Shown one piece after another: positions 1-64,000 of a stretch of 64,000 bases of DNA. The DNA lies in NCBI GenBank assembly GCA_015295835.1, contig DVEG01000027.1, forward strand, positions 186,001-250,000. The letters run 5' to 3'. Made by a program: the position numbers and the translations under genes. A model generated the notes under the pieces. It did no database searches, had not been told where the DNA came from, and saw nothing but the letters and a program-made list of their open reading frames with translations. The DNA comes from Oscillatoriaceae cyanobacterium M7585_C2015_266 (GTDB lineage: Bacteria > Cyanobacteriota > Cyanobacteriia > Cyanobacteriales > Oscillatoriaceae). Within the stretch, counting starts at the first letter, position 1. Each line of letters opens with the position of its first letter.

Positions 1-1001
1 CCCACCTGAACGAGCCCCGATACTTCTACTGCTCGTGCTACATCCGGTTGAGGTACAGGAGGAAGTGGGGGAGGTTCTGGCGCTGCCGTTGGCTTTTGTT
101 CTTGTTGAGGAGGAGGAGGAGAAGCAGCAGGCAGTTCTGGGGGGAGAGAAGGGCCAATCGCCACTGGCAAATCAGGTAATTTCGGCACTTCTCGGCTGGG
201 CAGAGTAGGAACTTGCACTCCTTGTCTTCTCCTTGCCACTGTGCCTTCTGGTAAATTAGGACGTCGAGCAACTGCCCCTCCTCTTTGGGGTTGAGTAGCA
301 GTTGTAGCACCACCTCTAGGGGGGAGAGAAGGGCCAATTTGTCCCGGTAAATCTGGCAGGTTCGGCACTTTTTGGGCTGCTAGAACTTTAGGTTGAGAAG
401 GTGATAGCGGTTGCTGGCGAGTAGGTAGGGCGCCCCTGCCTCCTGGTAAATTAGGACGTCGAGCAACTGCCCCTCCTCTTTGGGGTTGAGTAGCAGTTGT
501 AGCACCACCTCTAGGGGGGAGAGAAGGGCCAATTTGTCCCGGTAAATCTGGCAGGTTCGGCACTTTTTGGGCTGCCAAAGAAGGGAGCAGAGAAAGACCG
601 ATAGTTGGTAATTCTGGCAGGCTTGGAACTTGAGCACCTCCCAGTTGGGAAGGTTTTACAGGGGGTTGATTTTCTCCTGTTTCTACCTTCAAAACTGGCG
701 GTAGCTGTAAGCTGAAAAATGGATTGGCTCGCCCAATTTTAACTTCTTTCGTCCGCTGCTCCGTTGGGGTAGAAGCAATTAATCCGGGCGGTTTAGCAGG
801 AGTTTCCGGCACCATTGGCGATTGGAAATCTGGCCCTTTTCCACCAGGTGCTAGTGTGGGAAGCTGTTGTGGAGAAGCTTTAGGGGTTGGCGCCGGCGGG
901 GGAGGCGTTGGCGTACTGGCTTGCTCTCCTCCCTCACCCCCGCAGCCTATAGCTGCCAATAACAGGATTCCTGCGAATCCTTTTAATAAAAAATGTCGCA
1001 T
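1..1001 (-). CDS. Proline-rich lipoprotein with internal tandem repeat (partial, runs off left edge)
   Basis: An uninterrupted minus-strand frame starts at ATG 1001 and stays open for 333 codons to the window edge. The N-terminus has a short hydrophobic signal ending in a lipobox (LLAAIGC), so the product is probably a lipoprotein exported and anchored by lipidation. The rest is low complexity, rich in Pro, Gln, Leu and Gly, with PTPPPPAPTP-like stretches and repeated blocks of the type KVPNLPDLPGQIGPSLPPRG. Two blocks are encoded by a perfect 133-base direct repeat with a 195-base (65-codon) period, and a third, diverged copy lies at about 130-205. I recognise no domain; the missing C-terminus may hold one. 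Other open frames here on both strands are shadows created by the repeat. It is divergent from gpmI, with 236 bases between them. Confidence 0.75.
   Translation of the reverse strand, partial: MRHFLLKGFAGILLLAAIGCGGEGGEQASTPTPPPPAPTPKASPQQLPTLAPGGKGPDFQSPMVPETPAKPPGLIASTPTEQRTKEVKIGRANPFFSLQLPPVLKVETGENQPPVKPSQLGGAQVPSLPELPTIGLSLLPSLAAQKVPNLPDLPGQIGPSLPPRGGATTATQPQRGGAVARRPNLPGGRGALPTRQQPLSPSQPKVLAAQKVPNLPDLPGQIGPSLPPRGGATTATQPQRGGAVARRPNLPEGTVARRRQGVQVPTLPSREVPKLPDLPVAIGPSLPPELPAASPPPPQQEQKPTAAPEPPPLPPVPQPDVARAVEVSGLVQV
248..380. repeat. Perfect direct repeat, copy A (133 bases)
   Basis: Identical base for base to 443-575. The offset of 195 bases is a multiple of three, so the repeat duplicates 65 codons of the lipoprotein gene in frame. 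Absence of any difference, even at third positions, points to recent duplication or gene conversion. Confidence 0.95.
443..575. repeat. Perfect direct repeat, copy B (133 bases)
   Basis: Second identical copy of 248-380. A diverged third copy at about 130-205 keeps the segment encoding IGPSLPP and the KLPDLP-like motif, so this is a small repeat array inside the coding sequence. Confidence 0.95.
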
Positions 1002-1237
1002 GCTCACCCTTCCCCAGAAACTTTATTTCTAAGATAGCTTTGATACCGCGCAATGTTATCATCAAAAAACTTTCGTCTGAAACTCCATCCTATTAGATGC
1101 CCTCTTATTTTCTAGGGCTACTGGGTGCAACTCCTATTCCAAAAGCTACATCGCAAGGATTGTTCTAAGAATCTGGAACTGATTGTATGCCAGGGGGATG
1201 TTATGATTGGGTCGAAAGAACTAAACGATATCGGTGA

Positions 1238-2842
1238 ATGATTATGGCACAAGCACCTGTATATCCGGTGGTGCTAGTCATTTTAGACGGTTGGGGCTAC
1301 CGTGAACAAAGAGAAGGCAATGCCATTGCCCTGGCCAAGACACCCGTGATGGACAGCCTTTGGGCCGCCTATCCGAAAACACTAATCCGTACTTCTGGAA
1401 AAGCTGTTGGCTTGCCAGAAGGACAAATGGGCAATTCTGAAGTAGGGCACATGAATATTGGTGCCGGTAGAGTTGTTAAACAAGAATTAATGCGCATCTC
1501 TGATGCGGTAGAAGATGGTTCCTTGTTAACCAACCCAGCATTAGTGAAAATTTGCCAAGAAGTACGCGCTTCGGGAGGCAAGCTGCATTTGGCAGGGTTG
1601 TGTTCGGAAGGTGGGGTGCATTCCCATATCAACCACCTGTTTGGATTGTTAGAATTAGCTAAAGCGCAAGAAATTTCTGAGGTTTGTATCCACGTGATTA
1701 CCGACGGGCGGGATACCTCGCCGACTGAAGGGCAGCAGGTGATTGAGCAGATAGAAGCAGCGATCACCCGCATAGGAGTAGGTCGCATCGTCACGATTTG
1801 TGGTCGCTACTACAGTATGGACCGTGATCGCCGCTGGGAACGCACTAAACGCGCCTACGATTTAATGACAACAGACGGAGCAGGAGACGGGAGAAAAGCA
1901 CGGCAAATTCTTCTAGATTCCTACCAGCAAGGAATTACAGATGAATTTATTGTCCCGACTCGCGTCGCTCCCGGAGCAGTAGAAGCAGGGGATGGAATGA
2001 TATTTTTTAACTTCCGTCCTGATCGAGCTCGGCAAATCACCTATGCATTCGTCGACCCTAATTTCAAAGGATTTGAACGCCAACAAATTCGCCCCCTCCA
2101 TTACGCAACCTTTACACAATACGATGTTGAATTGCCCGTACTGGTGGCTTTTGAACCCCAAAACCTTGATAATATCCTAGGAGAAGTAATTTCCAAACAC
2201 GGTTTAAAACAATTACGCACGGCAGAAACTGAAAAGTATGCCCACGTAACTTATTTCTTTAACGGCGGTTTAGAAGAACCGTTTGAGGGCGAAGAGCGGG
2301 TTTTGGTACCATCCCCAATGGTACCAACCTATGATCAAGCACCCTCTATGTCAGCAGTCGAGGTGACGGAAGAGGCAATCTCTGCTATTCAAAAGCAGAT
2401 TTATTCTCTGATCGTCATCAACTACGCTAACCCGGATATGGTGGGGCATACCGGCAATCTGGAAGCAACAATCAAGGCGATCGAAACGGTCGATCACTGT
2501 CTAGGCAAACTGATTGAAGCTGTCAACCGAGTAGGCGGCACGGCAATTATTACCGCTGATCACGGCAATGCCGAATACATGATAGACGAAGAAGGCAACC
2601 CTTGGACGGCTCACACTACCAATCCTGTGCCTTTTATTCTCGTAGAAGGGGAAGGCGCTAAAATAACAGGGCACGGTACAGATGTAAAATTGCGATCAGA
2701 TGGCTGTCTAGCCGATATTGCACCGACTATTCTAGAAATTTTAAAATTGCCTCAGCCTCCCGAAATGACGGGTCGTTCGATGATTCTGCCTTCAGAATTA
2801 GAAATTCGTCCCAACCGTTCACCAGTGAGCATTCGCTTGTGA
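1238..2842 (+). CDS. gpmI: 2,3-bisphosphoglycerate-independent phosphoglycerate mutase
   Basis: Interconverts 3- and 2-phosphoglycerate in cytoplasmic glycolysis and carbon partitioning, using a phosphoserine intermediate and two Mn ions. The 534-residue product has the usual family length. Metal-binding Asp17 lies in ILDGWG, the nucleophile Ser67 in MGNSEVGH, and the C-terminal metal site in ADHGNAEYM; all three are typical of the alkaline-phosphatase-fold iPGM. ATG 1238 is used here; ATG 1244 (MAQAP) is an equally plausible start. secG follows after about 130 bases, a neighbour pair common in cyanobacteria. Confidence 0.97.
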   Translation: MIMAQAPVYPVVLVILDGWGYREQREGNAIALAKTPVMDSLWAAYPKTLIRTSGKAVGLPEGQMGNSEVGHMNIGAGRVVKQELMRISDAVEDGSLLTNPALVKICQEVRASGGKLHLAGLCSEGGVHSHINHLFGLLELAKAQEISEVCIHVITDGRDTSPTEGQQVIEQIEAAITRIGVGRIVTICGRYYSMDRDRRWERTKRAYDLMTTDGAGDGRKARQILLDSYQQGITDEFIVPTRVAPGAVEAGDGMIFFNFRPDRARQITYAFVDPNFKGFERQQIRPLHYATFTQYDVELPVLVAFEPQNLDNILGEVISKHGLKQLRTAETEKYAHVTYFFNGGLEEPFEGEERVLVPSPMVPTYDQAPSMSAVEVTEEAISAIQKQIYSLIVINYANPDMVGHTGNLEATIKAIETVDHCLGKLIEAVNRVGGTAIITADHGNAEYMIDEEGNPWTAHTTNPVPFILVEGEGAKITGHGTDVKLRSDGCLADIAPTILEILKLPQPPEMTGRSMILPSELEIRPNRSPVSIRL

Positions 2843-2974
2843 AAATGGAAGAGAAACTAGAGGGTGGCAAAAAATACAAGCAGTAAGTGCCTGCTTGGCA
2901 ATTTGATGCTATTGTGAACTGCAAATTCCCTTTTTATTACCAATAAACCAGCAATTTTGTTGGCTAACAAAACT

Positions 2975-3208
2975 ATGACTATTGTTAACTTGCTGCACAT
3001 TCTTTGGGTAGTTTCTGCTGTGGGCATTATCGTTTTGGTTTTATTACACAGTCCCAAAGGTGATGGCCTGGCAGGAATTGGTGGACAAGCCCAACTTTTT
3101 TCTAGTACCAAGAGTGCAGAAACGTCCCTGAATCGCATTACTTGGACACTAACAGTTATTTTTATGGGTTTGACATTAATTTTGAGTGCCGGGTGGTTGG
3201 GAAAATAG
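2975..3208 (+). CDS. secG: Preprotein translocase subunit SecG
   Basis: Small auxiliary subunit of the SecYEG channel in the plasma or thylakoid membrane. The product (77 residues from ATG 2975) has two membrane helices flanking the conserved loop HSPKGDGLAGIGGQAQLF, diagnostic for cyanobacterial and plastid-type SecG. An upstream in-frame TTG at 2957 would add six residues, but ATG 2975 (MTIVNLLHIL) matches the usual family start. It follows gpmI in the same direction, and the next gene begins 25 bases downstream. Confidence 0.95.
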   Translation: MTIVNLLHILWVVSAVGIIVLVLLHSPKGDGLAGIGGQAQLFSSTKSAETSLNRITWTLTVIFMGLTLILSAGWLGK

Positions 3209-3233
3209 TCTTGATATCACTCCGGCTGGGAGA

Positions 3234-3971
3234 ATGCGCTTACGGTGGGTGTTTTTATTTTTAGCTTTCTGTACAGGGTTGTTTTTAACACTCACTCTGT
3301 GGTTGGTTGCGGCAAAAACAGAGCAACTCCCTCCTTTGCAGGTGCATCCCTTGCCGCCCAGTTTGAGGCAATGGCAGGATAGTAGTAACAGCGGCGATTA
3401 TTTTTCTGAAGTCAAGCCGGTGAAAGTCGGCTCTTTGGTGTGGTCACGATTTCCGATTGTAGTTTATGTGGAAATGTCTGACAGTAGCGAGCGCCGCGCT
3501 GTTGCCTGGAGGAAGGCTGTATTGCAGGCGGTAAAAGAATGGCATGTCTATTTACCTATAGAACTCAGCGAACACCCAGAAACTGCTGATATCACGATTT
3601 GGCGACGAAATCCCCCCCGGCAACGGTTGCGAGACGGAAAACTAGCCCGCGCCCGCTCTGGCGAAACCCGCTATGAATTATATGTCAGTCAAACCCCGGA
3701 AAAGCCGCCCCTGCTATTACACCGCTGTACTATCTCTATCAGTCCAAATCAAACTGAGCTTTATATCACGGCATCAGCCCGACACGAACTAGGTCACGCT
3801 TTAGGAATTTGGGGGCATAGTCGTTTAGAAACTGATGCCCTATATTTTTCCCAAGTTCGCAATCCACCACGCATTTCTCCGAGAGATGTCAATACTCTTA
3901 AGCGTGTGTACCAACAGCCGACTCGATTGGGGTGGCCATTGGGCATGGGGAATAAGGCAAAAGAATACTGA
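3234..3971 (+). CDS. Matrixin-like (metzincin) zinc metalloprotease, membrane-anchored
   Basis: An N-terminal hydrophobic helix (about residues 4-26) suggests an exported, membrane-anchored enzyme. Near the C-terminus it carries HELGHALGIWGH, the full metzincin zinc motif HExxHxxGxxH/GH with catalytic Glu. The expected Met-turn about ten residues later reads DALYFSQ, with Leu where metzincins usually have Met. ATG 3234 was chosen because translation from GTG 3186 would overlap the end of secG. The three genes gpmI, secG and this one may be co-transcribed. The substrate is unknown; a role in envelope or exported-protein turnover is inference. Confidence 0.8.
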   Translation: MRLRWVFLFLAFCTGLFLTLTLWLVAAKTEQLPPLQVHPLPPSLRQWQDSSNSGDYFSEVKPVKVGSLVWSRFPIVVYVEMSDSSERRAVAWRKAVLQAVKEWHVYLPIELSEHPETADITIWRRNPPRQRLRDGKLARARSGETRYELYVSQTPEKPPLLLHRCTISISPNQTELYITASARHELGHALGIWGHSRLETDALYFSQVRNPPRISPRDVNTLKRVYQQPTRLGWPLGMGNKAKEY

Positions 3972-4086
3972 GAAAAAGTTGAGTATTGAATAAGTTAAGT
4001 AGCTTTTTGTCGAGATTTTTGTCAAGATTGAATAAATATAGTTTGCTCTAGCAAAAATACTATAGAATTTTTTTAGCTGCTGAACT

Positions 4087-4968
4087 GTGTCTAAGCATAA
4101 TTATTTTCTGTGTTTTTTAATAACTCTTGTATTGGGGAGCGTTGCTAAGCCTGGACTTACACAAGCACTACTGCCTCGTCCCCTGCCCATCGATTCAACC
4201 CAGATGCAGAAAATGGGTATGAATCTCGCAGATGAAGCGGCTCAGTTGAGCCGCTTCAGACAGTATGAAATGGCTTTGCCAAGAGCGGAGCTAGCCACGC
4301 AACTAGCGCCAAAAAACCATCAAGCTTGGGCGCTGCTGGGAAATTTGTATATTCAAACTAGAGAACTGGAAAAAGGAGTAGCCGCCTTGGAAAAAGCACT
4401 GGCTATAGAGCCGGAAAATGCGGCTGTCTGGTTTGCTTTGGGATCGGCACGGTTTCAAAAGGAGCAGTATGCTGCTGCAATAGAGGCACTTTCTCAGGGT
4501 TTGAAATTAAAACCCAATGTTCCAGGGGCGTTATTCGATTTGGGGAATGCTTATTACAAGTTGAATAGGTTTGACGAGGCGATCGCCTATTATCAAAAAG
4601 CATTTGCGCAGGAGAATAAATTTTGGCCGGCGGTAAATAATATTGGGCTAGTAAAATACGAGAAGGGAGACGTCGCCGGTGCTATTAAGCGGTGGAAACA
4701 GGCGATCGCAATTGACAATAAGGCGGCTGAACCGCTCTTAGCACTGGCTGTTGCCTTGTATACAAAGGGCGAGCGCGAACAGGGTTTATCAATGGGGGAA
4801 GAAGCCCTGAAGCTGGATCTTCGTTATGCAGATATCCAGTTTCTCAAGGAAAATTTATGGGGCGAGCGCTTGATAGCAGACACCCAAAAGTTTTTAGCAA
4901 CCCCTCGTATCCAAGCCACCGTCGCTCGATTTCAGTCAGAATCGCCTCCACCGCCAAGATTCCCATAG
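4087..4968 (+). CDS. Tetratricopeptide-repeat protein with signal peptide
   Basis: The 293-residue product starts at GTG 4087 with a hydrophobic N-terminus (FLCFLITLVLGSVAKPGLTQA) that looks like a cleavable signal or membrane anchor. From about residue 45 to 245 it is built of roughly five to six TPR units of 34 residues, with consensus pieces such as AWALLGNLYIQ, AVWFALGSARF and ALFDLGNAYYKLNRFDEAIAYY. TPR arrays are protein-interaction scaffolds; cyanobacterial members often help assemble membrane complexes, but nothing here identifies the partner. The tail (SESPPPPRFP) is Pro-rich. It converges on a response regulator whose stop is 24 bases away. Confidence 0.85.
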   Translation: MSKHNYFLCFLITLVLGSVAKPGLTQALLPRPLPIDSTQMQKMGMNLADEAAQLSRFRQYEMALPRAELATQLAPKNHQAWALLGNLYIQTRELEKGVAALEKALAIEPENAAVWFALGSARFQKEQYAAAIEALSQGLKLKPNVPGALFDLGNAYYKLNRFDEAIAYYQKAFAQENKFWPAVNNIGLVKYEKGDVAGAIKRWKQAIAIDNKAAEPLLALAVALYTKGEREQGLSMGEEALKLDLRYADIQFLKENLWGERLIADTQKFLATPRIQATVARFQSESPPPPRFP

Positions 4969-4992
4969 ACGTTGCCACTGAGGGGCAGGTTT

Positions 4993-5463
4993 TCAGGCTG
5001 TCGCTTGCCCCCTACAGTTTTCATTTTCTTTTTCCCCGTTTTCTTTTTGCTTCACCTCCTCTTCTGAATCCTTGGGAAGGAGAGCGACAATCTGATTGAC
5101 AAACTCTTGGTGATCGACTACGGGTTTAGAGATATAGCCATCGGCACCGCTTTGTTCTAGAAATTGTTCGCGATCTCCTGCCATTGCATGAGCTGTTACC
5201 AGAATAATAGGCAGTTTAGATGTCTGGGGGTCTGATTTCAACATTTGAGTAATTTTAATGCCGTCAACAGCCTTGCCCTTGTAAACACTCCTTGCCAGAG
5301 ATACATCCATTAAAATAATATCTGCCTCTCCTGCCTGGGCTATCTGCATCACCTCCTCGACATTTTCGGTATGCTTGACGGCTAAGCCACCCCGTTTTGT
5401 GAGGATCTTTGAAAAGACGCGGGCATTTACTAAATCATCCTCTACAATTAGAACGGTTTTCAT
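4993..5463 (-). CDS. Single-domain response regulator (CheY/DivK-like)
   Basis: Starts at ATG 5463 (MKTVLIVEDD); a longer reading to 5520 adds 19 residues that look non-coding. The product is one receiver domain: acidic pocket Glu8-Asp9-Asp10, phosphoacceptor Asp53 in ILMDVS, the Thr of LVTAHA and the Lys of YISKPV. There is no output domain; the last 30 residues are a charged Glu/Lys/Asn tail. An insertion after the phosphoacceptor (SLARSVYKGKAVDGIKI) resembles cyanobacterial DivK-type receivers. No kinase is adjacent, so its partner must be encoded elsewhere. Confidence 0.88.
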   Translation of the reverse strand: MKTVLIVEDDLVNARVFSKILTKRGGLAVKHTENVEEVMQIAQAGEADIILMDVSLARSVYKGKAVDGIKITQMLKSDPQTSKLPIILVTAHAMAGDREQFLEQSGADGYISKPVVDHQEFVNQIVALLPKDSEEEVKQKENGEKENENCRGQATA

Positions 5464-6032
5464 GGCGCTTTCCTTTTCACTTGCGATCTGGAAACAGTCC
5501 GAACTCAGACATGTAAACAATGATGGTATTTTTCAAAGGTGAAAATTATATCCAAAAGTTCTATTGGCTCTTTCTTTCACTCCCTTTACTCGCATTTAAC
5601 ACCACACCATCTATTTTTTAGAATAAGGCATTTATAGTGCTGTTGGCGCATCTAGAGGCAGCGCGCCATATAAGTAAAAGCAATCACCCGAATTTGGTGG
5701 TTTTATCACTAAAGTGAGAAAAGTAAAGGCGCATTCACTTTTTTTCTTTCTTCGGTTATAGCATCTAGGCAGTAAAGGTGACGGGGGCTTGTTTTGTATG
5801 GGAAGGTGCGCTTTAGAATAAAGAGGGAAAGAATTCTGCGGATGGGGCTGTTGAGGGGATTTTAAGGGTAGAAACAGTGGTTGCCAAGAGTGCACTTTAT
5901 TTAGAGGGGTTGAAATACTAAAGTGAAAGATGAGAAGTATGCAGGCGATCGCTTTTGCAGAGTTTTTCCCTCGCCCCGTTAGACTCAAATTACATAAAAC
6001 TGTAAAAAGTAGGCACTTAAGGAAATAACCTC
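5464..6032. other. Gene-free stretch between response regulator and topoisomerase gene
   Basis: No convincing coding frame. A 118-codon minus-strand frame (5632-5988) has low-complexity, Pro/Ser-rich composition and no family resemblance. Several short AAAGTG/CACTTT-type motifs recur, including the palindrome tcactaaagtga near 5705, and a HIP1 site lies near 5944. It must hold the promoters of both flanking divergent genes, but I cannot point to them. Confidence 0.6.
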
Positions 6033-8615
6033 ATGGCAAAAAAGTTGAACCTTCTCTCCACAGGACAGGTGATATCCACTGCCCTGCACACAGAGATGCA
6101 ACAATCATACCTTGAATATGCCATGAGTGTGATTGTTGGGCGGGCACTACCAGACGTTAGGGATGGGTTAAAGCCAGTTCACAGGCGAATTTTGTATGCA
6201 ATGCACGAATTAGGGCTTACACCCGATCGCCCCTTCCGTAAGTGCGCCCGCGTTGTAGGAGACGTCTTAGGCAAATACCACCCCCACGGTGATCAAGCAG
6301 TTTATGACGCTTTAGTGCGGATGGTGCAAGACTTTTCAACGCGTTATCCCCTCTTGGAAGGGCATGGGAACTTCGGTTCAGTGGACAATGACCCCCCCGC
6401 AGCAATGCGCTACACCGAAACGCGCTTAGCAGCGATTAGTCACGAAGCTATTCTAAGCGAAATAGAAGCAGCGACAGTAGATTTTACCGGCAATTTCGAC
6501 AACTCCCAACAGGAGCCGACAGTATTACCAGCACAACTACCGATATTACTACTCAACGGCTCGTCTGGAATTGCCGTAGGGATGGCAACAAACATTCCCC
6601 CTCATAATCTCTCAGAGTTAGTCGATGGGTTGATTGCCCTAATTGATAACCCGGATTTGCCAGACGAAAAACTTTTTCAGCTAATTCCTGGACCAGATTT
6701 TCCCACAGGGGGAGAAATTATAGACTTAGAAGGAGTAAGAACAGCATATAAAACAGGGCGCGGCAGTATTGTAGTGCGGGGGATAGCCAGAATCGAACAA
6801 GTGCAAGCGGATTCTTCTTCCCGCCGCAAGGGAAATAAAAGTGTGCGCAACGCAATTGTAGTGACAGAGCTACCGTATCAAGTAAATAAATCCGCTTGGA
6901 TTGAAAAAATAGCAGAGTTAGTCAATCAAGGGAAAATCGAAGGCATAGCCGATATCCGAGATGAAAGCGATCGCGAAGGAATGCGGGTTGTCATCGAATT
7001 AAAAAAAGAAGTCTGCGGGCAAGAAGTTCTCGAAAACCTTTACCACCAAACAGCCCTGCAAACGACTTTTGGTGCCTTATTATTAGCCCTCGTAGACGGA
7101 CAACCCCGCCAACTGACGCTACGGGAATTATTACAGAAATTTTTAGAATTTCGCGAACAAACCCTAAATCGTCGTTATACCTACGAACTCGAACAGACTG
7201 AAAACAGACTTCACCTTTTAGAAGGCTTACTAAAAGCACTAGCAAATCTAGATGCTATAATCGAAATTCTCAAAAACGCGCCGGATGGAAGTAGCGCCAA
7301 AGTAACACTGCAAAACCAATTTGAACTAACTAGCACTCAAGCCGATGCCATTTTAGCTCTGCCACTGCGCCGCCTAACGGGAATAGAACAACAAAATCTG
7401 CGCTCAGAATATGAACAACTAAAAAAACAACAGACTAAGTTACAACTATTACTAAGCGCTCGCCATGAATTACTCAAAGCCCTAAAAAAAGACTTGCGCT
7501 CCCTCAAGAAAAAATACGGCGACGCCCGTCGTACCCGTATTAATATCGAACAACCTTCCCCCACAAACGATCACACCGACAAAAACAAAACCCCAGAATA
7601 CATCAATCCCCAAATTCCCAAATCCCGGCAAGACTCCCCCCCAACTCCACCCCCACCACCCCCCGAAGAACAAACGGTGCTAGAATTCACCCAGCGTGGC
7701 TATGTGCGGCGACTGCCAAAAAACGGGCATGTTTTGGCGAAAAAGCGAAAAACAGAAGCCTCGAAAGGAACGAGCGACTTTGTAATTCAAGTACAGCAGT
7801 GCAAGACAAATCAAGACGTGCTGGTACTTACCCGCACAGGAAAGGCATTTGCAATTAAAGTAGGAGAGATTCCGCCTACTCCTGGGCGCGAATCGAAGGG
7901 AATGCCGTTAGTAAGATTGCTACCTGCATCGGCGCAAATAACTCCAGAAGCGCTCGCTGCCCAATTTGTAGTATCAGATTACCTCGACAGTAGGGCACTG
8001 ATTCTGGTGACACAGCAAGGGCGTATCAAACGCCTGCCTTTGTTGGAGTTAGCAAATATAACTGGGCGAGGGCTGACTGTGATTAAATTGCAGCCTAATG
8101 ATCGTTTAGAATTTGCCTGTCTTGCTGCTACTGGGGAACAGCTTGTGCTGGCAACTACGGCGGGGCGCTTGTTGCGCTTTGAAGTGAATGATCAATCTTT
8201 ACCCCTGATGGGGCGCTCTGCTCAAGGGAATAAAGGCATCCGCGTGCGCAAGGAGGAACTGTTGGTAGGCTGTGCGATAGTGGATGATAATAGTAATCTG
8301 TTGCTAGTTTCTCAGGAGGGTTACTGCCAACGCCTGCCTCTTACTCTTTTACGACAGGCTTTGCGGGGCGAAATGGGTACGCAGGTGATGCATTTTGCCA
8401 GCAAGACGGATGCTTTGGCGGGACTAGTGCGGGCAGATGGGTTATCGGAGGTAATTGTGGTGACGTCTAGCGATCGCTTTTTACCTTTGCAGGTGGATGT
8501 CGTGCCTATTATGGCTAAGGGTGAAGCTGGCGAGCGCTTGATTTCTCTTTCTCCTCATGAGAAGGTTATCTCTCTTCTCATCCCTGCACTTGATTTAATT
8601 TCTAGTCAGTCGTAA
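6033..8615 (+). CDS. gyrA: Type IIA DNA topoisomerase A subunit (GyrA/ParC family)
   Basis: Cleaves and rejoins double-stranded DNA in partnership with a GyrB/ParE ATPase subunit encoded elsewhere. The 860-residue product has the winged-helix region with active-site Tyr127 in [10 protein letters not shown], a tower and coiled coil, and a C-terminal beta-pinwheel with repeated blades (for example [12 protein letters not shown] near the end). The canonical GyrA box (QRRGGKG) of supercoiling gyrases is not visible; the first blade reads [13 protein letters not shown]. The assignment between GyrA and a ParC-like paralog is therefore open. Residue 88, equivalent to E. coli GyrA Ser83, is Gln. The linker at about 505-550 is disordered, Pro-rich and contains an STRR-like repeat. 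Confidence 0.88.
7605..7632. repeat. STRR-like heptad repeat within gyrA linker
   Basis: C-rich heptad-type sequence (aatcccc, aaattccc, aaatcccggca) lying in frame in the disordered linker, where it encodes the IPKSRQ segment. The same sequence, read in the same frame, occurs in mutL at 26939-26958. Confidence 0.7.
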
Positions 8616-9283
<668 letters not shown>

Positions 9284-9301
9284 TTTCTAGCTCTTCTGCA
9301 A

Positions 9302-9335
9302 AAAACCCGGTTTTTTGATCAAGAAACCGGGTTTT
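9302..9335 (+). terminator. Hairpin terminator between convergent glnB and rdgB
   Basis: Perfect stem aaaacccggttt / aaaccgggtttt (9302-9313 with 9324-9335) and a 10-base loop. It is symmetrical with T-rich ends on both strands, so it can serve both genes. AAACCCGGTTT-type hairpins recur in this window (see 11924-11950). Confidence 0.8.
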
Positions 9336-9366
9336 CCGGGTTGGTTTTTCGGATTTTTTGGGATTT

Positions 9367-9960
9367 TCAAGCCTGTGCTTGCAATTGTTTCAACTGGGGC
9401 AGTAGGGCTTGGAAGGCTTTGCCACGATGGGAAACTAAACTTTTAGTTTCAGGCGTCATTTCTGCAAAGGTAAGTTTTTTTTCTGGCACATAAAAAATAG
9501 GGTCGTAACCAAAGCCATTGCTGCCGCGAGGGCTGTGTAAGATTTCACCACGACAAGTTGCTTCGACTTGCAAGGCAATGCTGCCGTCGGGGCAAGAGAG
9601 AGCGAGCGCGCAGACAAATTGTGCACCTCGGTTTGTTTCGTTACCTAGTTCTTGTAGCAGGCGCTGAATGCGCTCGCTATCTGTGGAACCGTAGCGAGCT
9701 GAATAAATACCGGGAGCACCTTTGAGGGCGTCCACTTGCAAGCCGGAATCGTCAGCGAGCGCCCATTCTCCTGTCGCTAAAGCCACTTTACTGGCTTTGA
9801 GACAAGCATTTTCCATGAAAGTCGTACCGGTTTCCTCCACTTCGATTTCATCTGGTTTCAGGCGCAATTCCAAGTCTAAATCAGCTAAATATAACTGCAT
9901 TTCCCGCAACTTACCGGGATTTCCAGTGGCAACTACTAACAATTTTGGACCTTTAATCAT
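9367..9960 (-). CDS. rdgB: XTP/dITP diphosphatase (HAM1/RdgB family)
   Basis: House-cleaning enzyme that hydrolyses non-canonical purine nucleoside triphosphates (dITP, XTP) to monophosphates and pyrophosphate, keeping them out of DNA and RNA. The 197-residue product shows the family signatures in order: VVATGNPGKLREM at the N-terminus, the acidic metal site ALADDSGLQVDAL, GFGYDPIFYVPE, and the C-terminal SHRGKAFQ. Start is ATG 9960. Its stop lies 31 bases beyond the glnB terminator hairpin, on the opposite strand. Confidence 0.95.
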   Translation of the reverse strand: MIKGPKLLVVATGNPGKLREMQLYLADLDLELRLKPDEIEVEETGTTFMENACLKASKVALATGEWALADDSGLQVDALKGAPGIYSARYGSTDSERIQRLLQELGNETNRGAQFVCALALSCPDGSIALQVEATCRGEILHSPRGSNGFGYDPIFYVPEKKLTFAEMTPETKSLVSHRGKAFQALLPQLKQLQAQA

Positions 9961-10114
9961 TTCCGGCTTTGGTATTGATGGGGCAATCAGCAGGTATAGC
10001 TGCTTACGACTATAAAAAGTGCCGATGGTAAATTTGGGTAAAAATTTATGAAAAAATGTTAAGAAAGTTTAGTACAGTTAGAGTATTAACCAGCAAACAC
10101 TATTTGAAACTGCC

Positions 10115-11800
10115 ATGATAGCAGATCGATTTCCCTGGCTAACCGCGATTGTCTTGCTGCCACTGATTGCTTCCCTAGCTATTCCCGTGCTGCCAGATAA
10201 AGACGGCAAGCGGGTGCGATGGTATTCTTTAGGCGTGGCGATCGCGGATTTTGTCTTAATGTGCTACGCCTTCTGGAAGCATTACGATGCTAGCAGCGCT
10301 ACTTTTCAACTCGCGGAAAAATATACCTGGGTACCTCAATTAGGTTTAAACTGGGCAGTTTCCGTTGACGGGCTGTCAGTATCCCTCGTGCTTCTGGCAG
10401 GATTAGTAACCACTCTATCCATCTTTTCAGCGTGGCAAGTTGATCGCAAACCGCGCCTATTCCACTTCCTAATGCTCATACTCTACGCAGCACAGATAGG
10501 AGTCTTCGTTGCCCAAGACATTCTGCTGCTGTTCATAATGTGGGAAATCGAGTTAGTTCCCGTTTACCTGCTCATCTCCATTTGGGGTGGTCCAAAACGT
10601 CGCTACGCTGCCACCAAATTCATTCTCTACACCGCTGCCTCCTCCGTCTTCATTCTCGTGGCGGGGCTAGCAATGGCATTCTATGGCGGCAATGTCACTT
10701 TCGATATTCTTGCCCTCGGCGCCAAAAATTACCCCTTAGCTCTAGAATTACTACTCTATGCCGGCTTACTAATTGCATTTGGTGTCAAGCTCGCCGTTTT
10801 CCCCATGCACACTTGGCTGCCTGATGCCCATGGCGAAGCATCTGCACCTGTATCAATGATTCTAGCAGGCGTGCTCCTAAAAATGGGGGGATACGGGTTA
10901 ATTCGCCTAAATATGGAAACCCTCTCCGACGCCCACATTTACTTTGCACCAGTTATCGCCACCCTCGGAGTTGTCAATATCATTTACGGCGCGTTTACTT
11001 CCTTCGGGCAAACCAACATGAAACGCCGCCTTGCCTATTCATCGGTTTCCCACATGGGCTTTGTGTTACTCGGCATTGCCTCTTTCACCGATTTGGGTAT
11101 GAGCGGGGCTGTGCTCCAGATGCTCTCTCACGGTTTGATTGCAGCGCTGCTATTTTTCCTAGCGGGTGTAACTTACGATCGCACTCACACTCTGGCATTA
11201 GATGAAATGGGCGGTATCGGGCAGGCAATGCCAAAGGTTTTTGCTTTGTTTACCGCTGGTGCAATGGCATCCCTGGCACTTCCCGGCATGAGTGGATTTA
11301 TCAGCGAACTCTCGGTTTTTGTTGGCTTAAGTACTAGCGACATTTATAGTTATTCTTTCCGCACCGTCACTGTCTTCTTGTCGGCAGTCGGTCTCATCCT
11401 TACTCCTATTTATCTGCTCTCGATGCTGCGGCAAGTATTCTACGGTTCTGATACTGCGCCTATTTGTGATTTGAGTGTTTCCAGTGCTAAAAATCAGAAT
11501 AACGAAGAAGCGGTTTGTTTCGGGACAAATTGTGTTTTACCTATACATGCTAAGTTTAATGATGCCAAACCGCGAGAAGTGTTTATTGCCGCTTGCTTTC
11601 TGTTGTTGATTATCGGTATCGGGTTGTACCCAAAACTGGCTACTGAGATATATGATGTAAAGACTGTGGCGGTAAATGCTCAAATGCGCCAATCTTATGC
11701 TGAAATTACTCTGACTAATCCCCAATTTTATGCTAAGGGGTTTAAGGCTCCTAGTATCATTGAGTCTGAAATGGCTTCGGTAGCTGCCAGTTTCAAATAA
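10115..11800 (+). CDS. ndhD: NAD(P)H-quinone oxidoreductase (NDH-1) subunit 4
   Basis: Proton-pumping antiporter-like subunit of thylakoid NDH-1, which works in respiration and cyclic electron flow. The 561-residue protein has about 14 membrane helices and the family core, including [16 protein letters not shown] with the conserved Glu, the [15 protein letters not shown] loop and KMGGYGLIR. The close match of [14 protein letters not shown] and [15 protein letters not shown] to NdhD1/NdhD2 types suggests the respiratory rather than the CO2-uptake (NdhD3/D4) form; this subtype call is inference. An unusual 30-residue Cys/Asn-rich insert (about 450-482, [15 protein letters not shown]...) sits before the last helix. 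Monocistronic, with a terminator hairpin downstream. Confidence 0.95.
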
Positions 11801-11832
11801 TCTTGTCGGTTTTTAATTTTGTAGCTTTCTAT

Positions 11833-11864
11833 AGCGATCGCTGCTGCTTGGGCGATCGCTTTTT
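11833..11864 (+). terminator. ndhD terminator built from two HIP1 sites
   Basis: agcgatcgc (11833-11841) pairs with gcgatcgct (11852-11860) over a 10-base loop and is followed by a short T-run. Each arm is a HIP1 palindrome, so the octamer doubles here as a terminator stem. Confidence 0.6.
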
Positions 11865-11923
11865 GCTCTCCTCTTGGCATCATCCATAATAGTTTTTTCA
11901 TTCGTGGCATGCATATAATAAAA

Positions 11924-11950
11924 AAACCGGTTTTTTCAATAAACCGGGTT
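11924..11950. terminator. AAACCGG-type hairpin
   Basis: aaaccggttt (11924-11933) pairs imperfectly with aaaccgggtt (11941-11950). Same sequence class as the glnB/rdgB terminator. Confidence 0.4.
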
Positions 11951-11991
11951 ATCTCTTCCTCATTTATCTGAAAACCGTTATAATAAAAAAA

Positions 11992-12013
11992 CCCATTTAA
12001 TTTTAAAAATGGG
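11992..12013. terminator. Short hairpin with A-run and T-run flanks
   Basis: cccattt (11992-11998) pairs with aaatggg (12007-12013). A preceding A-run suggests termination of minus-strand transcription coming from the DUF2973 gene. Confidence 0.45.
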
Positions 12014-12237
12014 CGTTTCTCTAAAACAAGAATCGCCCTACCGAGCCTTTACAAAAAACAAGCTAGCTACTCTTATTTTGAGATAAGATAAGAATATACC
12101 AGCTCCAGATGGGGTTGCTATTGACAAAATTTAGGAAAATGCCCGCAGAATAATATTATGGTAATCTGATTTTGTATTAGTTGGTAAATTGTGTATTGTA
12201 GAAAAGTTGGGAGGAGTTTTTGCTGTAGTGCATCTGC

Positions 12238-12552
12238 TTAACTTTCCTCGCGAATATCATTGGGGGAGTTGGGAGAGGATTTGTACAGGGCATCTAATTG
12301 CGCGCGAGCATCTTCAACTGTTATAGATTTCATCACTAAAAGCGGTTCGCTGATGACATTGCCTGCATCATCTAGAAGTTCTGGGTGTAGAATGCGATCG
12401 CGATCCTGACTGACTCTGGATTTAGGCATTTTCGTCATCGACGAATAGGGGCGTTGAGAATCGGCGCTCAGAGAAATCAAACTACGGATTAAATTACCAA
12501 CTGCCAGGAAAGCTAGAATCGTAAAAGCGAGAATGTAAAGCAAGTGTAGCAT
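12238..12552 (-). CDS. DUF2973 family protein
   Basis: From ATG 12552 the product is 104 residues: one N-terminal membrane helix (MLHLLYILAFTILAFLAVGNLIRSLI), then a soluble part with RILHPELLDDAGNVISEPLLVMKSI. This matches the cyanobacterial family of unknown function DUF2973. A longer reading to 12576 adds eight residues without support. It lies 77 bases downstream of the DUF2605 gene on the same strand; the two families are typically neighbours in cyanobacteria, suggesting a shared, still unknown membrane-associated role. Confidence 0.8.
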   Translation of the reverse strand: MLHLLYILAFTILAFLAVGNLIRSLISLSADSQRPYSSMTKMPKSRVSQDRDRILHPELLDDAGNVISEPLLVMKSITVEDARAQLDALYKSSPNSPNDIREES

Positions 12553-12653
12553 AACATTTTTCTCCAAGTCAAACAAAACGAGATATATTAGTAAGTCTGT
12601 AACGAATGAATCGCCCTTAAAACCTTTAATGTATCAAATCAGCAAACAGGAGT

Positions 12654-12995
12654 TCAACTCACCTGTGGTGGTTTACCGCTATTTGCCTTTTCCATGCGAT
12701 TGCGCATTGACACCTTCCAGCATTCGGTGAGCAGTTTGTGCCAGGGGATGATTACATCCATTTCCACCCCTGCTTTGCCGTCAGTGGCTTTCAGCAACAT
12801 TTGCGCCGTATCCACTTCTTGCTGTGCCTCTCGTATCCGCGCCAACAAGTCAGCCTGCTCTTCGCTACTTAAAAATGATATTTTCTCAGTTTCTAACAAA
12901 GCGCGCGAGCGTGCAAACCAATACTGAAAGTCTTCTAACAGCGGTTCTAGTACCGTCTTGAGCAGTTCCGGTTCGGGCAGGTTTGGACTGAGCAT
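12654..12995 (-). CDS. DUF2605 family protein
   Basis: The 113-residue product from ATG 12995 (MLSPNLPEPELLKTVLEPLLEDFQYWF) is all-alpha, soluble and acidic, matching cyanobacterial DUF2605. It includes FLSSEEQADLLARIREAQQEVDTAQ and the WHKLLTECWKVRM-like region. An upstream ATG at 13031 would add 12 residues, but the shorter form fits the usual start. It is probably co-transcribed with the DUF2973 gene downstream. No biochemical role is known to me. Confidence 0.8.
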   Translation of the reverse strand: MLSPNLPEPELLKTVLEPLLEDFQYWFARSRALLETEKISFLSSEEQADLLARIREAQQEVDTAQMLLKATDGKAGVEMDVIIPWHKLLTECWKVSMRNRMEKANSGKPPQVS

Positions 12996-13152
12996 AAATT
13001 TAAAACAATCTACCAAATCTAATCTTAACACTTTTTACAATTCTTAACATTGTCAAAATTTTTTGGCAAGCTGTCGGCGGCAAAATTCCCCTGCAACTGC
13101 AATTACCGCCAAGCGGCAGTGGTCCAGTCCAATCGCTAAGATATAAAATATA

Positions 13153-13170
13153 GGGGCTCTACATAGCCCC
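13153..13170. other. Small GC hairpin upstream of thrS
   Basis: ggggct (13153-13158) pairs with agcccc (13165-13170), 35 bases before the thrS start. No T-run follows, so a leader structure or the remnant of a terminator is equally possible. Confidence 0.35.
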
Positions 13171-13204
13171 TGCCAATTTATTGACAGTAAGGTAAATTTG
13201 TCAA

Positions 13205-15046
13205 ATGGTTCAACAGCCGATATCACCCATAGAATCTAACGCTTCTGCGAAACAACCCGCCAAAGTGCACCTACCGCGCACCAGCGAATCCGAGCAACTA
13301 AAAAAAATTCGCCACACTGCTTCCCATGTCATGGCGATGGCGGTAAAAAAGCTGTTTCCCAAAGCCCAGGTGACTATCGGCCCTTGGATTGAGTATGGAT
13401 TTTACTACGACTTCGACAACCCAGAGCCTTTCACGGAAAAGGATCTGAAAGCAATTCAAAAAGAGATGATCAAAATCATCAACCGCAAACTGCCTGTGAT
13501 TCGAGAAGAAGTCAGCCGCGAGGAAGCCGAACGTCGTATAGAAGAAATTAACGAACCCTACAAACTAGAAATCTTAGAAGGGCTTGAAGAACCGATTACC
13601 ATTTACCACTTGGGCGATGAGTGGTGGGACTTGTGCGCTGGCCCGCATTTGGCCAATACTGGTGAACTCAACCCGAAAGCGATCGAATTAGAAAGTGTTG
13701 CAGGTGCGTATTGGCGGGGCGACGCCACTAAAGCACAATTACAACGTATCTACGGCACTGCTTGGGAAACACCAGAACAGCTAGCGGAATATAAACGCCG
13801 CAAACAAGAAGCCCTCAAACGGGATCATCGCAAACTTGGTAAAGAACTGGGCTTATTCATTTTCAGCGAGCCCGTAGGACCCGGTTTACCCCTGTGGACA
13901 CCGAAAGGTACAGTACTGCGCAGCACTCTAGAAGATTTTCTGAAAAAAGAACAAATAAAACGGGGTTACTTGCCTGTGGTAACTCCGCACATTGGCAAAG
14001 TTGATTTATTCAAAATTTCGGGGCACTGGCAGAAATATAAAGAAGATATGTTCCCGATGATGGCGGAAGATGAGAAAGCTGCGCAAGCGGAACAAGGATT
14101 TGTTCTGAAACCGATGAATTGTCCCTTTCACATTCAAATCTATAAAAGTGAATTGCGATCCTATCGGGAACTCCCGATGCGGCTGGCGGAATTCGGTACA
14201 GTTTACCGTTACGAACAATCGGGAGAATTGGGAGGTTTAACTCGTGTACGGGGCTTTACTGTAGACGATTCTCACCTATTCGTTACTCCTGAACAACTGG
14301 ATGAAGAATTTCTGAATGTGGTAGATTTAATTCTATCAGTATTCAAAAGTTTGCAACTGAAGAATTTCAAAGCGCGATTGAGTTTCCGTGATCCGAAGTC
14401 GGATAAATATATAGGTTCTGATGAAGCATGGGAAAAAGCAGAGGGTGCTATCCGCAGGGCGGTAGAAAAATTGGGGATGAATTATTTTGAAGGGATTGGG
14501 GAAGCGGCATTTTATGGTCCAAAACTTGATTTTATCTTCCAAGATGCTTTGGAGAGAGAATGGCAATTGGGAACTGTACAAGTAGATTATAATTTACCAG
14601 AAAGGTTTGATTTAGAATATGTGGCGGAAGACGGAAGCCGCCAACGCCCAGTAATGATTCACCGAGCACCGTTTGGTTCTTTGGAACGTTTGATTGGGAT
14701 ATTAATTGAGGAATTTGCGGGAGATTTTCCGCTGTGGATAGCTCCTATTCAAGTGCGATTGTTAACGGTGAGCGATGAATTTATAGATTATGCAAAAGAA
14801 GTAGCAGAGAAAATGCGATCGCACTTGATTCGTGCTGAAGTTGACACGAGCGGTGAACGCTTAGCAAAGATGATTCGCAATGCAGAGAAAGAGAAAATTC
14901 CAGTAATGGCAATTGTGGGGGCGAAAGAAGTTGAGTCGAATAGCCTAAGCATTCGTACCCGGGCCTCTGGGGAATTAGGAGTGATGCCGGTAGCAGAAGT
15001 ACTGGAAAGGATGAAGCAGGCGATCGCAACTTATAGCAACTTTTAA
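13205..15046 (+). CDS. thrS: Threonyl-tRNA synthetase
   Basis: Charges tRNA-Thr with threonine. The 613-residue protein lacks the N-terminal TGS domain found in longer bacterial ThrRS, as is usual in cyanobacteria. It has the editing domain (HTASHVMAMAVKKLFP and the DLCAGPHL motif), then the class II core with the zinc-ligand Cys in MNCPFHIQIY, the His in VDDSHLF, the His in MIHRAPFGSLER, and the C-terminal anticodon-binding domain. Start is ATG 13205. A hairpin at 15066-15096 lies 20 bases after the stop. Confidence 0.97.
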   Translation: MVQQPISPIESNASAKQPAKVHLPRTSESEQLKKIRHTASHVMAMAVKKLFPKAQVTIGPWIEYGFYYDFDNPEPFTEKDLKAIQKEMIKIINRKLPVIREEVSREEAERRIEEINEPYKLEILEGLEEPITIYHLGDEWWDLCAGPHLANTGELNPKAIELESVAGAYWRGDATKAQLQRIYGTAWETPEQLAEYKRRKQEALKRDHRKLGKELGLFIFSEPVGPGLPLWTPKGTVLRSTLEDFLKKEQIKRGYLPVVTPHIGKVDLFKISGHWQKYKEDMFPMMAEDEKAAQAEQGFVLKPMNCPFHIQIYKSELRSYRELPMRLAEFGTVYRYEQSGELGGLTRVRGFTVDDSHLFVTPEQLDEEFLNVVDLILSVFKSLQLKNFKARLSFRDPKSDKYIGSDEAWEKAEGAIRRAVEKLGMNYFEGIGEAAFYGPKLDFIFQDALEREWQLGTVQVDYNLPERFDLEYVAEDGSRQRPVMIHRAPFGSLERLIGILIEEFAGDFPLWIAPIQVRLLTVSDEFIDYAKEVAEKMRSHLIRAEVDTSGERLAKMIRNAEKEKIPVMAIVGAKEVESNSLSIRTRASGELGVMPVAEVLERMKQAIATYSNF

Positions 15047-15065
15047 CAACTTCTAAAACAGTCGT

Positions 15066-15096
15066 CAGGGCGAAGCAATCAAAATGCTTTGCCCTG
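15066..15096 (+). terminator. Putative thrS terminator hairpin
   Basis: cagggcgaagca (15066-15077) pairs with tgctttgccctg (15085-15096), with one mismatch or wobble and a 7-base loop. There is no strong T-run after it. Confidence 0.5.
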
Positions 15097-15158
15097 CCGG
15101 TAAAAATCATAAGAAAAAGAAAATAAATATAGCAAGAGGTACATCATTAACTAATTAA

Positions 15159-15314
15159 TTTAATTTACCTCAGCCAATTCATATATTATCACTGGTATGG
15201 CGAGCGCAAGAGACAGAACCAACCCTAAACTTGCAAAGCTTACTACACACACTATACGAACGTGCCGGAGACGACTATACCATCGACTACAGAGTCGAAC
15301 CAGTATTGAGATAA
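15159..15314 (+). pseudogene. Remnant of a DUF4058 family gene (C-terminal fragment)
   Basis: An open segment with no start codon encodes LNLQSLLHTLYERAGDDYTIDYRVEP and ends at TAA 15312. This resembles the conserved C-terminus of DUF4058 proteins (DLQALLHxxYDRAGYDxxIDY...P), a family common in filamentous cyanobacteria. A stop at 15156 and the AT-rich sequence before it leave no room for the rest of the gene, so this looks like the tail left by a deletion. Recognition is from memory of the family; a profile search would settle it. Confidence 0.6.
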
Positions 15315-15387
15315 TAATACTTAAAACAGCATTACCAAAAGCCTTATATTAAAAAAATAGATAAACTCGAAAAGCCAAAAAAATCAG

Positions 15388-15885
15388 ATGGTAGAAGCGA
15401 CAATACGCGCATTTGAAATGAGTGACTGGGAAGCAGTAGCAGAGTTGTGGCTATTGCCAAATTGTCAGATTAACACACTGCAAATGCCCTATGAATCGCG
15501 GGATGCAATCAAAAAGAAACTGGAAAACCCGCCGCCAAGGCAACACAGCCTAGTAGCAACCGTCAACAATAGTCGGAAAGTGGTAGGGATTGTGGATTTG
15601 CAAGTTTTTGACGGGCGGCGCTCCCACGCCGGAGAGCTGGGGATGTGCGTACATGACGATTATCAAAATCAGGGAATTGGTTCAAAATTAATGGAAGCGG
15701 CGATTAATCTAGCGCAAAGGTGGCTCAACCTGAAGCGGTTAGAGTTAATTGTTTATTGTGACAACGCTGCCGCCATTTGCTTATATGAGAAACATGGGTT
15801 TGCGCTCGAGGGTACTCTGCGGAAGTATGCCTTTCGCGACGGGGTTTATACTGATGCTTATTTGATGGCGCGGCTTGCCAATTGA
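15388..15885 (+). CDS. GNAT family N-acetyltransferase
   Basis: A single GNAT domain of 165 residues. The acetyl-CoA binding motif A is clear (LGMCVHDDYQNQGIGSKLMEAAI, about 87-110), followed by the C-terminal SLYEKHGF-type motif (ICLYEKHGFALEGTLRKYAFRDG), which resembles the RimJ/RimL or phosphinothricin acetyltransferase-like branches. The acceptor substrate cannot be told from sequence. It sits just after the DUF4058 remnant and 81 bases before thrB on the same strand. Confidence 0.85.
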   Translation: MVEATIRAFEMSDWEAVAELWLLPNCQINTLQMPYESRDAIKKKLENPPPRQHSLVATVNNSRKVVGIVDLQVFDGRRSHAGELGMCVHDDYQNQGIGSKLMEAAINLAQRWLNLKRLELIVYCDNAAAICLYEKHGFALEGTLRKYAFRDGVYTDAYLMARLAN

Positions 15886-15966
15886 CAGTTTCCTCCGGCA
15901 AGAGCTTTTCAGGTGGAAGCCAGCTCTGCCACCATTATCGAGGTTTTGCCCGCATAGGATTTTTTC

Positions 15967-16905
15967 ATGTCGTCTATTTCTTTTGTTACTGTTACTGTAC
16001 CCGCTACCACTGCTAATCTGGGACCTGGATTCGACTGCATTGGGGTGGCTTTGACGCTTTATAATCAGTTCAAGTTTACCCGACTGAGCGCAGATACGCC
16101 ACTGGAAGAGGAGCGGGCGCTAAGAATTGCGGTTAAGGGGGTAGATGCTAAGCGCATAAGAACCGATAGCAGTAATCTGGTTTATCAAACTTTTGTTAAG
16201 TTTTATGAGTATATCGGGCAGGCACCGCCGCCGGTGCAAATTGAAATTGAGCTGGAAATACCGCAAGCAAGGGGGCTGGGCAGTTCGGCGACTGCGATCG
16301 CAGCTGGGTTAGTTGCTGCCAATTTGCTGGCAGGTTCGCCGCTTACACAAAAGCAGCTTATCCAGCAGGCGATTGCCATCGAAGGGCATCCCGACAATAT
16401 TGTTCCCGCTTTCCTAGGCGGTTGTCGTCTTGCGGCTTCTATTTCTACTGACTGGGAAATCTGCGATATTCCTTGGCACGCGGATATCGTTCCTGTGCTG
16501 GCGATTCCCGATTTTGAACTTGCAACTGCCGAATCGCGACGGGTTCTCCCTGCCGAGTATACTCGCGCTGATGCGATTTTCAATATCGCCCATTTAGGTT
16601 TGCTAGTGCGCGGCATAGAAACAGGTAGAGGCGATTGGCTGCGCGCCGCTATGCAAGATCGTATTCACCAACCCTACCGCCAAGTGCTAATTCCCGGTTA
16701 TGAGGCTGTGCGTGCCGCTGCCCTTTCTGCTGGGGCTTGGGAAATGGCCATTAGTGGGGCTGGCCCTTCTCTACTAGCGCTTGCTCCTGCTGCTTCGGCT
16801 GCTGCAGTGGTTACAGCTATGACAGAAGCTTGGAAAGAATACGGTATTTCTTCTCAAGTGCGCTCGCTCTCTATTGATACCCAGGGCACCCGCTGCCTTT
16901 CCTAG
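15967..16905 (+). CDS. thrB: Homoserine kinase
   Basis: Phosphorylates L-homoserine with ATP in threonine biosynthesis; GHMP kinase superfamily. The 312-residue protein starts at ATG 15967 with the family N-terminus VTVPATTANLGPGFDCIG, has the GHMP ATP loop IPQARGLGSSATAIAAGLVA at about 92-111, and the C-terminal AISGAGPSLLALAP. A clear intrinsic terminator follows. Although thrS is close, nothing indicates co-regulation. Confidence 0.96.
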   Translation: MSSISFVTVTVPATTANLGPGFDCIGVALTLYNQFKFTRLSADTPLEEERALRIAVKGVDAKRIRTDSSNLVYQTFVKFYEYIGQAPPPVQIEIELEIPQARGLGSSATAIAAGLVAANLLAGSPLTQKQLIQQAIAIEGHPDNIVPAFLGGCRLAASISTDWEICDIPWHADIVPVLAIPDFELATAESRRVLPAEYTRADAIFNIAHLGLLVRGIETGRGDWLRAAMQDRIHQPYRQVLIPGYEAVRAAALSAGAWEMAISGAGPSLLALAPAASAAAVVTAMTEAWKEYGISSQVRSLSIDTQGTRCLS

Positions 16906-16925
16906 TCGGGGCTTGCTTTCGTAGT

Positions 16926-16951
16926 GGGGACCTTTAGTCCCCTATTTTTTT
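16926..16951 (+). terminator. thrB intrinsic terminator
   Basis: Stem ggggac (16926-16931) with gtcccc (16937-16942), a 5-base loop and a following T-rich run. It overlaps the final codon of the convergent SUI1-type gene. Confidence 0.85.
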
Positions 16952-17339
16952 AAATCAAAATTGCTTGCGGGCTAAAGCCACCGCTGATTTTAGCTTTGTA
17001 GCCAAGTTTAGTTAAAATTTCCAGGATTTGCTGCGCTCGCTCACCTTGAATTTCGATAGTATTTTCTTTAACTGTGCCGCCTGTGCCGCATTGGCTTTTG
17101 ATTTGTTTAGCAAGTGCCTGCAAGGTTTCTGGTTTGACTTGAAATCCTGTAATTACGGTAACTGTTTTGCCTTTGCGCCCTTTGCTTGTGGTTTGCACGC
17201 GCAGATTTTGCTGGCATGGGGGTACTTCTTGGCTTGGGCGCTCTGTCGCGGCAGGATTGATATTGCTGCCAAATTCTCGGTAGACGGTACGATCCTCGTA
17301 GCTGTTGCTGTCGGTGGATTTGCGCTTGGAAGTGGCCAT
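16950..17339 (-). CDS. SUI1/YciH-type translation initiation factor
   Basis: The 129-residue product from ATG 17339 (MATSKRKS) has a charged, disordered N-terminal third and a C-terminal SUI1 (eIF1-like) domain: LRVQTTSKGRKGKTVTVITGF, then KQIKSQCGTGGTVKENTIEIQGE, then the helix QQILEILTKLGYKAKISGG. Family members bind the small ribosomal subunit; the role in bacteria (E. coli YciH) is start-site fidelity or stress-related initiation control. A longer reading to 17417 is not supported. It converges on thrB. Confidence 0.88.
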   Translation of the reverse strand: MATSKRKSTDSNSYEDRTVYREFGSNINPAATERPSQEVPPCQQNLRVQTTSKGRKGKTVTVITGFQVKPETLQALAKQIKSQCGTGGTVKENTIEIQGERAQQILEILTKLGYKAKISGGFSPQAILI

Positions 17340-17705
17340 AATGCAAGCGGGGCTATTGTTTCTTTTTTGAAAATAGCAGAAGAGAGCTTTATCTGCACTG
17401 GCCACTTTTGCAGTCAATCTCTCGGAGTGCTATTACAAATTAGGCGATCGCTGCTACTTGGCTAATATTGTTTTCTTTTATTTTTGCTATAATTTGGCAG
17501 CAGATATTGTTTTTTGGGGAATCATAAAGTGGTTTTTGACTATCTCTAAATTCTAAAAAATTCGTTAAAATTGCTTCAGAGGGGGCCGGGAAAAAATGTA
17601 ATTATTTTAACTCAAGTTGCTACATAAAAGTAAAACATCAAGCTAACATTTAGTAGCAACATGGGTTTGTATAGTTAGCACTGGAACCAATCAAGGAAAA
17701 TATTT
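17340..17705. other. Gene-free stretch upstream of the chemoreceptor gene
   Basis: No coding frame supported. An inverted repeat gttgctac (17616-17623) / gtagcaac (17653-17660) with a 29-base spacer lies 46 bases before the chemoreceptor start and could be an operator. A ribosome-binding site (aaggaaa) is at about 17693-17699. Confidence 0.5.
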
Positions 17706-18842
17706 ATGCTTTATAAACAAAAATTGCGTACATATATTTGGCTGGTTTCAATTCCAGCAACAGCGGGATTAATAGGATTGGTTGGGCTGACGTATTTGAA
17801 CAGCAAGAAAGTGGGGGAAGACTATCAAAGAGTAGAACAATTGCAGGCAGAAATATTGCGTAAAAAATGGGCAAGTAAGTCTGAAAGTGAAGCATTAGCA
17901 CAGGCAAGCAATGAAGTAAAAGCTTCTTTACAAAGAGTGAAGGTGTCACTGGTTAGCGCCTCTATTTTAGAATTTTTTCTGGTGATGCTGACAATCTATA
18001 TGATGACGAAAGGCGTGTCTCGCAAAATTGAAAGTGTTGCCAACGAAATTGCCAAGTCTTCTAATGAGATTGCCAACAGCATCGAGCAGCAACAACGCGC
18101 TACTGTCAAACAGGCGGCTTCGGTGAATGAAACAACTGCAACAATTGAGGAATTGGGGGCTTCATCGCGCACAACGGCAGAGCAAGCGCAAACAGCGGCT
18201 GCTGGCGCAAGTCACGCCCTGTCTTTAGCAGAAAGCGGTATGCGGGCGGTGGGGAGAACTCTGGAGGGGATGTCTACACTCAAAGATAAAGTAGAAGCGA
18301 TCGCCGCCCAAATTGTACGTCTGTCACAACAAACTTCTCAAATCGGCAACATTGCCGCTCTGGTGGGAGATTTAGCAACCCAAACTAATATGCTGGCACT
18401 TAATGCCGCTGTAGAAGCAGTACGAGCAGGGGAACACGGCAAGGGATTTGCCGTGGTAGCGTCGGAAATTCGCAAACTCGCGGATCAATCTCAGAAATCT
18501 ACTGAGCGGATTAACGCCTTAGTTGCCGATATCCAAATGGCTATTAATTCTACAGTGATGGTGACAGAGGCAGGCACAAAAACTGTCGATGAAGGGGTAA
18601 AAATCGCCCAAGAAACGGCAGAAGCGTTTAAGGGAGTGACAGAAGCAATTAACAATATTTCTGTAAGTACACAGCAGATTTCGCTATCAGCTAAGCAACA
18701 AGCGATCGCTGTTCAGCAAGTAGTCGAGGCAATGAATGCCCTCAACCAAGTCGCAAGCGAAAATGCTGAAAACATCTCACAAGTGAAACTCGGGACAGAA
18801 AGACTCAACCAAGCTGCACAAAATCTTTTTACCATTTCCTGA
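17706..18842 (+). CDS. Methyl-accepting chemotaxis-type receptor with minimal sensor region
   Basis: A 378-residue receptor with TM1 at about 11-30, a short intervening region of about 50 residues, TM2 at about 82-100, and then a long cytoplasmic methyl-accepting coiled coil. The signalling tip is clear ([20 protein letters not shown], then [20 protein letters not shown]). No HAMP domain can be seen between TM2 and the coiled coil. Such receptors normally signal through CheW and CheA to type IV pili in cyanobacteria; no such genes are adjacent. The tiny extracytoplasmic part suggests it senses through the membrane or a partner protein. Confidence 0.9.
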
Positions 18843-18968
18843 ATCTGTGAAAAACTAAACTAGAGCAAAAACAAAAGGAACATTCGCCGCCCTCCCTTTA
18901 AGGCAAAAGAAGTCAAGAAAGCAGACAAAAACCTATAATAAAATACGTCGATTAAATTAACTACAGTC

Positions 18969-20231
18969 GTGACTACTACTCCCCTGCCTCGCAATCCTCA
19001 ACCAGAAACTGCTAAAATTGGCCAACGCCCCGATGCCCTAGGAAGATTTGGACGGTTTGGCGGCAAGTATGTCCCCGAAACCTTGATGCCAGCCCTAGCT
19101 GAATTAGAAGCGGCATTCTATCAATATCGCAATCATCCCGATTTCCAAGCAGAACTCTCAGGGCTAATGCGAGATTATGTAGGTCGCCCCTCGCCATTAT
19201 ATTTCGCAGAACGCCTGACAGCTCACTACGCTCGCCCCGACGGGAGTGGCCCGCAAATCTATCTCAAGCGAGAAGACTTGAACCACACCGGCGCTCACAA
19301 AATTAACAACGCCCTAGCTCAGGTACTATTAGCCAAGCGGATGGGCAAGCAGCGGATTATTGCAGAAACGGGAGCGGGTCAACATGGTGTAGCAACAGCA
19401 ACAGTGTGTGCGCGTTTCGGGCTGGAGTGCATCATTTACATGGGTGTCCACGATATGGAACGGCAAGCCCTAAATGTCTTTCGCATGAGGTTGATGGGAG
19501 CGGAAGTACGCGGGGTGGCAGCAGGTACGGGCACACTTAAGGATGCGACTTCGGAAGCAATTCGGGATTGGGTGACGAATGTGGAAAATACTCATTATAT
19601 TCTAGGCTCTGTAGCAGGACCGCATCCTTATCCAATGATAGTACGGGATTTTCAAGCAATTATCGGGCAGGAAACGCGAGCGCAGTGTTTAGAAAAATGG
19701 GGCGGGCTGCCAGATATTCTCCTCGCCTGTGTAGGAGGCGGCTCTAATGCTATGGGATTGTTCCACGAATTTATAGACGAACCAAGTGTACGAATGATCG
19801 GTGTGGAAGCAGCAGGTGAGGGGATCGATACAGGTAAACATGCTGCTACTCTGACACGAGGAGAAGTTGGTGTGCTGCACGGGGCAATGAGCTATTTACT
19901 ACAAGATGAAGATGGACAAGTAGTGGAGCCGTACTCGATTAGTGCGGGTCTCGATTACCCTGGTGTTGGACCAGAACATAGTTATTTAAAGGATATCGGA
20001 CGGGTAGAATATTATAGTGTCACTGATAAACAAGCAGTAGAAGGCTGGCAGCGTCTCTCGCGGTTGGAAGGTATTATCCCAGCTCTGGAAACGGCACACG
20101 CGCTCGCCTATTTGGAAACTCTCTGCCCGCAATTGACTGGTAGCCCCCGCATCGTCATTAATTGTTCCGGACGCGGTGATAAAGATGTGCAAACTGTAGC
20201 TAAGTACTTGAATCTGAACATTACGGGATAG
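18969..20231 (+). CDS. trpB: Tryptophan synthase beta chain
   Basis: PLP enzyme that condenses indole and serine to tryptophan, as the alpha2-beta2 complex with TrpA (not in this window). The 420-residue product has [28 protein letters not shown] at the N-terminus, Lys111 as Schiff-base lysine in [13 protein letters not shown], the [10 protein letters not shown] loop and the phosphate-binding GGGSNAMG. Start is GTG 18969. Residues before about 20 are a variable extension. A CAP-domain gene begins 6 bases after the stop, so the two may be co-transcribed. Confidence 0.97.
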
Positions 20232-20237
20232 GTAATC

Positions 20238-20768
20238 TTGAATACACAATTTTTTAAATACTTAACTTTTAGTTTCTTCCTCCTCACTTTCAGCACAACA
20301 GGCTGTGTCTCTGTCATCAAATATGACGATATACAGCCCAGCAATTTAATTAAGCCGGCAATGGCAAATACCACTAGTCTGGCTGCGATGGAGGAAAAAA
20401 TTTATCAACAAGTAAATCAATATCGAGTATCTCGAAATTTACCACCGCTACAACTCGATCCACGAATTAGCGAAGTGTGCCGCGCTCACAGTAAGGCTAT
20501 GTCGGAAGGAAAGGTTCCTTTCAGTCATCAGGGATTTGAGCAGCGCATGAAAATTCTTTCTCAGTCAATTCCCTATCGAAGTGCGGCGGAAAATATTGCC
20601 TATAATTTGGGCTATAGCGAGCCCGCTACTCAAGCAGTGCAGGGATGGATAAAAAGCCCTGGGCATAGAAAAAATATGGAAGGCAATTTCAATTTGACAG
20701 GAGTGGGGGTTGTTCAAAACGCTAAGGGAGAGTATTATTTTACTCAGATATTTATCCGGCGTCGGTGA
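20238..20768 (+). CDS. CAP (SCP/PR-1) domain lipoprotein
   Basis: The 176-residue product starts at TTG 20238 and has a signal segment ending in a lipobox (FSTTGC), so it is probably a lipoprotein. From about residue 50 it is a CAP domain: LPPLQLDPRISEVCRAHSKAM, MSEGKVPFSHQGFEQRM, SAAENIAYN, VQGWIKSPGHRKNMEGNFNLTGVGVV and YYFTQIF. Cavity residues His and Glu of SHQGF, AEN and PGHRKN are present. Extracellular CAP proteins have diverse roles (lipid binding, protease-like); none is indicated here. It is squeezed between trpB and the exonuclease gene with 6- and 4-base gaps. Confidence 0.9.
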   Translation: MNTQFFKYLTFSFFLLTFSTTGCVSVIKYDDIQPSNLIKPAMANTTSLAAMEEKIYQQVNQYRVSRNLPPLQLDPRISEVCRAHSKAMSEGKVPFSHQGFEQRMKILSQSIPYRSAAENIAYNLGYSEPATQAVQGWIKSPGHRKNMEGNFNLTGVGVVQNAKGEYYFTQIFIRRR

Positions 20769-20772
20769 ATAG

Positions 20773-21402
20773 ATGGAATTGCAAGAGTTTCAGGTGTGCG
20801 ATCGCGATCTTTCAAAAGAGCAGCTTGCTGAATATTTAAACAGTCAAGCACTCGCCGTAGATACAGAAACTATGGGATTGCTGCCCATGCGCGATCGCTT
20901 ATGTCTGGTGCAACTGTGCAATGAGCAAGGGCGCGTGACAGTTATTCGCATAGCTAAAGGGCAAACAAAGGCACCCAATTTAAAACAATTGATGACAGCC
21001 TCTCATATCCTAAAAGTGTTTCACTACGCCCGCTTTGATATGGCAATACTGCGCTATCAATTAGAAATTGAAGTAAATCCCATATTTTGCACGAAAATTG
21101 CTAGCAAACTGGCTAGAACCTACAGCTCTAAACACGGGCTAAAAGATCTAGTACAAGAATTAGAAAAAGTAGAACTAGATAAAAGCGCACAAAGTTCTGA
21201 TTGGGGCAATTCCCTTAACCTTTCAGAGGAGCAGTTGAGCTACGCAGCTAATGATGTACGTTACCTGTTGCCTTTGCGCGAAAAACTTACAGCTATGCTA
21301 CAGCGTGAAGAGCGCTGGGAATTAGCACAGCAGTGCTTTCAATGTTTGCCTGTTATAGTTTCTTTGGATTTACTACAATACAAGGATGTTTTTGAGCATT
21401 GA
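20773..21402 (+). CDS. RNase D-like 3'-5' exonuclease (DEDDy domain only)
   Basis: A compact 209-residue protein holding only the DEDDy exonuclease domain: AVDTETMGL (Asp30, Glu32), FHYARFDMAIL with the second Asp, and YAANDVRYLLPL with the Tyr and last Asp. HRDC domains of full RNase D are absent. It would trim structured RNA 3' ends such as tRNA precursors; that substrate is inferred from the family. It follows the CAP gene by 4 bases. Its last 64 bases overlap, tail to tail, the end of the minus-strand glycosyltransferase. Confidence 0.88.
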   Translation: MELQEFQVCDRDLSKEQLAEYLNSQALAVDTETMGLLPMRDRLCLVQLCNEQGRVTVIRIAKGQTKAPNLKQLMTASHILKVFHYARFDMAILRYQLEIEVNPIFCTKIASKLARTYSSKHGLKDLVQELEKVELDKSAQSSDWGNSLNLSEEQLSYAANDVRYLLPLREKLTAMLQREERWELAQQCFQCLPVIVSLDLLQYKDVFEH

Positions 21403-22634
21403 TTGGAAGTCTTGTCGGGATTAAAGCCGGGATTAGGGGATGGAAAGGTTTTGATGAAATCTAAAATTGGCTGCATTTTTTTAGAGAAATCAAATTCAGC
21501 TGCAAAACAAGCTTTGGCATTTCTGCTATAATTGGCGTAGTAGCTCACAATGTGTTCAATTGCAGTTTTGATTTCTTTTCCGTCAGATGGGTTTTTAATG
21601 ACAATGCCGCATTGATATTTTTCGACTAATTGGGAAAGAGAAGGCAAATCATTGACTAAAATCGGTTTCCCCCACTTTAAATACTGTGGCAATTTCCCAG
21701 AAGCCATAGAAATTTGAGAGAAATTATTGCCGATGTCGGCATAAAATGCTAAACCAATTGTTGGCGCTGTGTAAATTTTATCTACTTCGTCATAGGGTAA
21801 GGGTTCTAAAGAAAGAAATAAATTTTTTGAGTTAATTTGTCGCAGTGCTTGAATATCGGGATCGGTTTCCCTTCTCAACTGGCGCTCATGAAAAATTAAG
21901 GCGCAATTTTCTATTTCTGTGAATGCTTTTGCAAGCGCAAAGGAATAAACGGCATCGGATATCATACCGGCTTGTAAAATAAGATGGGGAAATTCTTCTT
22001 CACTCAAATTGAATTTTTCTCGGAAGTAATTTTTTTGAATGGTTTCATTTTCTGGCGCAGCCAAGGTGGAATTAGGTAAATAGAAGACTCTTTCAGGCTG
22101 GCTACTGTAATATTGGCAAAATGTTTTAAATCTGTCTTCATCTTGAATAATTAAGCCTCGTGATTTTTGACAGGCTAATTTTGCTAATCTGGTTAGGCTT
22201 TTGGCGGCTCCTTTAAAAATATATTCGGGTTCATGTAATTCTAAGGATAAGAATAAATAGTTCTGTTTGAATAAAAAATAAACAATTAAAGCTGCGAGCG
22301 CTCCGTAAATGTCTACTGCTATGTTAATTTTTATATCGGTTTTTTTGCGATTCTTTAATAGGTGCAAACAACACTGTATCGTGTAAATGAATAATTCTAA
22401 AACCGGGACTATTTCTGGCCATTTTTTCTTGATTGCGGCAAGGATTCGAGCGGCTTTGCGGAAGTAAAGAATTTGCACGCGCTCTCCTAATTCTCCCGGC
22501 GGTGGATAATCATTTTTGGTGCCGTAGATAGTAATAATATAACCCTCTTCGCTCAAAACTTTTGCTGTATTGACTATGGTGGGTGAAATTCCAACATAGC
22601 CTTCATAGAAAAAAATAGAACATCCGCGATTCAT
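21339..22634 (-). CDS. Glycosyltransferase (GT-B-like), last gene of glycan cluster
   Basis: A 431-residue protein from ATG 22634. The fold pattern is GT-B-like: an N-terminal Rossmann-like start (CSIFFYEGYVGISPTIVNTAKVLSEEGY) and a C-terminal nucleotide-sugar half with LPQYLKWGKPILVNDLPSLSQLVEKYQCGIVI, as in GT4 enzymes. Donor and acceptor are unknown. The natural end is probably near FIKTF; the last 30 or so residues (SPNPGFNPDKTSNQ...) come from an STRR-like repeat and then from the antisense of the exonuclease gene, and look like accidental extension. The upstream methyltransferase stop is 15 bases before this start, so the genes are likely co-transcribed. Confidence 0.78.
   Translation of the reverse strand: MNRGCSIFFYEGYVGISPTIVNTAKVLSEEGYIITIYGTKNDYPPPGELGERVQILYFRKAARILAAIKKKWPEIVPVLELFIYTIQCCLHLLKNRKKTDIKINIAVDIYGALAALIVYFLFKQNYLFLSLELHEPEYIFKGAAKSLTRLAKLACQKSRGLIIQDEDRFKTFCQYYSSQPERVFYLPNSTLAAPENETIQKNYFREKFNLSEEEFPHLILQAGMISDAVYSFALAKAFTEIENCALIFHERQLRRETDPDIQALRQINSKNLFLSLEPLPYDEVDKIYTAPTIGLAFYADIGNNFSQISMASGKLPQYLKWGKPILVNDLPSLSQLVEKYQCGIVIKNPSDGKEIKTAIEHIVSYYANYSRNAKACFAAEFDFSKKMQPILDFIKTFPSPNPGFNPDKTSNQCSKTSLYCSKSKETITGKH
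21415..21442. repeat. STRR-like repeat at the glycosyltransferase 3' end
   Basis: Two copies of cgggatta (21416-21423 and 21428-21435) followed by ggggatgg. On the minus strand this encodes PNPGFNPD in the C-terminal tail of the glycosyltransferase. It lies 13 bases past the exonuclease stop. Confidence 0.65.
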
Positions 22635-22649
22635 TTAACAACCTCTATT

Positions 22650-23420
22650 CTATAAAGCTCGACACACACAATAAACTCCCCAACTTTTCAAATCAGGAAT
22701 GCGCTCGCTCATCCATTCCCGACAAGTTATGAATTCAAACCCATTCGCTGTTGCTAGCCATTTAATTTCTGGCTGAAAAAGATAGCGCATTTTATGAACT
22801 TCGTGCAATTCTTCAACCGCACCAGTTTGTTTATTTTTAACAAAAATTTGATAATTGACATCAACTATGTTATCATTTACATGGATAACTGGCTCTGCAA
22901 TCCGGGTAATTGCGATTTCGTCATCTTCAAAACGCTTGATACGAATAGCAGGGCGCTCGCTTAAAACTGCTGCCCCATACCAATAATCGAAAATAAATGC
23001 GCCCCCTGTTTTGAGATGAGTTTTAGCCGTAGCAAAAGTAGCTTGTAAGTCTGCATTTGTCGTCTGGTAACTGATTACATGAAATAAAGAAATGACGGCA
23101 TCAAATTGTCTGTTTAATCGGATGTTGCGAATGTCGGCATGGAAAAATTGTAGTTTTTCAGCGTGTTGGGGAGGTAATTCGTACGCTCGCTTTTTTGCTC
23201 TTTCCAACATCTCACTGCTGAAATCGACGCCGCAAATTTCATATCCCATTTCTGCAAGTAGTGTTGCATGTATTCCCGTGCCGCATCCCAATTCTAAAAT
23301 TGATTGCGCTTGCGCAGCGTATTTGTGCAACAATTGGCGTACATATTTTGCTTCTGCGGTATAGTCTTTATCTTTATATAATAAGTCATAATAGCGGGCA
23401 TAACTGCTAAATACACTCAC
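22650..23420 (-). CDS. SAM-dependent methyltransferase
   Basis: Class I methyltransferase fold. I use GTG 23420 (VSVFSSYARYYDLLYKDKDY) because it has a strong ribosome-binding site (aaaggagag) and leaves a 14-base gap to the upstream gene; a longer reading to 23483 would overlap that gene. Motif I is SILELGCGTGIHATLLAEMG (about 40-59), followed by GVDFSSEMLERAKKRA and the motif FDAVISLFHVISYQ. The C-terminus (EIKWLATANGFEFITCREWM) is typical of sugar or small-molecule methyltransferases of glycan clusters. The substrate, probably a sugar in the local glycan, is inferred from context. Confidence 0.85.
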   Translation of the reverse strand: MSVFSSYARYYDLLYKDKDYTAEAKYVRQLLHKYAAQAQSILELGCGTGIHATLLAEMGYEICGVDFSSEMLERAKKRAYELPPQHAEKLQFFHADIRNIRLNRQFDAVISLFHVISYQTTNADLQATFATAKTHLKTGGAFIFDYWYGAAVLSERPAIRIKRFEDDEIAITRIAEPVIHVNDNIVDVNYQIFVKNKQTGAVEELHEVHKMRYLFQPEIKWLATANGFEFITCREWMSERIPDLKSWGVYCVCRAL

Positions 23421-23434
23421 AAATGCTCTCCTTT

Positions 23435-24445
23435 TTATAACTGCGGCAAAGTGTAATCCCAGTAATCTTTTTTTAATACCCATTCTAGCAGCTTGGGATT
23501 ATTGCGAACGGCAGATTGATGAAATTCATATCCTTTTCGATATGCTTTGTTGAATTTTCGGTGCAATTTCTGTTTTTCGGATAATTTGATTCTACCACTA
23601 GCGATTAACAAGGTATCTTTCAGCCCTAAAAGTGCTGCTTTTACACGCTCCTGTAGATTTTTTTTATTCAATTTGCCTTGACTTTCTCGAATCTGCGTAT
23701 AAGAATCGCAAATCCCTTGATAAAAAAATCGCTTTTCAAAATATTCCGGTGTTAGTCTTTCTTTAGTAATGTGATGAAAAACTAAAGCTCTTGGTTGATA
23801 AATAGCGCGATATCCTAATTTATTGGCTTGCCTTGTTAGCCCGGTTTCTCCATCTCCTTGAAAGTGTTGCAAGTGGGAAGGAAGGCAATCGGGGTGAAAT
23901 CCTCCTAACTCAAATAGGGCTTTTTTACGAATGGAAAAGTTTAATCCCCAGACATAATTAGCGCTGATTTCACGTATTTCGCTGCCAAAGTCTAAAAGAC
24001 TTAAGTAGCCGCAAAATCGCCCGTATGGGTGAGGGCACCAAAACCATTCTATCCATTTGGGGGGTTCGATTTCATATTTCGGTAAGTTACGCCCTCCGAC
24101 GAGTTGTACGGTAGTATCGGTAAAACTATCTGCGAGCGCTTGTAGCCAGTTTACATCTGCTTCTATATCGTCGTCAATGAATATTAAAATATCTCCCTGC
24201 GCTTCTAAAGCACCCCGGTGACGCCCTGACAGTAAACCCGGTTCTGTTTCTAAAATATAACGAATTTGATGCCGGTTGTTTCTAGCAATAAATTTTTCTG
24301 ATGCGGTTTTAGTGCCATCCGTTGAGTTGTTGTCTAAAATTAAAATTTCAAACTTGTCAGGAGAGAAATTTTGCGCGCCAAGAGATGCAAGCGCTCGGAT
24401 AAGATATTTCTCACGATTGAAAGTTGGTATAATTATTGAAATCAT
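23435..24445 (-). CDS. Glycosyltransferase family 2
   Basis: GT-A fold inverting transferase of 336 residues from ATG 24445: MISIIIPTFNREKYLIRAL, nucleotide-binding ILDNNSTDGT, and the metal-binding acidic cluster IFIDDDIEAD (Asp91-93). The sequence FQGDGETGLTRQANKLGYRAIYQP holds the acceptor/base region. C-terminal residues 250-336 are basic and helical with no membrane anchor. It belongs to the minus-strand glycan cluster, 21 bases downstream of the aminotransferase. Sugar specificity cannot be read from the sequence. Confidence 0.9.
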   Translation of the reverse strand: MISIIIPTFNREKYLIRALASLGAQNFSPDKFEILILDNNSTDGTKTASEKFIARNNRHQIRYILETEPGLLSGRHRGALEAQGDILIFIDDDIEADVNWLQALADSFTDTTVQLVGGRNLPKYEIEPPKWIEWFWCPHPYGRFCGYLSLLDFGSEIREISANYVWGLNFSIRKKALFELGGFHPDCLPSHLQHFQGDGETGLTRQANKLGYRAIYQPRALVFHHITKERLTPEYFEKRFFYQGICDSYTQIRESQGKLNKKNLQERVKAALLGLKDTLLIASGRIKLSEKQKLHRKFNKAYRKGYEFHQSAVRNNPKLLEWVLKKDYWDYTLPQL

Positions 24446-24466
24446 AAATAATTTACATTTGTTTAG

Positions 24467-25585
24467 TTACTTCATCACTTCTTTCAGTACCTCGGCGACG
24501 CGCTTTATTTGTTCTTCGGTTAAAGCTAGCCCACTAGGAATATAAAACCCCCGCCGTGCTAGGCGCTCGGAAATAGGATGTGATTCTCCTAAAAACAATC
24601 CCATTTTATGAAAAACTGGCTGTTCGTGCATTGGGCAAAAAAATGGTCTTGTGCCGATTTTGTGCTGGCTGAGTCGTTTCATTGCTTCGGCGGCATCAAA
24701 AGGTACTTCATCTTTTAAGACTATGCCATACACCCAATAAATATTTTCTGCATAATCGGTTTTTTCAACTGGAAGTTGTAAGCCTGGTATATCTGCCAGT
24801 AATTCGTTGTAGCGTCGCCCCATTTGGCGTTTACGATCGCAAAATTCATCTAATCTTTCTAATTGTGCTTTTCCTAAAGCGGCTTGTAAATTAGTCATAC
24901 GGAAATTCCAGCCCAATTCTTCATGTACAAATCGCTTATGCGGATTAAAGCACAAGTTTCGCAAACTCCGACATCGCTCGGCGATTTTGCTGCTATCTGT
25001 GACTAGCATTCCTCCTTCTCCAGTGGTGATGTGCTTATTGGGATAAAAGCTAAAAGTGCTAATTTCGCCAAAACTGCCACATGGTTTTCCGCGATAGGTT
25101 TGCCCGTGCATTTCTGCGGCATCTTCTATAATAGCTAAGTTATATTTTTCTGCCAATTCTAACACGGGATTCATGTCGACAGGTAATCCATAGATATGAA
25201 CTACCATTATTGCTTTTGTTTGAGGTGTAATTTTTGCTTCGATTTTTTCTACCTGCATATTCCAGGTAAATAAATCGCAGTCAACGAGTATGGGAATAGC
25301 GCCAGCTCGTGCGATCGCTGCTGCGCAAGATATAATTGTAAAAGTTGGTAAAATCACCTCATCTCCTTTACCAATTCCCAGGGCTGCTACAGCAACTTCT
25401 AGAGCTGCGGAGCCATTACAAACAGCTATTCCGTATTTTCTCCCGACTCGGGCAGCGAAGGCTTCTTCAAATTCCTTTACAAAGGGACCTTCTGAAGAAA
25501 TCCAGCCACTTTCGATGCACTGATTGAGGTATTTTTTTTCATTTCCATCTAAGAGGGGTTGGTTAACTGGTATTGCTTCTGACAT
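24467..25585 (-). CDS. DegT/DnrJ/EryC1/StrS-type sugar aminotransferase
   Basis: PLP-dependent aminotransferase that makes amino sugars from nucleotide-linked keto sugars. The 372-residue protein begins IPVNQPLLDGNEKKYLNQCIESGWISSEGPFVKEFE, typical of perosamine synthase-like members. It has the PLP-contact Asp in IEDAAEMHG (Asp155), Lys184 in SFYPNKHITTGEGG and the C-terminal RPFFCPMHEQPVF. It most likely uses a UDP- or GDP-4-keto-6-deoxy sugar; the exact sugar is inference. It lies 8 bases downstream of the cupin gene, so they form one operon. Confidence 0.93.
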   Translation of the reverse strand: MSEAIPVNQPLLDGNEKKYLNQCIESGWISSEGPFVKEFEEAFAARVGRKYGIAVCNGSAALEVAVAALGIGKGDEVILPTFTIISCAAAIARAGAIPILVDCDLFTWNMQVEKIEAKITPQTKAIMVVHIYGLPVDMNPVLELAEKYNLAIIEDAAEMHGQTYRGKPCGSFGEISTFSFYPNKHITTGEGGMLVTDSSKIAERCRSLRNLCFNPHKRFVHEELGWNFRMTNLQAALGKAQLERLDEFCDRKRQMGRRYNELLADIPGLQLPVEKTDYAENIYWVYGIVLKDEVPFDAAEAMKRLSQHKIGTRPFFCPMHEQPVFHKMGLFLGESHPISERLARRGFYIPSGLALTEEQIKRVAEVLKEVMK

Positions 25586-25593
25586 AGACTTTG

Positions 25594-26049
25594 TTAAATT
25601 ATTTTAATTTTTTCAGGTGCGATCGCTTCAAAACGTGTTTTATCGCGCTCGCCCATATATGGTCCTTGTTTTACTTCCACCATTTCCACTTCTTCCAAAA
25701 CCTCAAATCCGTGCCCTCCTTTTATCAAAAGTATAACATCTCCTGCTGTTAAAATTACACTTCCCAGATAATCCTGATCTTCACAATAAAAATCTACCCG
25801 CAATTTTCCCTTTTTAATAAACAACACTTCTTGAGTGTAGTAAACTTCTCGGAGAACGATATTATGAATGTGAGGCTCTATTTTTTTTCCTGCTGGATGC
25901 CGCATGTACCCTAATTGTTGAGAAAGAGTATTTGAGGTAAAAAAATGAACTCCTGGCTGGTTAAAATTGCCAGATAGGATAAGAGCCAAAAGCTGATTAT
26001 TTTTGTCGGTAATTTTCCGAATATGGTTGACATCGAGTTCGACTGACAT
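25594..26049 (-). CDS. Cupin-fold protein of the glycan cluster
   Basis: 151 residues from ATG 26049, first gene of the minus-strand cluster. The central part is a cupin barrel: RHPAGKKIEPHIHNIVLREV with the HIH metal-type pair, VLFIKKGKLRVDFYCEDQDYLGSVILTAGDVILLIKGGHGFEVLEE. Similar small cupins occur beside sugar aminotransferases in polysaccharide clusters and may be nucleotide-sugar isomerases or binding proteins. I cannot assign a reaction. Divergent from mutL across 152 bases. Confidence 0.75.
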   Translation of the reverse strand: MSVELDVNHIRKITDKNNQLLALILSGNFNQPGVHFFTSNTLSQQLGYMRHPAGKKIEPHIHNIVLREVYYTQEVLFIKKGKLRVDFYCEDQDYLGSVILTAGDVILLIKGGHGFEVLEEVEMVEVKQGPYMGERDKTRFEAIAPEKIKII

Positions 26050-26201
26050 TTCTGAAAAATTAAAGTAAATTCAATAAAAAATGGTATAATTATTAAGAGC
26101 GATCGCAGTAGGGTAGAAAAGATAAAGAAAGCTAGAGAGATTTATCAAGCAGAAATCCCTCAGAGCAGTATACTCTAGCCAAAAAGCCCGTATAGGAAAA
26201 T

Positions 26202-27932
26202 ATGACATCTACCATACAACCCCTACCTACAGAAGTAGTGAATCTAATTGCTGCCGGGGAAGTAATTGACTCAATGGCAGCAGTAGTGAGAGAATTAGCA
26301 GAGAACGCCCTAGATGCAGGTGCGAAACGCATAGCCATTTACCTGTGGCCCGAAAATTGGCGGATTCAGGTTGCCGACAATGGCTGCGGCATGAATCTAG
26401 AAGATTTACAGCAGGCAGCAAAAGCCCACAGTACGAGCAAAATCCGCAACAGAGAAGATCTCTGGAAAATTAGCAGCCTAGGATATCGAGGGGAAGCGCT
26501 ACATAGCATGGCGGCACTAGCAACCCTAGAAATAATTAGCCGTCCGACATTTCCTCAAGATGCAGAGGGTTGGCGCGTCACTTACAATAACCAAGGCGAA
26601 GTCTTGCAGACATTGCCGATGGGAGTTGCACCCGGCACTATAGTCACGGTATCGAATTTATTCGACAATTGGCAAGCCAGGAGAGCCGGGATGCCCTCTT
26701 ATGCACAACAGTTAAAAGCGGTACAGCTAGTAATACAACACCTTGCCCTCTGCCATCCCTACGTAACCTGGCAAGTAGAGCAAAATGATCGCCGCTGGTT
26801 TGCTATCAGCCCAAGCCAAACCCCGAAACAGGTTTTGACGCAGCTATTCCGGGAAATACACGCCAGCGATTTACAGTATTTAAAAATTGAAATACCGGAT
26901 GTAATTATTCCCGAATCCCCAAATCCCGGCAATCCTACAATCCCCAAATCCCGGCAATCTCAAATCGAATTAGTAGTAGGATTACCCGAGCGCTGTCACA
27001 GGAGGCGTCCGGATTGGGTAAAAGTAGCGGTAAACGGGAGAATAGTGCGCTCGCCAGAATTGGAGCAAGTGATATTCAGCGCTTTTGCACGCACACTGCC
27101 ACGGGAGCGCTCGCCGGTGTGTTTCTTACATCTAAAGATACCCCCCGCTCAAATAGACTGGAACCGCCTACCGTCAAAAGCGGAAATTTACTTGCATAAT
27201 CTAGAATACTGGCAAGAAAAAGTTAAAGAAGCGATCGCTTCTGCCTTAAACTTAAACCTCAATCCCGAAACCCTGTCGGTAGCCGCTCAGCAGCGGGTAA
27301 GTAAATTGCTAAAGGCATCGGAAGAGAAGGGGGCTTACGGCATCACCCCGGCAAGCGCGACTACTGAGGGTAAAGAGGAGCGGATACAGGGCTTACACCT
27401 AAAAGCGATCGCTCAGGTTCACAATACCTATATTGTAGCAGAACATCCTGGCGGGTTATGGCTGATAGAGCAGCACATTGCCCACGAGCGGGTATTGTAT
27501 GAACAATTATGCGCTCGCTGGCAGCTAGTACCCTTGCAAACCCCCATAATTCTAAGCAACCTCACCCCTGCCCAAATCGAGCAACTGCAGCGCATTGGCA
27601 TTGAAATTGATCCTTTTGGTGAGCTACTTTGGGCTGCTCGCAGTGCCCCTGCCCTTCTCGCCAAACGTAGCGACTGTGCAGCCGCCCTGATTGAACTTAG
27701 TTGCGGTGGCGACTTGCAAGCTGCTCAGGTTGCCACTGCTTGCCGCTGCGCCATCCGTAACGGCACCCCCCTCTCCCTTGCAGAAATGCAAACTTTATTA
27801 GAGCAGTGGCAACGCACCAAACATCCCCGCACCTGTCCACATGGTCGTCCGATTTATTTGTCTTTAGAAGAATCCGATCTTTCACGTTATTTTCGACGTC
27901 ATTGGGTAATTGGTAAAAGTCATGGCATATAA
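26202..27932 (+). CDS. mutL: DNA mismatch repair protein MutL
   Basis: Couples mismatch recognition by MutS to strand removal. The 576-residue protein has the GHKL ATPase (Glu31 in RELAENALDAG, VADNGCGM, GYRGEAL) and a C-terminal domain with endonuclease-type motifs: EQHIAHERVLYE (Glu where DQHA...E normally starts with Asp), ACRCAIR and CPHGRP. That pattern suggests a nicking MutL, as in organisms without MutH. The linker contains two copies of a 20-base STRR-like repeat. The start is ATG 26202. A strong hairpin terminator follows directly. Confidence 0.95.
   Translation: MTSTIQPLPTEVVNLIAAGEVIDSMAAVVRELAENALDAGAKRIAIYLWPENWRIQVADNGCGMNLEDLQQAAKAHSTSKIRNREDLWKISSLGYRGEALHSMAALATLEIISRPTFPQDAEGWRVTYNNQGEVLQTLPMGVAPGTIVTVSNLFDNWQARRAGMPSYAQQLKAVQLVIQHLALCHPYVTWQVEQNDRRWFAISPSQTPKQVLTQLFREIHASDLQYLKIEIPDVIIPESPNPGNPTIPKSRQSQIELVVGLPERCHRRRPDWVKVAVNGRIVRSPELEQVIFSAFARTLPRERSPVCFLHLKIPPAQIDWNRLPSKAEIYLHNLEYWQEKVKEAIASALNLNLNPETLSVAAQQRVSKLLKASEEKGAYGITPASATTEGKEERIQGLHLKAIAQVHNTYIVAEHPGGLWLIEQHIAHERVLYEQLCARWQLVPLQTPIILSNLTPAQIEQLQRIGIEIDPFGELLWAARSAPALLAKRSDCAAALIELSCGGDLQAAQVATACRCAIRNGTPLSLAEMQTLLEQWQRTKHPRTCPHGRPIYLSLEESDLSRYFRRHWVIGKSHGI
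26914..26958. repeat. Two 20-base STRR-like direct repeats in the mutL linker
   Basis: aatccccaaatcccggcaat occurs perfectly at 26914-26933 and 26939-26958. The 25-base period is not a multiple of three, so the two copies are read in different frames (SPNPGN, then IPKSRQ). The second reading matches the copy in gyrA. Confidence 0.85.
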
Positions 27933-27933
27933 G

Positions 27934-28010
27934 AAAAAGCCTAGGGCGTGAGTGTGATTATTTATTTTTATTTTTTTATTTTTTTATTTTTTTTTTTTTT
28001 TAGGCTTTTT
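27934..28010 (+). terminator. mutL terminator with long T-rich loop
   Basis: Perfect 10-base stem aaaaagccta (27934-27943) / taggcttttt (28001-28010), closing right after the mutL stop. The 57-base loop is largely runs of T broken by single A residues. Confidence 0.75.
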
Positions 28011-28179
28011 TCTATTTGTTTTCGTATCACTTTGTAAGAAGATCACTGTCTATAGTATGCTTATCAAGAGATAACTTTAGAAAACTTTTCTCATATTTTT
28101 CTTTTTTTGTAAATCGTTTGCTATGCTCCCTGTAAATGCTACAATTACAATTAGATACTGAAAAAAATAGCCACAACTT

Positions 28180-29175
28180 ATGTATTACCAAATACTTACA
28201 CTTTCACTACTGCTCATGCCCTTATGGTTAGCAGCACCAGCGTATTCAGCAAATCCCAAACATATTGAACAGTTACTGAAAACCAATCAGTGTCTAAAAT
28301 GTAACCTCAAAGGAGCCGCTCTCAAAGGAGCCAAATTAGCAGGTGCAGACTTAAGAGAAGCAAATTTGAGCCAAGCCGATTTAGAAGGTGCAGATTTAAA
28401 AGGTGCCAAGATGCAAAAAGCCCAAATGCAAGAAACAGTGATACGGGGTGCCAATTTAGAGCAAGCAGATTTAGAAGCCGCGAAAATGCAAGGTGCCAAG
28501 ATGCGGGATGCCAAACTTCAAGGAGCCAAACTCAGTTATGCCTTCCTGCGGGAAGCTCAGTTGCAAGGAGCTGCTCTCAGCGGTGCCAAGCTAAATGCAG
28601 CGTTTTTAAAAGAAGCCATATTAACAGACGCCAATTTGAAAGCAGCGAGCATCAGGGGAGCTGATTTAAGCGGTGCGAAGCTGGAAAGAGCAGCGTTGGA
28701 TGGGGTAAATCTGGAAAGTGCCAACCTCAGTGGTGCGGATTTAAGCGCTGCATACCTAGGCGATGCGAATATGAGAGGTGTCAATCTCACAGGCGCCAAG
28801 CTCAACGGTGCCAAATTGCTCTCGTCGGGATTAGTAGATGCCAAAGCCAGCGGCGCTGATTTGAGAGGGGCGAATTTGAATCGTGCCAACCTCAGTTATG
28901 CCGACTTAAATGGTGCCAAGTTAGGGAAAGCAGACTTAACGAAAGCGGTTTTGAGCGTGGCAAAATTGACAGGAGCTGATTTAAGCGGGGCAACGCTGCG
29001 CAGCGCCTATTTATATCGGGCGAATTTACAGGGAGCGAATTTAGCGAGGGCAATACTAGAGCGTGCTAATCTAACAGAAGCGAATTTGACGCGGGCCAAC
29101 CTGGAAGGGGCGGTTTTGACAAATGCGAATTTAACCAATACGATATTTACCGGTGCAGAGGGGGTTCAGCGCTAA
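28180..29175 (+). CDS. Secreted pentapeptide-repeat protein
   Basis: 331 residues with a cleavable signal peptide (LLLMPLWLAAPAYSA), a short cap HIEQLLKTNQCLKCNLKGA with a CxxC motif common in cyanobacterial members, then about 55 tandem A(D/N/K)LxG-type pentapeptides running to the C-terminus. These form a right-handed four-sided beta helix. The signal peptide points to the periplasm or thylakoid lumen. No catalytic residues are expected; functions of this exported class are unknown. The repeats use varied codons, so there is little DNA-level identity between units. Confidence 0.93.
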   Translation: MYYQILTLSLLLMPLWLAAPAYSANPKHIEQLLKTNQCLKCNLKGAALKGAKLAGADLREANLSQADLEGADLKGAKMQKAQMQETVIRGANLEQADLEAAKMQGAKMRDAKLQGAKLSYAFLREAQLQGAALSGAKLNAAFLKEAILTDANLKAASIRGADLSGAKLERAALDGVNLESANLSGADLSAAYLGDANMRGVNLTGAKLNGAKLLSSGLVDAKASGADLRGANLNRANLSYADLNGAKLGKADLTKAVLSVAKLTGADLSGATLRSAYLYRANLQGANLARAILERANLTEANLTRANLEGAVLTNANLTNTIFTGAEGVQR

Positions 29176-29185
29176 AAACCCACCC

Positions 29186-29231
29186 CTACTACTACTTACT
29201 CTTGCTACTATTATTATTACTACTATTGTAG
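29186..29231. repeat. Trinucleotide microsatellite-like tract
   Basis: A run of CTA/ACT/ATT triplets between the convergent pentapeptide-repeat and HD-domain genes. It is non-coding and could vary in length by slippage. Confidence 0.6.
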
Positions 29232-29250
29232 ATTAGATTATTATTAATAA

Positions 29251-30633
29251 TTAGCCTACCTTGGCAGGCAAGCTAAATTCACGCAGAGCTAACTTGCGAC
29301 TTTCAAAAACTTGCATGACTCCTTCAGCGATCGCTGCCACCATTTTTGGATTGCACTTTGAGAGAAATTCGCGATCGGAAATCTTGCCGGCAAAGAAATC
29401 TTTAGCTGGTGGCAGAAGGTTGCGTACCCCGTCAAACCCTATCCATTTAATAATAAAAGTAGAGACTGGCGAATTTTTCAAATCATAAGACGATTCGCGA
29501 GATCTTCCCTTATTTAACAGCTCCAATACCTCACTTTCCAGTGCTGTTGCCGGCGGATAATTTAAAGGGATATCTGGAAGAAAATTTTCTAGAGATTCTA
29601 TTTGCACCCCGGAGTTTGGTAATTCTCCCATCATTGTTGACAGAGGCAAATCTCGCCCCAGACGATAGGATAGTGCTTCTACTATAGCGATCGCCACTAG
29701 CTTACTGCCCAAATATAATTTTGCTACTGCCAAATTCTTGGCCGTTCTAGAAACCAACTGTTGGTAGGTTGCCTCATCTGGTTCTCCCATAAACTGTTGA
29801 AAAACCAGCTCTGGGCGTAGGAAGTTCATAAAGCCTTCCATCTTTTGCAGAGACTTTCGATATCCCCTTACCGTATATGAATTAGCATTAGATAGTTCAT
29901 GATTTGTTTCCGGCATTAGATTCCAGGTATTATCCAAGAAATCTGCCGAATTAGGGTAGGCAAAATTTTCCACATCTCGATTTGCCAATCGCACCGCCCG
30001 CCTCACCGTTTCTGCGATTTCTTCTGGCTTCCAGCCAAAATTGAAATCGCGGTTAAGCTTGCACATGCGCTGGTAAAGCATATCGCTACTGCTTTCCCCA
30101 GACGGTAACTTAGGACGGAAGGGGATAGTTGCTTCAATACAGGCTGCGATCTGGGCTATTATATCCGGAGGTAGAGCATGTGACAGGGCTTTGGCTGCAA
30201 TCACTGCGCTGAGGAATTCATTTTGTCCTGCAAACGGAGAAAGGGTCTGACCGGGAACAAATCCAAATACTGCTGCTACAATATCAAACATGAGATCTTT
30301 AGGTAATTCGACTGATTCGCGAATCACCAACTGTCCCCGCACTTCCTTAACGAAAGGAGAAATATAGCTACTGATATTCAGACTGACGCCCTGATCTACT
30401 TGTACATAAACAAGATCGTGGAAAAAAGCTGCCAAAACTTCTATGGGATTGACCGAGCCGCCGACCTCAAAAATATGTTCTGGAGTATGAAAATAGCGCC
30501 AAGGACCAGTCATCGTTTGGATAATCAGCTCGGCTATTTGGTCGAGCCGCTCCAGATCGACTTGACCCCCTAGCTGTTCAATGGCCCAAACTAAACCATC
30601 TTTACAGCGTTTGCGCGCAACTTCTAGCTCCAT
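29251..30633 (-). CDS. HD-superfamily domain protein, cyanobacterial, unknown substrate
   Basis: 460 residues from ATG 30633. The N-terminus has an HD-type metal signature: WRYFHTPEHIFEV (His49, His53) and LAAFFHDLVYVQVD (His72-Asp73), similar to predicted metal-dependent HD phosphohydrolases. The middle (about 100-290) looks like the helical remainder of that fold with an additional RRAVRLANRDVENFAYP segment. The last 130 residues match nothing I recognise and end in a helix EGVMQVFESRKLALREFSLPAKVG. Substrate unknown; nucleotide hydrolysis is a family-level guess. It is downstream of the RppA-like gene on the same strand, 211 bases away. Confidence 0.7.
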   Translation of the reverse strand: MELEVARKRCKDGLVWAIEQLGGQVDLERLDQIAELIIQTMTGPWRYFHTPEHIFEVGGSVNPIEVLAAFFHDLVYVQVDQGVSLNISSYISPFVKEVRGQLVIRESVELPKDLMFDIVAAVFGFVPGQTLSPFAGQNEFLSAVIAAKALSHALPPDIIAQIAACIEATIPFRPKLPSGESSSDMLYQRMCKLNRDFNFGWKPEEIAETVRRAVRLANRDVENFAYPNSADFLDNTWNLMPETNHELSNANSYTVRGYRKSLQKMEGFMNFLRPELVFQQFMGEPDEATYQQLVSRTAKNLAVAKLYLGSKLVAIAIVEALSYRLGRDLPLSTMMGELPNSGVQIESLENFLPDIPLNYPPATALESEVLELLNKGRSRESSYDLKNSPVSTFIIKWIGFDGVRNLLPPAKDFFAGKISDREFLSKCNPKMVAAIAEGVMQVFESRKLALREFSLPAKVG

Positions 30634-30844
30634 CTTTACCTCCGGTGCTCTCCCTGATTACTTTGCCTGGTTGCATGGTTTCAAAGGGCTTTACAAAAAT
30701 TCTAGGATAATACGTCTATTGGTTGCGCCGTACAAGTCAGTTGTAACCTATTTTTTTTAAATTTTCGCACGTCTTTGTTTTTGAATCTGGTATCAACGAT
30801 CGCATTTACTAACTTTTTTTCTCCCCCCTCTTCTTTTTTCCCCT

Positions 30845-31534
30845 TCAAATATTATTCTCGCCAAATCGATAGCCCTTGCCATATACGGTGTGAATTAGCG
30901 GCTTCTCACCTTTTACTTCTATTTTGCGGCGTAGTAGACGAATCTGAGCTGCCAAGACGTTACTACTTGGTTTTTCGGCTTCCCCCCACAAATGCTGGTG
31001 AATTTGAGTGTGGGTGAGAACTTGCCCTGGGCGGCGCATAAAATATTCTAGCAGTTGACATTCTTTTTCCGAGAGTTGGATAAGGCGCTCTCCCCGATAA
31101 GCTAATTGATTTTCATAATCGAGTTCTAAATCCCCAACACGCAGACGCTTTCGCGGCGTAGATTCTGTGGCTGTGGCTTTCCGCCGCACCCGGGCACGTA
31201 CTCTAGCGAGTAATTCCCTCAGCTCGAAAGGCTTGACAAGGTAATCATCTGCCCCAGCATCTAGCCCTTGAACCCGCTCATCTACCGTATCTTTAGCAGT
31301 AAGGAAAAGTACCGGTGTCAAACTCCCTTGCGAGCGCAACTGCTGACAAATTGTTAACCCTGATTGCTGCGGCAGCATCCAATCCAAAATCAGCAAGTCA
31401 TACTCACCCTTTAAAGCCAACTCTCCCCCTCTTGCACCGTCATGCGCCACCTCCACCTTGTACCCCTCCCGCGTCAGCACCCTACTCAGGGCTTCTGTTA
31501 ACTCCACTTCATCGTCTACCAATAGAATTCGCAT
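30845..31534 (-). CDS. rppA: OmpR-type response regulator, RppA-like
   Basis: 229 residues: receiver domain with Asp51 in LLILDWMLPQQSG, Lys in YLVKPFELRELLARVRARVRRK, then a winged-helix DNA-binding domain (LRVGDLELDYENQLAYRGERLIQLSEKECQLLEY and the C-terminal IHTVYGKGYRFG). The N-terminal sequence MRILLVDDEVELTEALSRVLTREGY closely matches cyanobacterial RppA, which in Synechocystis acts with kinase RppB in redox or nickel responses. No RppB-like kinase is adjacent, so the symbol is a best match rather than proven. Start is ATG 31534. Confidence 0.8.
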   Translation of the reverse strand: MRILLVDDEVELTEALSRVLTREGYKVEVAHDGARGGELALKGEYDLLILDWMLPQQSGLTICQQLRSQGSLTPVLFLTAKDTVDERVQGLDAGADDYLVKPFELRELLARVRARVRRKATATESTPRKRLRVGDLELDYENQLAYRGERLIQLSEKECQLLEYFMRRPGQVLTHTQIHQHLWGEAEKPSSNVLAAQIRLLRRKIEVKGEKPLIHTVYGKGYRFGENNI

Positions 31535-31797
31535 AATTATCGATTAGGATAATCCCTTGCTTAATGCCTATTTTCCTATCATTTCATCCCGTCTATTTAC
31601 CTTTTTGCTTATTTATTATTCCCAGCTTTACTAAATTTTAAAAACCCGAAATCCTCGTCTTTTTATCGTTTTTCCTCCCCTACTTCATAATTGCCTGGAA
31701 CATCTGTATATTTTTTTGATATAAAGTATGGATTTGCTGCTAAGCTACTTTGAAAAAGCTTATTTTTGCATTATATAAAAGGCTGCTGAAATTGTCA

Positions 31798-33627
31798 ATG
31801 ACTAGCTTATTACATTCAAAAGAGGAAAAAGACAAGCGCCAAGGGCGCGAAAATGACTGGCGATTGTTTCTGCGCCTAGTGCCCTATGCTCGCCGCAGTG
31901 GGCATTTGCTACTGACTTCATTAGTGCTATTAGTGCCACTGAGTATTAGTAATGCCATTCAACCAATTATAATCGGGCAAGCAATTTCGCTGCTGCGCGC
32001 TGAATCCCAAATTTGGCCTTTTCTTCAGGGCAGAGCTTTGCATGAGGGGCTTAATCTATTAGCCGGCTTATTATTCCTAACGCTCGCCCTACGATTAGCA
32101 CTAGAATCCACCCAAGCTTTCATAGTCCAGAAAGTGGGCCTAAGAATTACTGCTGATATTCGCTACGACTTATTCGTTCATGTTACATCTTTAGCAGTAA
32201 AATTTTTTGATCGCACTCCCGTTGGCAAACTAATCACCCGCCTCACCAGTGACGTAGACGCTCTCGGAGAAGTGTTTTCTACAGGAGCGATAGGCATACT
32301 CAGTGATTTATTTTCCATCATCGTAATTGTTATCACCATGTTTTTGCTACATTGGCAGCTAGCATTAATGCTACTTTTAATGTTGGTGCCAGTAGCGGCA
32401 GTGGTAATTTATTTCCAGCAGCAATACCGCCAAGCCAATTACCGGGCACGAGAAGAACTTTCGGCTCTCAATGCCACCCTGCAAGAAAATATCGCCGGCA
32501 TTAACGTAGTACAATTATTCCGTCGGGAAAAATTCAATGCAGAGCTATTTCGCGGTATCAACCAGCGCTACATTGCCGAGGTAGACAAAACTATCTTTCA
32601 CGATGCCGCTGTATCGGCAACACTGGAGTGGATATCACTGGTTGCGATCGCAGCTGTTTTATGGCTGGGGGGCGAGCGCGTTTTACAAAATACCCTTAGT
32701 TTCGGCACCCTCTCCGCCTTCATTCTTTTTGCCCAGCGTTTATTTGAACCCTTGCGGCAATTTGCCGAAAAATTCACTGCCATTCAAGCCGGATTCACTG
32801 CCATTGAGCGAATTAATGACATTTTCAATGAACCGATAGAAATTCGCGATCGCGAATCACAAACACAAAAAAAGAATATTCTCTCTGCCGACTCTTTTAC
32901 AGGCGAAATCCGCTTTGAAGGCGTTTGGTTTGGCTACAAGCCAGACGAATATGTTATCAAAGATTTAAATTTCACTATCCATTCAGGCGAAAAAGTAGCT
33001 TTAGTAGGACCTACTGGTGCTGGCAAAAGTACAATTATTCGCCTACTGTGTCGCCTTTACGAACCAAATCAGGGGCGCATTCTTGTCGATGGTATCGATA
33101 TTCGAGACATCCCCCAATCCGAATTGCGTCGCCACATGAGTGTTATTTTACAAGATGGCTTTCTCTTTGCCGGCGATGTCAAAAGTAATATTAGCTTAGG
33201 AGATAATTATTCTCTTGCAGAAATTCGCCAAGCTGCCGAACAAACTAATGTCGCCCGTTTCATCGAAGAATTACCACAAGGTTACGACACCCATTTGCGT
33301 GAAAGGGGCACAAATCTTTCTGGGGGGCAAAAACAGCTTTTAGCATTTGCCCGTGCCGCCATCCGCAATGCCAAAATTTTAGTACTTGATGAAGCAACGG
33401 CAAGTCTGGATGTGAGAACCGAAGCGCTGATTCAAGATGCCCTGACGCGTCTATTGGAAAAACGCACTGCTATTATTATCGCCCACCGACTCTCGACAAT
33501 TCGCAATGTCGATCGGATTTTCGTACTTAAACGAGGGCAGCTGGTTGAATCCGGTAATCACGAAGAATTGTTGCGGCTAGAAGGGCTATATGCCAGTTTG
33601 TACAAATTGCAGTTATTGGGGCAATGA
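31798..33627 (+). CDS. ABC exporter (fused membrane and ATPase domains)
   Basis: Half-transporter of about 609 residues: six membrane helices (starting HLLLTSLVLLVPLSISNAI) and a C-terminal ATPase with Walker A GPTGAGKST, signature LSGGQKQ, Walker B ILVLDEATASLD and switch His in IIAHRLST. It resembles MsbA/BmrA-type homodimeric exporters of lipids or drugs; the substrate is unknown. I prefer ATG 31798 (MTSLLHSKEE); TTG 31750 would add 16 residues without a clear ribosome-binding site. A strong terminator follows. Confidence 0.9.
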   Translation: MTSLLHSKEEKDKRQGRENDWRLFLRLVPYARRSGHLLLTSLVLLVPLSISNAIQPIIIGQAISLLRAESQIWPFLQGRALHEGLNLLAGLLFLTLALRLALESTQAFIVQKVGLRITADIRYDLFVHVTSLAVKFFDRTPVGKLITRLTSDVDALGEVFSTGAIGILSDLFSIIVIVITMFLLHWQLALMLLLMLVPVAAVVIYFQQQYRQANYRAREELSALNATLQENIAGINVVQLFRREKFNAELFRGINQRYIAEVDKTIFHDAAVSATLEWISLVAIAAVLWLGGERVLQNTLSFGTLSAFILFAQRLFEPLRQFAEKFTAIQAGFTAIERINDIFNEPIEIRDRESQTQKKNILSADSFTGEIRFEGVWFGYKPDEYVIKDLNFTIHSGEKVALVGPTGAGKSTIIRLLCRLYEPNQGRILVDGIDIRDIPQSELRRHMSVILQDGFLFAGDVKSNISLGDNYSLAEIRQAAEQTNVARFIEELPQGYDTHLRERGTNLSGGQKQLLAFARAAIRNAKILVLDEATASLDVRTEALIQDALTRLLEKRTAIIIAHRLSTIRNVDRIFVLKRGQLVESGNHEELLRLEGLYASLYKLQLLGQ

Positions 33628-33681
33628 AAATCTGTAGCTACAGTCGCCTATTACTAGCGGTTAAATTTGATTAGTATATCG

Positions 33682-33715
33682 AACACGGTTTTCTATAAAC
33701 AAAGACCGTGTTTTT
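33682..33715 (+). terminator. ABC exporter terminator
   Basis: aacacggt (33682-33689) pairs with accgtgtt (33705-33712), followed by a T-run. It lies between the exporter and the convergent histidine kinase. Confidence 0.85.
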
Positions 33716-33739
33716 AAAATTTTAATTGCTATAGCAACT

Positions 33740-36406
33740 CTATTTACTTTGCCGCAAGGGAATTGAGATAATAAATTCTGTTCCTTTACCCAATTCAGAA
33801 ATACACTCCAAACTGCCTTTATGTTTTTCTACGACGATATCATAACTAATCGCTAAACCCAAACCTGTACCCTTTCCCGCCGGTTTTGTAGTAAAGAAAG
33901 GATTGAATATACTGCGGCGAACTTCTTCAGTCATGCCTGGGCCATTGTCAATAATGCGAATAACTGCCAATTGTGGTTCAGGTTGAGAGGATAAAGAATC
34001 TGATTCTGGATATCCCAACTCTGTACGAATAATGATTTTACTGGGATTGGCTTTAATTTCTTCAGGCGATCGCTGTAAGTCGCGCTCATCAATAGCATCA
34101 ATAGCATTAGTAATAATATTCATAAAAACCTGATTTAGCTGCCCGGCATAACATTCCACTAAAGGCAAATTTCCATATTCTTTAATTACCTGGATTGCCG
34201 GATGTCCCGGTTTAGCTTTAAGGCGATTTTGCAGAATCATGAGAGTACTGTCTATTCCAGAGTGGATATCCACCTCTTTCATTTCTCCCTCGTCGAGCCG
34301 CGAGAAAGTTCGTAATGAAAGAACAATTTCGCGGATCCGATCTGCTCCTACTTTCATCGAAGAAAGTAATTTTGGCAAATCTTCTTTCAAAAAATCCAGT
34401 TCAATTGCTTCGATTTTATTTTCAATTTCTGGCACCGGCTTGGGGTAATTTTTCTGATACAGTTGCAATAGTGCGAGGATGTTTTCAGTATAGTCTTTAG
34501 CGTGAGTTAGATTGCCAAAAATAAAGTTAACTGGATTGTTAATTTCATGAGCAACACCAGCAACCAACTGACCTAGAGAGGACATTTTTTCGCTTTGAAT
34601 CAGTTGGGATTGAGTGCGCTGTAGTTCAAGCAGGGCTTGTTCGAGCTTCTGACGCGCTTCTTGCTCACGGGCGAGACTAAGGGCGCTTTCTTCTTCTGCT
34701 TGCTTTTGTTGTTCAATATCTGTGCAAGTTCCGAACCACTTGACTATATATCCTTGTTTGTCATAAAGTGGCAAAGCGCGAGCGAGGTGCCAGCGATATT
34801 CTCCGTCTGCTCGTTTGAGGCGGTATTGAATTTCATAAGGTTCGCCAGTTTGCACGGCGTGCGCCCAAGCGTCTAAACACTTCTGTGCGTCTTCGGGGTG
34901 GAGAATTAGCTGCCACCCAGTTTTGAGGCTTTCTTCTAGCGTCATGCCGGTGTAATCCAACCAGCGCTGGTTATAGTAATCAATGGTACCATCTGCAGAG
35001 GCTGTCCACACGAGTTGTGGCATGGTTTCGATGAGTAATCGATAACGTTGTTCGCTTTCTTGTAGTTTTTGTATTGCATCTTGTTCTCGTGCCATTAGTA
35101 TTTTGCGTTCCTCCTCTGCTTGTTTTTGTGCGGTGATGTCGTTGTTGATTTCAAGAAACGCAATTGGTTTGTCGTTTTCGTCTTGCAGTAGTGTCCAGCG
35201 GCTGGCGATGGTGATTTTGATTCCGTCTTGCTTTGTATGAATTAATTCTCCTTGCCAGCTTCCTTGTTTGAGGCAGGTGGCTTTTATCTGTTCTAGCGGT
35301 TGTGGAAATATTGTTTGTAACAAGTTGTGAATGTTTTGTCCTACTACTTTTTGTCTTAACCAACCATAGAGCTTTTCTGCGCCAGTATTCCAATAGGCGA
35401 TCGCGTCGTCTAGATTATGAATTATGATTGCATCGTTGGCAAGGTCAATCATTTGCATGTGCTGGCGGAGGGCTTTTTCTGCCTCTTGGCGCTCGCGCAT
35501 TTCCTGATTCAGAGCTTGATTGATCGCTTCTATTTCTGTTGCCCTCTGTTTTGCTTTTTGAGTTTGAAGGATTGCAAGGGTCAGGGATGCGGAAATTAGG
35601 ATTCCTGAAATTAATACCAATTCAGGGAGGGGCGATCGCTTTTCAGTCAGTAACTGGTTTTTTGGCCAAACTCTCATCCGCAAGCTGACACCATCAAGGG
35701 GAAAGGATTTTTCCTGACTCCAAGCCTTTATATTCTGAATATTTTCTCCGTCGCGGCTGAATAGTAGCTTCTGCCCGTCAAACACTTCTAGTCCATATTC
35801 AGGCAGGATATCTTTATTTAAGATTGTTTTGAACAATCCTTCGGTACGAAAAACAGCGAAGAGAAATCCATAAAAGCTTTCCCTGTAGTATAGGGGCACG
35901 TAAATCCATAATTCTTTGCTCTCCTCTGCTAATTTTGAGGGAATTATCATGGTGTCTCGCCATTTGCCAGACTTGGGGGCTAGTACTGTGCGGTGAGACT
36001 TTCCAGTCGGAGCTTCAATTCCTAACCGCGATACCGTCCAGCGGGGCTGAAATGAGGCATCTACCCACTGTATGGTTTTGCAATTGGGATAGAAGTCCAT
36101 GTAAACTTCGGCAACGATTTTCCCTTCTTCAATTGTTGGCTGCCCTTGCTTCTCCCAGCGTTTGGCCATCTGCTGCAGTCCGACAATGCGGGCTTTGAGT
36201 CCTCCTTGGACTTCATTTTTTAGCGCTTCGGCTGCTAACTGCACTTTTTCTTCTATTTGCGATCGCTGTTGCCAGAGTGCTGCTTGCCAGAGTGCCAAAG
36301 TCCCTAGGAGGGCGGTACCTCCCACCAAAAAGGGCAGCGCTTGCTTTATCTTTTCTGTCAAGGGTGAGCGCGCTGCTGCTGCAAATAGATTTTTGCTGGT
36401 GTTCAC
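33740..36406 (-). CDS. Membrane histidine kinase with extracytoplasmic sensor and two PAS domains
   Basis: About 888 residues from GTG 36406, chosen because a ggggaag ribosome-binding site precedes it; a longer reading to 36481 passes through a palindrome that looks non-coding. Order: TM1 (PFLVGGTALLGTLALWQAAL), an extracytoplasmic sensor of about 220 residues resembling CHASE-like domains, TM2 (LVLISGILISASLTLAI), two PAS domains (AIIIHNLDDAIAYWNTGAE; LVWTASADGTIDYYNQRW), HisKA ([19 protein letters not shown]) with phosphoacceptor His, and HATPase ([26 protein letters not shown]). No receiver or regulator is adjacent. It shares its kinase core with the next gene. Confidence 0.9.
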   Translation of the reverse strand: MNTSKNLFAAAARSPLTEKIKQALPFLVGGTALLGTLALWQAALWQQRSQIEEKVQLAAEALKNEVQGGLKARIVGLQQMAKRWEKQGQPTIEEGKIVAEVYMDFYPNCKTIQWVDASFQPRWTVSRLGIEAPTGKSHRTVLAPKSGKWRDTMIIPSKLAEESKELWIYVPLYYRESFYGFLFAVFRTEGLFKTILNKDILPEYGLEVFDGQKLLFSRDGENIQNIKAWSQEKSFPLDGVSLRMRVWPKNQLLTEKRSPLPELVLISGILISASLTLAILQTQKAKQRATEIEAINQALNQEMRERQEAEKALRQHMQMIDLANDAIIIHNLDDAIAYWNTGAEKLYGWLRQKVVGQNIHNLLQTIFPQPLEQIKATCLKQGSWQGELIHTKQDGIKITIASRWTLLQDENDKPIAFLEINNDITAQKQAEEERKILMAREQDAIQKLQESEQRYRLLIETMPQLVWTASADGTIDYYNQRWLDYTGMTLEESLKTGWQLILHPEDAQKCLDAWAHAVQTGEPYEIQYRLKRADGEYRWHLARALPLYDKQGYIVKWFGTCTDIEQQKQAEEESALSLAREQEARQKLEQALLELQRTQSQLIQSEKMSSLGQLVAGVAHEINNPVNFIFGNLTHAKDYTENILALLQLYQKNYPKPVPEIENKIEAIELDFLKEDLPKLLSSMKVGADRIREIVLSLRTFSRLDEGEMKEVDIHSGIDSTLMILQNRLKAKPGHPAIQVIKEYGNLPLVECYAGQLNQVFMNIITNAIDAIDERDLQRSPEEIKANPSKIIIRTELGYPESDSLSSQPEPQLAVIRIIDNGPGMTEEVRRSIFNPFFTTKPAGKGTGLGLAISYDIVVEKHKGSLECISELGKGTEFIISIPLRQSK

Positions 36407-36688
36407 CGACTTCCCCCATTCTTGGTATATTTTCTCTGTGCGGGAGCAGCCACAGGGCTGCCCTACAGACAGTTTTGCCACAGTTATGAGTATTTTCTAC
36501 TGCTAACAAAGAGTCACATATTTTTTATATAAGTTCTTGCGGTATAATTTTATTTTATCTCTTTCCTTTTAGTGAGATATTTTCTCATCTTTTAGACTCT
36601 TTTTTATAAGTATAATTAAGTGATCGCTTTTCGCCATCCGCAAATCTACTAATACAAATGTTAGATAATAAGTATATTATTTAAAGTT

Positions 36689-38557
36689 TTATTTCTGGCG
36701 GAGGGGAATAACAATCGCGAAGTGAGCGCCCTTTCCGGGTTGGGAAAAGCAAGTCAATTCGCCGCCGTGCTGCTCAACGACGATATAGTAGGAAATAGAC
36801 AAACCCAAACCGCGGCTTACGGATTTAGTGGTAAAAAAGGGATCAAAAAGCCGCGCTCGCACTTCTTCTGTCATACCAGGGCCATTGTCGGCGATGTAAA
36901 TGGCCACTCTCTCCCCATCTAATAATTCCGTACGAATGTGAATAGTGGGGCACTGGGCACAAGGCATGGAGCAGATGTTCGATGTTATATATCTTTCTTC
37001 CAGAGCATCAATAGCATTGCTAAGTATATTCATAAACACTTGATTCAACTGACTGGCATAACATTGCACTTTGGGCAAGTTGCCGAAATCTTTGATTACT
37101 TGAATAGCGGGAAATCCCGGTTTGGGTTGGAGGCGGTGCCGCAAAATCATCAGAGTACTTTCGATACCAGAATGGATATCAACCTCTTTGAGTAGAGCTT
37201 CGTCATGACGAGAAAAATTACGCAGGGATAAAACGATTTGGCTAATGCGTTCTGCCCCTTGTTTCATAGAAGAAAGTAATTTTAGCGCATCTTCCCTGAG
37301 AAAATCTAGGTCGATTTTATCTTGAAATTCCTGGATTGTTGGAGTGGCAGGGTATTGTTGTTGGTACAGTTTCACTAAATGTAGCAAGTCTGTAATATAG
37401 TGAGCTGCATAGTCGAGATTACCGTAGATAAAGCTAACAGGATTATTGATTTCATGGGCGATGCCGGCAACGAGCTGCCCAAGGGAGGACATTTTTTCGG
37501 AGTGAATAAGTTGAAGTTGGGTGCGTTTTAGCTGCTGCAAGGCATTTTTTAACTGGGTTGCTTGTTTTCGCAATTTCGCTTCTGATTCTGCCAAAGCTTG
37601 TTCGGCTGCTTTGCGATCGCTAATATCTTCGATTACAGAAATAAAATACTTTGGTACTGACTGTAAGTAGTGAAGAGAATCTGTTGAATCTTGATTCTTA
37701 ATTGGTGAAGTATCGCTGACGAGCGACACACTCAGATTAACCCAGACAATTGAACCATCTTTACGAATGTAGCGCTTTTCCATTGAGTAAGAAGAAATTT
37801 CACCCGCCAATAATTGCCTTTTGTACTCACAGTCAGCGGCAATGTCGTCTGGGTGAGTAATATCTTGAAATTTGCTCTGTAGTAATTCTGAAGCAGAATA
37901 GCCGACAATATCACACAGACGTTGGTTTACCATTAGCCAGCGCCCGTCTAGCCCCACCTGAGAAATACCTACTGCAGCTTGATCAAAAATTGCTCGAAAC
38001 CGTTGTTCACTATCTCGTAGCTGGGTTTCTATTTTCTGGCGCTCTCTGATTTGCTGCAAGAGTTGCTTAATAATATTTTTCAAGACTGCTGTACGCTGAT
38101 CGATTTGCATTTCCTGGCTTTCATTGGCGATTTTCAGAGCTTCTTCAGCCTCCTTGGCAGTATTCTTTTTTTGTATTATTTTTACAAATCCTCGCAATTC
38201 GCCGTGCTCGCCGCGTAGGGAAGTGACGACAACTGACGCCCAAAAACGTGAACCATCAGCACGTAATCGCCACCCTTCGAGTTCAACTCTACCGGTTATT
38301 TTAGCGATTTCGAGTTCGCGCTCGGGTAATCCCTGTTCGATATCTTCTTTAATAAAAAAGCAAGAGAAATGGCGCCCAATTACCTCTGGGGCTTTATATC
38401 CCATAATTTTTTCTGCCCCGACATTCCAACTGATAACGTGCCCAAATGGATCGAGCATGTAAATTGCGCAGTCTTGCACATTTTCAACTAATGAGCGAAA
38501 ATTTTCTTCTGTTTGCAAGAGAGTTTGAAACGAATGCTGTAGTTCTGGAGTTGCCAT
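36689..38557 (-). CDS. Soluble PAS histidine kinase
   Basis: 622 residues from ATG 38557 ([10 protein letters not shown]). Two PAS/PAC units are clear: one at about 20-140 ([20 protein letters not shown], then [19 protein letters not shown]) and one at about 190-320 ([20 protein letters not shown], then [18 protein letters not shown]), separated by a coiled coil. Then come HisKA ([19 protein letters not shown]) and HATPase ([33 protein letters not shown]). There is no membrane segment, so it likely senses a cytoplasmic cue. The kinase core resembles that of the upstream-encoded neighbour (33740-36406), suggesting duplication with exchange of sensor modules. Confidence 0.9.
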
Positions 38558-38912
38558 TGTCAATTGCCTGTATAATTGCTGGATTGGAAACAGGAAATGA
38601 TATTTTTTGGGGGGTTTGGCTGTAAGGGAGCTGGAATGAAACGTGGACGAGGCTAAATTTCAAGATAAATTGATGCACCTTTTTTTCTGCCGAAACTATT
38701 TTTGTCCCTAGTGATTGGTGTTTCGGTTGGGTGTAACGCTTTCTGTTATGTGTGTATATATTATCCTTGAATTTTGATACATTTTGAAATATATTACTTT
38801 AAGTTTCTCAATAATGGCGATTGGAAAAGTTGAGAACACCCCAAGTGCTGGGGTTGAATACGGAACATTGAAGCTTGAGGATACAGGCTTTTGGTAAAAT
38901 TCAGGGTGAGTT
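38558..38912. other. Gene-free stretch between the PAS kinase and chlD
   Basis: No coding frame supported. A hairpin acccca (38838-38843) / tggggt (38849-38854) with a five-base loop lies about 60 bases before chlD and may be part of its leader. Promoters for both divergent genes must lie here. Confidence 0.5.
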
Positions 38913-40934
38913 GTGATAAAAACTATGCCCTTGCTCAGCAATCCTACTTCAATAAGCGCATTTCCCCTAACTGCTGTGGTTGGTCAGGAGGCCATAAAAT
39001 TGGCATTGCTATTGGCGGCAGTCGATCCGGGATTGGGAGGAGTCGCGATCGCAGGTCGTCGTGGCACTGCTAAATCCGTAATGGCCCGTGCTATCCACGC
39101 ATTACTACCACCAATAGAAATTATCAAGGGATCTGCCTACAATATCGATCCCAATGAATGGGAAAGCGGCTGGGGACAAAAGCAACCCCAAAGAGAAGCG
39201 AGCGAAACCGAAATCATTCCCGCCCCGTTCGTACAAATTCCTCTGGGAATCACAGAAGACAGACTCTTGGGTTCGGTAGATGTCGAGCAGTCTGTGAAAC
39301 GAGGAGAAACTGTATTTCAGCCGGGATTACTGGCAGAAGCACACCGGGGGGTTTTATATGTAGATGAAATAAATCTACTAGACGATAATATCGCTAACCT
39401 ACTTCTGTCAGTTCTGACAGAAGGGCGCAACGTCGTAGAAAGAGAAGGCATTAGCTTCGAGCACCCGTGTAAAGCTTTATTAATCGCTACCTATAACCCG
39501 GAAGAAGGGCCAATCCGTGAACATTTACTGGATAGATTTGCGATCGCTCTATCAGCAGACGGGGTATTGGGCTTAGATGAGCGGGTACAAGCAGTAGAGC
39601 AATCCCTTGCCTACGCCAATTCCCCACAAACCTTTCTCGAACAATATCGAGAAGACATCGACAATCTCAAAACTCAAATAATCCTAGCGCGGGAATGGCT
39701 CAAAGACGTCCACATTAGCCACGAACAAATCGCTTATCTCGTAGAAGAAGCAATTCGTGGCGGCGTAAAAGGTCACCGTGCTGAACTATTTGCAGTGCGA
39801 GTAGCAAAAGCCTCTGCCGCTTTGGAAGGGCGCACCCAGGTAAACTCTGAAGACTTGCGCCGCGCTGTAGAACTGGTAATCGTACCCCGCTCTCCCATCG
39901 TACAGACACCACCGCAGGAGCAACCACCACCGCCGCCGCCACCACCACCGCCACCTGAAGACGACTGCCAACAAGAGCAAGAAAAAGAAGAAGATAAAGA
40001 AAACCCGGAACCGCCAGAGGAACAAAAAGCGAACATCCCAGAAGAATTTATCTTCTCTCCCGAAGGGGTGGTGCTCGATCCGAGTGTACTTTATTTTGCT
40101 CAAATAGCGCAGCGACGCGGTAAATCTGGCAGTCGCAGTATTATTTTTTCCGAAGATAGGGGGCGTTATATTAAGCCGATAATGCCGAAAGGGAAAGTGA
40201 GGCGGATTGCGATTGATGCGACGCTGAGGGCGGCGGCTCCTTATCAAAAGGTGCGACGTTTGCAAGAACCTGGGCGGCGAGTGATTGTTAAACAAGCTGA
40301 TATTAGGGCGAAGTCGTTGGCGAGAAAAGCCGGTTCGCTAATGGTGTTTGTGGTGGATGCGTCGGGTTCGATGGCACTTAACCGTATGCAGTCGGCTAAG
40401 GGGGCAGTTTTACAACTTTTAACTGAAGCCTATCAAAGTCGAGATCAAGTTGCGCTAATTCCCTTCCGGGGAGAGCGGGCTGAGGTGTTGTTGCCACCGA
40501 CGCGCTCAATTACTAGGGCGCGTAAGCAGTTGGAGCGTTTGCCTTGTGGCGGCGGCTCACCTCTGGCGCATGGGTTGACTCAAGCTGTGCGTCTGGGGAT
40601 AAATGCCCAACAGTCGGGAGATATCGGGCAGGTGGTGATTGTGGCAATTACTGATGGGCGGGGTAATATTCCTTTGGCGCGCTCGCTCGGTGAACCTATG
40701 ATTGATGGGGAAAAGCCTGATATTAAAGGGGAATTGCTGGATATTGCGGCAAAGATTCGGGCACTGGGGTTTAAGCTTTTGGTTATCGATACGGAAAATA
40801 AATTTATCTCGACTGGGTTTGCTAAGGAATTGGCAAAAACGGCGGGGGGCAAGTATTATCATTTGCCGAAAGCTACGGATAGGGCAATCGCAGCTATGAC
40901 AAAAGGAGCGCTCGCTGATATGAAATCCCGATAA
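38913..40934 (+). CDS. chlD: Magnesium chelatase subunit D
   Basis: Part of the ChlH-ChlI-ChlD complex that inserts Mg into protoporphyrin IX, the first committed step of chlorophyll synthesis. The 673-residue protein has an N-terminal AAA+ domain ([20 protein letters not shown] with the Walker A-like loop at about 47-55, and [11 protein letters not shown]), a Pro-rich then Glu-rich linker (about 330-375), and a C-terminal von Willebrand A domain with the [18 protein letters not shown]. Start GTG 38913 fits a gggtgag ribosome-binding site; ATG 38925 is an alternative. A terminator follows. Confidence 0.96.
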
Positions 40935-40976
40935 TTTTACTAGCGCCTTGATAACAATTTTAACCAAATATTAGGG

Positions 40977-41004
40977 GCACGACGCCAGCCGTGCTCTTTT
41001 TTTT
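40977..41004 (+). terminator. chlD terminator
   Basis: gcacg (40977-40981) pairs with cgtgc (40990-40994), followed by an eight-base T-run. It separates chlD from the amidohydrolase gene. Confidence 0.75.
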
Positions 41005-41067
41005 CCCGGTAATTAGAAAAATGATAAAATCTCCTCAGACGTTTTGTAAAATCTTTTTTTTACTTAA

Positions 41068-42474
41068 GTGAGTTTCACAATTCAGCAGGCTTTAATTCCT
41101 GTCGAAAACGGTTATACTACTGCCGATGTACAAATTGTAGGCGAGCGCCTTGTCGCCATTGCCCCTAAATTGGAAATTATCGGCACTGTTGTCAGCGGGG
41201 AAAACAAACTTTTACTTCCCGGATTTGTTAACGCTCACACCCACTCCTCAGAAATCTGGCAGCGGGGGGCGCTTCGCCCGTTTCCTCTTGAATTATGGCT
41301 TGCCGAACTTTATGAATTTCCCCCCCTACAACCGGAACAAATTTATCTGAGTGCTTTAGTTACTGCTACAGAAACATTACTTTCTGGTGGCACAAGTATT
41401 GTTGATCACTTGGTTTTGATTCCGGGTAAAGAAATCGAATCTATTACTCAAGCTATTCGCGCCTACAAAGAAATCGGTATTCGCGTTTTTATGGCTCCTT
41501 TAATTTATGATGAGCTTCTTGATGCTGGGCTTCCTTCTGGAAATATAAGAGTAGAAAATTCTGCTAGGGAATTGCCGACTGCTGAGACGCTAGCACTGAT
41601 TTTGGAAGCTGTAAATAAGTTTCACAATCCGCAAGAATGTGTTTCGGTTTTGGTGGCTCCGACTGGTATACAACTGTGTTCTGATAAATTATTTGAAGGC
41701 TGTATAGAATTAAGCGATCGCTATAATCTATGCCGCCATTCTCATCTTTTAGAAACCAAAGCTCAACAACTTATCGCTCAGGAAAAATATGGTTGTAGTG
41801 CTGTCGAACATTTGAAAAATATCGGTTATCTCAGCCAGCGTACTTCTCTTGCTCATTGTGTATGGTTGAGCGAGCGCGATATTAACATTTTAGCAGAAAC
41901 TGGTGCAACTGTTGTCCACAATCCCCTTAGCAATTTGCGTCTCGGTAGCGGTATTGCTCCTATTATAAAATATCTTAAAGCTGGTGTCAATGTCTCTTTT
42001 GCTTGTGACGGAGCAAGCAGCAATGACTCGCAAGATTTGCTGGAAGCGATTAAAATAGGTTCTCTACTGCACAATGTTACTACTTTTGATTATCGCGACT
42101 GGATTTCGCCGCGTCAGGCAGTAGAAATGGCATCTTTAGGTGGTGCTAAAGGATTAAATCTAGAAAATGAAATCGGTTCTTTGACAGTAGGCAAGAAAGC
42201 TGATATTGTTTTATATGATTTGACAAATTTATCGCTCTTGCCTCGCACTGATCCAATTGGATTGCTCGTAAGAGGGCGACCGACAAATGTTGTGGATAGT
42301 GTTTGGGTAAATGGCGAGCGTATTGTCGCAGATGGAAAACCGACGCGAATTAATATAGATGAATTAAGACGGGAATTGTGGGAGCGCTCGCAAGTTACAG
42401 GCGAGCGCCCTATTTCAAATGCTGTGCGCGAATTAGAAGCGCATTACCGTCGTGTTATGGGTTTGAATGTTTGA
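41068..42474 (+). CDS. Metal-dependent amidohydrolase (AtzA/TrzN/MtaD-like deaminase family)
   Basis: 468 residues from GTG 41068. The amidohydrolase barrel shows the metal motif LLPGFVNAHTHSSEIWQRG, the His of CRHSHLLETKAQQ, LAHCVWLSERD, and the Asp of VSFACDGASSNDSQDLLEAI. The C-terminal KADIVLYDL and WVNGERIVADGKP match the composite small beta domain. Relatives deaminate or dechlorinate aminated ring compounds (triazines, 5-methylthioadenosine, guanine). The actual substrate is unknown. It opens the metabolic gene cluster at 41-51 kb; the TIGR03792 gene follows after 24 bases, so they are likely co-transcribed. Confidence 0.88.
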   Translation: MSFTIQQALIPVENGYTTADVQIVGERLVAIAPKLEIIGTVVSGENKLLLPGFVNAHTHSSEIWQRGALRPFPLELWLAELYEFPPLQPEQIYLSALVTATETLLSGGTSIVDHLVLIPGKEIESITQAIRAYKEIGIRVFMAPLIYDELLDAGLPSGNIRVENSARELPTAETLALILEAVNKFHNPQECVSVLVAPTGIQLCSDKLFEGCIELSDRYNLCRHSHLLETKAQQLIAQEKYGCSAVEHLKNIGYLSQRTSLAHCVWLSERDINILAETGATVVHNPLSNLRLGSGIAPIIKYLKAGVNVSFACDGASSNDSQDLLEAIKIGSLLHNVTTFDYRDWISPRQAVEMASLGGAKGLNLENEIGSLTVGKKADIVLYDLTNLSLLPRTDPIGLLVRGRPTNVVDSVWVNGERIVADGKPTRINIDELRRELWERSQVTGERPISNAVRELEAHYRRVMGLNV

Positions 42475-42498
42475 AATATCACCAAAAAAGAGGTTATC

Positions 42499-42807
42499 AT
42501 GGTTATAGAATGGTTAAAATTTCAAGTTCCAGTCGAAGTCCGGGAAAAATTTATTCAGAAAGATGAGGAAATCTGGACACAAGCTCTTGCTAAAAATCCA
42601 GGATTTTTAGGAAAAGAGGTTTGGCTGAATCCTAACATTCCTGATCAACTGGTTCTCGTGATTCACTGGGAATCTCGCGAAGCTTGGAGTGCGGTTCCTA
42701 CAAAACTTTTAGAAGAAACAGAGCAGCAGTTTATCCGGGAAATGGGTGCTGTCTACCCGATTATTGAAGCTGGCGAGTATCAAGTCCGCAAATTTACTCA
42801 TTCCTAA
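42499..42807 (+). CDS. TIGR03792 family protein (dimeric alpha-beta barrel)
   Basis: 102 residues, starting MVIEWLKFQVPVEVREKFIQKDEEIWTQAL, with GFLGKEVWLNP and VLVIHWESREAW. This matches TIGR03792, a cyanobacterial family with an antibiotic-biosynthesis-monooxygenase-like (ABM) ferredoxin-type barrel. Such proteins may be small monooxygenases or binding proteins; no active site is assigned. It lies directly behind the amidohydrolase and ends 12 bases from the convergent SDR gene. Confidence 0.8.
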   Translation: MVIEWLKFQVPVEVREKFIQKDEEIWTQALAKNPGFLGKEVWLNPNIPDQLVLVIHWESREAWSAVPTKLLEETEQQFIREMGAVYPIIEAGEYQVRKFTHS

Positions 42808-42819
42808 ATTTAAATATTT

Positions 42820-43587
42820 CTATAATCCGCCTGTGACACGAATCATTTCCCCATTAACATGTGTATTGGCTGCTGAACCTAGGAAAACTACGAGGGGCGC
42901 AATATCTTCGGGGGTTGATAGACGACCTGTAGGAATTCTACTCGCTTTTTCTTGTAAAATTTCTGCGGGGATAGATTGTTTTGCTCTTTCCGTTATAGTT
43001 AATCCGGGCATTACTACATTGGTGAGAATTCCCACAGGTCCCAATTCCCACGCTAAAACGCGCGTCAAACCGTGTAAGCCTGCTTTTGCGGCGGCATAGG
43101 CTGCTGCGCCAACGATGCCATCTTCAGCTATATTTGAGGAAATATTTACAATTCGCCCCCAATTTTGCGCTCGCATCATTGGCACTACACACTGAATTGT
43201 GAAGTATGCTCCCTCTAGAGAGCTGCGGATTCTATCTCGCCACTTAGCGGGGGGAACTTCTTCAAATAAAACTTTTTCTTTTGCCTCTTCTTGATGAAGC
43301 CACTTGACGGCATTATTTACTAAAACGTGAATCGTTCCCCAGTTTTCTTTTAATTTTTGTACTGCTGCCCTAATTGAATCGTCATCAGCCAAATCATAAA
43401 AAACTACCAGGGCTTCTCCCCCCGCCTCAATAACTTTTGAGGCTGTTTCTTCGGCAGCGGTTTTGTTATTTTTATAGGTGACTCCGACTTTAGCGCCTTC
43501 CCGCCCAAATGCGATCGCGATCGCTCTACCAATTCCTGCTGTACTCCCCGTAACCAAAACAACTTTATTTTTCAATCCTGTATCCAT
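42820..43587 (-). CDS. Short-chain dehydrogenase/reductase
   Basis: 255 residues, classical SDR: cofactor loop VVLVTGSTAGIGRAIAIAF, VLVNNAV, catalytic Ser in IVNISSNIAE, and Tyr-x3-Lys in AAAYAAAKAGLHG. The preference for NADP(H) is suggested by the basic VTYKNNK region after strand 2, but it is not certain. The end (GSAANTHVNGEMIRVTGGL) is the usual SDR tail. It is the last gene of a tight minus-strand unit with the FAD oxidoreductase (16-base gap) and a membrane protein. Substrate unknown. Confidence 0.9.
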   Translation of the reverse strand: MDTGLKNKVVLVTGSTAGIGRAIAIAFGREGAKVGVTYKNNKTAAEETASKVIEAGGEALVVFYDLADDDSIRAAVQKLKENWGTIHVLVNNAVKWLHQEEAKEKVLFEEVPPAKWRDRIRSSLEGAYFTIQCVVPMMRAQNWGRIVNISSNIAEDGIVGAAAYAAAKAGLHGLTRVLAWELGPVGILTNVVMPGLTITERAKQSIPAEILQEKASRIPTGRLSTPEDIAPLVVFLGSAANTHVNGEMIRVTGGL

Positions 43588-43603
43588 ACTATCTATTTTT
43601 TCC

Positions 43604-44791
43604 TTATTTCAAAAAGCGGGCGGGAGACATCAGGGGCAGTATTTCATCTTCTCCCGTTGCCATATAATTTGCAAATCGTCGCGCTAAAGGTGGCACCATT
43701 CCAAGTGGACTGCTGCTGAAACCAGAAAATATATGAATACCTTGCCAACCTGGTATAGCTCCTATACAAGGAAGGCGATCTGGGCTGAATGCCACTAAAC
43801 ACTGATGCCAACTAGCTGGCAAATTACCTAAAGCTGGCAGAATATTAGCTATTTTTGCCGTAATTTCTTCTTGACTTTTTAATTGATTCGTGCTATCAAA
43901 TAAAATTTCATGGTTGGTGAAAACTCGACTATACTGACCGATTCTGATTCTACCATCTAATAACTGAATGGCTCCGGCATCTAAAATTGGGGGTGCCAAT
44001 TCCCGCTCTGGTTCATCCCAAAGTTTTTCTATTTCGGGGGTGCTGGCGAGGGCTTCCAACTGTAGACGTTTTAGACGGGCGGGAACTACCATTGTTTGCA
44101 ATTGCAGGTAGGTGGGTGCAGTTTCCAAAAGTTCGGCACGGGTGAAATAAACTTTAGCAAAAATACCTGCAGATTTCAACAGGGGACGAGTAAGCCCGCC
44201 AGCACAAATGGCGACGTTAGCGCTATGATAGATTTGGCTGGCTGTTTTCACACCTATGATGGTATTGTTTTGTTTTAGTAATTCTAAAACTCGGTCAATT
44301 TCCAGGCAGCCGCCAACACGTTTAAATGCCTGACAGTAGGCGATAACTGTAGCTTCTGGGTTGATAATTCCTTGGCGCACGACTAGAGCAGCAGCGAGCG
44401 CCTGTGGATTAAGTAAAGGTTCTAAATCGCACGCTTCCTTTACTCCTATCAAACGAGGAGGGATAGCGCAATTGGCATAAGTAGCGGCAATTTCCTCTGA
44501 GTTTTCTCCGGGATAGATTGTCAATAATAAATCTAATTCCCGAAATTGGGTATCAAATTCTAATTCATCTGAAAGAATTCGGTGCAGATGAATCCCCTCA
44601 GTATTGAGTAGGCGCGTTAGCTCTGTGGTACCAGACCAATAAAAAATCCCTCCGTAACTGAAACGAGTAGCATTTGCGATCGCTTTATTTTGCTCTAATA
44701 GGAGTACGGAAAAACCTTTTTTAGCCAATTCATAACTCAGAGCTGCGCCCGTGATTCCTGCACCGACAACAATCCAATCGTATGTTTTCAT
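43604..44791 (-). CDS. FAD-dependent DAO-type oxidoreductase
   Basis: 395 residues with N-terminal FAD-binding WIVVGAGITGAALSYELAKKGFSVLLLEQ and the C-terminal return motif FSPDRLPCIGAIPGWQGIHIFSGFSSSPLGM, as in glycine, sarcosine and D-amino acid oxidases. This family oxidises secondary or primary amines with O2 or another acceptor. There is no sign of covalent flavin attachment that I can identify. Its place beside SDR, amidohydrolase and creatininase genes suggests it oxidises an amino compound released by them; that is inference. The upstream membrane-protein gene ends 7 bases before this start. Confidence 0.87.
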   Translation of the reverse strand: MKTYDWIVVGAGITGAALSYELAKKGFSVLLLEQNKAIANATRFSYGGIFYWSGTTELTRLLNTEGIHLHRILSDELEFDTQFRELDLLLTIYPGENSEEIAATYANCAIPPRLIGVKEACDLEPLLNPQALAAALVVRQGIINPEATVIAYCQAFKRVGGCLEIDRVLELLKQNNTIIGVKTASQIYHSANVAICAGGLTRPLLKSAGIFAKVYFTRAELLETAPTYLQLQTMVVPARLKRLQLEALASTPEIEKLWDEPERELAPPILDAGAIQLLDGRIRIGQYSRVFTNHEILFDSTNQLKSQEEITAKIANILPALGNLPASWHQCLVAFSPDRLPCIGAIPGWQGIHIFSGFSSSPLGMVPPLARRFANYMATGEDEILPLMSPARFLK

Positions 44792-44798
44792 CCTTGTT

Positions 44799-45545
44799 TT
44801 AGAGCCGATTAACCTCTCTAATTATAGAGGCAATGGCGAAATTTGGCTTAGATTGAACTGTTCCTGATTCAAAAGTCTGGGATTCGAGGTTAAGCTGAAT
44901 GTATTGTTTGTAAGCGCTGCAAGTTCCTTCAGAATCCCATTCTAACTCAGCTAAAAGTATGACACTTCCCCCCATAATTATTCCTGTGGTCAGAAATTGC
45001 CAGCCACTAAAATATGGCAGGAGTAAGATTCCTAGTAAGTGGAGTAGCCCCGTTAGGGTGAAGGTGCGCGAGCGCATTCCTGCGGCGGTGAAAAAGTAGC
45101 CGATCGCTACTAATCCTAGCCATAAATCTGAGAGGTGAATTAGCATTTGTCCCCACCCCAAAAAGATACTTAAATCTGTGAGGATAACCCCTCCTACCAT
45201 GAGAATCACCCAGGCATCTAGTATCCAATCTAATTTTTCTGCTCGCACCCACCACCGCGTTAGTTTCACCATGCCTACTGTGCCTATTAAGCTTATTACT
45301 GACCACATTATGGCTTGTTGTTTCCAATTGAGTGGAAAAAATTGAGCGGTTATGAAAATTACCAGTGAAATTATCCCCCAGAGGAGACACGCTTGATCGA
45401 TTCGTGTATAGAACGTTGAATAAATGGTAACATTACCGACTCGTAAATTAACGAGCCAGATGCCAGGAATATTCTCAATTTCAAGAGTAGGTACTTTTTT
45501 ACGAAAAATTGATGAAAAAGAAGGTACTAAAATCAGAGATTGCAT
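44799..45545 (-). CDS. Multi-pass membrane protein, unknown function
   Basis: 248 residues from ATG 45545. After a soluble N-terminus of about 50 residues it has six or more hydrophobic helices (LLWGIISLVIFITAQFF, AIMWSVISLIGTVGMV, WVILMVGGVILTDLSIF, LWLGLVAIGYFFTAA, LTGLLHLLGILLLPYF, GIIMGGSVILLAEL), followed by a soluble tail. I recognise no transporter family. It is first in the minus-strand unit with the FAD oxidoreductase and SDR genes, so it could serve uptake of the pathway substrate, but it may equally be unrelated. Confidence 0.7.
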   Translation of the reverse strand: MQSLILVPSFSSIFRKKVPTLEIENIPGIWLVNLRVGNVTIYSTFYTRIDQACLLWGIISLVIFITAQFFPLNWKQQAIMWSVISLIGTVGMVKLTRWWVRAEKLDWILDAWVILMVGGVILTDLSIFLGWGQMLIHLSDLWLGLVAIGYFFTAAGMRSRTFTLTGLLHLLGILLLPYFSGWQFLTTGIIMGGSVILLAELEWDSEGTCSAYKQYIQLNLESQTFESGTVQSKPNFAIASIIREVNRL

Positions 45546-46106
45546 ACGTAAAACCAGTTTTTTATATCAAAATTTTTAGCCCCATGCCTTGAATAGCCTT
45601 GGGCTTCATAAATTATTATCTAGCATCTAAAAATATCTTCTATGTTTTCTATTTTACATTTAATTTAAAATTAATTATTAGCATTAAATTTTATTTTTTT
45701 ATTATAATTCTTAAAATTTTGACTATATTTTTACCGCCTCTTACCTCCTGAAAATGGAACTTTCCGTGATTATACGGATGTTTGGGAACCGATGTTTTGT
45801 ATACACCTTATAAAGTTGTTTTTAAAAATTTAATAATTAAGGGCTCTTCCTCCTTTATTTGTTTGCAGAGCGGGAAGGCTTTTAGCCTCAGCTATTCCCT
45901 CTACTTTCGCAAGATAAATGCCAAAAGCTGATAGTCGACTAACCTTTATTTTTTTTTAATAATTGTCAACACTATTGGTAGCGGCGCTTGCCCCTAGAGG
46001 TAGGGCGCTATAGATTTTCAGCCCCTGACTACAGGCAGTATTATTTTATACACATTTTACCAGATTCTCTGCTACACTATAACCTCAATACACTTAAAAA
46101 TCGATT
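45546..46106. other. AT-rich divergent intergenic region in the metabolic cluster
   Basis: 561 bases without a supported coding frame, very AT-rich from about 45600 to 45740. It separates the minus-strand FAD/SDR unit from the plus-strand GlcD-creatininase operon and must hold both promoters. The plus-strand one is recognisable as an NtcA-type promoter at 46038-46078; I found no GTA-N8-TAC for the minus-strand unit. Confidence 0.6.
46038..46078 (+). promoter_or_regulatory. Putative NtcA-activated promoter
   Basis: GTA-ttatttta-TAC at 46038-46051 is an exact match to the NtcA consensus GTA-N8-TAC. Twenty-one bases further, TACACT (46073-46078) fits the TAN3T -10 box. In class II NtcA-dependent promoters the spacing is about 20-24 bases and the site replaces the -35 box. 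The start codon at 46107 gives a leader of roughly 20 bases. Such a pair can arise by chance about once or twice per window this size, but its position right before an operon makes it credible. Confidence 0.6.
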
Positions 46107-47450
46107 ATGAGAAAATCCCCCGACTTGTTGAATGCCTTAAAAGAAGCCTTATCTGGGATAGAGGTGATTACCGAGCCCTTACAAGTTGCAAAATTATCCC
46201 AAGATTACCACAATTTCAGCCCCATATTACAAGCAAAATTATCAGACAAAAAAGGGGATTTAGTAGCGCGTGTCAAAAACGAAAAAGAAGTATTGCAGGT
46301 AGCGTCAGCCTGTGTCAAATATAAAGTACCGTTAACGGTACGCGGGGCAGGAACAGGCAACTATGGGCAATGTGTACCCCTATACGGGGGCGTAATTTTA
46401 GATGTCAGCCAGATGCAAGAGATTCGCTGGATAAAACCAGGAAGCGCCAGAGTGGAAGCCGGAGCCAAACTAGGGATAATCGACAAAAAAGCGCGGGAGA
46501 TTGGCTGGGAAATGCGCATGATTCCCTCGACATTTCGCACAGCAACTATAGGGGGATATATTGCAGGAGGTAGTGCAGGCAGCGGTTCAGTAACTTATGG
46601 TCAATTGTGCGATCGCGGCAACATCACCGCCTTGCGCGTCGTCACCATGGAAGACGAACCCCGTACTCTAGAATTGCGCGGCGACGACATCTATAAAGTC
46701 AACCACACCTGGGGGCTTACTGGCATCATCACCGAAGTAGAAATCCCCCTTGCTCCTGCATATCCCTGGGCAGAATTAATAGTTGCCTTTGACGATTTTA
46801 TGACAGCCGCTCACTTCGGTCAAGCCCTCAGCGATGCCGACGGAATTGTAAAAAAACTTGTCAGCATTCACGCTGCTCCCATTCCTTCCTACTTTGCCGC
46901 CATTAAAGATTTTATCCCAGAAGGAACCCACTGTGCCTTACTGAGCATTGCTGAATTTAACCTCGAATCCCTGCAAGGCTTAATCAACGAATACGGCGGC
47001 AAAATTTGTTATCAAAAACCAGCCTCAGAAGCAGCAAAAGGCATCACCTTAACAGAATTTTGCTGGAATCATACCACCTTACACGCCCGCACTGTCGAGC
47101 CATCTCTTACTTACCTACAAACCTTATTTCCCCCTGACAAATCTTTAAAATTAGTAGAACACTTCTATAAATATTTCGGCGACGAAGTGATGATGCACCT
47201 GGAATTTATTCGCGTCAATGGCGAAGCAATTCCCGCTGCCTTGCAACTCGTTCGCTACACTACCGAAGAACGCCTTAACGAAATTATACACTATCACGAA
47301 GAACAAGGAGCATTTATTGCCAATCCCCACACTTATATTATAGAAGATGGCGGGCGAAAAATTATCGCTCCCCAACAATTGGAATTTAAAAAAATGGTTG
47401 ATCCTTACGGATTGTTGAATCCTGGAAAAATGCGGACGCAAGGAGGGTAA
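46107..47450 (+). CDS. FAD-binding oxidoreductase (GlcD/PCMH type)
   Basis: 447 residues with an N-terminal PCMH-type FAD domain: VKYKVPLTVRGAGTGNYGQCVPLYGGVILDVSQM, SGSVTYGQL, and WGLTGIITEVEIPLAPAYP. The C-terminal half includes EVMMHLEFIRVNG and NPGKMRTQGG, the usual end of FAD-linked oxidase C domains. The family oxidises 2-hydroxy acids and related compounds, often donating electrons to quinones or cytochromes. The substrate here is unknown. It is the first gene of the operon behind the putative NtcA promoter; the creatininase gene starts 4 bases after it. Confidence 0.88.
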   Translation: MRKSPDLLNALKEALSGIEVITEPLQVAKLSQDYHNFSPILQAKLSDKKGDLVARVKNEKEVLQVASACVKYKVPLTVRGAGTGNYGQCVPLYGGVILDVSQMQEIRWIKPGSARVEAGAKLGIIDKKAREIGWEMRMIPSTFRTATIGGYIAGGSAGSGSVTYGQLCDRGNITALRVVTMEDEPRTLELRGDDIYKVNHTWGLTGIITEVEIPLAPAYPWAELIVAFDDFMTAAHFGQALSDADGIVKKLVSIHAAPIPSYFAAIKDFIPEGTHCALLSIAEFNLESLQGLINEYGGKICYQKPASEAAKGITLTEFCWNHTTLHARTVEPSLTYLQTLFPPDKSLKLVEHFYKYFGDEVMMHLEFIRVNGEAIPAALQLVRYTTEERLNEIIHYHEEQGAFIANPHTYIIEDGGRKIIAPQQLEFKKMVDPYGLLNPGKMRTQGG

Positions 47451-47454
47451 AATT

Positions 47455-48273
47455 ATGCTCCACGGTTATATACCTCCAGAACGCTTTTTCCCCTATCTTA
47501 CTTGGAAAGATATACAAGGGATGCCAGATAAAGAAAATACGGTTATAATTCAAACCGTAGGCGCCATTGAGCAACACGGCGCTCATTTGCCTTTAATAGT
47601 CGATTCAGCAATAGGCATGGCAGTAGTGGGAAAAGCATTACATAAACTCGAAAGCTCTATACCTGCTTATGCTTTGCCAAACTTGTATTATGGGAAATCA
47701 AACGAACACTTACACTTTCCCGGTACGATTACTCTCAGCGCCCAAACTCTTTTAAATATGCTATTAGAAATAGGCGAGAGTATTTACCGGGCGGGATTTC
47801 GGAAATTTGTTTTAGTTAATTCTCACGGCGGGCAACCACAAGTCATGGAAATTGTCGCCCGCGACTTGCACGTTAAATATGCAGATTTTTTAGTATTTCC
47901 GCTGTTTATTTGGCGGGTACCTAATATCACCGCCGAGTTGCTTTCTGAAAAAGAGTTAAAATTGGGCATCCATGGGGGAGATGCGGAAACCAGTGTGATG
48001 TTATCTATTTTACCGGAACATGTAAAAATGGAAGCAGCTGTTTGTGAATATCCCCAAATGCCAGAAGATAGTATCCTGAGTATAGAGGGAAAATTGTCGT
48101 TTGCATGGGTGACGCGAGATTTATCTGAAAGTGGAGTGATGGGTGATGCAAAGATGGCGACAAAAGAAAAAGGCGAGCGCATTTTAGAATCTCTTGTAAA
48201 TGGGTGGGTGCGGGTTATAAAAGACATCCACAGCTTCCGCTTGCCCCCACTGGAAAAAAGAAACAAGTGTTAA
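47455..48273 (+). CDS. Creatininase family metallohydrolase
   Basis: 272 residues with all creatininase-family metal and active-site segments: VGAIEQHGAHLPLIVDSAIG (Glu, His, Asp ligands), LVNSHGGQPQ and IHGGDAETSVMLSI. The family opens cyclic amides or hydrolyses formamide-type bonds (creatinine, formamidopyrimidine intermediates, MftE peptide cleavage). Which of these applies cannot be told; true creatininases act on creatinine. The 4-base gap to the upstream oxidoreductase implies translational coupling. Downstream lies the isochorismatase-like gene, 93 bases away. Confidence 0.88.
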   Translation: MLHGYIPPERFFPYLTWKDIQGMPDKENTVIIQTVGAIEQHGAHLPLIVDSAIGMAVVGKALHKLESSIPAYALPNLYYGKSNEHLHFPGTITLSAQTLLNMLLEIGESIYRAGFRKFVLVNSHGGQPQVMEIVARDLHVKYADFLVFPLFIWRVPNITAELLSEKELKLGIHGGDAETSVMLSILPEHVKMEAAVCEYPQMPEDSILSIEGKLSFAWVTRDLSESGVMGDAKMATKEKGERILESLVNGWVRVIKDIHSFRLPPLEKRNKC

Positions 48274-48366
48274 AAATTAATAAAAATCTTGACAACTATT
48301 TCAGGTTTTAATTTTTAATAGATAACAAAAATAACAAAAAATAATAAATAAGAGTAAGTAAGTTTT

Positions 48367-49149
48367 ATGAAGCGAGCGCTCCGCACATTGGGAATTCCCC
48401 CTAATGCCTGGGCTGTAGATGCAGAAATTGCCGACATTACCCGCCCGCCTCTAGAACCTCAAGTGGTAGCCCTGTCAACCGAAACGAAAAAATTATATAT
48501 AGACTTGGCAAAAACCGCCATTTTAGTAATTGACATGCAAAATGACTTTTGCCACCCAGACGGCTGGCTAGCACACATGGGCGTAGATATCACCCCCACA
48601 CGCGCGCCCATTAAACCACTACAGGAATTACTGCCTGCTTTACGCAGTGCCAATATCCCTGTGATTTGGGTGAATTGGGGAAATCGCCCCGACTTATTAA
48701 ATATCAGCGCTAGCTTGCTCCACGTTTACAACCCGACTGGCGACGGCATCGGATTGGGGGCTCCCCTGCCGAAAAATCAAGCCCCAGTGCTGACGGCAGG
48801 TAGCTGGGCGGCAGCAGTGGTAGAGGAATTAGAGCAAAAGCCGGAAGATATCCGTGTAGATAAATACCGGATGAGCGGCTTTTGGGATACACCTTTAGAC
48901 AGTATTTTACGAAATATAGGTAAAACAACTTTACTGTTTGCCGGGGTAAATGCGGATCAATGTGTGATGACAACTCTGCAAGATGCAAATTTCCTAGGCT
49001 ATGATTGTATATTGGTGAAAGATTGTACGGCGACAACTTCCCCAGAATATTGTTGGCTGGCGACTTTATATAACGTCAAACAGTGCTTTGGTTTTGTCAC
49101 TGACTCAGGTGAAATACTAAAAGCGATCGCATCAGCAAATTCGCCGTGA
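48367..49149 (+). CDS. Isochorismatase-like cysteine hydrolase
   Basis: 260 residues. The catalytic triad of the isochorismatase-like hydrolases is visible: Asp in ILVIDMQNDFCHPDGW, Lys in RVDKYRMSGFWDTPLDSIL, and Cys in GVNADQCVMTTLQDANFLG. A cis-peptide-type loop precedes the Cys. Members with this triad hydrolyse amide bonds, for example N-carbamoylsarcosine amidase, biuret hydrolase and RutB. The fit to an amide or ureide pathway is therefore good, but the substrate is unproven. The first 45 residues are an extra N-terminal extension (RTLGIPPNAWAVDAEIADIT...). Confidence 0.88.
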   Translation: MKRALRTLGIPPNAWAVDAEIADITRPPLEPQVVALSTETKKLYIDLAKTAILVIDMQNDFCHPDGWLAHMGVDITPTRAPIKPLQELLPALRSANIPVIWVNWGNRPDLLNISASLLHVYNPTGDGIGLGAPLPKNQAPVLTAGSWAAAVVEELEQKPEDIRVDKYRMSGFWDTPLDSILRNIGKTTLLFAGVNADQCVMTTLQDANFLGYDCILVKDCTATTSPEYCWLATLYNVKQCFGFVTDSGEILKAIASANSP

Positions 49150-49186
49150 CAAACAGACAACTAAAATATTCTCACATTAAAATATC

Positions 49187-49642
49187 ATGTATAATAAAAG
49201 CTGCGTCATCCCCATAGTCAAGTCTCCAAAAGATTATCAAGCCTATCGTATCAGCCCCCACGATACCAATCGTTTAGCGATCGTCTTTGATCCGAATACC
49301 GCCAATACCTCATTAACCATTTGCGTAGAAATCTTCGATATCGGCGGCAAAACCCCTCCCAATCGACATCAATTAGCCGTAGAAATGTTTTTCATTATCA
49401 AAGGCGAAGGGCTGGCGACTTGCGACGGAAAAACTATTCCGATTCGAGCCGGAGATAGCCTATTAGTGCCGCCCACAGGCACTCACCAAATTCGCAATAC
49501 TGGCTCAGAGCGCTTATATGCACTCTGCATTATGGTACCCAACGAAAACTTTGCCGAATTGATTCGCAGCGGCACCCCAGTTGAATTAGATGCCGAAGAC
49601 ATAGCAGTTTTGAGGCGCTTAGATGCACTCGTGCCATGCTAA
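49187..49642 (+). CDS. Cupin domain protein
   Basis: 151 residues, one small beta-barrel cupin. Metal-ligand positions are NRHQLAVEMFFIIKGEG and, in the second motif, VPPTGTHQIRNTG; the GDSLLVPPTG core is typical. Small cupins of this kind may be isomerases, dioxygenases or sensors. Its stop overlaps the next gene start by 7 bases, indicating translational coupling in the operon. Confidence 0.85.
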   Translation: MYNKSCVIPIVKSPKDYQAYRISPHDTNRLAIVFDPNTANTSLTICVEIFDIGGKTPPNRHQLAVEMFFIIKGEGLATCDGKTIPIRAGDSLLVPPTGTHQIRNTGSERLYALCIMVPNENFAELIRSGTPVELDAEDIAVLRRLDALVPC

Positions 49643-51267
49643 AAGTTCTTCCTAAAGAAACAGCATCAATGCTAACTAGGGATGGGATTCGCTTAGATGC
49701 CGATATTTACCGCCCCGATGCCGAAGGAAAATTTCCGGTATTACTGATGCGACAACCCTACGGGCGAGCCATAGCCTCCACAGTTGTTTATGCCCATCCC
49801 ACCTGGTATGCAGCCCAAGGCTATATCGTCGTCATTCAAGACGTGCGAGGGCGCGGCACCTCTGAAGGCGAATTCAAACTATTTGCCAATGAAACAGAAG
49901 ACGGTTTCGACAGCATTAATTGGGCAGCCAATTTACCTGGCAGCAACGGAAAAGTTGGCATGTATGGATTTTCTTACCAAGGCATGACGCAACTGTATGC
50001 AGCATCAACCAATCCCCCCGCCTTAAAAACCATTTGCCCTGCCATGTTGGGTAGCGATTTATACGCAGATTGGGCTTATGAAGGGGGAGCATTCTGTCTA
50101 CAAACCAATCTAGCCTGGGCACTTCAACTGGCAACAGAAACCGCCCGCTTACGTAACGACGAAACCGCCTATCAAAAACTTTTCAACGCTTCTCGCAATC
50201 TTCCACTATTCGAGCCGATTCCCGCGCGCCCAGAAATTTTAGAAAATCTAGCTCCTGACTCATTCTATCACGATTGGGTAAAAAATTCTCAACCTGGGGA
50301 ATATTGGCAGCAACTTTCTCCCAATCTGGAAACAGTCGATTTACCAATGCTCCACATCGGCGGATGGTTCGATACTTACATGCGCGGTACCTTAAATTTA
50401 TATAAAAAAATCGTAGCCCGCAGCGCTTACCGCCAACAATTAATAGTAGGTCCCTGGAGCCACTTGCCATGGAGTCGCCAAGTAGGAACCGTCGATTTTG
50501 GCACAGCAGCAGCTAGCCCAATTGATACTTGGCAAATCCGGTGGTTTAACCACTTTCTTAAAGGATTGGATACAGGATTGCTCGCTGAACCGCCGATTTC
50601 TCTATTTGAGATGGGCAGCAACCAATGGCGCTCATTTGATGTGTGGCCTAACAATAATTTTAAATCTTACTATTTGGCAAGTACGGGGCTTGCTAACATC
50701 AGAGAAGATAGCGGCACTCTCAGAGAAACTTTATCAGAAATCTGCTGCCAAGATGTTTTCGTTCACGATCCTTGGCGAGCAGTTCCGTCTCTTGGGGGTC
50801 ACGCTACTTTTCCCCCTGGCTCGTTTGATCGCTCTAGTTTGGATTGCCGTGCAGATATTTTAACATACACTTCTGAGCCTTTAACAGAAGATTTGTACTT
50901 AGCAGGAGATGTGGCGGTTGAAATCTGGTGTCGAGCTGACACGCCCAGTTTTGATTTGTGTGCTGTACTTTCGCAAGTTAAACCAAATGGCAGCGTTTGG
51001 AATTTTACGCAAGGTTATGCGCGAGTTAATCCCGGTGAAAAAACTAATCCGCTGCGAATTGAGTTGCAACCTACTTGTATTAAAATAGCAAAAGGAAATG
51101 CTCTGCGGCTGAGTTTGAGTGCAGCTTGTTTCCCCGCTTATGCAATTAATCCGGGCACTGGGGCTGCACCGAGTGAGACGCGCTTGATGGAGATGCAAAT
51201 TATTACTGTCACTGTTAATAGTGGGGGAGATTCTCCCTCGCAAGTCTTGCTGCCTGTACTTTTTTAA
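49636..51267 (+). CDS. CocE/NonD family alpha/beta hydrolase
   Basis: 543 residues. The first two thirds is an alpha/beta hydrolase: DADIYRPDAEGKFPVLLMRQPYG, DVRGRGTSEGEF, nucleophile Ser in MYGFSYQGM, and the His of IVGPWSHLPW. The last third is the jelly-roll X-Pro dipeptidyl-peptidase C-terminal domain (DILTYTSEPLTEDLYLAGDVAVEIW). Relatives hydrolyse cocaine esters, glutaryl-7-ACA and Xaa-Pro peptides, so an ester or amide substrate is likely. No secretion signal is visible. It ends the NtcA-type operon; a hairpin follows. Confidence 0.92.
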   Translation: MLKVLPKETASMLTRDGIRLDADIYRPDAEGKFPVLLMRQPYGRAIASTVVYAHPTWYAAQGYIVVIQDVRGRGTSEGEFKLFANETEDGFDSINWAANLPGSNGKVGMYGFSYQGMTQLYAASTNPPALKTICPAMLGSDLYADWAYEGGAFCLQTNLAWALQLATETARLRNDETAYQKLFNASRNLPLFEPIPARPEILENLAPDSFYHDWVKNSQPGEYWQQLSPNLETVDLPMLHIGGWFDTYMRGTLNLYKKIVARSAYRQQLIVGPWSHLPWSRQVGTVDFGTAAASPIDTWQIRWFNHFLKGLDTGLLAEPPISLFEMGSNQWRSFDVWPNNNFKSYYLASTGLANIREDSGTLRETLSEICCQDVFVHDPWRAVPSLGGHATFPPGSFDRSSLDCRADILTYTSEPLTEDLYLAGDVAVEIWCRADTPSFDLCAVLSQVKPNGSVWNFTQGYARVNPGEKTNPLRIELQPTCIKIAKGNALRLSLSAACFPAYAINPGTGAAPSETRLMEMQIITVTVNSGGDSPSQVLLPVLF

Positions 51268-51278
51268 AATCTTTTGCT

Positions 51279-51299
51279 GGGATTGGGGATTAGGGGATG
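51279..51299. repeat. STRR-like heptad repeat after the CocE gene
   Basis: Three consecutive heptads of the GGGATTR type (gggattg, gggatta, ggggatg), lying outside coding sequence. Same class as the copies in gyrA, mutL and the glycosyltransferase gene but in the reverse sense. Confidence 0.65.
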
Positions 51300-51325
51300 A
51301 GTTTAGTGCAAGGTGTATTTTTTTT

Positions 51326-51354
51326 GGGGAAAAAGAGTTTAGGCTCTTTTCCCC
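51326..51354. terminator. Hairpin between the CocE and RHH-like genes
   Basis: ggggaaaaagag (51326-51337) pairs with ctcttttcccc (51344-51354) with one bulged A. It lies between two convergent genes; a T-run precedes it on the plus strand. Confidence 0.6.
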
Positions 51355-51384
51355 GCGCTTTATTTCTTTTATTCGGGATTTAAA

Positions 51385-51720
51385 CTAATTGGCTAAACTG
51401 TCTTGACTGAGGGGAACTAAATCTCCGTTGATGGTTAATCCTAATAACATCTGTTCTTGAGGTTGAATAATTTTGCCTGTTAAGACACAGCGAGCTTCTC
51501 TCTCTGCTTTTGCTGGAATGCTCGCCCTGATGTCGGCTCTGGAAAATTTGGGTTGCGATAAACCTGTTTTCTGTTGAACGTATTTCCACAGCAAGTCTCG
51601 AATCAAGGCTTGATATCCGTGCCCTCCTGCTAGCTCTTTTAGTTTTTCTTTCAGCTCTCGCTCTAGGCGGATGCTGGTGACTTCCATCTCTGTAGTGGGA
51701 GTGCGGTTGAGGGTATGCAT
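51385..51720 (-). CDS. Small RHH-like (CopG-type) protein
   Basis: 111 residues from ATG 51720. The N-terminal half (EVTSIRLERELKEKLKELA, HGYQALIRDLLWKYVQQK) has the strand-helix-helix pattern of ribbon-helix-helix DNA-binding proteins. The second half (SIPAKAEREARCVLTGKIIQPQEQMLLGLTINGDLVPLSQ) is distinct, with a GxxxxxxEQMxLGxxxxGxxVP-like pattern I do not recognise. It has no adjacent toxin gene, so a stand-alone regulator is more likely than a toxin-antitoxin system. It converges with the CocE gene. Confidence 0.7.
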   Translation of the reverse strand: MHTLNRTPTTEMEVTSIRLERELKEKLKELAGGHGYQALIRDLLWKYVQQKTGLSQPKFSRADIRASIPAKAEREARCVLTGKIIQPQEQMLLGLTINGDLVPLSQDSLAN

Positions 51721-51918
51721 ATTTCCTCCTCTGGGTAGACATATTTGTAATATTATTGTAGTATATTTTTCTGATGGCGTGGATGTCGATAGCGAATTGG
51801 CTGCGCTTCAATTGCAAATATTTTTTTATTTTCGTAAAAATGATTATTATAAAACTGTTTTACATTGAAAGGCGCAGTCAGAAATGCTACTGCGCCTTTG
51901 AAAAACAAATATTTTTAT

Positions 51919-52128
51919 TTAATCGACAACTTTTAACAAGCCCATTTGCAGGCGTTCAAAAACTCGTTTTATTTTGTGGGTTTCTTCCACACTGAGGGGA
52001 TTTTCTGATGACATTGCACGCTGCAACGAAATTTGATCAGCGCGTGTTATTTTACCAGAAGCTAAAATCCTTTCGATTACTTGAGCGATTGTGTTTTCAG
52101 ATAGACTGCATCTAATTTGTGTATTCAT
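51919..52128 (-). CDS. Conserved small cyanobacterial protein (69 residues)
   Basis: From ATG 52128 (MNTQIRCSLSENTIAQVIE) the product is 69 residues; a longer reading to 52230 crosses an inverted repeat and is not supported. It is helical, with the pattern ILASGKITRADQISLQRAM, then LSVEETHKIKRVFERLQMGLLKVVD. This pattern, ending in a G-L-x-x-V(V)D motif, is a familiar small-protein type in cyanobacteria. No function known to me. A probable distant paralog sits at 60469-60723. Palindrome tgatggg/cccatca (52211-52229) lies upstream. Confidence 0.72.
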   Translation of the reverse strand: MNTQIRCSLSENTIAQVIERILASGKITRADQISLQRAMSSENPLSVEETHKIKRVFERLQMGLLKVVD

Positions 52129-52494
52129 AAGGCAGGTTTTCTCCGACTGGGATTCATTTTGCGGCAGCCCACTATACAGGTTGCTCCCCGCCGAAGGCTG
52201 CTGCTCTCTTTGATGGGTTTTACCCATCATACCCTATAACCCTATAGATATAACACCTGCGACGCAAAAAATCCGCATTGGTTTCGCCCTACTAGCTAGG
52301 TAAGGGTTCATAAATGCTATGCGGTCTGGTTGTAGTATTTTGTAGTATAAAGGGAATAAGAGCGAAAAGTAGGGATAAGTGAAGGGGAATGTAAAAAAAT
52401 TTGTTTGTAATACAAAGAGAATAAAGCCCCTTGGAGAGAAATATGCAAATAATAATTAAAATATTTTGAAAAAAAGTATGAAATTGAGTGGAAT
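52129..52494. other. Gene-free stretch with inverted repeat
   Basis: Contains the inverted repeat tgatggg (52211-52217) / cccatca (52223-52229) and, next to it, AT-rich sequence with possible minus-strand -10 boxes (TATAGGGT-like). It probably carries the divergent promoters of the small protein and the GNAT gene. The 52317-52847 minus frame is a shadow of the GNAT gene. Confidence 0.5.
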
Positions 52495-53451
52495 ATGATA
52501 AATGTAAGTGTACGTAAATATGCGGGGGAAGGGGATTTACAAGCGCTCGCTAACTTAATCAATACTTGCGAAACTGTTGATTGCCAAGAAGAAGGTACTT
52601 CAGTTACAGAACTGCAATTAGAGCTAAACTCGCCATTGATAGACAAAGGGCGAGATATCTGCCTTTGGCAGGATGATAGGGGCAGGTTAGTTGGTTTCGC
52701 TAAAATATTAATTATAAAAACAAAAGAAACAAGCGACGGCTGGCTGTTGTATCGCATCCATCCAGAAGCGCGCGGCGGCGAATTGGAAAAAGAGATCTTT
52801 ACCTGGGCTGAAAAACGAATGTGGGAAGTAGAAGGCGCTCGCAACATGCCAGTAAAGCTCCGCTATTGGGGAAGAGCCGAACGCAGTGACGAGATTGCAT
52901 TACTAGCTAGTTTTGGTTTCACAGGCGATCGATATTTTTATAGAATGAAGCGAGCGCTTAGCGAACCTATCCCAGAACCCCAATTCCCTCAAGGCTTTAC
53001 CCTGCACCAAGGCGCTCAACAAGACACCGAAGCGTGGGTGCAAATGTTCAACGATTCCTTTATTGATCATTGGAACCCCTACGATGTGACAATTGAGGAA
53101 ATCAAATACGAACTAACCAAACCCACCTACAAACCCGAATTAGACTTAAAAGCCGTTGCGCCAGACGGCACATCTGCTGCTTTTTGCTACTGTAGTATTA
53201 ACCCTTACCAAAATGCTCGCATTGGCAGAGCCGAAGGCTGGATCACCTTTCTTGGTACCAGGCGAGGTTTTCGCAAAATAGGATTGGGGCGAGCTATGTT
53301 ACTTTCTGGCTTACGCCGTTTGAAAGCTGTCGGCATGGAGGAAGCGCTGCTCATCGTCGATACAGAAAATCCAACCGGAGCGCTGCGGCTTTACGAGTCT
53401 GTTGGCTTTTGCAAGGTTTTGACGTTCATTTCCCACGTCAAAAAGCTGTAG
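52495..53451 (+). CDS. Double-GNAT acetyltransferase
   Basis: 318 residues made of two tandem GNAT-like domains. The first (1-160) is degenerate in motif A (LYRIHPEARGGELEKEIFTWAEKRM). The second (165-318) has a clear acetyl-CoA loop WITFLGTRRGFRKIGLGRAMLLSGLRRLKA and the GALRLYESVGFCKV motif. Two-domain GNATs of this layout resemble mycothiol synthase-like enzymes and peptide acetyltransferases, but cyanobacteria do not make mycothiol, so the acceptor is unknown. It is followed after 72 bases by the PhoD-like gene. Confidence 0.85.
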   Translation: MINVSVRKYAGEGDLQALANLINTCETVDCQEEGTSVTELQLELNSPLIDKGRDICLWQDDRGRLVGFAKILIIKTKETSDGWLLYRIHPEARGGELEKEIFTWAEKRMWEVEGARNMPVKLRYWGRAERSDEIALLASFGFTGDRYFYRMKRALSEPIPEPQFPQGFTLHQGAQQDTEAWVQMFNDSFIDHWNPYDVTIEEIKYELTKPTYKPELDLKAVAPDGTSAAFCYCSINPYQNARIGRAEGWITFLGTRRGFRKIGLGRAMLLSGLRRLKAVGMEEALLIVDTENPTGALRLYESVGFCKVLTFISHVKKL

Positions 53452-53523
53452 TCATTCCCTAAATAAGCCTATATTTTATTTCTATTCTATTGTTTTAAAT
53501 GTTTTAAAAAAGCACGACTCGTC

Positions 53524-54591
53524 ATGGGTGACAAGATCCGGATTTGGCTTATTTTAACAGCGGTACTAATACTAGGCGGCTGTACTACAAATCCTCAGCA
53601 GATTTCTAATTCTACTGCCAACGTTGCTCCTGTAAAATATCCGCCGACGCCGAATTTAGTTTCTCGGATTGCCTTCGGTTCTTGCAATAAATACGATTTG
53701 CCGCAGCCACTTTGGCAACCAATTGTCAACACTAAGCCTGATTTGTGGATTTGGCTAGGCGATATTGTTTATGCCAGTAACACAGATATCAGCACGATGC
53801 AGCGTATGTATGAGAAACAAAAAGAGAATCCAGGCTATCGCTTGCTGCTGCAAACAGCTACAGTTATCGGTATTTGGGATGATCACGATTATGGCAAAAA
53901 TAATGGCGGCAAGGAATATCTTTATAAAGAAGAAAGTCAGCAGCAATTGTTAAATTTTTTGGACGAACCGCTAAACAGCCCACGCCGTAAACAAAAAGGT
54001 GTATATGCGGCTTATACTTATGGGCAACCGGGGAAACAAGTAAAGGTATTTTTATTGGATACCCGCTACCACAGGGAAGAGCCGGGAAGCGATCGCGATA
54101 TACTAGGCGAGGAGCAATGGGCTTGGCTGGAAAAAGAATTGGGCAATAGCAAGGCACAGGTGAATTTAATTGCTTCAGGGATTCAAATAATTCCAGAAGA
54201 ACACCCGTACGAAAAATGGGCGAATTTTCCCAAAGCAAGACGACGCCTGTTTGATTTGATCGCAAAAACTAAGGTGCCCGGGGTGATATTTCTTTCTGGC
54301 GATCGCCATTTTGCAGAAATTTCTAAAATCCAAGCAACACCTGTGGGGTATCCTCTTTACGAGGTGACTGCCAGCGGTTTAACTCACAGTTGGGAAAAAC
54401 TCGCTCAAGAAGCAAATCGCTATCGATTAGGGAATTTCTTTAAATTCCTGCATTTCGGGATGCTGGAAATTGACTGGAGTAGTCAACCAGTTCGCCTAAA
54501 ATTGCAAATTCGCGATCGCGCCGGTAAAGTTCAGTTACAGCAGACTATCCCCCTATCTGAGTTGCAACCAGACACAAGGAAGAAGGGCTAG
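53524..54591 (+). CDS. PhoD-like metallophosphatase lipoprotein
   Basis: 355 residues with a signal peptide and lipobox (ILTAVLILGGC), thus an exported lipoprotein. The PhoD-family core is complete: IAFGSCNKYDLPQPLW, WIWLGDIVYASN, IGIWDDHDYGKNNGG, VFLLDTRYHR and FLSGDRHFAEI. This fold uses Fe and Ca ions to hydrolyse phosphate mono- and diesters, so it may help phosphate scavenging. I saw no clear Pho box upstream, so regulation is unknown. It follows the double-GNAT gene on the same strand. Confidence 0.88.
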   Translation: MGDKIRIWLILTAVLILGGCTTNPQQISNSTANVAPVKYPPTPNLVSRIAFGSCNKYDLPQPLWQPIVNTKPDLWIWLGDIVYASNTDISTMQRMYEKQKENPGYRLLLQTATVIGIWDDHDYGKNNGGKEYLYKEESQQQLLNFLDEPLNSPRRKQKGVYAAYTYGQPGKQVKVFLLDTRYHREEPGSDRDILGEEQWAWLEKELGNSKAQVNLIASGIQIIPEEHPYEKWANFPKARRRLFDLIAKTKVPGVIFLSGDRHFAEISKIQATPVGYPLYEVTASGLTHSWEKLAQEANRYRLGNFFKFLHFGMLEIDWSSQPVRLKLQIRDRAGKVQLQQTIPLSELQPDTRKKG

Positions 54592-54918
54592 ACGAGCTAG
54601 TCGTTTTTTAAAGTTTTTCAAAAATAAATTATTTACGTCATACTTGAAAGTGTTACAATAGCTGACGCCGAAACCTCCCACTAGGAGCAAGCATATGTCA
54701 GGGCTACTACATTTTCAGCAGAGATCGGTTGCTGAGGCGCACCCATGAGGCTGCTCAAAAACTAGAAATGGGTTCGTAACATTTTATTAAGGTTTTGCTC
54801 ACTAAGAGCGATCGCTCTTGAGAAAGTCTAGTAATTTTGCGGATTCTTTTTGCTGCCTTCCACTGAGAAAATTTTATCAAACATTTAGGTAATTTCATTC
54901 TCTCGTAATATTACTCAT
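54592..54918. other. Gene-free stretch with HIP1-centred palindrome
   Basis: No coding frame. It includes aagagcgatcgctctt (54804-54819), a perfect 16-base palindrome extending HIP1 by four bases on each side. A weak hairpin (acga/tcgt) followed by six T lies just past the phosphatase stop. Confidence 0.5.
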
Positions 54919-55656
54919 ATGCTAAAAACAAAGACTCTTCCTACTCCTACAATGATGAAAAAAGATTTTGCCACAAGCCGCCTAGATAAATTTGGAGTAA
55001 TGCCAGAGGCTTTTTTAAAAGAATTTAACACCAAAGATGCTAGCGTAAGAAGGTATCTATTGAATTCTTTTACATTGTTTGCAAGTATTTCTCCAGAACA
55101 GCAGCATCAAATATTAAACGATCTCATACAAGCAGAAATATTAAATTTAGCGAAAAAATCCCAAAACTATATTCAAAATAAAATAATAGAAGTCTTGAAG
55201 ACGTTTGGCATTGTAAAATCAATGCAACCCAGTGAAATAGCAGATTATTATTACAGATATTATCTAATGACAGGCTTTATTCCTGAAGATGTAACTGCTG
55301 ACTATTTAAGCAAGATCATTGATTTTATTTTAGGAGTAGAAATAGCAAAAATGATTTTATCAATGAGTTTTATTCAACAGCAAAGGTTGTTTGAAATCCA
55401 GGGGAACTATTCAAACCAGGTAATTTTATTTTATCGCTACATAAAACCAATTCGTCGTAAATTAATTGCCGATAAAGTTATAAAACGAGACAAAAGGGGC
55501 GAACACTATTATGCTATTCCGCTTTTAACCGAGAGTGAAAAGTTAGATTATGTTTTTGAATTATTTAATATGGATAAAATCCTCTATTTAGGAAGTTCAG
55601 CAAAAAACTTTACATTTGACAAAGAATATATATACAACCAAGAGCGCGGAGAGTAA
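54919..55656 (+). CDS. AT-rich gene of unknown function
   Basis: 245 residues from ATG 54919, in clearly AT-rich DNA compared with its neighbours. The protein is helical, charged and without signal or membrane segments. Notable stretches are EFNTKDASVRRYLLNSF, QQHQILNDLIQAEILNLAKKSQNYIQ and YIKPIRRKLIADKVIKRDKRG. I recognise no domain. The composition, the absence of a relationship to neighbours and convergence with ggt suggest possible horizontal acquisition. A DNA-related or effector-type role cannot be excluded or supported from the sequence. Confidence 0.65.
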   Translation: MLKTKTLPTPTMMKKDFATSRLDKFGVMPEAFLKEFNTKDASVRRYLLNSFTLFASISPEQQHQILNDLIQAEILNLAKKSQNYIQNKIIEVLKTFGIVKSMQPSEIADYYYRYYLMTGFIPEDVTADYLSKIIDFILGVEIAKMILSMSFIQQQRLFEIQGNYSNQVILFYRYIKPIRRKLIADKVIKRDKRGEHYYAIPLLTESEKLDYVFELFNMDKILYLGSSAKNFTFDKEYIYNQERGE

Positions 55657-55670
55657 TACTCTTAAAAAAA

Positions 55671-57302
55671 TTACCACACCATTGCCAGCCCATCAGAGCG
55701 AGGCTCAGAAGCGGCGATAAAAGTATTATTTTGCCGCAGAATAATTTGACCGCGTCCAAATTGCCCCATCTGTATGTATTGAGGGTTGTCGAGGGAACTA
55801 TCTTGACAGATATCGTGCCCTCGATTTACCAATTCCTGAGCGATCGCTTCCGAAACAGACGGCTCCAGCAGTACGCAATTATCGCCCACAAATTGCCACC
55901 GGGGTGCATCGAGAGCAGCTTGAGGATTTAAACCGCAATCCACCATATTTACAACTACTTGAACATGTGCTTGAGGCTGCATTGGCCCTCCCATAACACC
56001 AAATGGCCCTAAAGGCTGATCATCTTGGCTAAGGAAGCCCGGTATTATAGTATGATAAGGGCGTTTAGCGGGCGCATATTCATTAGGGTGCCCAGGTTCG
56101 AGAGTAAAACCGCAGCCTCGGTTGTGCAGGGCAATACCAGTTTCAGGGATAAGGATACCGCTACCAAAGCCGGTAAAATTGGATTGAATAAAAGAAACCA
56201 TCAAATCGTTGTCAGCAGTAGCGAGATATACAGTTCCACCTTTGGGCAAACCGGGATTAGCTAAAGGAATGGCCTTTTCGCCGATGAGCGAGCGCCTTTG
56301 CTGGGCATAGGCTTTATCTAACAGTCGCTCTACGGGCATTTGCATATAATTAGGATCTGCCACGTAACGGCGAACGTCAGCAAATGCTAGTTTCATCGCT
56401 TCTATTTGCAGGTGGTAGAATTCTCCTGTCTCACGGTAACGATATTGGTTTTTCCCCAGTTGAAAACCTTCTAAGATATTGAGGGCGATAAGGGCTGCTA
56501 AGCCTTGGGTATTGGGTGGAATTTCCCAAACAGTAATGCCGCGATAGTTAGTGGAGATGGGGTTTACCCAGTCAGCACGGTGGTAAGCGAAATCAGCGGT
56601 TGTGAGAAAGCCACCGGTATCGGCGGCAAAGTTAGCTATTTTTTCAGCAAGTTTTCCCTGATAGAAGCTTTCACCGCCACTGGCGGCGATTTCGCGCAGG
56701 GTTTGTGCATGGGCAGGGCTGCTCCAAATTTCCCCGGCAACCGGAGCGCGAGAATTTTTGAAAAAAACTTCTTTGAAAGGCTGGAAGCAAGCCTCTTTTA
56801 GGGGTAAGTAAATTTTTTCTGCAGCTTTCCAAATCTGTGCAGTATAGGGGGAGACGGGGAAACCTTCGACGGCGTAGTGGATAGCGGGGGCAAACAGTTG
56901 TTCAAATGGTAGTTTTCCCCATCGCTGCCAAAGAGCGCGCCATGCAGAGACGGCTCCCGGCACTGTGACGGCTTCCCAGCTTTGAGGGGGTATGCTTTCC
57001 ATGCCGTCAAAGTGCGATCGCATTATTTTCTGGGGGCTTCTCCCGGAAGCATTTAAGCCGTGCAGTTGCCCATCCCAGACAAGGGCGAAGGCGTCGGAGC
57101 CAATGCCGTTGCAGGTGGGTTCGACGACGGTGAGGGCAATTGCCATCGCCAGGGCTGCGTCTACTGCATTGCCTCCTGCCCATAACATTTGCATGCCAGC
57201 GATCGCTGCTAGGGGTTGGCTCGTCGCTACTGCACCCCTTTTCCCCATCAGCACACGTCTTGCCGACGGGTAGGGATATTCCGTCAGGTTTCCCAGGTTC
57301 AT
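55671..57302 (-). CDS. ggt: Gamma-glutamyltransferase family protein
   Basis: Autoprocessing Ntn hydrolase that cleaves or transfers gamma-glutamyl groups of glutathione-type compounds. From ATG 57302 (MNLGNLTEYPYPSARRV) it has about 543 residues. Features: AVATSQPLAAIAGMQMLWAGGNAVDAALA, VVEPTCNGIGSDAFALVWDG, and the processing Thr in PKGGTVYLATADNDLMVSFIQS, with the GPFGVMGGPMQPQAH loop. The sequence type is closer to YwrD-like members than to secreted E. coli GGT; no signal peptide is visible. A start at 57362 would add 20 residues. It follows a DUF7219 gene with a 102-base gap. Confidence 0.9.
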   Translation of the reverse strand: MNLGNLTEYPYPSARRVLMGKRGAVATSQPLAAIAGMQMLWAGGNAVDAALAMAIALTVVEPTCNGIGSDAFALVWDGQLHGLNASGRSPQKIMRSHFDGMESIPPQSWEAVTVPGAVSAWRALWQRWGKLPFEQLFAPAIHYAVEGFPVSPYTAQIWKAAEKIYLPLKEACFQPFKEVFFKNSRAPVAGEIWSSPAHAQTLREIAASGGESFYQGKLAEKIANFAADTGGFLTTADFAYHRADWVNPISTNYRGITVWEIPPNTQGLAALIALNILEGFQLGKNQYRYRETGEFYHLQIEAMKLAFADVRRYVADPNYMQMPVERLLDKAYAQQRRSLIGEKAIPLANPGLPKGGTVYLATADNDLMVSFIQSNFTGFGSGILIPETGIALHNRGCGFTLEPGHPNEYAPAKRPYHTIIPGFLSQDDQPLGPFGVMGGPMQPQAHVQVVVNMVDCGLNPQAALDAPRWQFVGDNCVLLEPSVSEAIAQELVNRGHDICQDSSLDNPQYIQMGQFGRGQIILRQNNTFIAASEPRSDGLAMVW

Positions 57303-57404
57303 TCTTGAGAGGGGGGCTAGAGAAAAGAGAAAAACTTTCTCTATTTTATAAAAAGCAGACAACTGCCTATTACTTTTGCGCTTGTCTTGGGAGGGGCTAC
57401 AAGT

Positions 57405-57632
57405 TCAAGCTTTTATTCCCAGTTGTTCTTTGCTCAGAGACAGCTTTTCCCACAGTTTCTCTATATCTCCAAATGCCTGCTCTAGCGGCAGCTTTCCCCC
57501 CGTCGCCAAACAACTAATCAGGCTTACTTTTTGTGCAAATTCCTGCAAATTAGCATTAAAAACCAGATTTTCTGGTGTGAATCGACCATAGTACCTTTGG
57601 CGCGGATACAGCCAATTATCTTTATTTGTCAT
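57405..57632 (-). CDS. DUF7219 family small protein
   Basis: 75 residues from ATG 57632: MTNKDNWLYPRQRYYGRFTPENLVFNANLQEFAQKVSLISCLATGGKLPLEQAF. This matches a small conserved cyanobacterial family (DUF7219) with the YPRxRYYG and NLxFNANLQEFAQ blocks. Function unknown to me. It is upstream of ggt on the same strand and may be co-transcribed with it. Confidence 0.75.
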   Translation of the reverse strand: MTNKDNWLYPRQRYYGRFTPENLVFNANLQEFAQKVSLISCLATGGKLPLEQAFGDIEKLWEKLSLSKEQLGIKA

Positions 57633-58417
57633 TTTTTTGCCCTCCTGCTGACAGAACCCACTCCTCTTATTACTAAGATGCGATTATCTATCCTTTGTTT
57701 CTGTGATGACAGTCTGTCAGAAAAGGTGATATTTTTCATTTGCTTTAGTGATATTTATCACAGGCTTACTACCTAAGCCTATCTCCTGGATTACGTTTTT
57801 CAAAACTGGGGTATTATTCTTTCCCCAAAAATATCACAAAGTAACTCTCCTAACGAACACTACAATTTAAAAGCCTGCTGAAAAATAAGCACTCTTACAA
57901 TTGGCTGCCGATTGTTTTTTTTATGTAGCATAATTATGTCATTTTCGTCAAGGTTATATTTTTATATATAAAACCAATAGACCAATTCTGGCTTTTTTCT
58001 TTTCGAGGTATATATTTGTTGGTATTTACCAATACGGATATAAAGGGGGTTGCCAAAGAAAGCAGCTTGTGATAATAAAAAAAGTAGAGTAGTCAAGTAA
58101 CAGAAAATGAGAAAGGATTTCTGGCCCTAGCTCCAAAGGGTATTTTTAAGCAATGTAAAGAAAAAAGATCAGAGATGGCCAAAAAATGAAAAGGCAGTCG
58201 CCACAGTTCTATAATAATATATAATAAAGAAGAGATTATTTGAAAAAGTAGGTGGCAGCTTGACAGCAAAAACGCTATTTAAGATGATATATCAATAAAT
58301 AAACCAGTCCGCAGACGAGAAAAAAGTATTTATACGTTGAAAGAATGCGAGCGCCAGGATACACAATAGTCGAGAGAAAGGAGTGCCATTTTTGAAATAA
58401 ATCTGCATGAGATAAAT
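57633..58417. other. Long gene-free stretch before the adenylate cyclase gene
   Basis: 785 bases without a supported frame, AT-rich. It contains an exact GTA-N8-TAC (58022-58035) that is also part of the palindrome ttggtatttaccaat. No TAN3T box is at the proper distance after it. A ggag ribosome-binding-like motif at about 58380 is too far from ATG 58418 to be its site. No RNA gene was recognised, although an sRNA cannot be excluded. Confidence 0.5.
58022..58035. promoter_or_regulatory. NtcA-like GTA-N8-TAC site without matched -10 box
   Basis: GTA-tttaccaa-TAC. It sits 383 bases before the adenylate cyclase start and lacks a suitably spaced -10 box, so it may be a chance match. Confidence 0.25.
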
Positions 58418-60343
58418 ATGTCCAACACAAAAACTTTACCCTTTGCTCGCTACCTACCAGTTGGATTAACCTTAGGCTTAGGCGTGGGGCTTTCCGTTTT
58501 GGCGTTCGCTCTAGTATGGAGATGGGAAAACCAGCGTAGAGACTACGAATTCAATCGCTATGCAGACAGCGTTGCTAATTCCCTACAGCAGCGGTTTAAC
58601 GACAATCTGGAGGTAATCCCAAATATTAATGACTTTTTTATTGCCTCTGGAAAAATAGAACGGGCTGAGTTCAGGCAGTTCGTTCAGCGCCCTTTGTTGA
58701 AAAATCCTAACATTCAATATTTAGCATGGGTGCCGGTGGTGCGAGTGCACCAGCGGATAGCATATGAGGAAGCAGCGCGCGCCGACAAACTCCCTAATTT
58801 CCAAATATCAGAATTAGACGCTAGCGGCAAAATAGTAAAAGCCCGCGATCGCCCGGAATATTGGCCAATATATTACATAGAGCCGATGAAAGAAAACGAG
58901 AAAGTATTAGGTTTCGATCTCGGCTCTCATCCAGTATTGCGAGAAGTACTACAGCAAGCGCGCGCAACTGGAAAAATGATTGTTACTAAACAGAATGGAT
59001 TGCTACAGGAAAATGACACGCAACTAAGCCTGTTAGCAATCCAGCCAGTTTATAAAAACAAAGTCAGTCAAGAAAGTACAGACATTTCCGAAAGCGAACC
59101 CTCAATAGGCGATAAACAGTTGCAAGGGTTTATCGTCGGCGTATTTAGAATAGCTGATATTTTTCAAGAGGGTTTGATTGGGCGCAGTAGCGCCAACTTT
59201 GACCTTTACCTAGCTGAGCAGGATAAAACTTCTTCGTCAGCACCAAGCTTCCTCTCCTTTTACAACGCTTCCACCAAGCAGGTGGAAAAGTCTAATCAAC
59301 TTAATCGCTCTGCTAGGGAAAATCAAGCAGAAGGAAAGCGAACCCTGACAGTGGGAGATTCTAAATGGATTCTCTACCTACTCACCACTGAGGAGTATAG
59401 AGATATTCAGACAAAACACTGGCGTTCTTGGGCAACTCTGATTATCGGGTTACTATGGACTCATATTCCGGTTACTTATTTGCTCACTTCTATTTTTCGG
59501 CAAAGGCAAATCGAAGAACTCGCTCAAGAGCGCGCCCGTCAAGCTGAACAGTTACGCTTTGCTCTTGAGCAACTTTCTGCTGAACAGGAAAAATCAGAGC
59601 GGCTGTTGTTGAATATTTTGCCAGAAGCGATCGCCTCTCGCCTCAAACAGCATCAAGCCATCATTGCTGACAGCTTCCCCGAAGTCACAGTTATGTTTGC
59701 CGACATTGTAGGATTTACCCAGATCGCTTCTCAAATGGAAGCTACAGCACTGGTGCAGATATTAAATGAAATTTTCTCGGCATTTGATAAACTGGCAGTG
59801 CAGCACGGGCTAGAAAAAATTAAAACTATTGGCGACGCCTATATGGTTGTTGGTGGACTTCCCCAACCCCGCCCCGACCACGCTCAGGCCATTGCCGAAA
59901 TGGCCCTCGACATGCTTGAGGAAATCTCTCGATTTAACGCTACTCATCATAAATCTTTCCGTATCCGTATTGGCATCCACACTGGACCAGTGGTTGCTGG
60001 TGTCATCGGTACTAATAAGTTTGTTTATGACTTATGGGGAGATACTGTTAATATTGCCTCTCGTATGGAATCCCACGGCTTGCCAAACTGCATTCAGGTT
60101 TCTAAAGCAACTTATGAGCTGCTGTGCGATACCTATGACTTTCAAGAACGAGGTCGTATTCAGATTAAAGGTAAAGGAAAAATGAGTACCTATTTGTTGT
60201 TGGGGCGGCGCCTCTCTAACTATTCTAACTCTCAAGCTCTGCCCGCAGGGAAATTTTCTCAGGCATTGAAAGAACAACTTTTTAACAATAATTATGCGCC
60301 CGCTTCTTTCTTCCATACTCCAGATAAACTGGAGACACTTTAA
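58418..60343 (+). CDS. CHASE-domain class III adenylate cyclase
   Basis: Makes cAMP from ATP. 641 residues: TM1 (about 13-33), a CHASE-type extracytoplasmic sensor (about 45-290, including NINDFFIASGKIERAEFRQFV and YIEPMKENEKVLGFDL), TM2 near residue 345 (WATLIIGLLWTHIPVTYLL), a coiled coil, and the cyclase domain from about 410 (VTVMFADIVGFTQIASQM with both metal Asp, EKIKTIGDAYMVVGGL, LWGDTVNIASRME). Lys in KTIGDAYM and Asp in YDLWGDTVN fit adenylate rather than guanylate specificity. The ligand of the CHASE domain is unknown. Confidence 0.93.
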   Translation: MSNTKTLPFARYLPVGLTLGLGVGLSVLAFALVWRWENQRRDYEFNRYADSVANSLQQRFNDNLEVIPNINDFFIASGKIERAEFRQFVQRPLLKNPNIQYLAWVPVVRVHQRIAYEEAARADKLPNFQISELDASGKIVKARDRPEYWPIYYIEPMKENEKVLGFDLGSHPVLREVLQQARATGKMIVTKQNGLLQENDTQLSLLAIQPVYKNKVSQESTDISESEPSIGDKQLQGFIVGVFRIADIFQEGLIGRSSANFDLYLAEQDKTSSSAPSFLSFYNASTKQVEKSNQLNRSARENQAEGKRTLTVGDSKWILYLLTTEEYRDIQTKHWRSWATLIIGLLWTHIPVTYLLTSIFRQRQIEELAQERARQAEQLRFALEQLSAEQEKSERLLLNILPEAIASRLKQHQAIIADSFPEVTVMFADIVGFTQIASQMEATALVQILNEIFSAFDKLAVQHGLEKIKTIGDAYMVVGGLPQPRPDHAQAIAEMALDMLEEISRFNATHHKSFRIRIGIHTGPVVAGVIGTNKFVYDLWGDTVNIASRMESHGLPNCIQVSKATYELLCDTYDFQERGRIQIKGKGKMSTYLLLGRRLSNYSNSQALPAGKFSQALKEQLFNNNYAPASFFHTPDKLETL

Positions 60344-60468
60344 TAATAAAATAATTTTTCTAATCGGTTATTTAAATAATTTTTAAAATCCTGTTTTTAT
60401 CGCAGATAATACCCTGGTTCTCACCTCGATTATTTACTTTTCTAGTTTAGAGATAACGTCAAATTTCT

Positions 60469-60723
60469 TTAACTCTTGATAGCCCGCTCTAGCCGATATT
60501 TTATTGGTGCGATTTGCTCTTCAGAAATTCCCACAAATGTAAGCCACCCTTTTCGCATAGCATAAAGAAGCCTGTGGATTAATCTTTTTTCGTTGTCATC
60601 GAGTAAATCTGGTTCGATTACTAAACTCAATAAATTAAATTCTAAATCAGTCATTTGAAATGAAAGCAGCACTTCTTTGCAAACTTCTTCGATGATTTGT
60701 TTAGGGCTTTGATAGGGCAACAT
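60469..60723 (-). CDS. Small conserved protein, possible paralog of the 51.9 kb protein
   Basis: From ATG 60723 (MLPYQSPKQIIEEV) the product is 84 residues; an upstream ATG at 60741 adds six. It is helical and acidic: EVLLSFQMTDLEFNLLSLVIEPDLLDDNEKRLIHRLLYAMRKGWLTFVG. Aligned to the protein at 51919-52128 it shares the spacing of T, L, I, R, G, L and V across about 43 residues with one gap, suggesting the same small family. Function unknown. It is flanked by the adenylate cyclase gene (convergent) and a LuxR-type regulator gene upstream. Confidence 0.6.
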   Translation of the reverse strand: MLPYQSPKQIIEEVCKEVLLSFQMTDLEFNLLSLVIEPDLLDDNEKRLIHRLLYAMRKGWLTFVGISEEQIAPIKYRLERAIKS

Positions 60724-60955
60724 TTCATCTCTCTCCTTCATTTATTTTTATTTTCTTCCGCTTGTTTGCATACAGCATCGTAAGTTTAGCTTAAATTGAC
60801 TACGCACAATGGCGTATTCCCAAAGAGAACTATAAAAAGTGCCTCGGTATTTGAAGCACGATTACAGCTCCCTACTGAGGCTACTATTACCTGAGAGCTG
60901 TTGAGGGAAGAGTAAAGGAAGAGAGAATTCTTTGTTTTTTTGTTTTTACATTTGT

Positions 60956-61627
60956 TTACAATGAGGCTGGCGGTTTATATCCGCGTTCGAGAGCAAAGCG
61001 AACGAGTTGAGAACGATTTTTCAGTTGTAGCTTGTTGAAAATCTTGCTGAGATGAGCTTGGACAGTTCGGGGACTGATAAATAGGCGCTCGCTTATTTGC
61101 TTGTTTGTATAACCACTAACTACCCCCCAAAAAACTTTTTTTTCTGCTGGAGTCAGTGGTAAGGGTTCGGGTTCGTTTATACTTACTGTTGCATTGGGAA
61201 CCTTGAGGGAATCCGAGCCTGTGTGTTGCAGCAATCGGATAATCTCAGTATAAACACGGCGCGAGCGCTCCAAAGCCGCCTTTACTTTTGCCGCGATTTC
61301 TTGGCGCTGAAACGGTTTAACCAAATAATCGTCGCCTCCGATTTCATGCCCTTCTACCCGCGCCTTCAAATCTGCCTGCCCTGAAAGAAAAATAAACGGC
61401 ACAAGTTGACCCGCTCGCGTTGCCCGCAGGCGGCGGCAAAACTCAAACCCGTCCATTTCTGGCATAATGGCGTCTGAAATTACCAAGTCGTGCGGATTTT
61501 TTTCAAATCTTTCCAAGGCTTCTACTCCAGAACTGGCCAATTCCACCTGATATCCCAGATGTTCCAGGTACGTGCCTACGAGGGTTTGACAATCGGGATC
61601 GTCATCGACAACTAATATCCTTTCCAT
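60956..61627 (-). CDS. NarL/LuxR-type response regulator
   Basis: 223 residues: receiver domain with Asp52 in LVISDAIMPEMDG and Lys in YLVKPFQRQE, a linker, and a C-terminal LuxR-type helix-turn-helix (LTPAEKKVFWGVVSGYTNKQ, then ISERLFISPRTVQAHLSKIF). It regulates transcription after phosphorylation by an unidentified kinase. It lies 106 bases downstream of the receiver-EAL gene on the same strand, so both may respond to related signals. Confidence 0.92.
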   Translation of the reverse strand: MERILVVDDDPDCQTLVGTYLEHLGYQVELASSGVEALERFEKNPHDLVISDAIMPEMDGFEFCRRLRATRAGQLVPFIFLSGQADLKARVEGHEIGGDDYLVKPFQRQEIAAKVKAALERSRRVYTEIIRLLQHTGSDSLKVPNATVSINEPEPLPLTPAEKKVFWGVVSGYTNKQISERLFISPRTVQAHLSKIFNKLQLKNRSQLVRFALERGYKPPASL

Positions 61628-61733
61628 ACCAGCTTCTAGCGACTTGCTTTTTTATTGTATTTTAAGTCTTCTTTGCCTGCGGATTAGAAACCAGTAATAT
61701 ATATTTATGTTAATTCTTACTAATGTGAGAAGG

Positions 61734-63074
61734 TTACTTTTGTTGACTTTGGGAACCATTTTCAGATTTTTCAGTTTTCACTGGCGCTGAAAAAGGGATA
61801 ACTTCCGCCCTGTTTTCCCTGAAATCGGGAAACGATAAACATTTGTTTTCTGCTAACATATTTTCCAGCTCGGCAGCCGTTACGGGGCGACTAAATAGGA
61901 AGCCTTGAATGAAATCGCACTTGTACCGCTTCAAGAAAGCTAGTTCTGCTTCTGTTTCTACTCCCTCAGCAACTACTTTCAGATTTAATTTGCGTGCCAG
62001 TTGAATCACGCTGGAGGCGATCGCTTTATTTTGAGGATCTCTGGTAACATTACTAACAAAGTCTTTATCTATTTTTAAAGTATCTAAAGGAAACTGCTTA
62101 AGATACATCAAAGACGCATATCCCGTGCCAAAGTCATCGAGAGCAATCCTAACTCCTAGAGTTTTCAACTTATTCAAGGTTGCGCTCGCTGTAGCAGTAT
62201 CTCGTATCAAACTAGTTTCTGTTATTTCCAATACCAAATTTGTCGGAGGCAGCGCAGTTGTTTGCAATATCTTAATAATCTTAGCACTCAATTCCGGATC
62301 GGCAAACTGCCCCGCCGACAAATTCACCGAAACATGAAAATCTGAAAACCCCGCTGCCAGAAACTTTGAAGCTAGGGCGCAGGCAGAGAGCAACACCCAC
62401 TCCCCAATCTGTACTATTGCCCCCGTCTCTTCTGCTAGGGGAATAAACTCTGCCGGCGAAATATAACCACGTTCTGGATTATACCAGCGCACAAGAGCTT
62501 CAGCCCCGACAATTTTCCCCGTCGTCAAATCGGCTTGCGGCTGATAATACACCTGAAATTCCCCCTTAGCAAGAGCATGGCGCAGCAAAACCTCTAATGC
62601 CAGCCGCTCCGGTGAAATCTCATTTGTGCTCACGCTGCTATTTGCGAGTTCATTCAGTTTTTCTTCTACTTGGTAGAGAGCTTGGGTAAATGGTTGCTTC
62701 ATTGCCGCCTGTTTTTGCAGACGCGCTGTTATTGCTCCGAGCAATTCTGCCTGCGTAAATGGCTTGGTGACGTAATCGTCTGCTCCTAATTCCATTCCGG
62801 CTCGAAAATCCGCCTTTTCCGCTCGAGCTGTGAGAAAAATAAATGGAATCGTTGCCATCAGAGAATTTTGGCGCAGGGTTTTAAGAACTTGATATCCATC
62901 TAATTCCGGCATTTGTATATCACAGAGAATTAAATCGGGTACCTCTGATAGTGCCATTTGCACCCCTCTCACCCCGTTTTCTGCCTCAATTACTGCAAAA
63001 TCTTGTCTTTTCAGTATTTTGACAATCATTTTGCGAACTGGTTGTTCATCCTCAATTACCAGAATTTTAGTCAT
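61734..63074 (-). CDS. Receiver-EAL c-di-GMP phosphodiesterase-type protein
   Basis: 446 residues from ATG 63074 (MTKILVIEDE); a reading to 63095 adds seven. Receiver domain with Asp52 (LILCDIQMPELDG) and Lys in YVTKPFTQAE, a coiled linker, then an EAL domain with GAEALVRWYNPERG (Glu192), the catalytic stretch LEITETSLI, and ALDDFGTGYASLMYLKQFPLDTLKID. The retained EAL, DDFGTG and metal-ligand motifs argue for an active phosphodiesterase that lowers c-di-GMP when phosphorylated. The tail (SAPVKTEKSENGSQSQQK) is disordered. No diguanylate cyclase is in the window. Confidence 0.93.
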   Translation of the reverse strand: MTKILVIEDEQPVRKMIVKILKRQDFAVIEAENGVRGVQMALSEVPDLILCDIQMPELDGYQVLKTLRQNSLMATIPFIFLTARAEKADFRAGMELGADDYVTKPFTQAELLGAITARLQKQAAMKQPFTQALYQVEEKLNELANSSVSTNEISPERLALEVLLRHALAKGEFQVYYQPQADLTTGKIVGAEALVRWYNPERGYISPAEFIPLAEETGAIVQIGEWVLLSACALASKFLAAGFSDFHVSVNLSAGQFADPELSAKIIKILQTTALPPTNLVLEITETSLIRDTATASATLNKLKTLGVRIALDDFGTGYASLMYLKQFPLDTLKIDKDFVSNVTRDPQNKAIASSVIQLARKLNLKVVAEGVETEAELAFLKRYKCDFIQGFLFSRPVTAAELENMLAENKCLSFPDFRENRAEVIPFSAPVKTEKSENGSQSQQK

Positions 63075-63546
63075 GACACTTAAACAAATTTCCAACTTTA
63101 CACCGGGGTTGCTAACTCTGAATATATATAGATTAGTAAACTTACCGAGCTTCTAATTTAGCCTATGAATTTACCTGGATAGAAAAGTGATAATCCAATA
63201 ATAAAAGCCCGGTTTTTCTTTTGTAAACTTTTCCTAAGAGCGGCAGTGGCTCCTACGCAGCTCGAAACAGCCACAAAAAATGGGCCCGCCAGCGAGGAGA
63301 TGGGACAAAGTCCCGAATTGCTACCGAGTTCTAATTTAAAAATATCTCAAGTAAGTAAACTTTGCAGATAAAGATATTTTTCTTTTGGTATTTTTTACAT
63401 TCAAATTTACCTGCCCTAAGCAGATATACTGGGTTTTGTTTGCACTCTGAAAGCAAGTGGGAGAAAAACTCCGAATTATTTCAAATAAATTTTTATGAAA
63501 AAACAGTATATACACAGTAAATATACGAAAGCGCTCGCTCCACCTA
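63075..63546. other. Gene-free stretch near the right edge
   Basis: No supported frame. A short direct repeat of the type taccgagcttctaattta (about 63143) / taccgagttctaattta (about 63320) flanks a GC-rich patch at 63240-63310. A frame at 63336-63713 has composition unlike a real protein. Confidence 0.4.
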
Positions 63547-63807
63547 CTACTGAGCATCTTGCCACGAGAGAGAGCCACTAGCAAAACCCTTGCTGGGCGC
63601 AAACTCCCTTTCAGAAGGCAACAATTCTTCCTCCACATAGTTCCAAAAAGGGCCATCACCCAAGCATACCCATCTGCCTTTAAAAACTCTCTCTCTTTGA
63701 GCCTATATAGCACATCCGGCAGTTATTCGCACACCCCCGCCGCCAGTCTCCTCAATCAAATTTAATATCTCGTAATCATAAGCATCCAAGAAATCCTCAC
63801 TCCTGCG
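63547..63807 (-). pseudogene. Possible decayed coding sequence following the edge ORF
   Basis: In the same frame as the edge protein, beyond its TGA at 63810, sequence resembling protein continues (SEDFLDAYDYEILNLIEE, then after TAG 63705 FWNYVEEELLPSEREF) to a TAG at 63549. If real, the gene has two in-frame stops. Weak evidence: open stretches this long can be chance. Confidence 0.25.
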
Positions 63808-64000
63808 TCACCAGCAAAATTGTATCATAAATAAGCGCAACCCGCACAGCAGAAATAGCGGAAATTCCACTCCATAAAACAAACGCAACAGTAGCCAAGG
63901 TTGCTTACGCAAACGTAAAGCTCTGATAAAAGCACAAATTATCGGCATCTCAACTGCTAGATTCAATCGCGGCTTCAGCTTGGTGAGCAATAGCCCGTAA
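63808..64000 (-). CDS. C-terminal part of an unrecognised membrane-type protein (runs off right edge)
   Basis: A minus-strand frame open from the window edge ends at TGA 63810. It encodes 63 residues including two hydrophobic helices (ICAFIRALRLRKQPWLLLRLF, FYGVEFPLFLLCGLRLFMIQF). The basic-aromatic character fits a membrane protein end. I do not recognise the family, and the abrupt end at FCW and the coding-like sequence beyond suggest truncation or a mutation. Confidence 0.4.
   Translation of the reverse strand, partial: YGLLLTKLKPRLNLAVEMPIICAFIRALRLRKQPWLLLRLFYGVEFPLFLLCGLRLFMIQFCW

Follow-up and report, generated by a model that had tools for sequence, protein, structure and literature searches.

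A cyanobacterial five-gene operon that may dismantle a pteridine-like ring, with a candidate NtcA promoter

Five consecutive genes in a 64,000-nucleotide stretch of DNA (hereafter the window) from Oscillatoriaceae cyanobacterium M7585_C2015_266 appear to combine two enzyme modules, and our preferred reading, held tentatively, is that together they serve the catabolism of a bicyclic ring rich in nitrogen, for which a pteridine (for instance a piece of folate or biopterin) is the likeliest identity. A preliminary description had proposed that the operon recovers nitrogen from an amide or ureide. Some neighbouring genes in other genomes do point to nitrogen-rich compounds (an AtzE-family amidase in three loci, an annotated HpxZ in Roseomonas, a guanidine-I riboswitch operon in one genome, and ABC importers), and that part of the proposal stands; however, the flavoenzyme that leads the operon is of the 6V42 ‘folate catabolism’ type, and a pteridine-like ring is accordingly more plausible as the substrate than a simple amide or ureide. 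A bicyclic N-heterocycle of this kind, preferred to a simple ureide, is our best reading of the substrate of the two modules.

The five reading frames follow one another in order at distances of 4, 93 and 37 bases and then with a 7-base overlap (Table 1), the same spacing as first described, and the ATG at 46107 is the start codon of FAD4. Domain matches bear out the creatininase, cysteine hydrolase, cupin and CocE named in the title of the preliminary description, which omitted the first gene, FAD4, the most informative of the operon. The view of these genes as a functional set is supported as real. An Rfam search of the window returned no riboswitch or other match.

Table 1. Features of the operon, its candidate promoter and nearby genes (window coordinates)
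Feature	Position	Strand	Basis
Candidate NtcA box GTATTATTTTATAC	46038..46051	+	exact GTA-N8-TAC match
Candidate -10, TACACT (TAN3T)	46073..46078	+	21 bases after box
Alternative -10, TATAAC, overlapping TACACT	46078-46083	+	sequence
Five-gene operon	46107-51267	+	ORF calls
FAD4, FAD-linked oxidoreductase, 6V42 flavin oxygenase relative	46107..47450	+	PF01565 (FAD_binding_4)
CREAT, creatininase-family amidohydrolase	47455..48273	+	PF02633
CYSH, isochorismatase-family cysteine hydrolase, RutB/BiuH-like	48367..49149	+	PF00857
CUP, single-domain cupin	49187..49642	+	PF07883 (Cupin_2)
COCE, CocE/NonD serine hydrolase	49636..51267	+	Peptidase_S15/PepX_C; TIGR00976
amidoH, TRZ/ATZ-type amidohydrolase	41068..42474	+	PF01979
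DAO, FAD-dependent amine-oxidase-like protein	43604..44791	-	PF01266

The closest solved relative of FAD4 is the protein of PDB entries 6V42/6V43, which it matches over its full length in both sequence and fold at 45% identity (phmmer E 2e-120; profile search E 9e-163; Foldseek E 3.5e-49, TM 0.94). These entries are titled as a flavin oxygenase ‘involved in folate catabolism’; the folate label comes from that PDB title, and a folate-type activity of FAD4 is a prediction from the likeness of sequence and fold. No paper describing the folate role of 6V42/6V43 was found among the matches listed, which counts against the pteridine reading.

FAD4, CREAT and COCE travel together almost perfectly, though mostly unlinked on chromosomes. 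Among 60 cyanobacterial genomes sampled, FAD4 is accompanied by CREAT in 27/27 (p = 1e-8 with one genome per family) and by COCE in 26/27 (p = 2e-7, likewise), and 39 of 41 carriers are common to FAD4 and COCE among 194 genomes of the phylum. The phylum-wide count takes FAD4 at ≥46% identity and sets aside 12 genomes with a distant FAD4 (35–38%); counting these raises FAD4 without COCE from 1 to 13 genomes, against the pteridine reading. A creatininase is linked to FAD4 in the window operon and lies within 10 kb of it in 7/80 named loci, many of them incomplete. That the three travel together in the cyanobacteria examined points to a single pathway, which a few substrates would suffice to test in vitro. 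CYSH and CUP are a second module beside them: co-occurrence of FAD4 with CYSH is weak (p 0.07, 60 genomes), and CYSH is found without FAD4 in 11 of the 60 genomes and CUP in 16, which again speaks against a pteridine.

The remaining enzymes are recognizable as to family. CREAT retains the metal-site residues E39, H41, D50 and H124, invariant in 23/23 aligned sequences, and scores under every subfamily cut-off tried (creatininase, MftE, IolN); identity with true creatininase (TIGR04448, 102.4 bits vs a cut-off of 235) and with MftE was therefore rejected. The catalytic residues D56, K166 and C199 of CYSH are invariant in 19/19 aligned sequences, and its scores reject both RutB (136.7 bits vs 377.95) and BiuH (127.6 bits vs 370). 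CUP is 52–53% identical to cupins adjoining CYSH in Roseomonas and Pantoea. COCE scores 481 bits against the CocE/NonD subfamily model TIGR00976 (cut-off 66.3), matches cocaine esterase at E 7e-71 and carries the CocE/NonD catalytic motifs (GFSYQG, GGWFD, GPWSH).

Two genes upstream of the operon may belong to the same pathway. amidoH is a likely partner: 12/13 genomes that carry it also have FAD4, it co-occurs with both FAD4 (p 1e-4) and CYSH (p 9e-4) in the 60 genomes, and in seven relatives it lies divergent to CYSH within 2.3 kb. Neither specific identity considered for it was upheld: amidoH reaches 255 of the 532 bits of the 8-oxoguanine deaminase equivalog model, and 2PAJ (114.8 bits) ranks fifteenth of its 36 PDB matches. 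Against the pteridine reading, 2PAJ is outscored as a match to amidoH by 8-oxoguanine deaminase and s-triazine hydrolases, and amidoH is at best 26–30% identical to the amidohydrolases of proteobacterial clusters. DAO is a possible partner, kept upstream of FAD4 in two genomes of the same family (G001 and G004) and found within 4 kb of CYSH in two others (G011 and G045).

The candidate NtcA promoter that had been placed before the operon was exact on recheck in its box, 21-base spacer, TACACT and start. With TACACT as the predicted -10 element, a TAN3T hexamer of the class II kind, the candidate box would lie near -41.5. The accompanying estimate of one or two such boxes per 64 kb by chance was too low, as the window holds 12 and shuffled versions 6.56 ± 2.50 (at least 12 in 4/100); 3/12 of the boxes have a TAN3T 20–23 bases further on. 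In its local setting the arrangement is less readily produced, a full class II layout in the last 150 bp arising in 0.3% of 5000 shuffles of the 561-bp intergenic region. Genome-wide there are 145 exact class II layouts vs 99 for the pattern read backwards (∼1.5x), and most of them are therefore probably chance matches. The ammonium transporter of the same genome showed no exact box; its start is uncertain, and so it gives no positive control. The NtcA site is a fair and plausible candidate, not an established one.

Conservation of the box is uneven. It is missing before the operon in both same-family genomes that keep the FAD4-CREAT-COCE order, a result that the preliminary description had named as grounds for refutation, whereas a similar box stands at -64/-65 of FAD4 in 7/12 loci of the genus Microcoleus, with TATAAT 21–22 bases after it; loci in other genera of the family to which Microcoleus belongs have none (0/18). 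Exact class II layouts precede FAD4 in 4/80 named loci vs 16/765 background ORFs, and the box is missing from most FAD4 orthologues, which do not conserve it. Relaxed layouts (background 27/950 ORFs) occur before CREAT in 2/26 loci, one being the window itself, CYSH in 0/19, CUP in 0/21, COCE in 1/27, amidoH in 1/9, DAO in 1/5 and importer genes in 4/11, two of these four in one genome (G024). Exact boxes within 400 bp (background 61/955) accompany FAD4 in 4/26, CREAT in 1/26, CYSH in 1/19, COCE in 0/27, CUP in 1/21 and amidoH in 1/9, the CYSH and amidoH matches being one shared site in G024, and 1/9 further importer loci has one. These counts are too few to claim an NtcA regulon over other pathway genes, and for the importer the sample does not allow a verdict. 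Searches of open-licence papers listed no account that connects creatininase to NtcA, to pterin or to partners in cyanobacteria.

There is some reason to think of purine-derived ureide or oxalurate breakdown instead, with CYSH removing a carbamoyl group, CREAT opening a hydantoin-like ring, and oxalurate or oxamate passing to AtzE/HpxZ or gamma-glutamyltransferase-type hydrolases. CYSH is closest to RutB, the weak matches of CUP are ureidoglycine aminohydrolases, the AtzE-family amidase lies in three CYSH/CUP loci, the Roseomonas cluster has an amidase as well as HpxZ, a gene distantly like ureidoglycolate lyase (far under the family cut-off) occurs in four loci, and a Rhizobium CYSH cluster has a ggt 39% identical to the window gene at 55671-57362. 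Most of these links, however, are to CYSH and CUP, in many genomes without FAD4, whereas the tight core is FAD4, CREAT and COCE and the nearest relative of FAD4 is tied to folate rather than urate; we consider a ureide substrate possible but rather unlikely. The same split bears on whether the operon is a casual union of an FAD4-CREAT-COCE pathway with a separate CYSH-CUP one, for example for biuret or guanidine-derived nitrogen, joined in this genome. CYSH-CUP stands on other contigs in G001 and G004, FAD4 and CYSH co-occur weakly, and in G045 CYSH-CUP follows a guanidine-I riboswitch, an agmatinase-family gene, HypB and an ABC binding protein; among eight relatives' loci Rfam found a guanidine-I riboswitch operon in one genome (locus L118), and also three tRNAs, and in seven importer loci one tRNA. 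Yet CYSH-CUP-COCE are consecutive in five other genomes, Roseomonas groups CYSH, CUP, creatininase and CocE, and amidoH accompanies FAD4 and CYSH alike; a casual union seems improbable.

Equally improbable, in our judgement, is that the enzymes detoxify damaged or spent pterin or folate cofactors, with no nitrogen scavenging and with the NtcA box a chance match. The lack of a box in the two same-family operons and before most other orthologues, and the small genome-wide excess over the reversed pattern, would suit this account, but the repeated box, spacing and TATAAT of Microcoleus and the local chance of ∼0.3% do not.

In the order of reactions that we infer for pteridine catabolism, FAD4 would oxidize the ring and CREAT would hydrolyse the cyclic amide so formed; CYSH and amidoH may release the carbamoyl or amino nitrogen of the fragments, CUP may process or isomerize an intermediate, and COCE could hydrolyse either a side chain or an ester or amide among the products. 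The pathway would end in ammonia, CO2 and small acids, and NtcA may drive the operon under nitrogen shortage. Cyanobacteria make pterin glycosides, and if the substrate is a pteridine they would gain a route to recover pterin nitrogen, while enzymes annotated by family only (FAD-binding oxidoreductase, creatininase, CocE/NonD hydrolase) would gain a function. It is more doubtful still that many cyanobacteria possess an undescribed pteridine/folate mineralization whose core (FAD4, a creatininase-family ring-opener and a CocE-type hydrolase) is usually scattered and is here joined with CYSH-CUP in an NtcA-controlled nitrogen-recovery operon.

CREAT has the fold and main metal-site residues of the creatininase family and carries HGG where true creatininase has HYE, and CYSH has in common with RutB and the biuret hydrolase BiuH its family and D-K-C catalytic residues. 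The exact GTA-N8-TAC and TAN3T -10 element of the canonical class II promoters treated in PMC3898017 (urtA, nirA, ntcB, glnA) are also present in the window, where the spacer is 21 bases, TACACT replaces TATAAT and the start is a predicted one.

In favour of the pteridine reading, four proteobacterial plasmid clusters (Comamonadaceae, Rhizobium, Klebsiella and Pantoea), inspected among 141 records that matched FAD4, each contain a creatininase, an ABC importer, an amidohydrolase and RidA besides a FAD4 relative. Their importer proteins are 39–59% identical to those adjoining FAD4 in cyanobacteria, where 16/80 named loci have at least one importer part upstream of FAD4 and in its orientation, and 6/80 have all three parts. 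Unlike these clusters, the window operon has CYSH, CUP and COCE in addition and lacks RidA and an adjoining ABC importer, a feature of the 6V42-type linkage; the importer binding protein was not found in its genome at E 1e-40, against the pteridine reading. The neighbourhoods of an Azospirillum CocE and a Streptomyces CYSH held no informative cluster. A Roseomonas mucosa plasmid cluster (CYSH-CUP-creatininase-ABC-amidase-HpxZ, with CocE adjoining) has no FAD4 among its annotated genes and an importer different from the FAD4-linked one; the missing annotation and the more distant creatininase both count against the pteridine reading. It nevertheless favours that reading by bringing together four of the five families of the window operon, at 60% identity for CYSH, 53% for CUP, 49% for CocE and 39% for creatininase.

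The genes for FAD4 (an FAD-linked oxidoreductase), CREAT (creatininase family), CYSH (a cysteine hydrolase), CUP (a cupin), and COCE (a CocE/NonD hydrolase) form a real and conserved set that is undescribed in the literature as far as our searches show, and that probably constitutes an N-heterocycle catabolic pathway with a putative substrate and putative nitrogen control. Among 194 genomes of the phylum, FAD4 (at least 46 per cent identity) and COCE were each found in 40 and together in 39, the exceptions being G215, with FAD4 and without COCE, and G021, with COCE and a broken FAD4. Twelve more genomes, all of one family (f41; genomes of 1.6–3.0 Mb), have a distant FAD4 (35–38 per cent) and no COCE; with these included, both genes occur in 39, FAD4 alone in 13, and COCE alone in 1.

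Co-occurrence was scored in 60 related genomes from 33 families, with presence assigned by hand from strong matches and broken or partial copies counted as present (FAD4 in G008, G021, G023, and G054; CREAT in G023 and G054). Carriers numbered 27 for FAD4, 30 for CREAT, 28 for COCE, 26 for CYSH, 32 for CUP, 13 for the TRZ/ATZ-type amidohydrolase amidoH, and 11 for the binding protein of an ABC importer that adjoins FAD4 in some cyanobacteria. FAD4 never occurs without CREAT (both 27, CREAT alone 3) and nearly always accompanies COCE (both 26, FAD4 alone 1, COCE alone 2), the sole FAD4 carrier lacking COCE being G023, which has a broken FAD4. Restricted to a single genome per family, these associations give P = 1.5e-8 and P = 2.3e-7, values that allow only in part for relatedness. 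FAD4 is also present in 12 of 13 amidoH and 10 of 11 importer genomes. Its association with CYSH is weak (P = 0.07 in the 60 genomes, 0.025 when counted by family), and that with CUP does not reach significance in the 60 genomes (P = 0.28); 25 of the 26 CYSH genomes have CUP. FAD4 is broken or split in G021 (locus L077), which retains CREAT and COCE, and in G023 (L050), where a CREAT fragment is all that is left and COCE is missing, a state that looks like decay of the gene set.

The order FAD4-CREAT-COCE is found in G001 and G004, where a separate contig carries CYSH-CUP, and CYSH-CUP-COCE are consecutive in G008 (where a stop interrupts COCE), G011, G018, G024, and G039; the window operon is thus a merger of the two partial operons. 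The amidoH gene, 3.6 kb upstream of FAD4 in the window, is divergent to CYSH in relatives, directly in six and with two intervening ORFs in G018. At locus L118 (G045) a guanidine-I riboswitch, an agmatinase-family gene (possibly a guanidine hydrolase), HypB, and an ABC binding protein precede CYSH-CUP on the same strand, along with two ORFs that by eye resemble the cognate permease and ATPase.

Coordinates of features in the window and at locus L118
Feature	Record	Positions	Strand
Exact GTA-N8-TAC, TAN3T 21 bases on	window	9994-10007
Exact GTA-N8-TAC, TAN3T 21 bases on	window	11616-11629
Gamma-glutamyltransferase-family gene	window	55671-57362	-
Guanidine-I riboswitch, the genes after it and CYSH-CUP	L118 (G045)	3148-3281, 3398-8478, 8732-10055	as CYSH-CUP

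The preliminary description proposed an NtcA promoter before this operon. Its box, spacing, -10 element, start codon, and gene gaps all match the sequence; its title left the first gene, FAD4, unnamed. Its estimate of one or two chance boxes was too low: shuffles give 6.56 per window, against 12 exact boxes found, of which 3 have TAN3T 20–23 bases downstream. In the whole genome the full class II layout is present 145 times and its reversed pattern 99 times, which makes an exact match by itself weak evidence; of 5,000 shuffles of the intergenic region upstream of FAD4, 0.3 per cent place the layout in the final 150 bp. Conservation, the proposed check, failed in G001 and G004, the two members of the family with the order DAO-MEM-FAD4-CREAT-COCE, neither of which has a GTA-N8-TAC before FAD4. 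Exact boxes lie within 300 bp of FAD4 at 5 of 80 named loci versus 62 of 765 background ORFs, and the class II layout at 4 of 80 versus 16 of 765. Three of those four are Microcoleus, with GTA-N8-TAC-N21-TATAAT at -64. A wider survey of the Microcoleus family (59 genomes searched, matches in 38, 30 loci read) took Microcoleus as the genus of G039, judged from contig position and upstream letters identical to named loci. The box with TATAAT 21–22 bases on is kept at 7 of 12 Microcoleus loci; GTA is kept but TAC lost at 3, and the stretch is absent at 2. Visual inspection shows the second half-site to be no better preserved than its flanks, and the exact box occurs at none of 18 FAD4 loci from other genera of the family. 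This pattern supports, short of proof, an NtcA promoter before FAD4 in part of Microcoleus, and thereby makes the candidate site in the window plausible. Before operon genes other than FAD4, NtcA-type sites are not enriched.

FAD4 matches PDB 6V42/6V43 over its whole length in sequence, profile, and predicted structure; the folate label on those entries (a flavin oxygenase involved in folate catabolism) comes from the PDB title only. CREAT has the creatininase fold and falls below every subfamily cut-off. CYSH is akin to RutB and biuret hydrolase, scoring far under both cut-offs, and has residues D56, K166, and C199. CUP is a single cupin weakly similar to ureidoglycine aminohydrolase, and COCE clearly belongs to the CocE/NonD hydrolases.

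A FAD4 match is present in 141 plasmid records, and all four clusters inspected (Comamonadaceae, Rhizobium, Klebsiella, and Pantoea) contain a FAD4 relative (39–47 per cent), a creatininase (37–50 per cent), an amidohydrolase, RidA, and an importer 39–59 per cent identical to the cyanobacterial one; of the four amidohydrolases, the three tested all fall in the cytosine-deaminase branch. In Roseomonas mucosa the arrangement is CYSH-CUP-creatininase-ABC-amidase-HpxZ, and CocE is encoded on the opposite strand. Pantoea sp. X85 carries cupin-CYSH-amidohydrolase together with a BMP-type importer, and a creatininase lies nearby. In Rhizobium, CYSH-amidase is accompanied by a gamma-glutamyltransferase and an importer of the BMP type. 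The gamma-glutamyltransferase family, which takes in oxamate amidohydrolase, also has a member in the window, 4.4 kb past the operon and 39 per cent identical to that of the Rhizobium CYSH cluster.

In a chemically consistent model, FAD4 would oxidize a pteridine ring, CREAT would hydrolyze the cyclic amide left behind, and amidoH and CYSH would take off nitrogen; HpxZ, AtzE, and gamma-glutamyltransferase as neighbors would be in keeping with an oxalyl-type fragment of the ring. The model is weakened by three points: the folate label is no more than a PDB title, the identity of amidoH as a pterin deaminase is unclear, and the search of the window's genome for the binding protein of the importer gave no match. 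Classical bacterial pterin degradation proceeds via tetraoxypteridine to xanthine-8-carboxylate.
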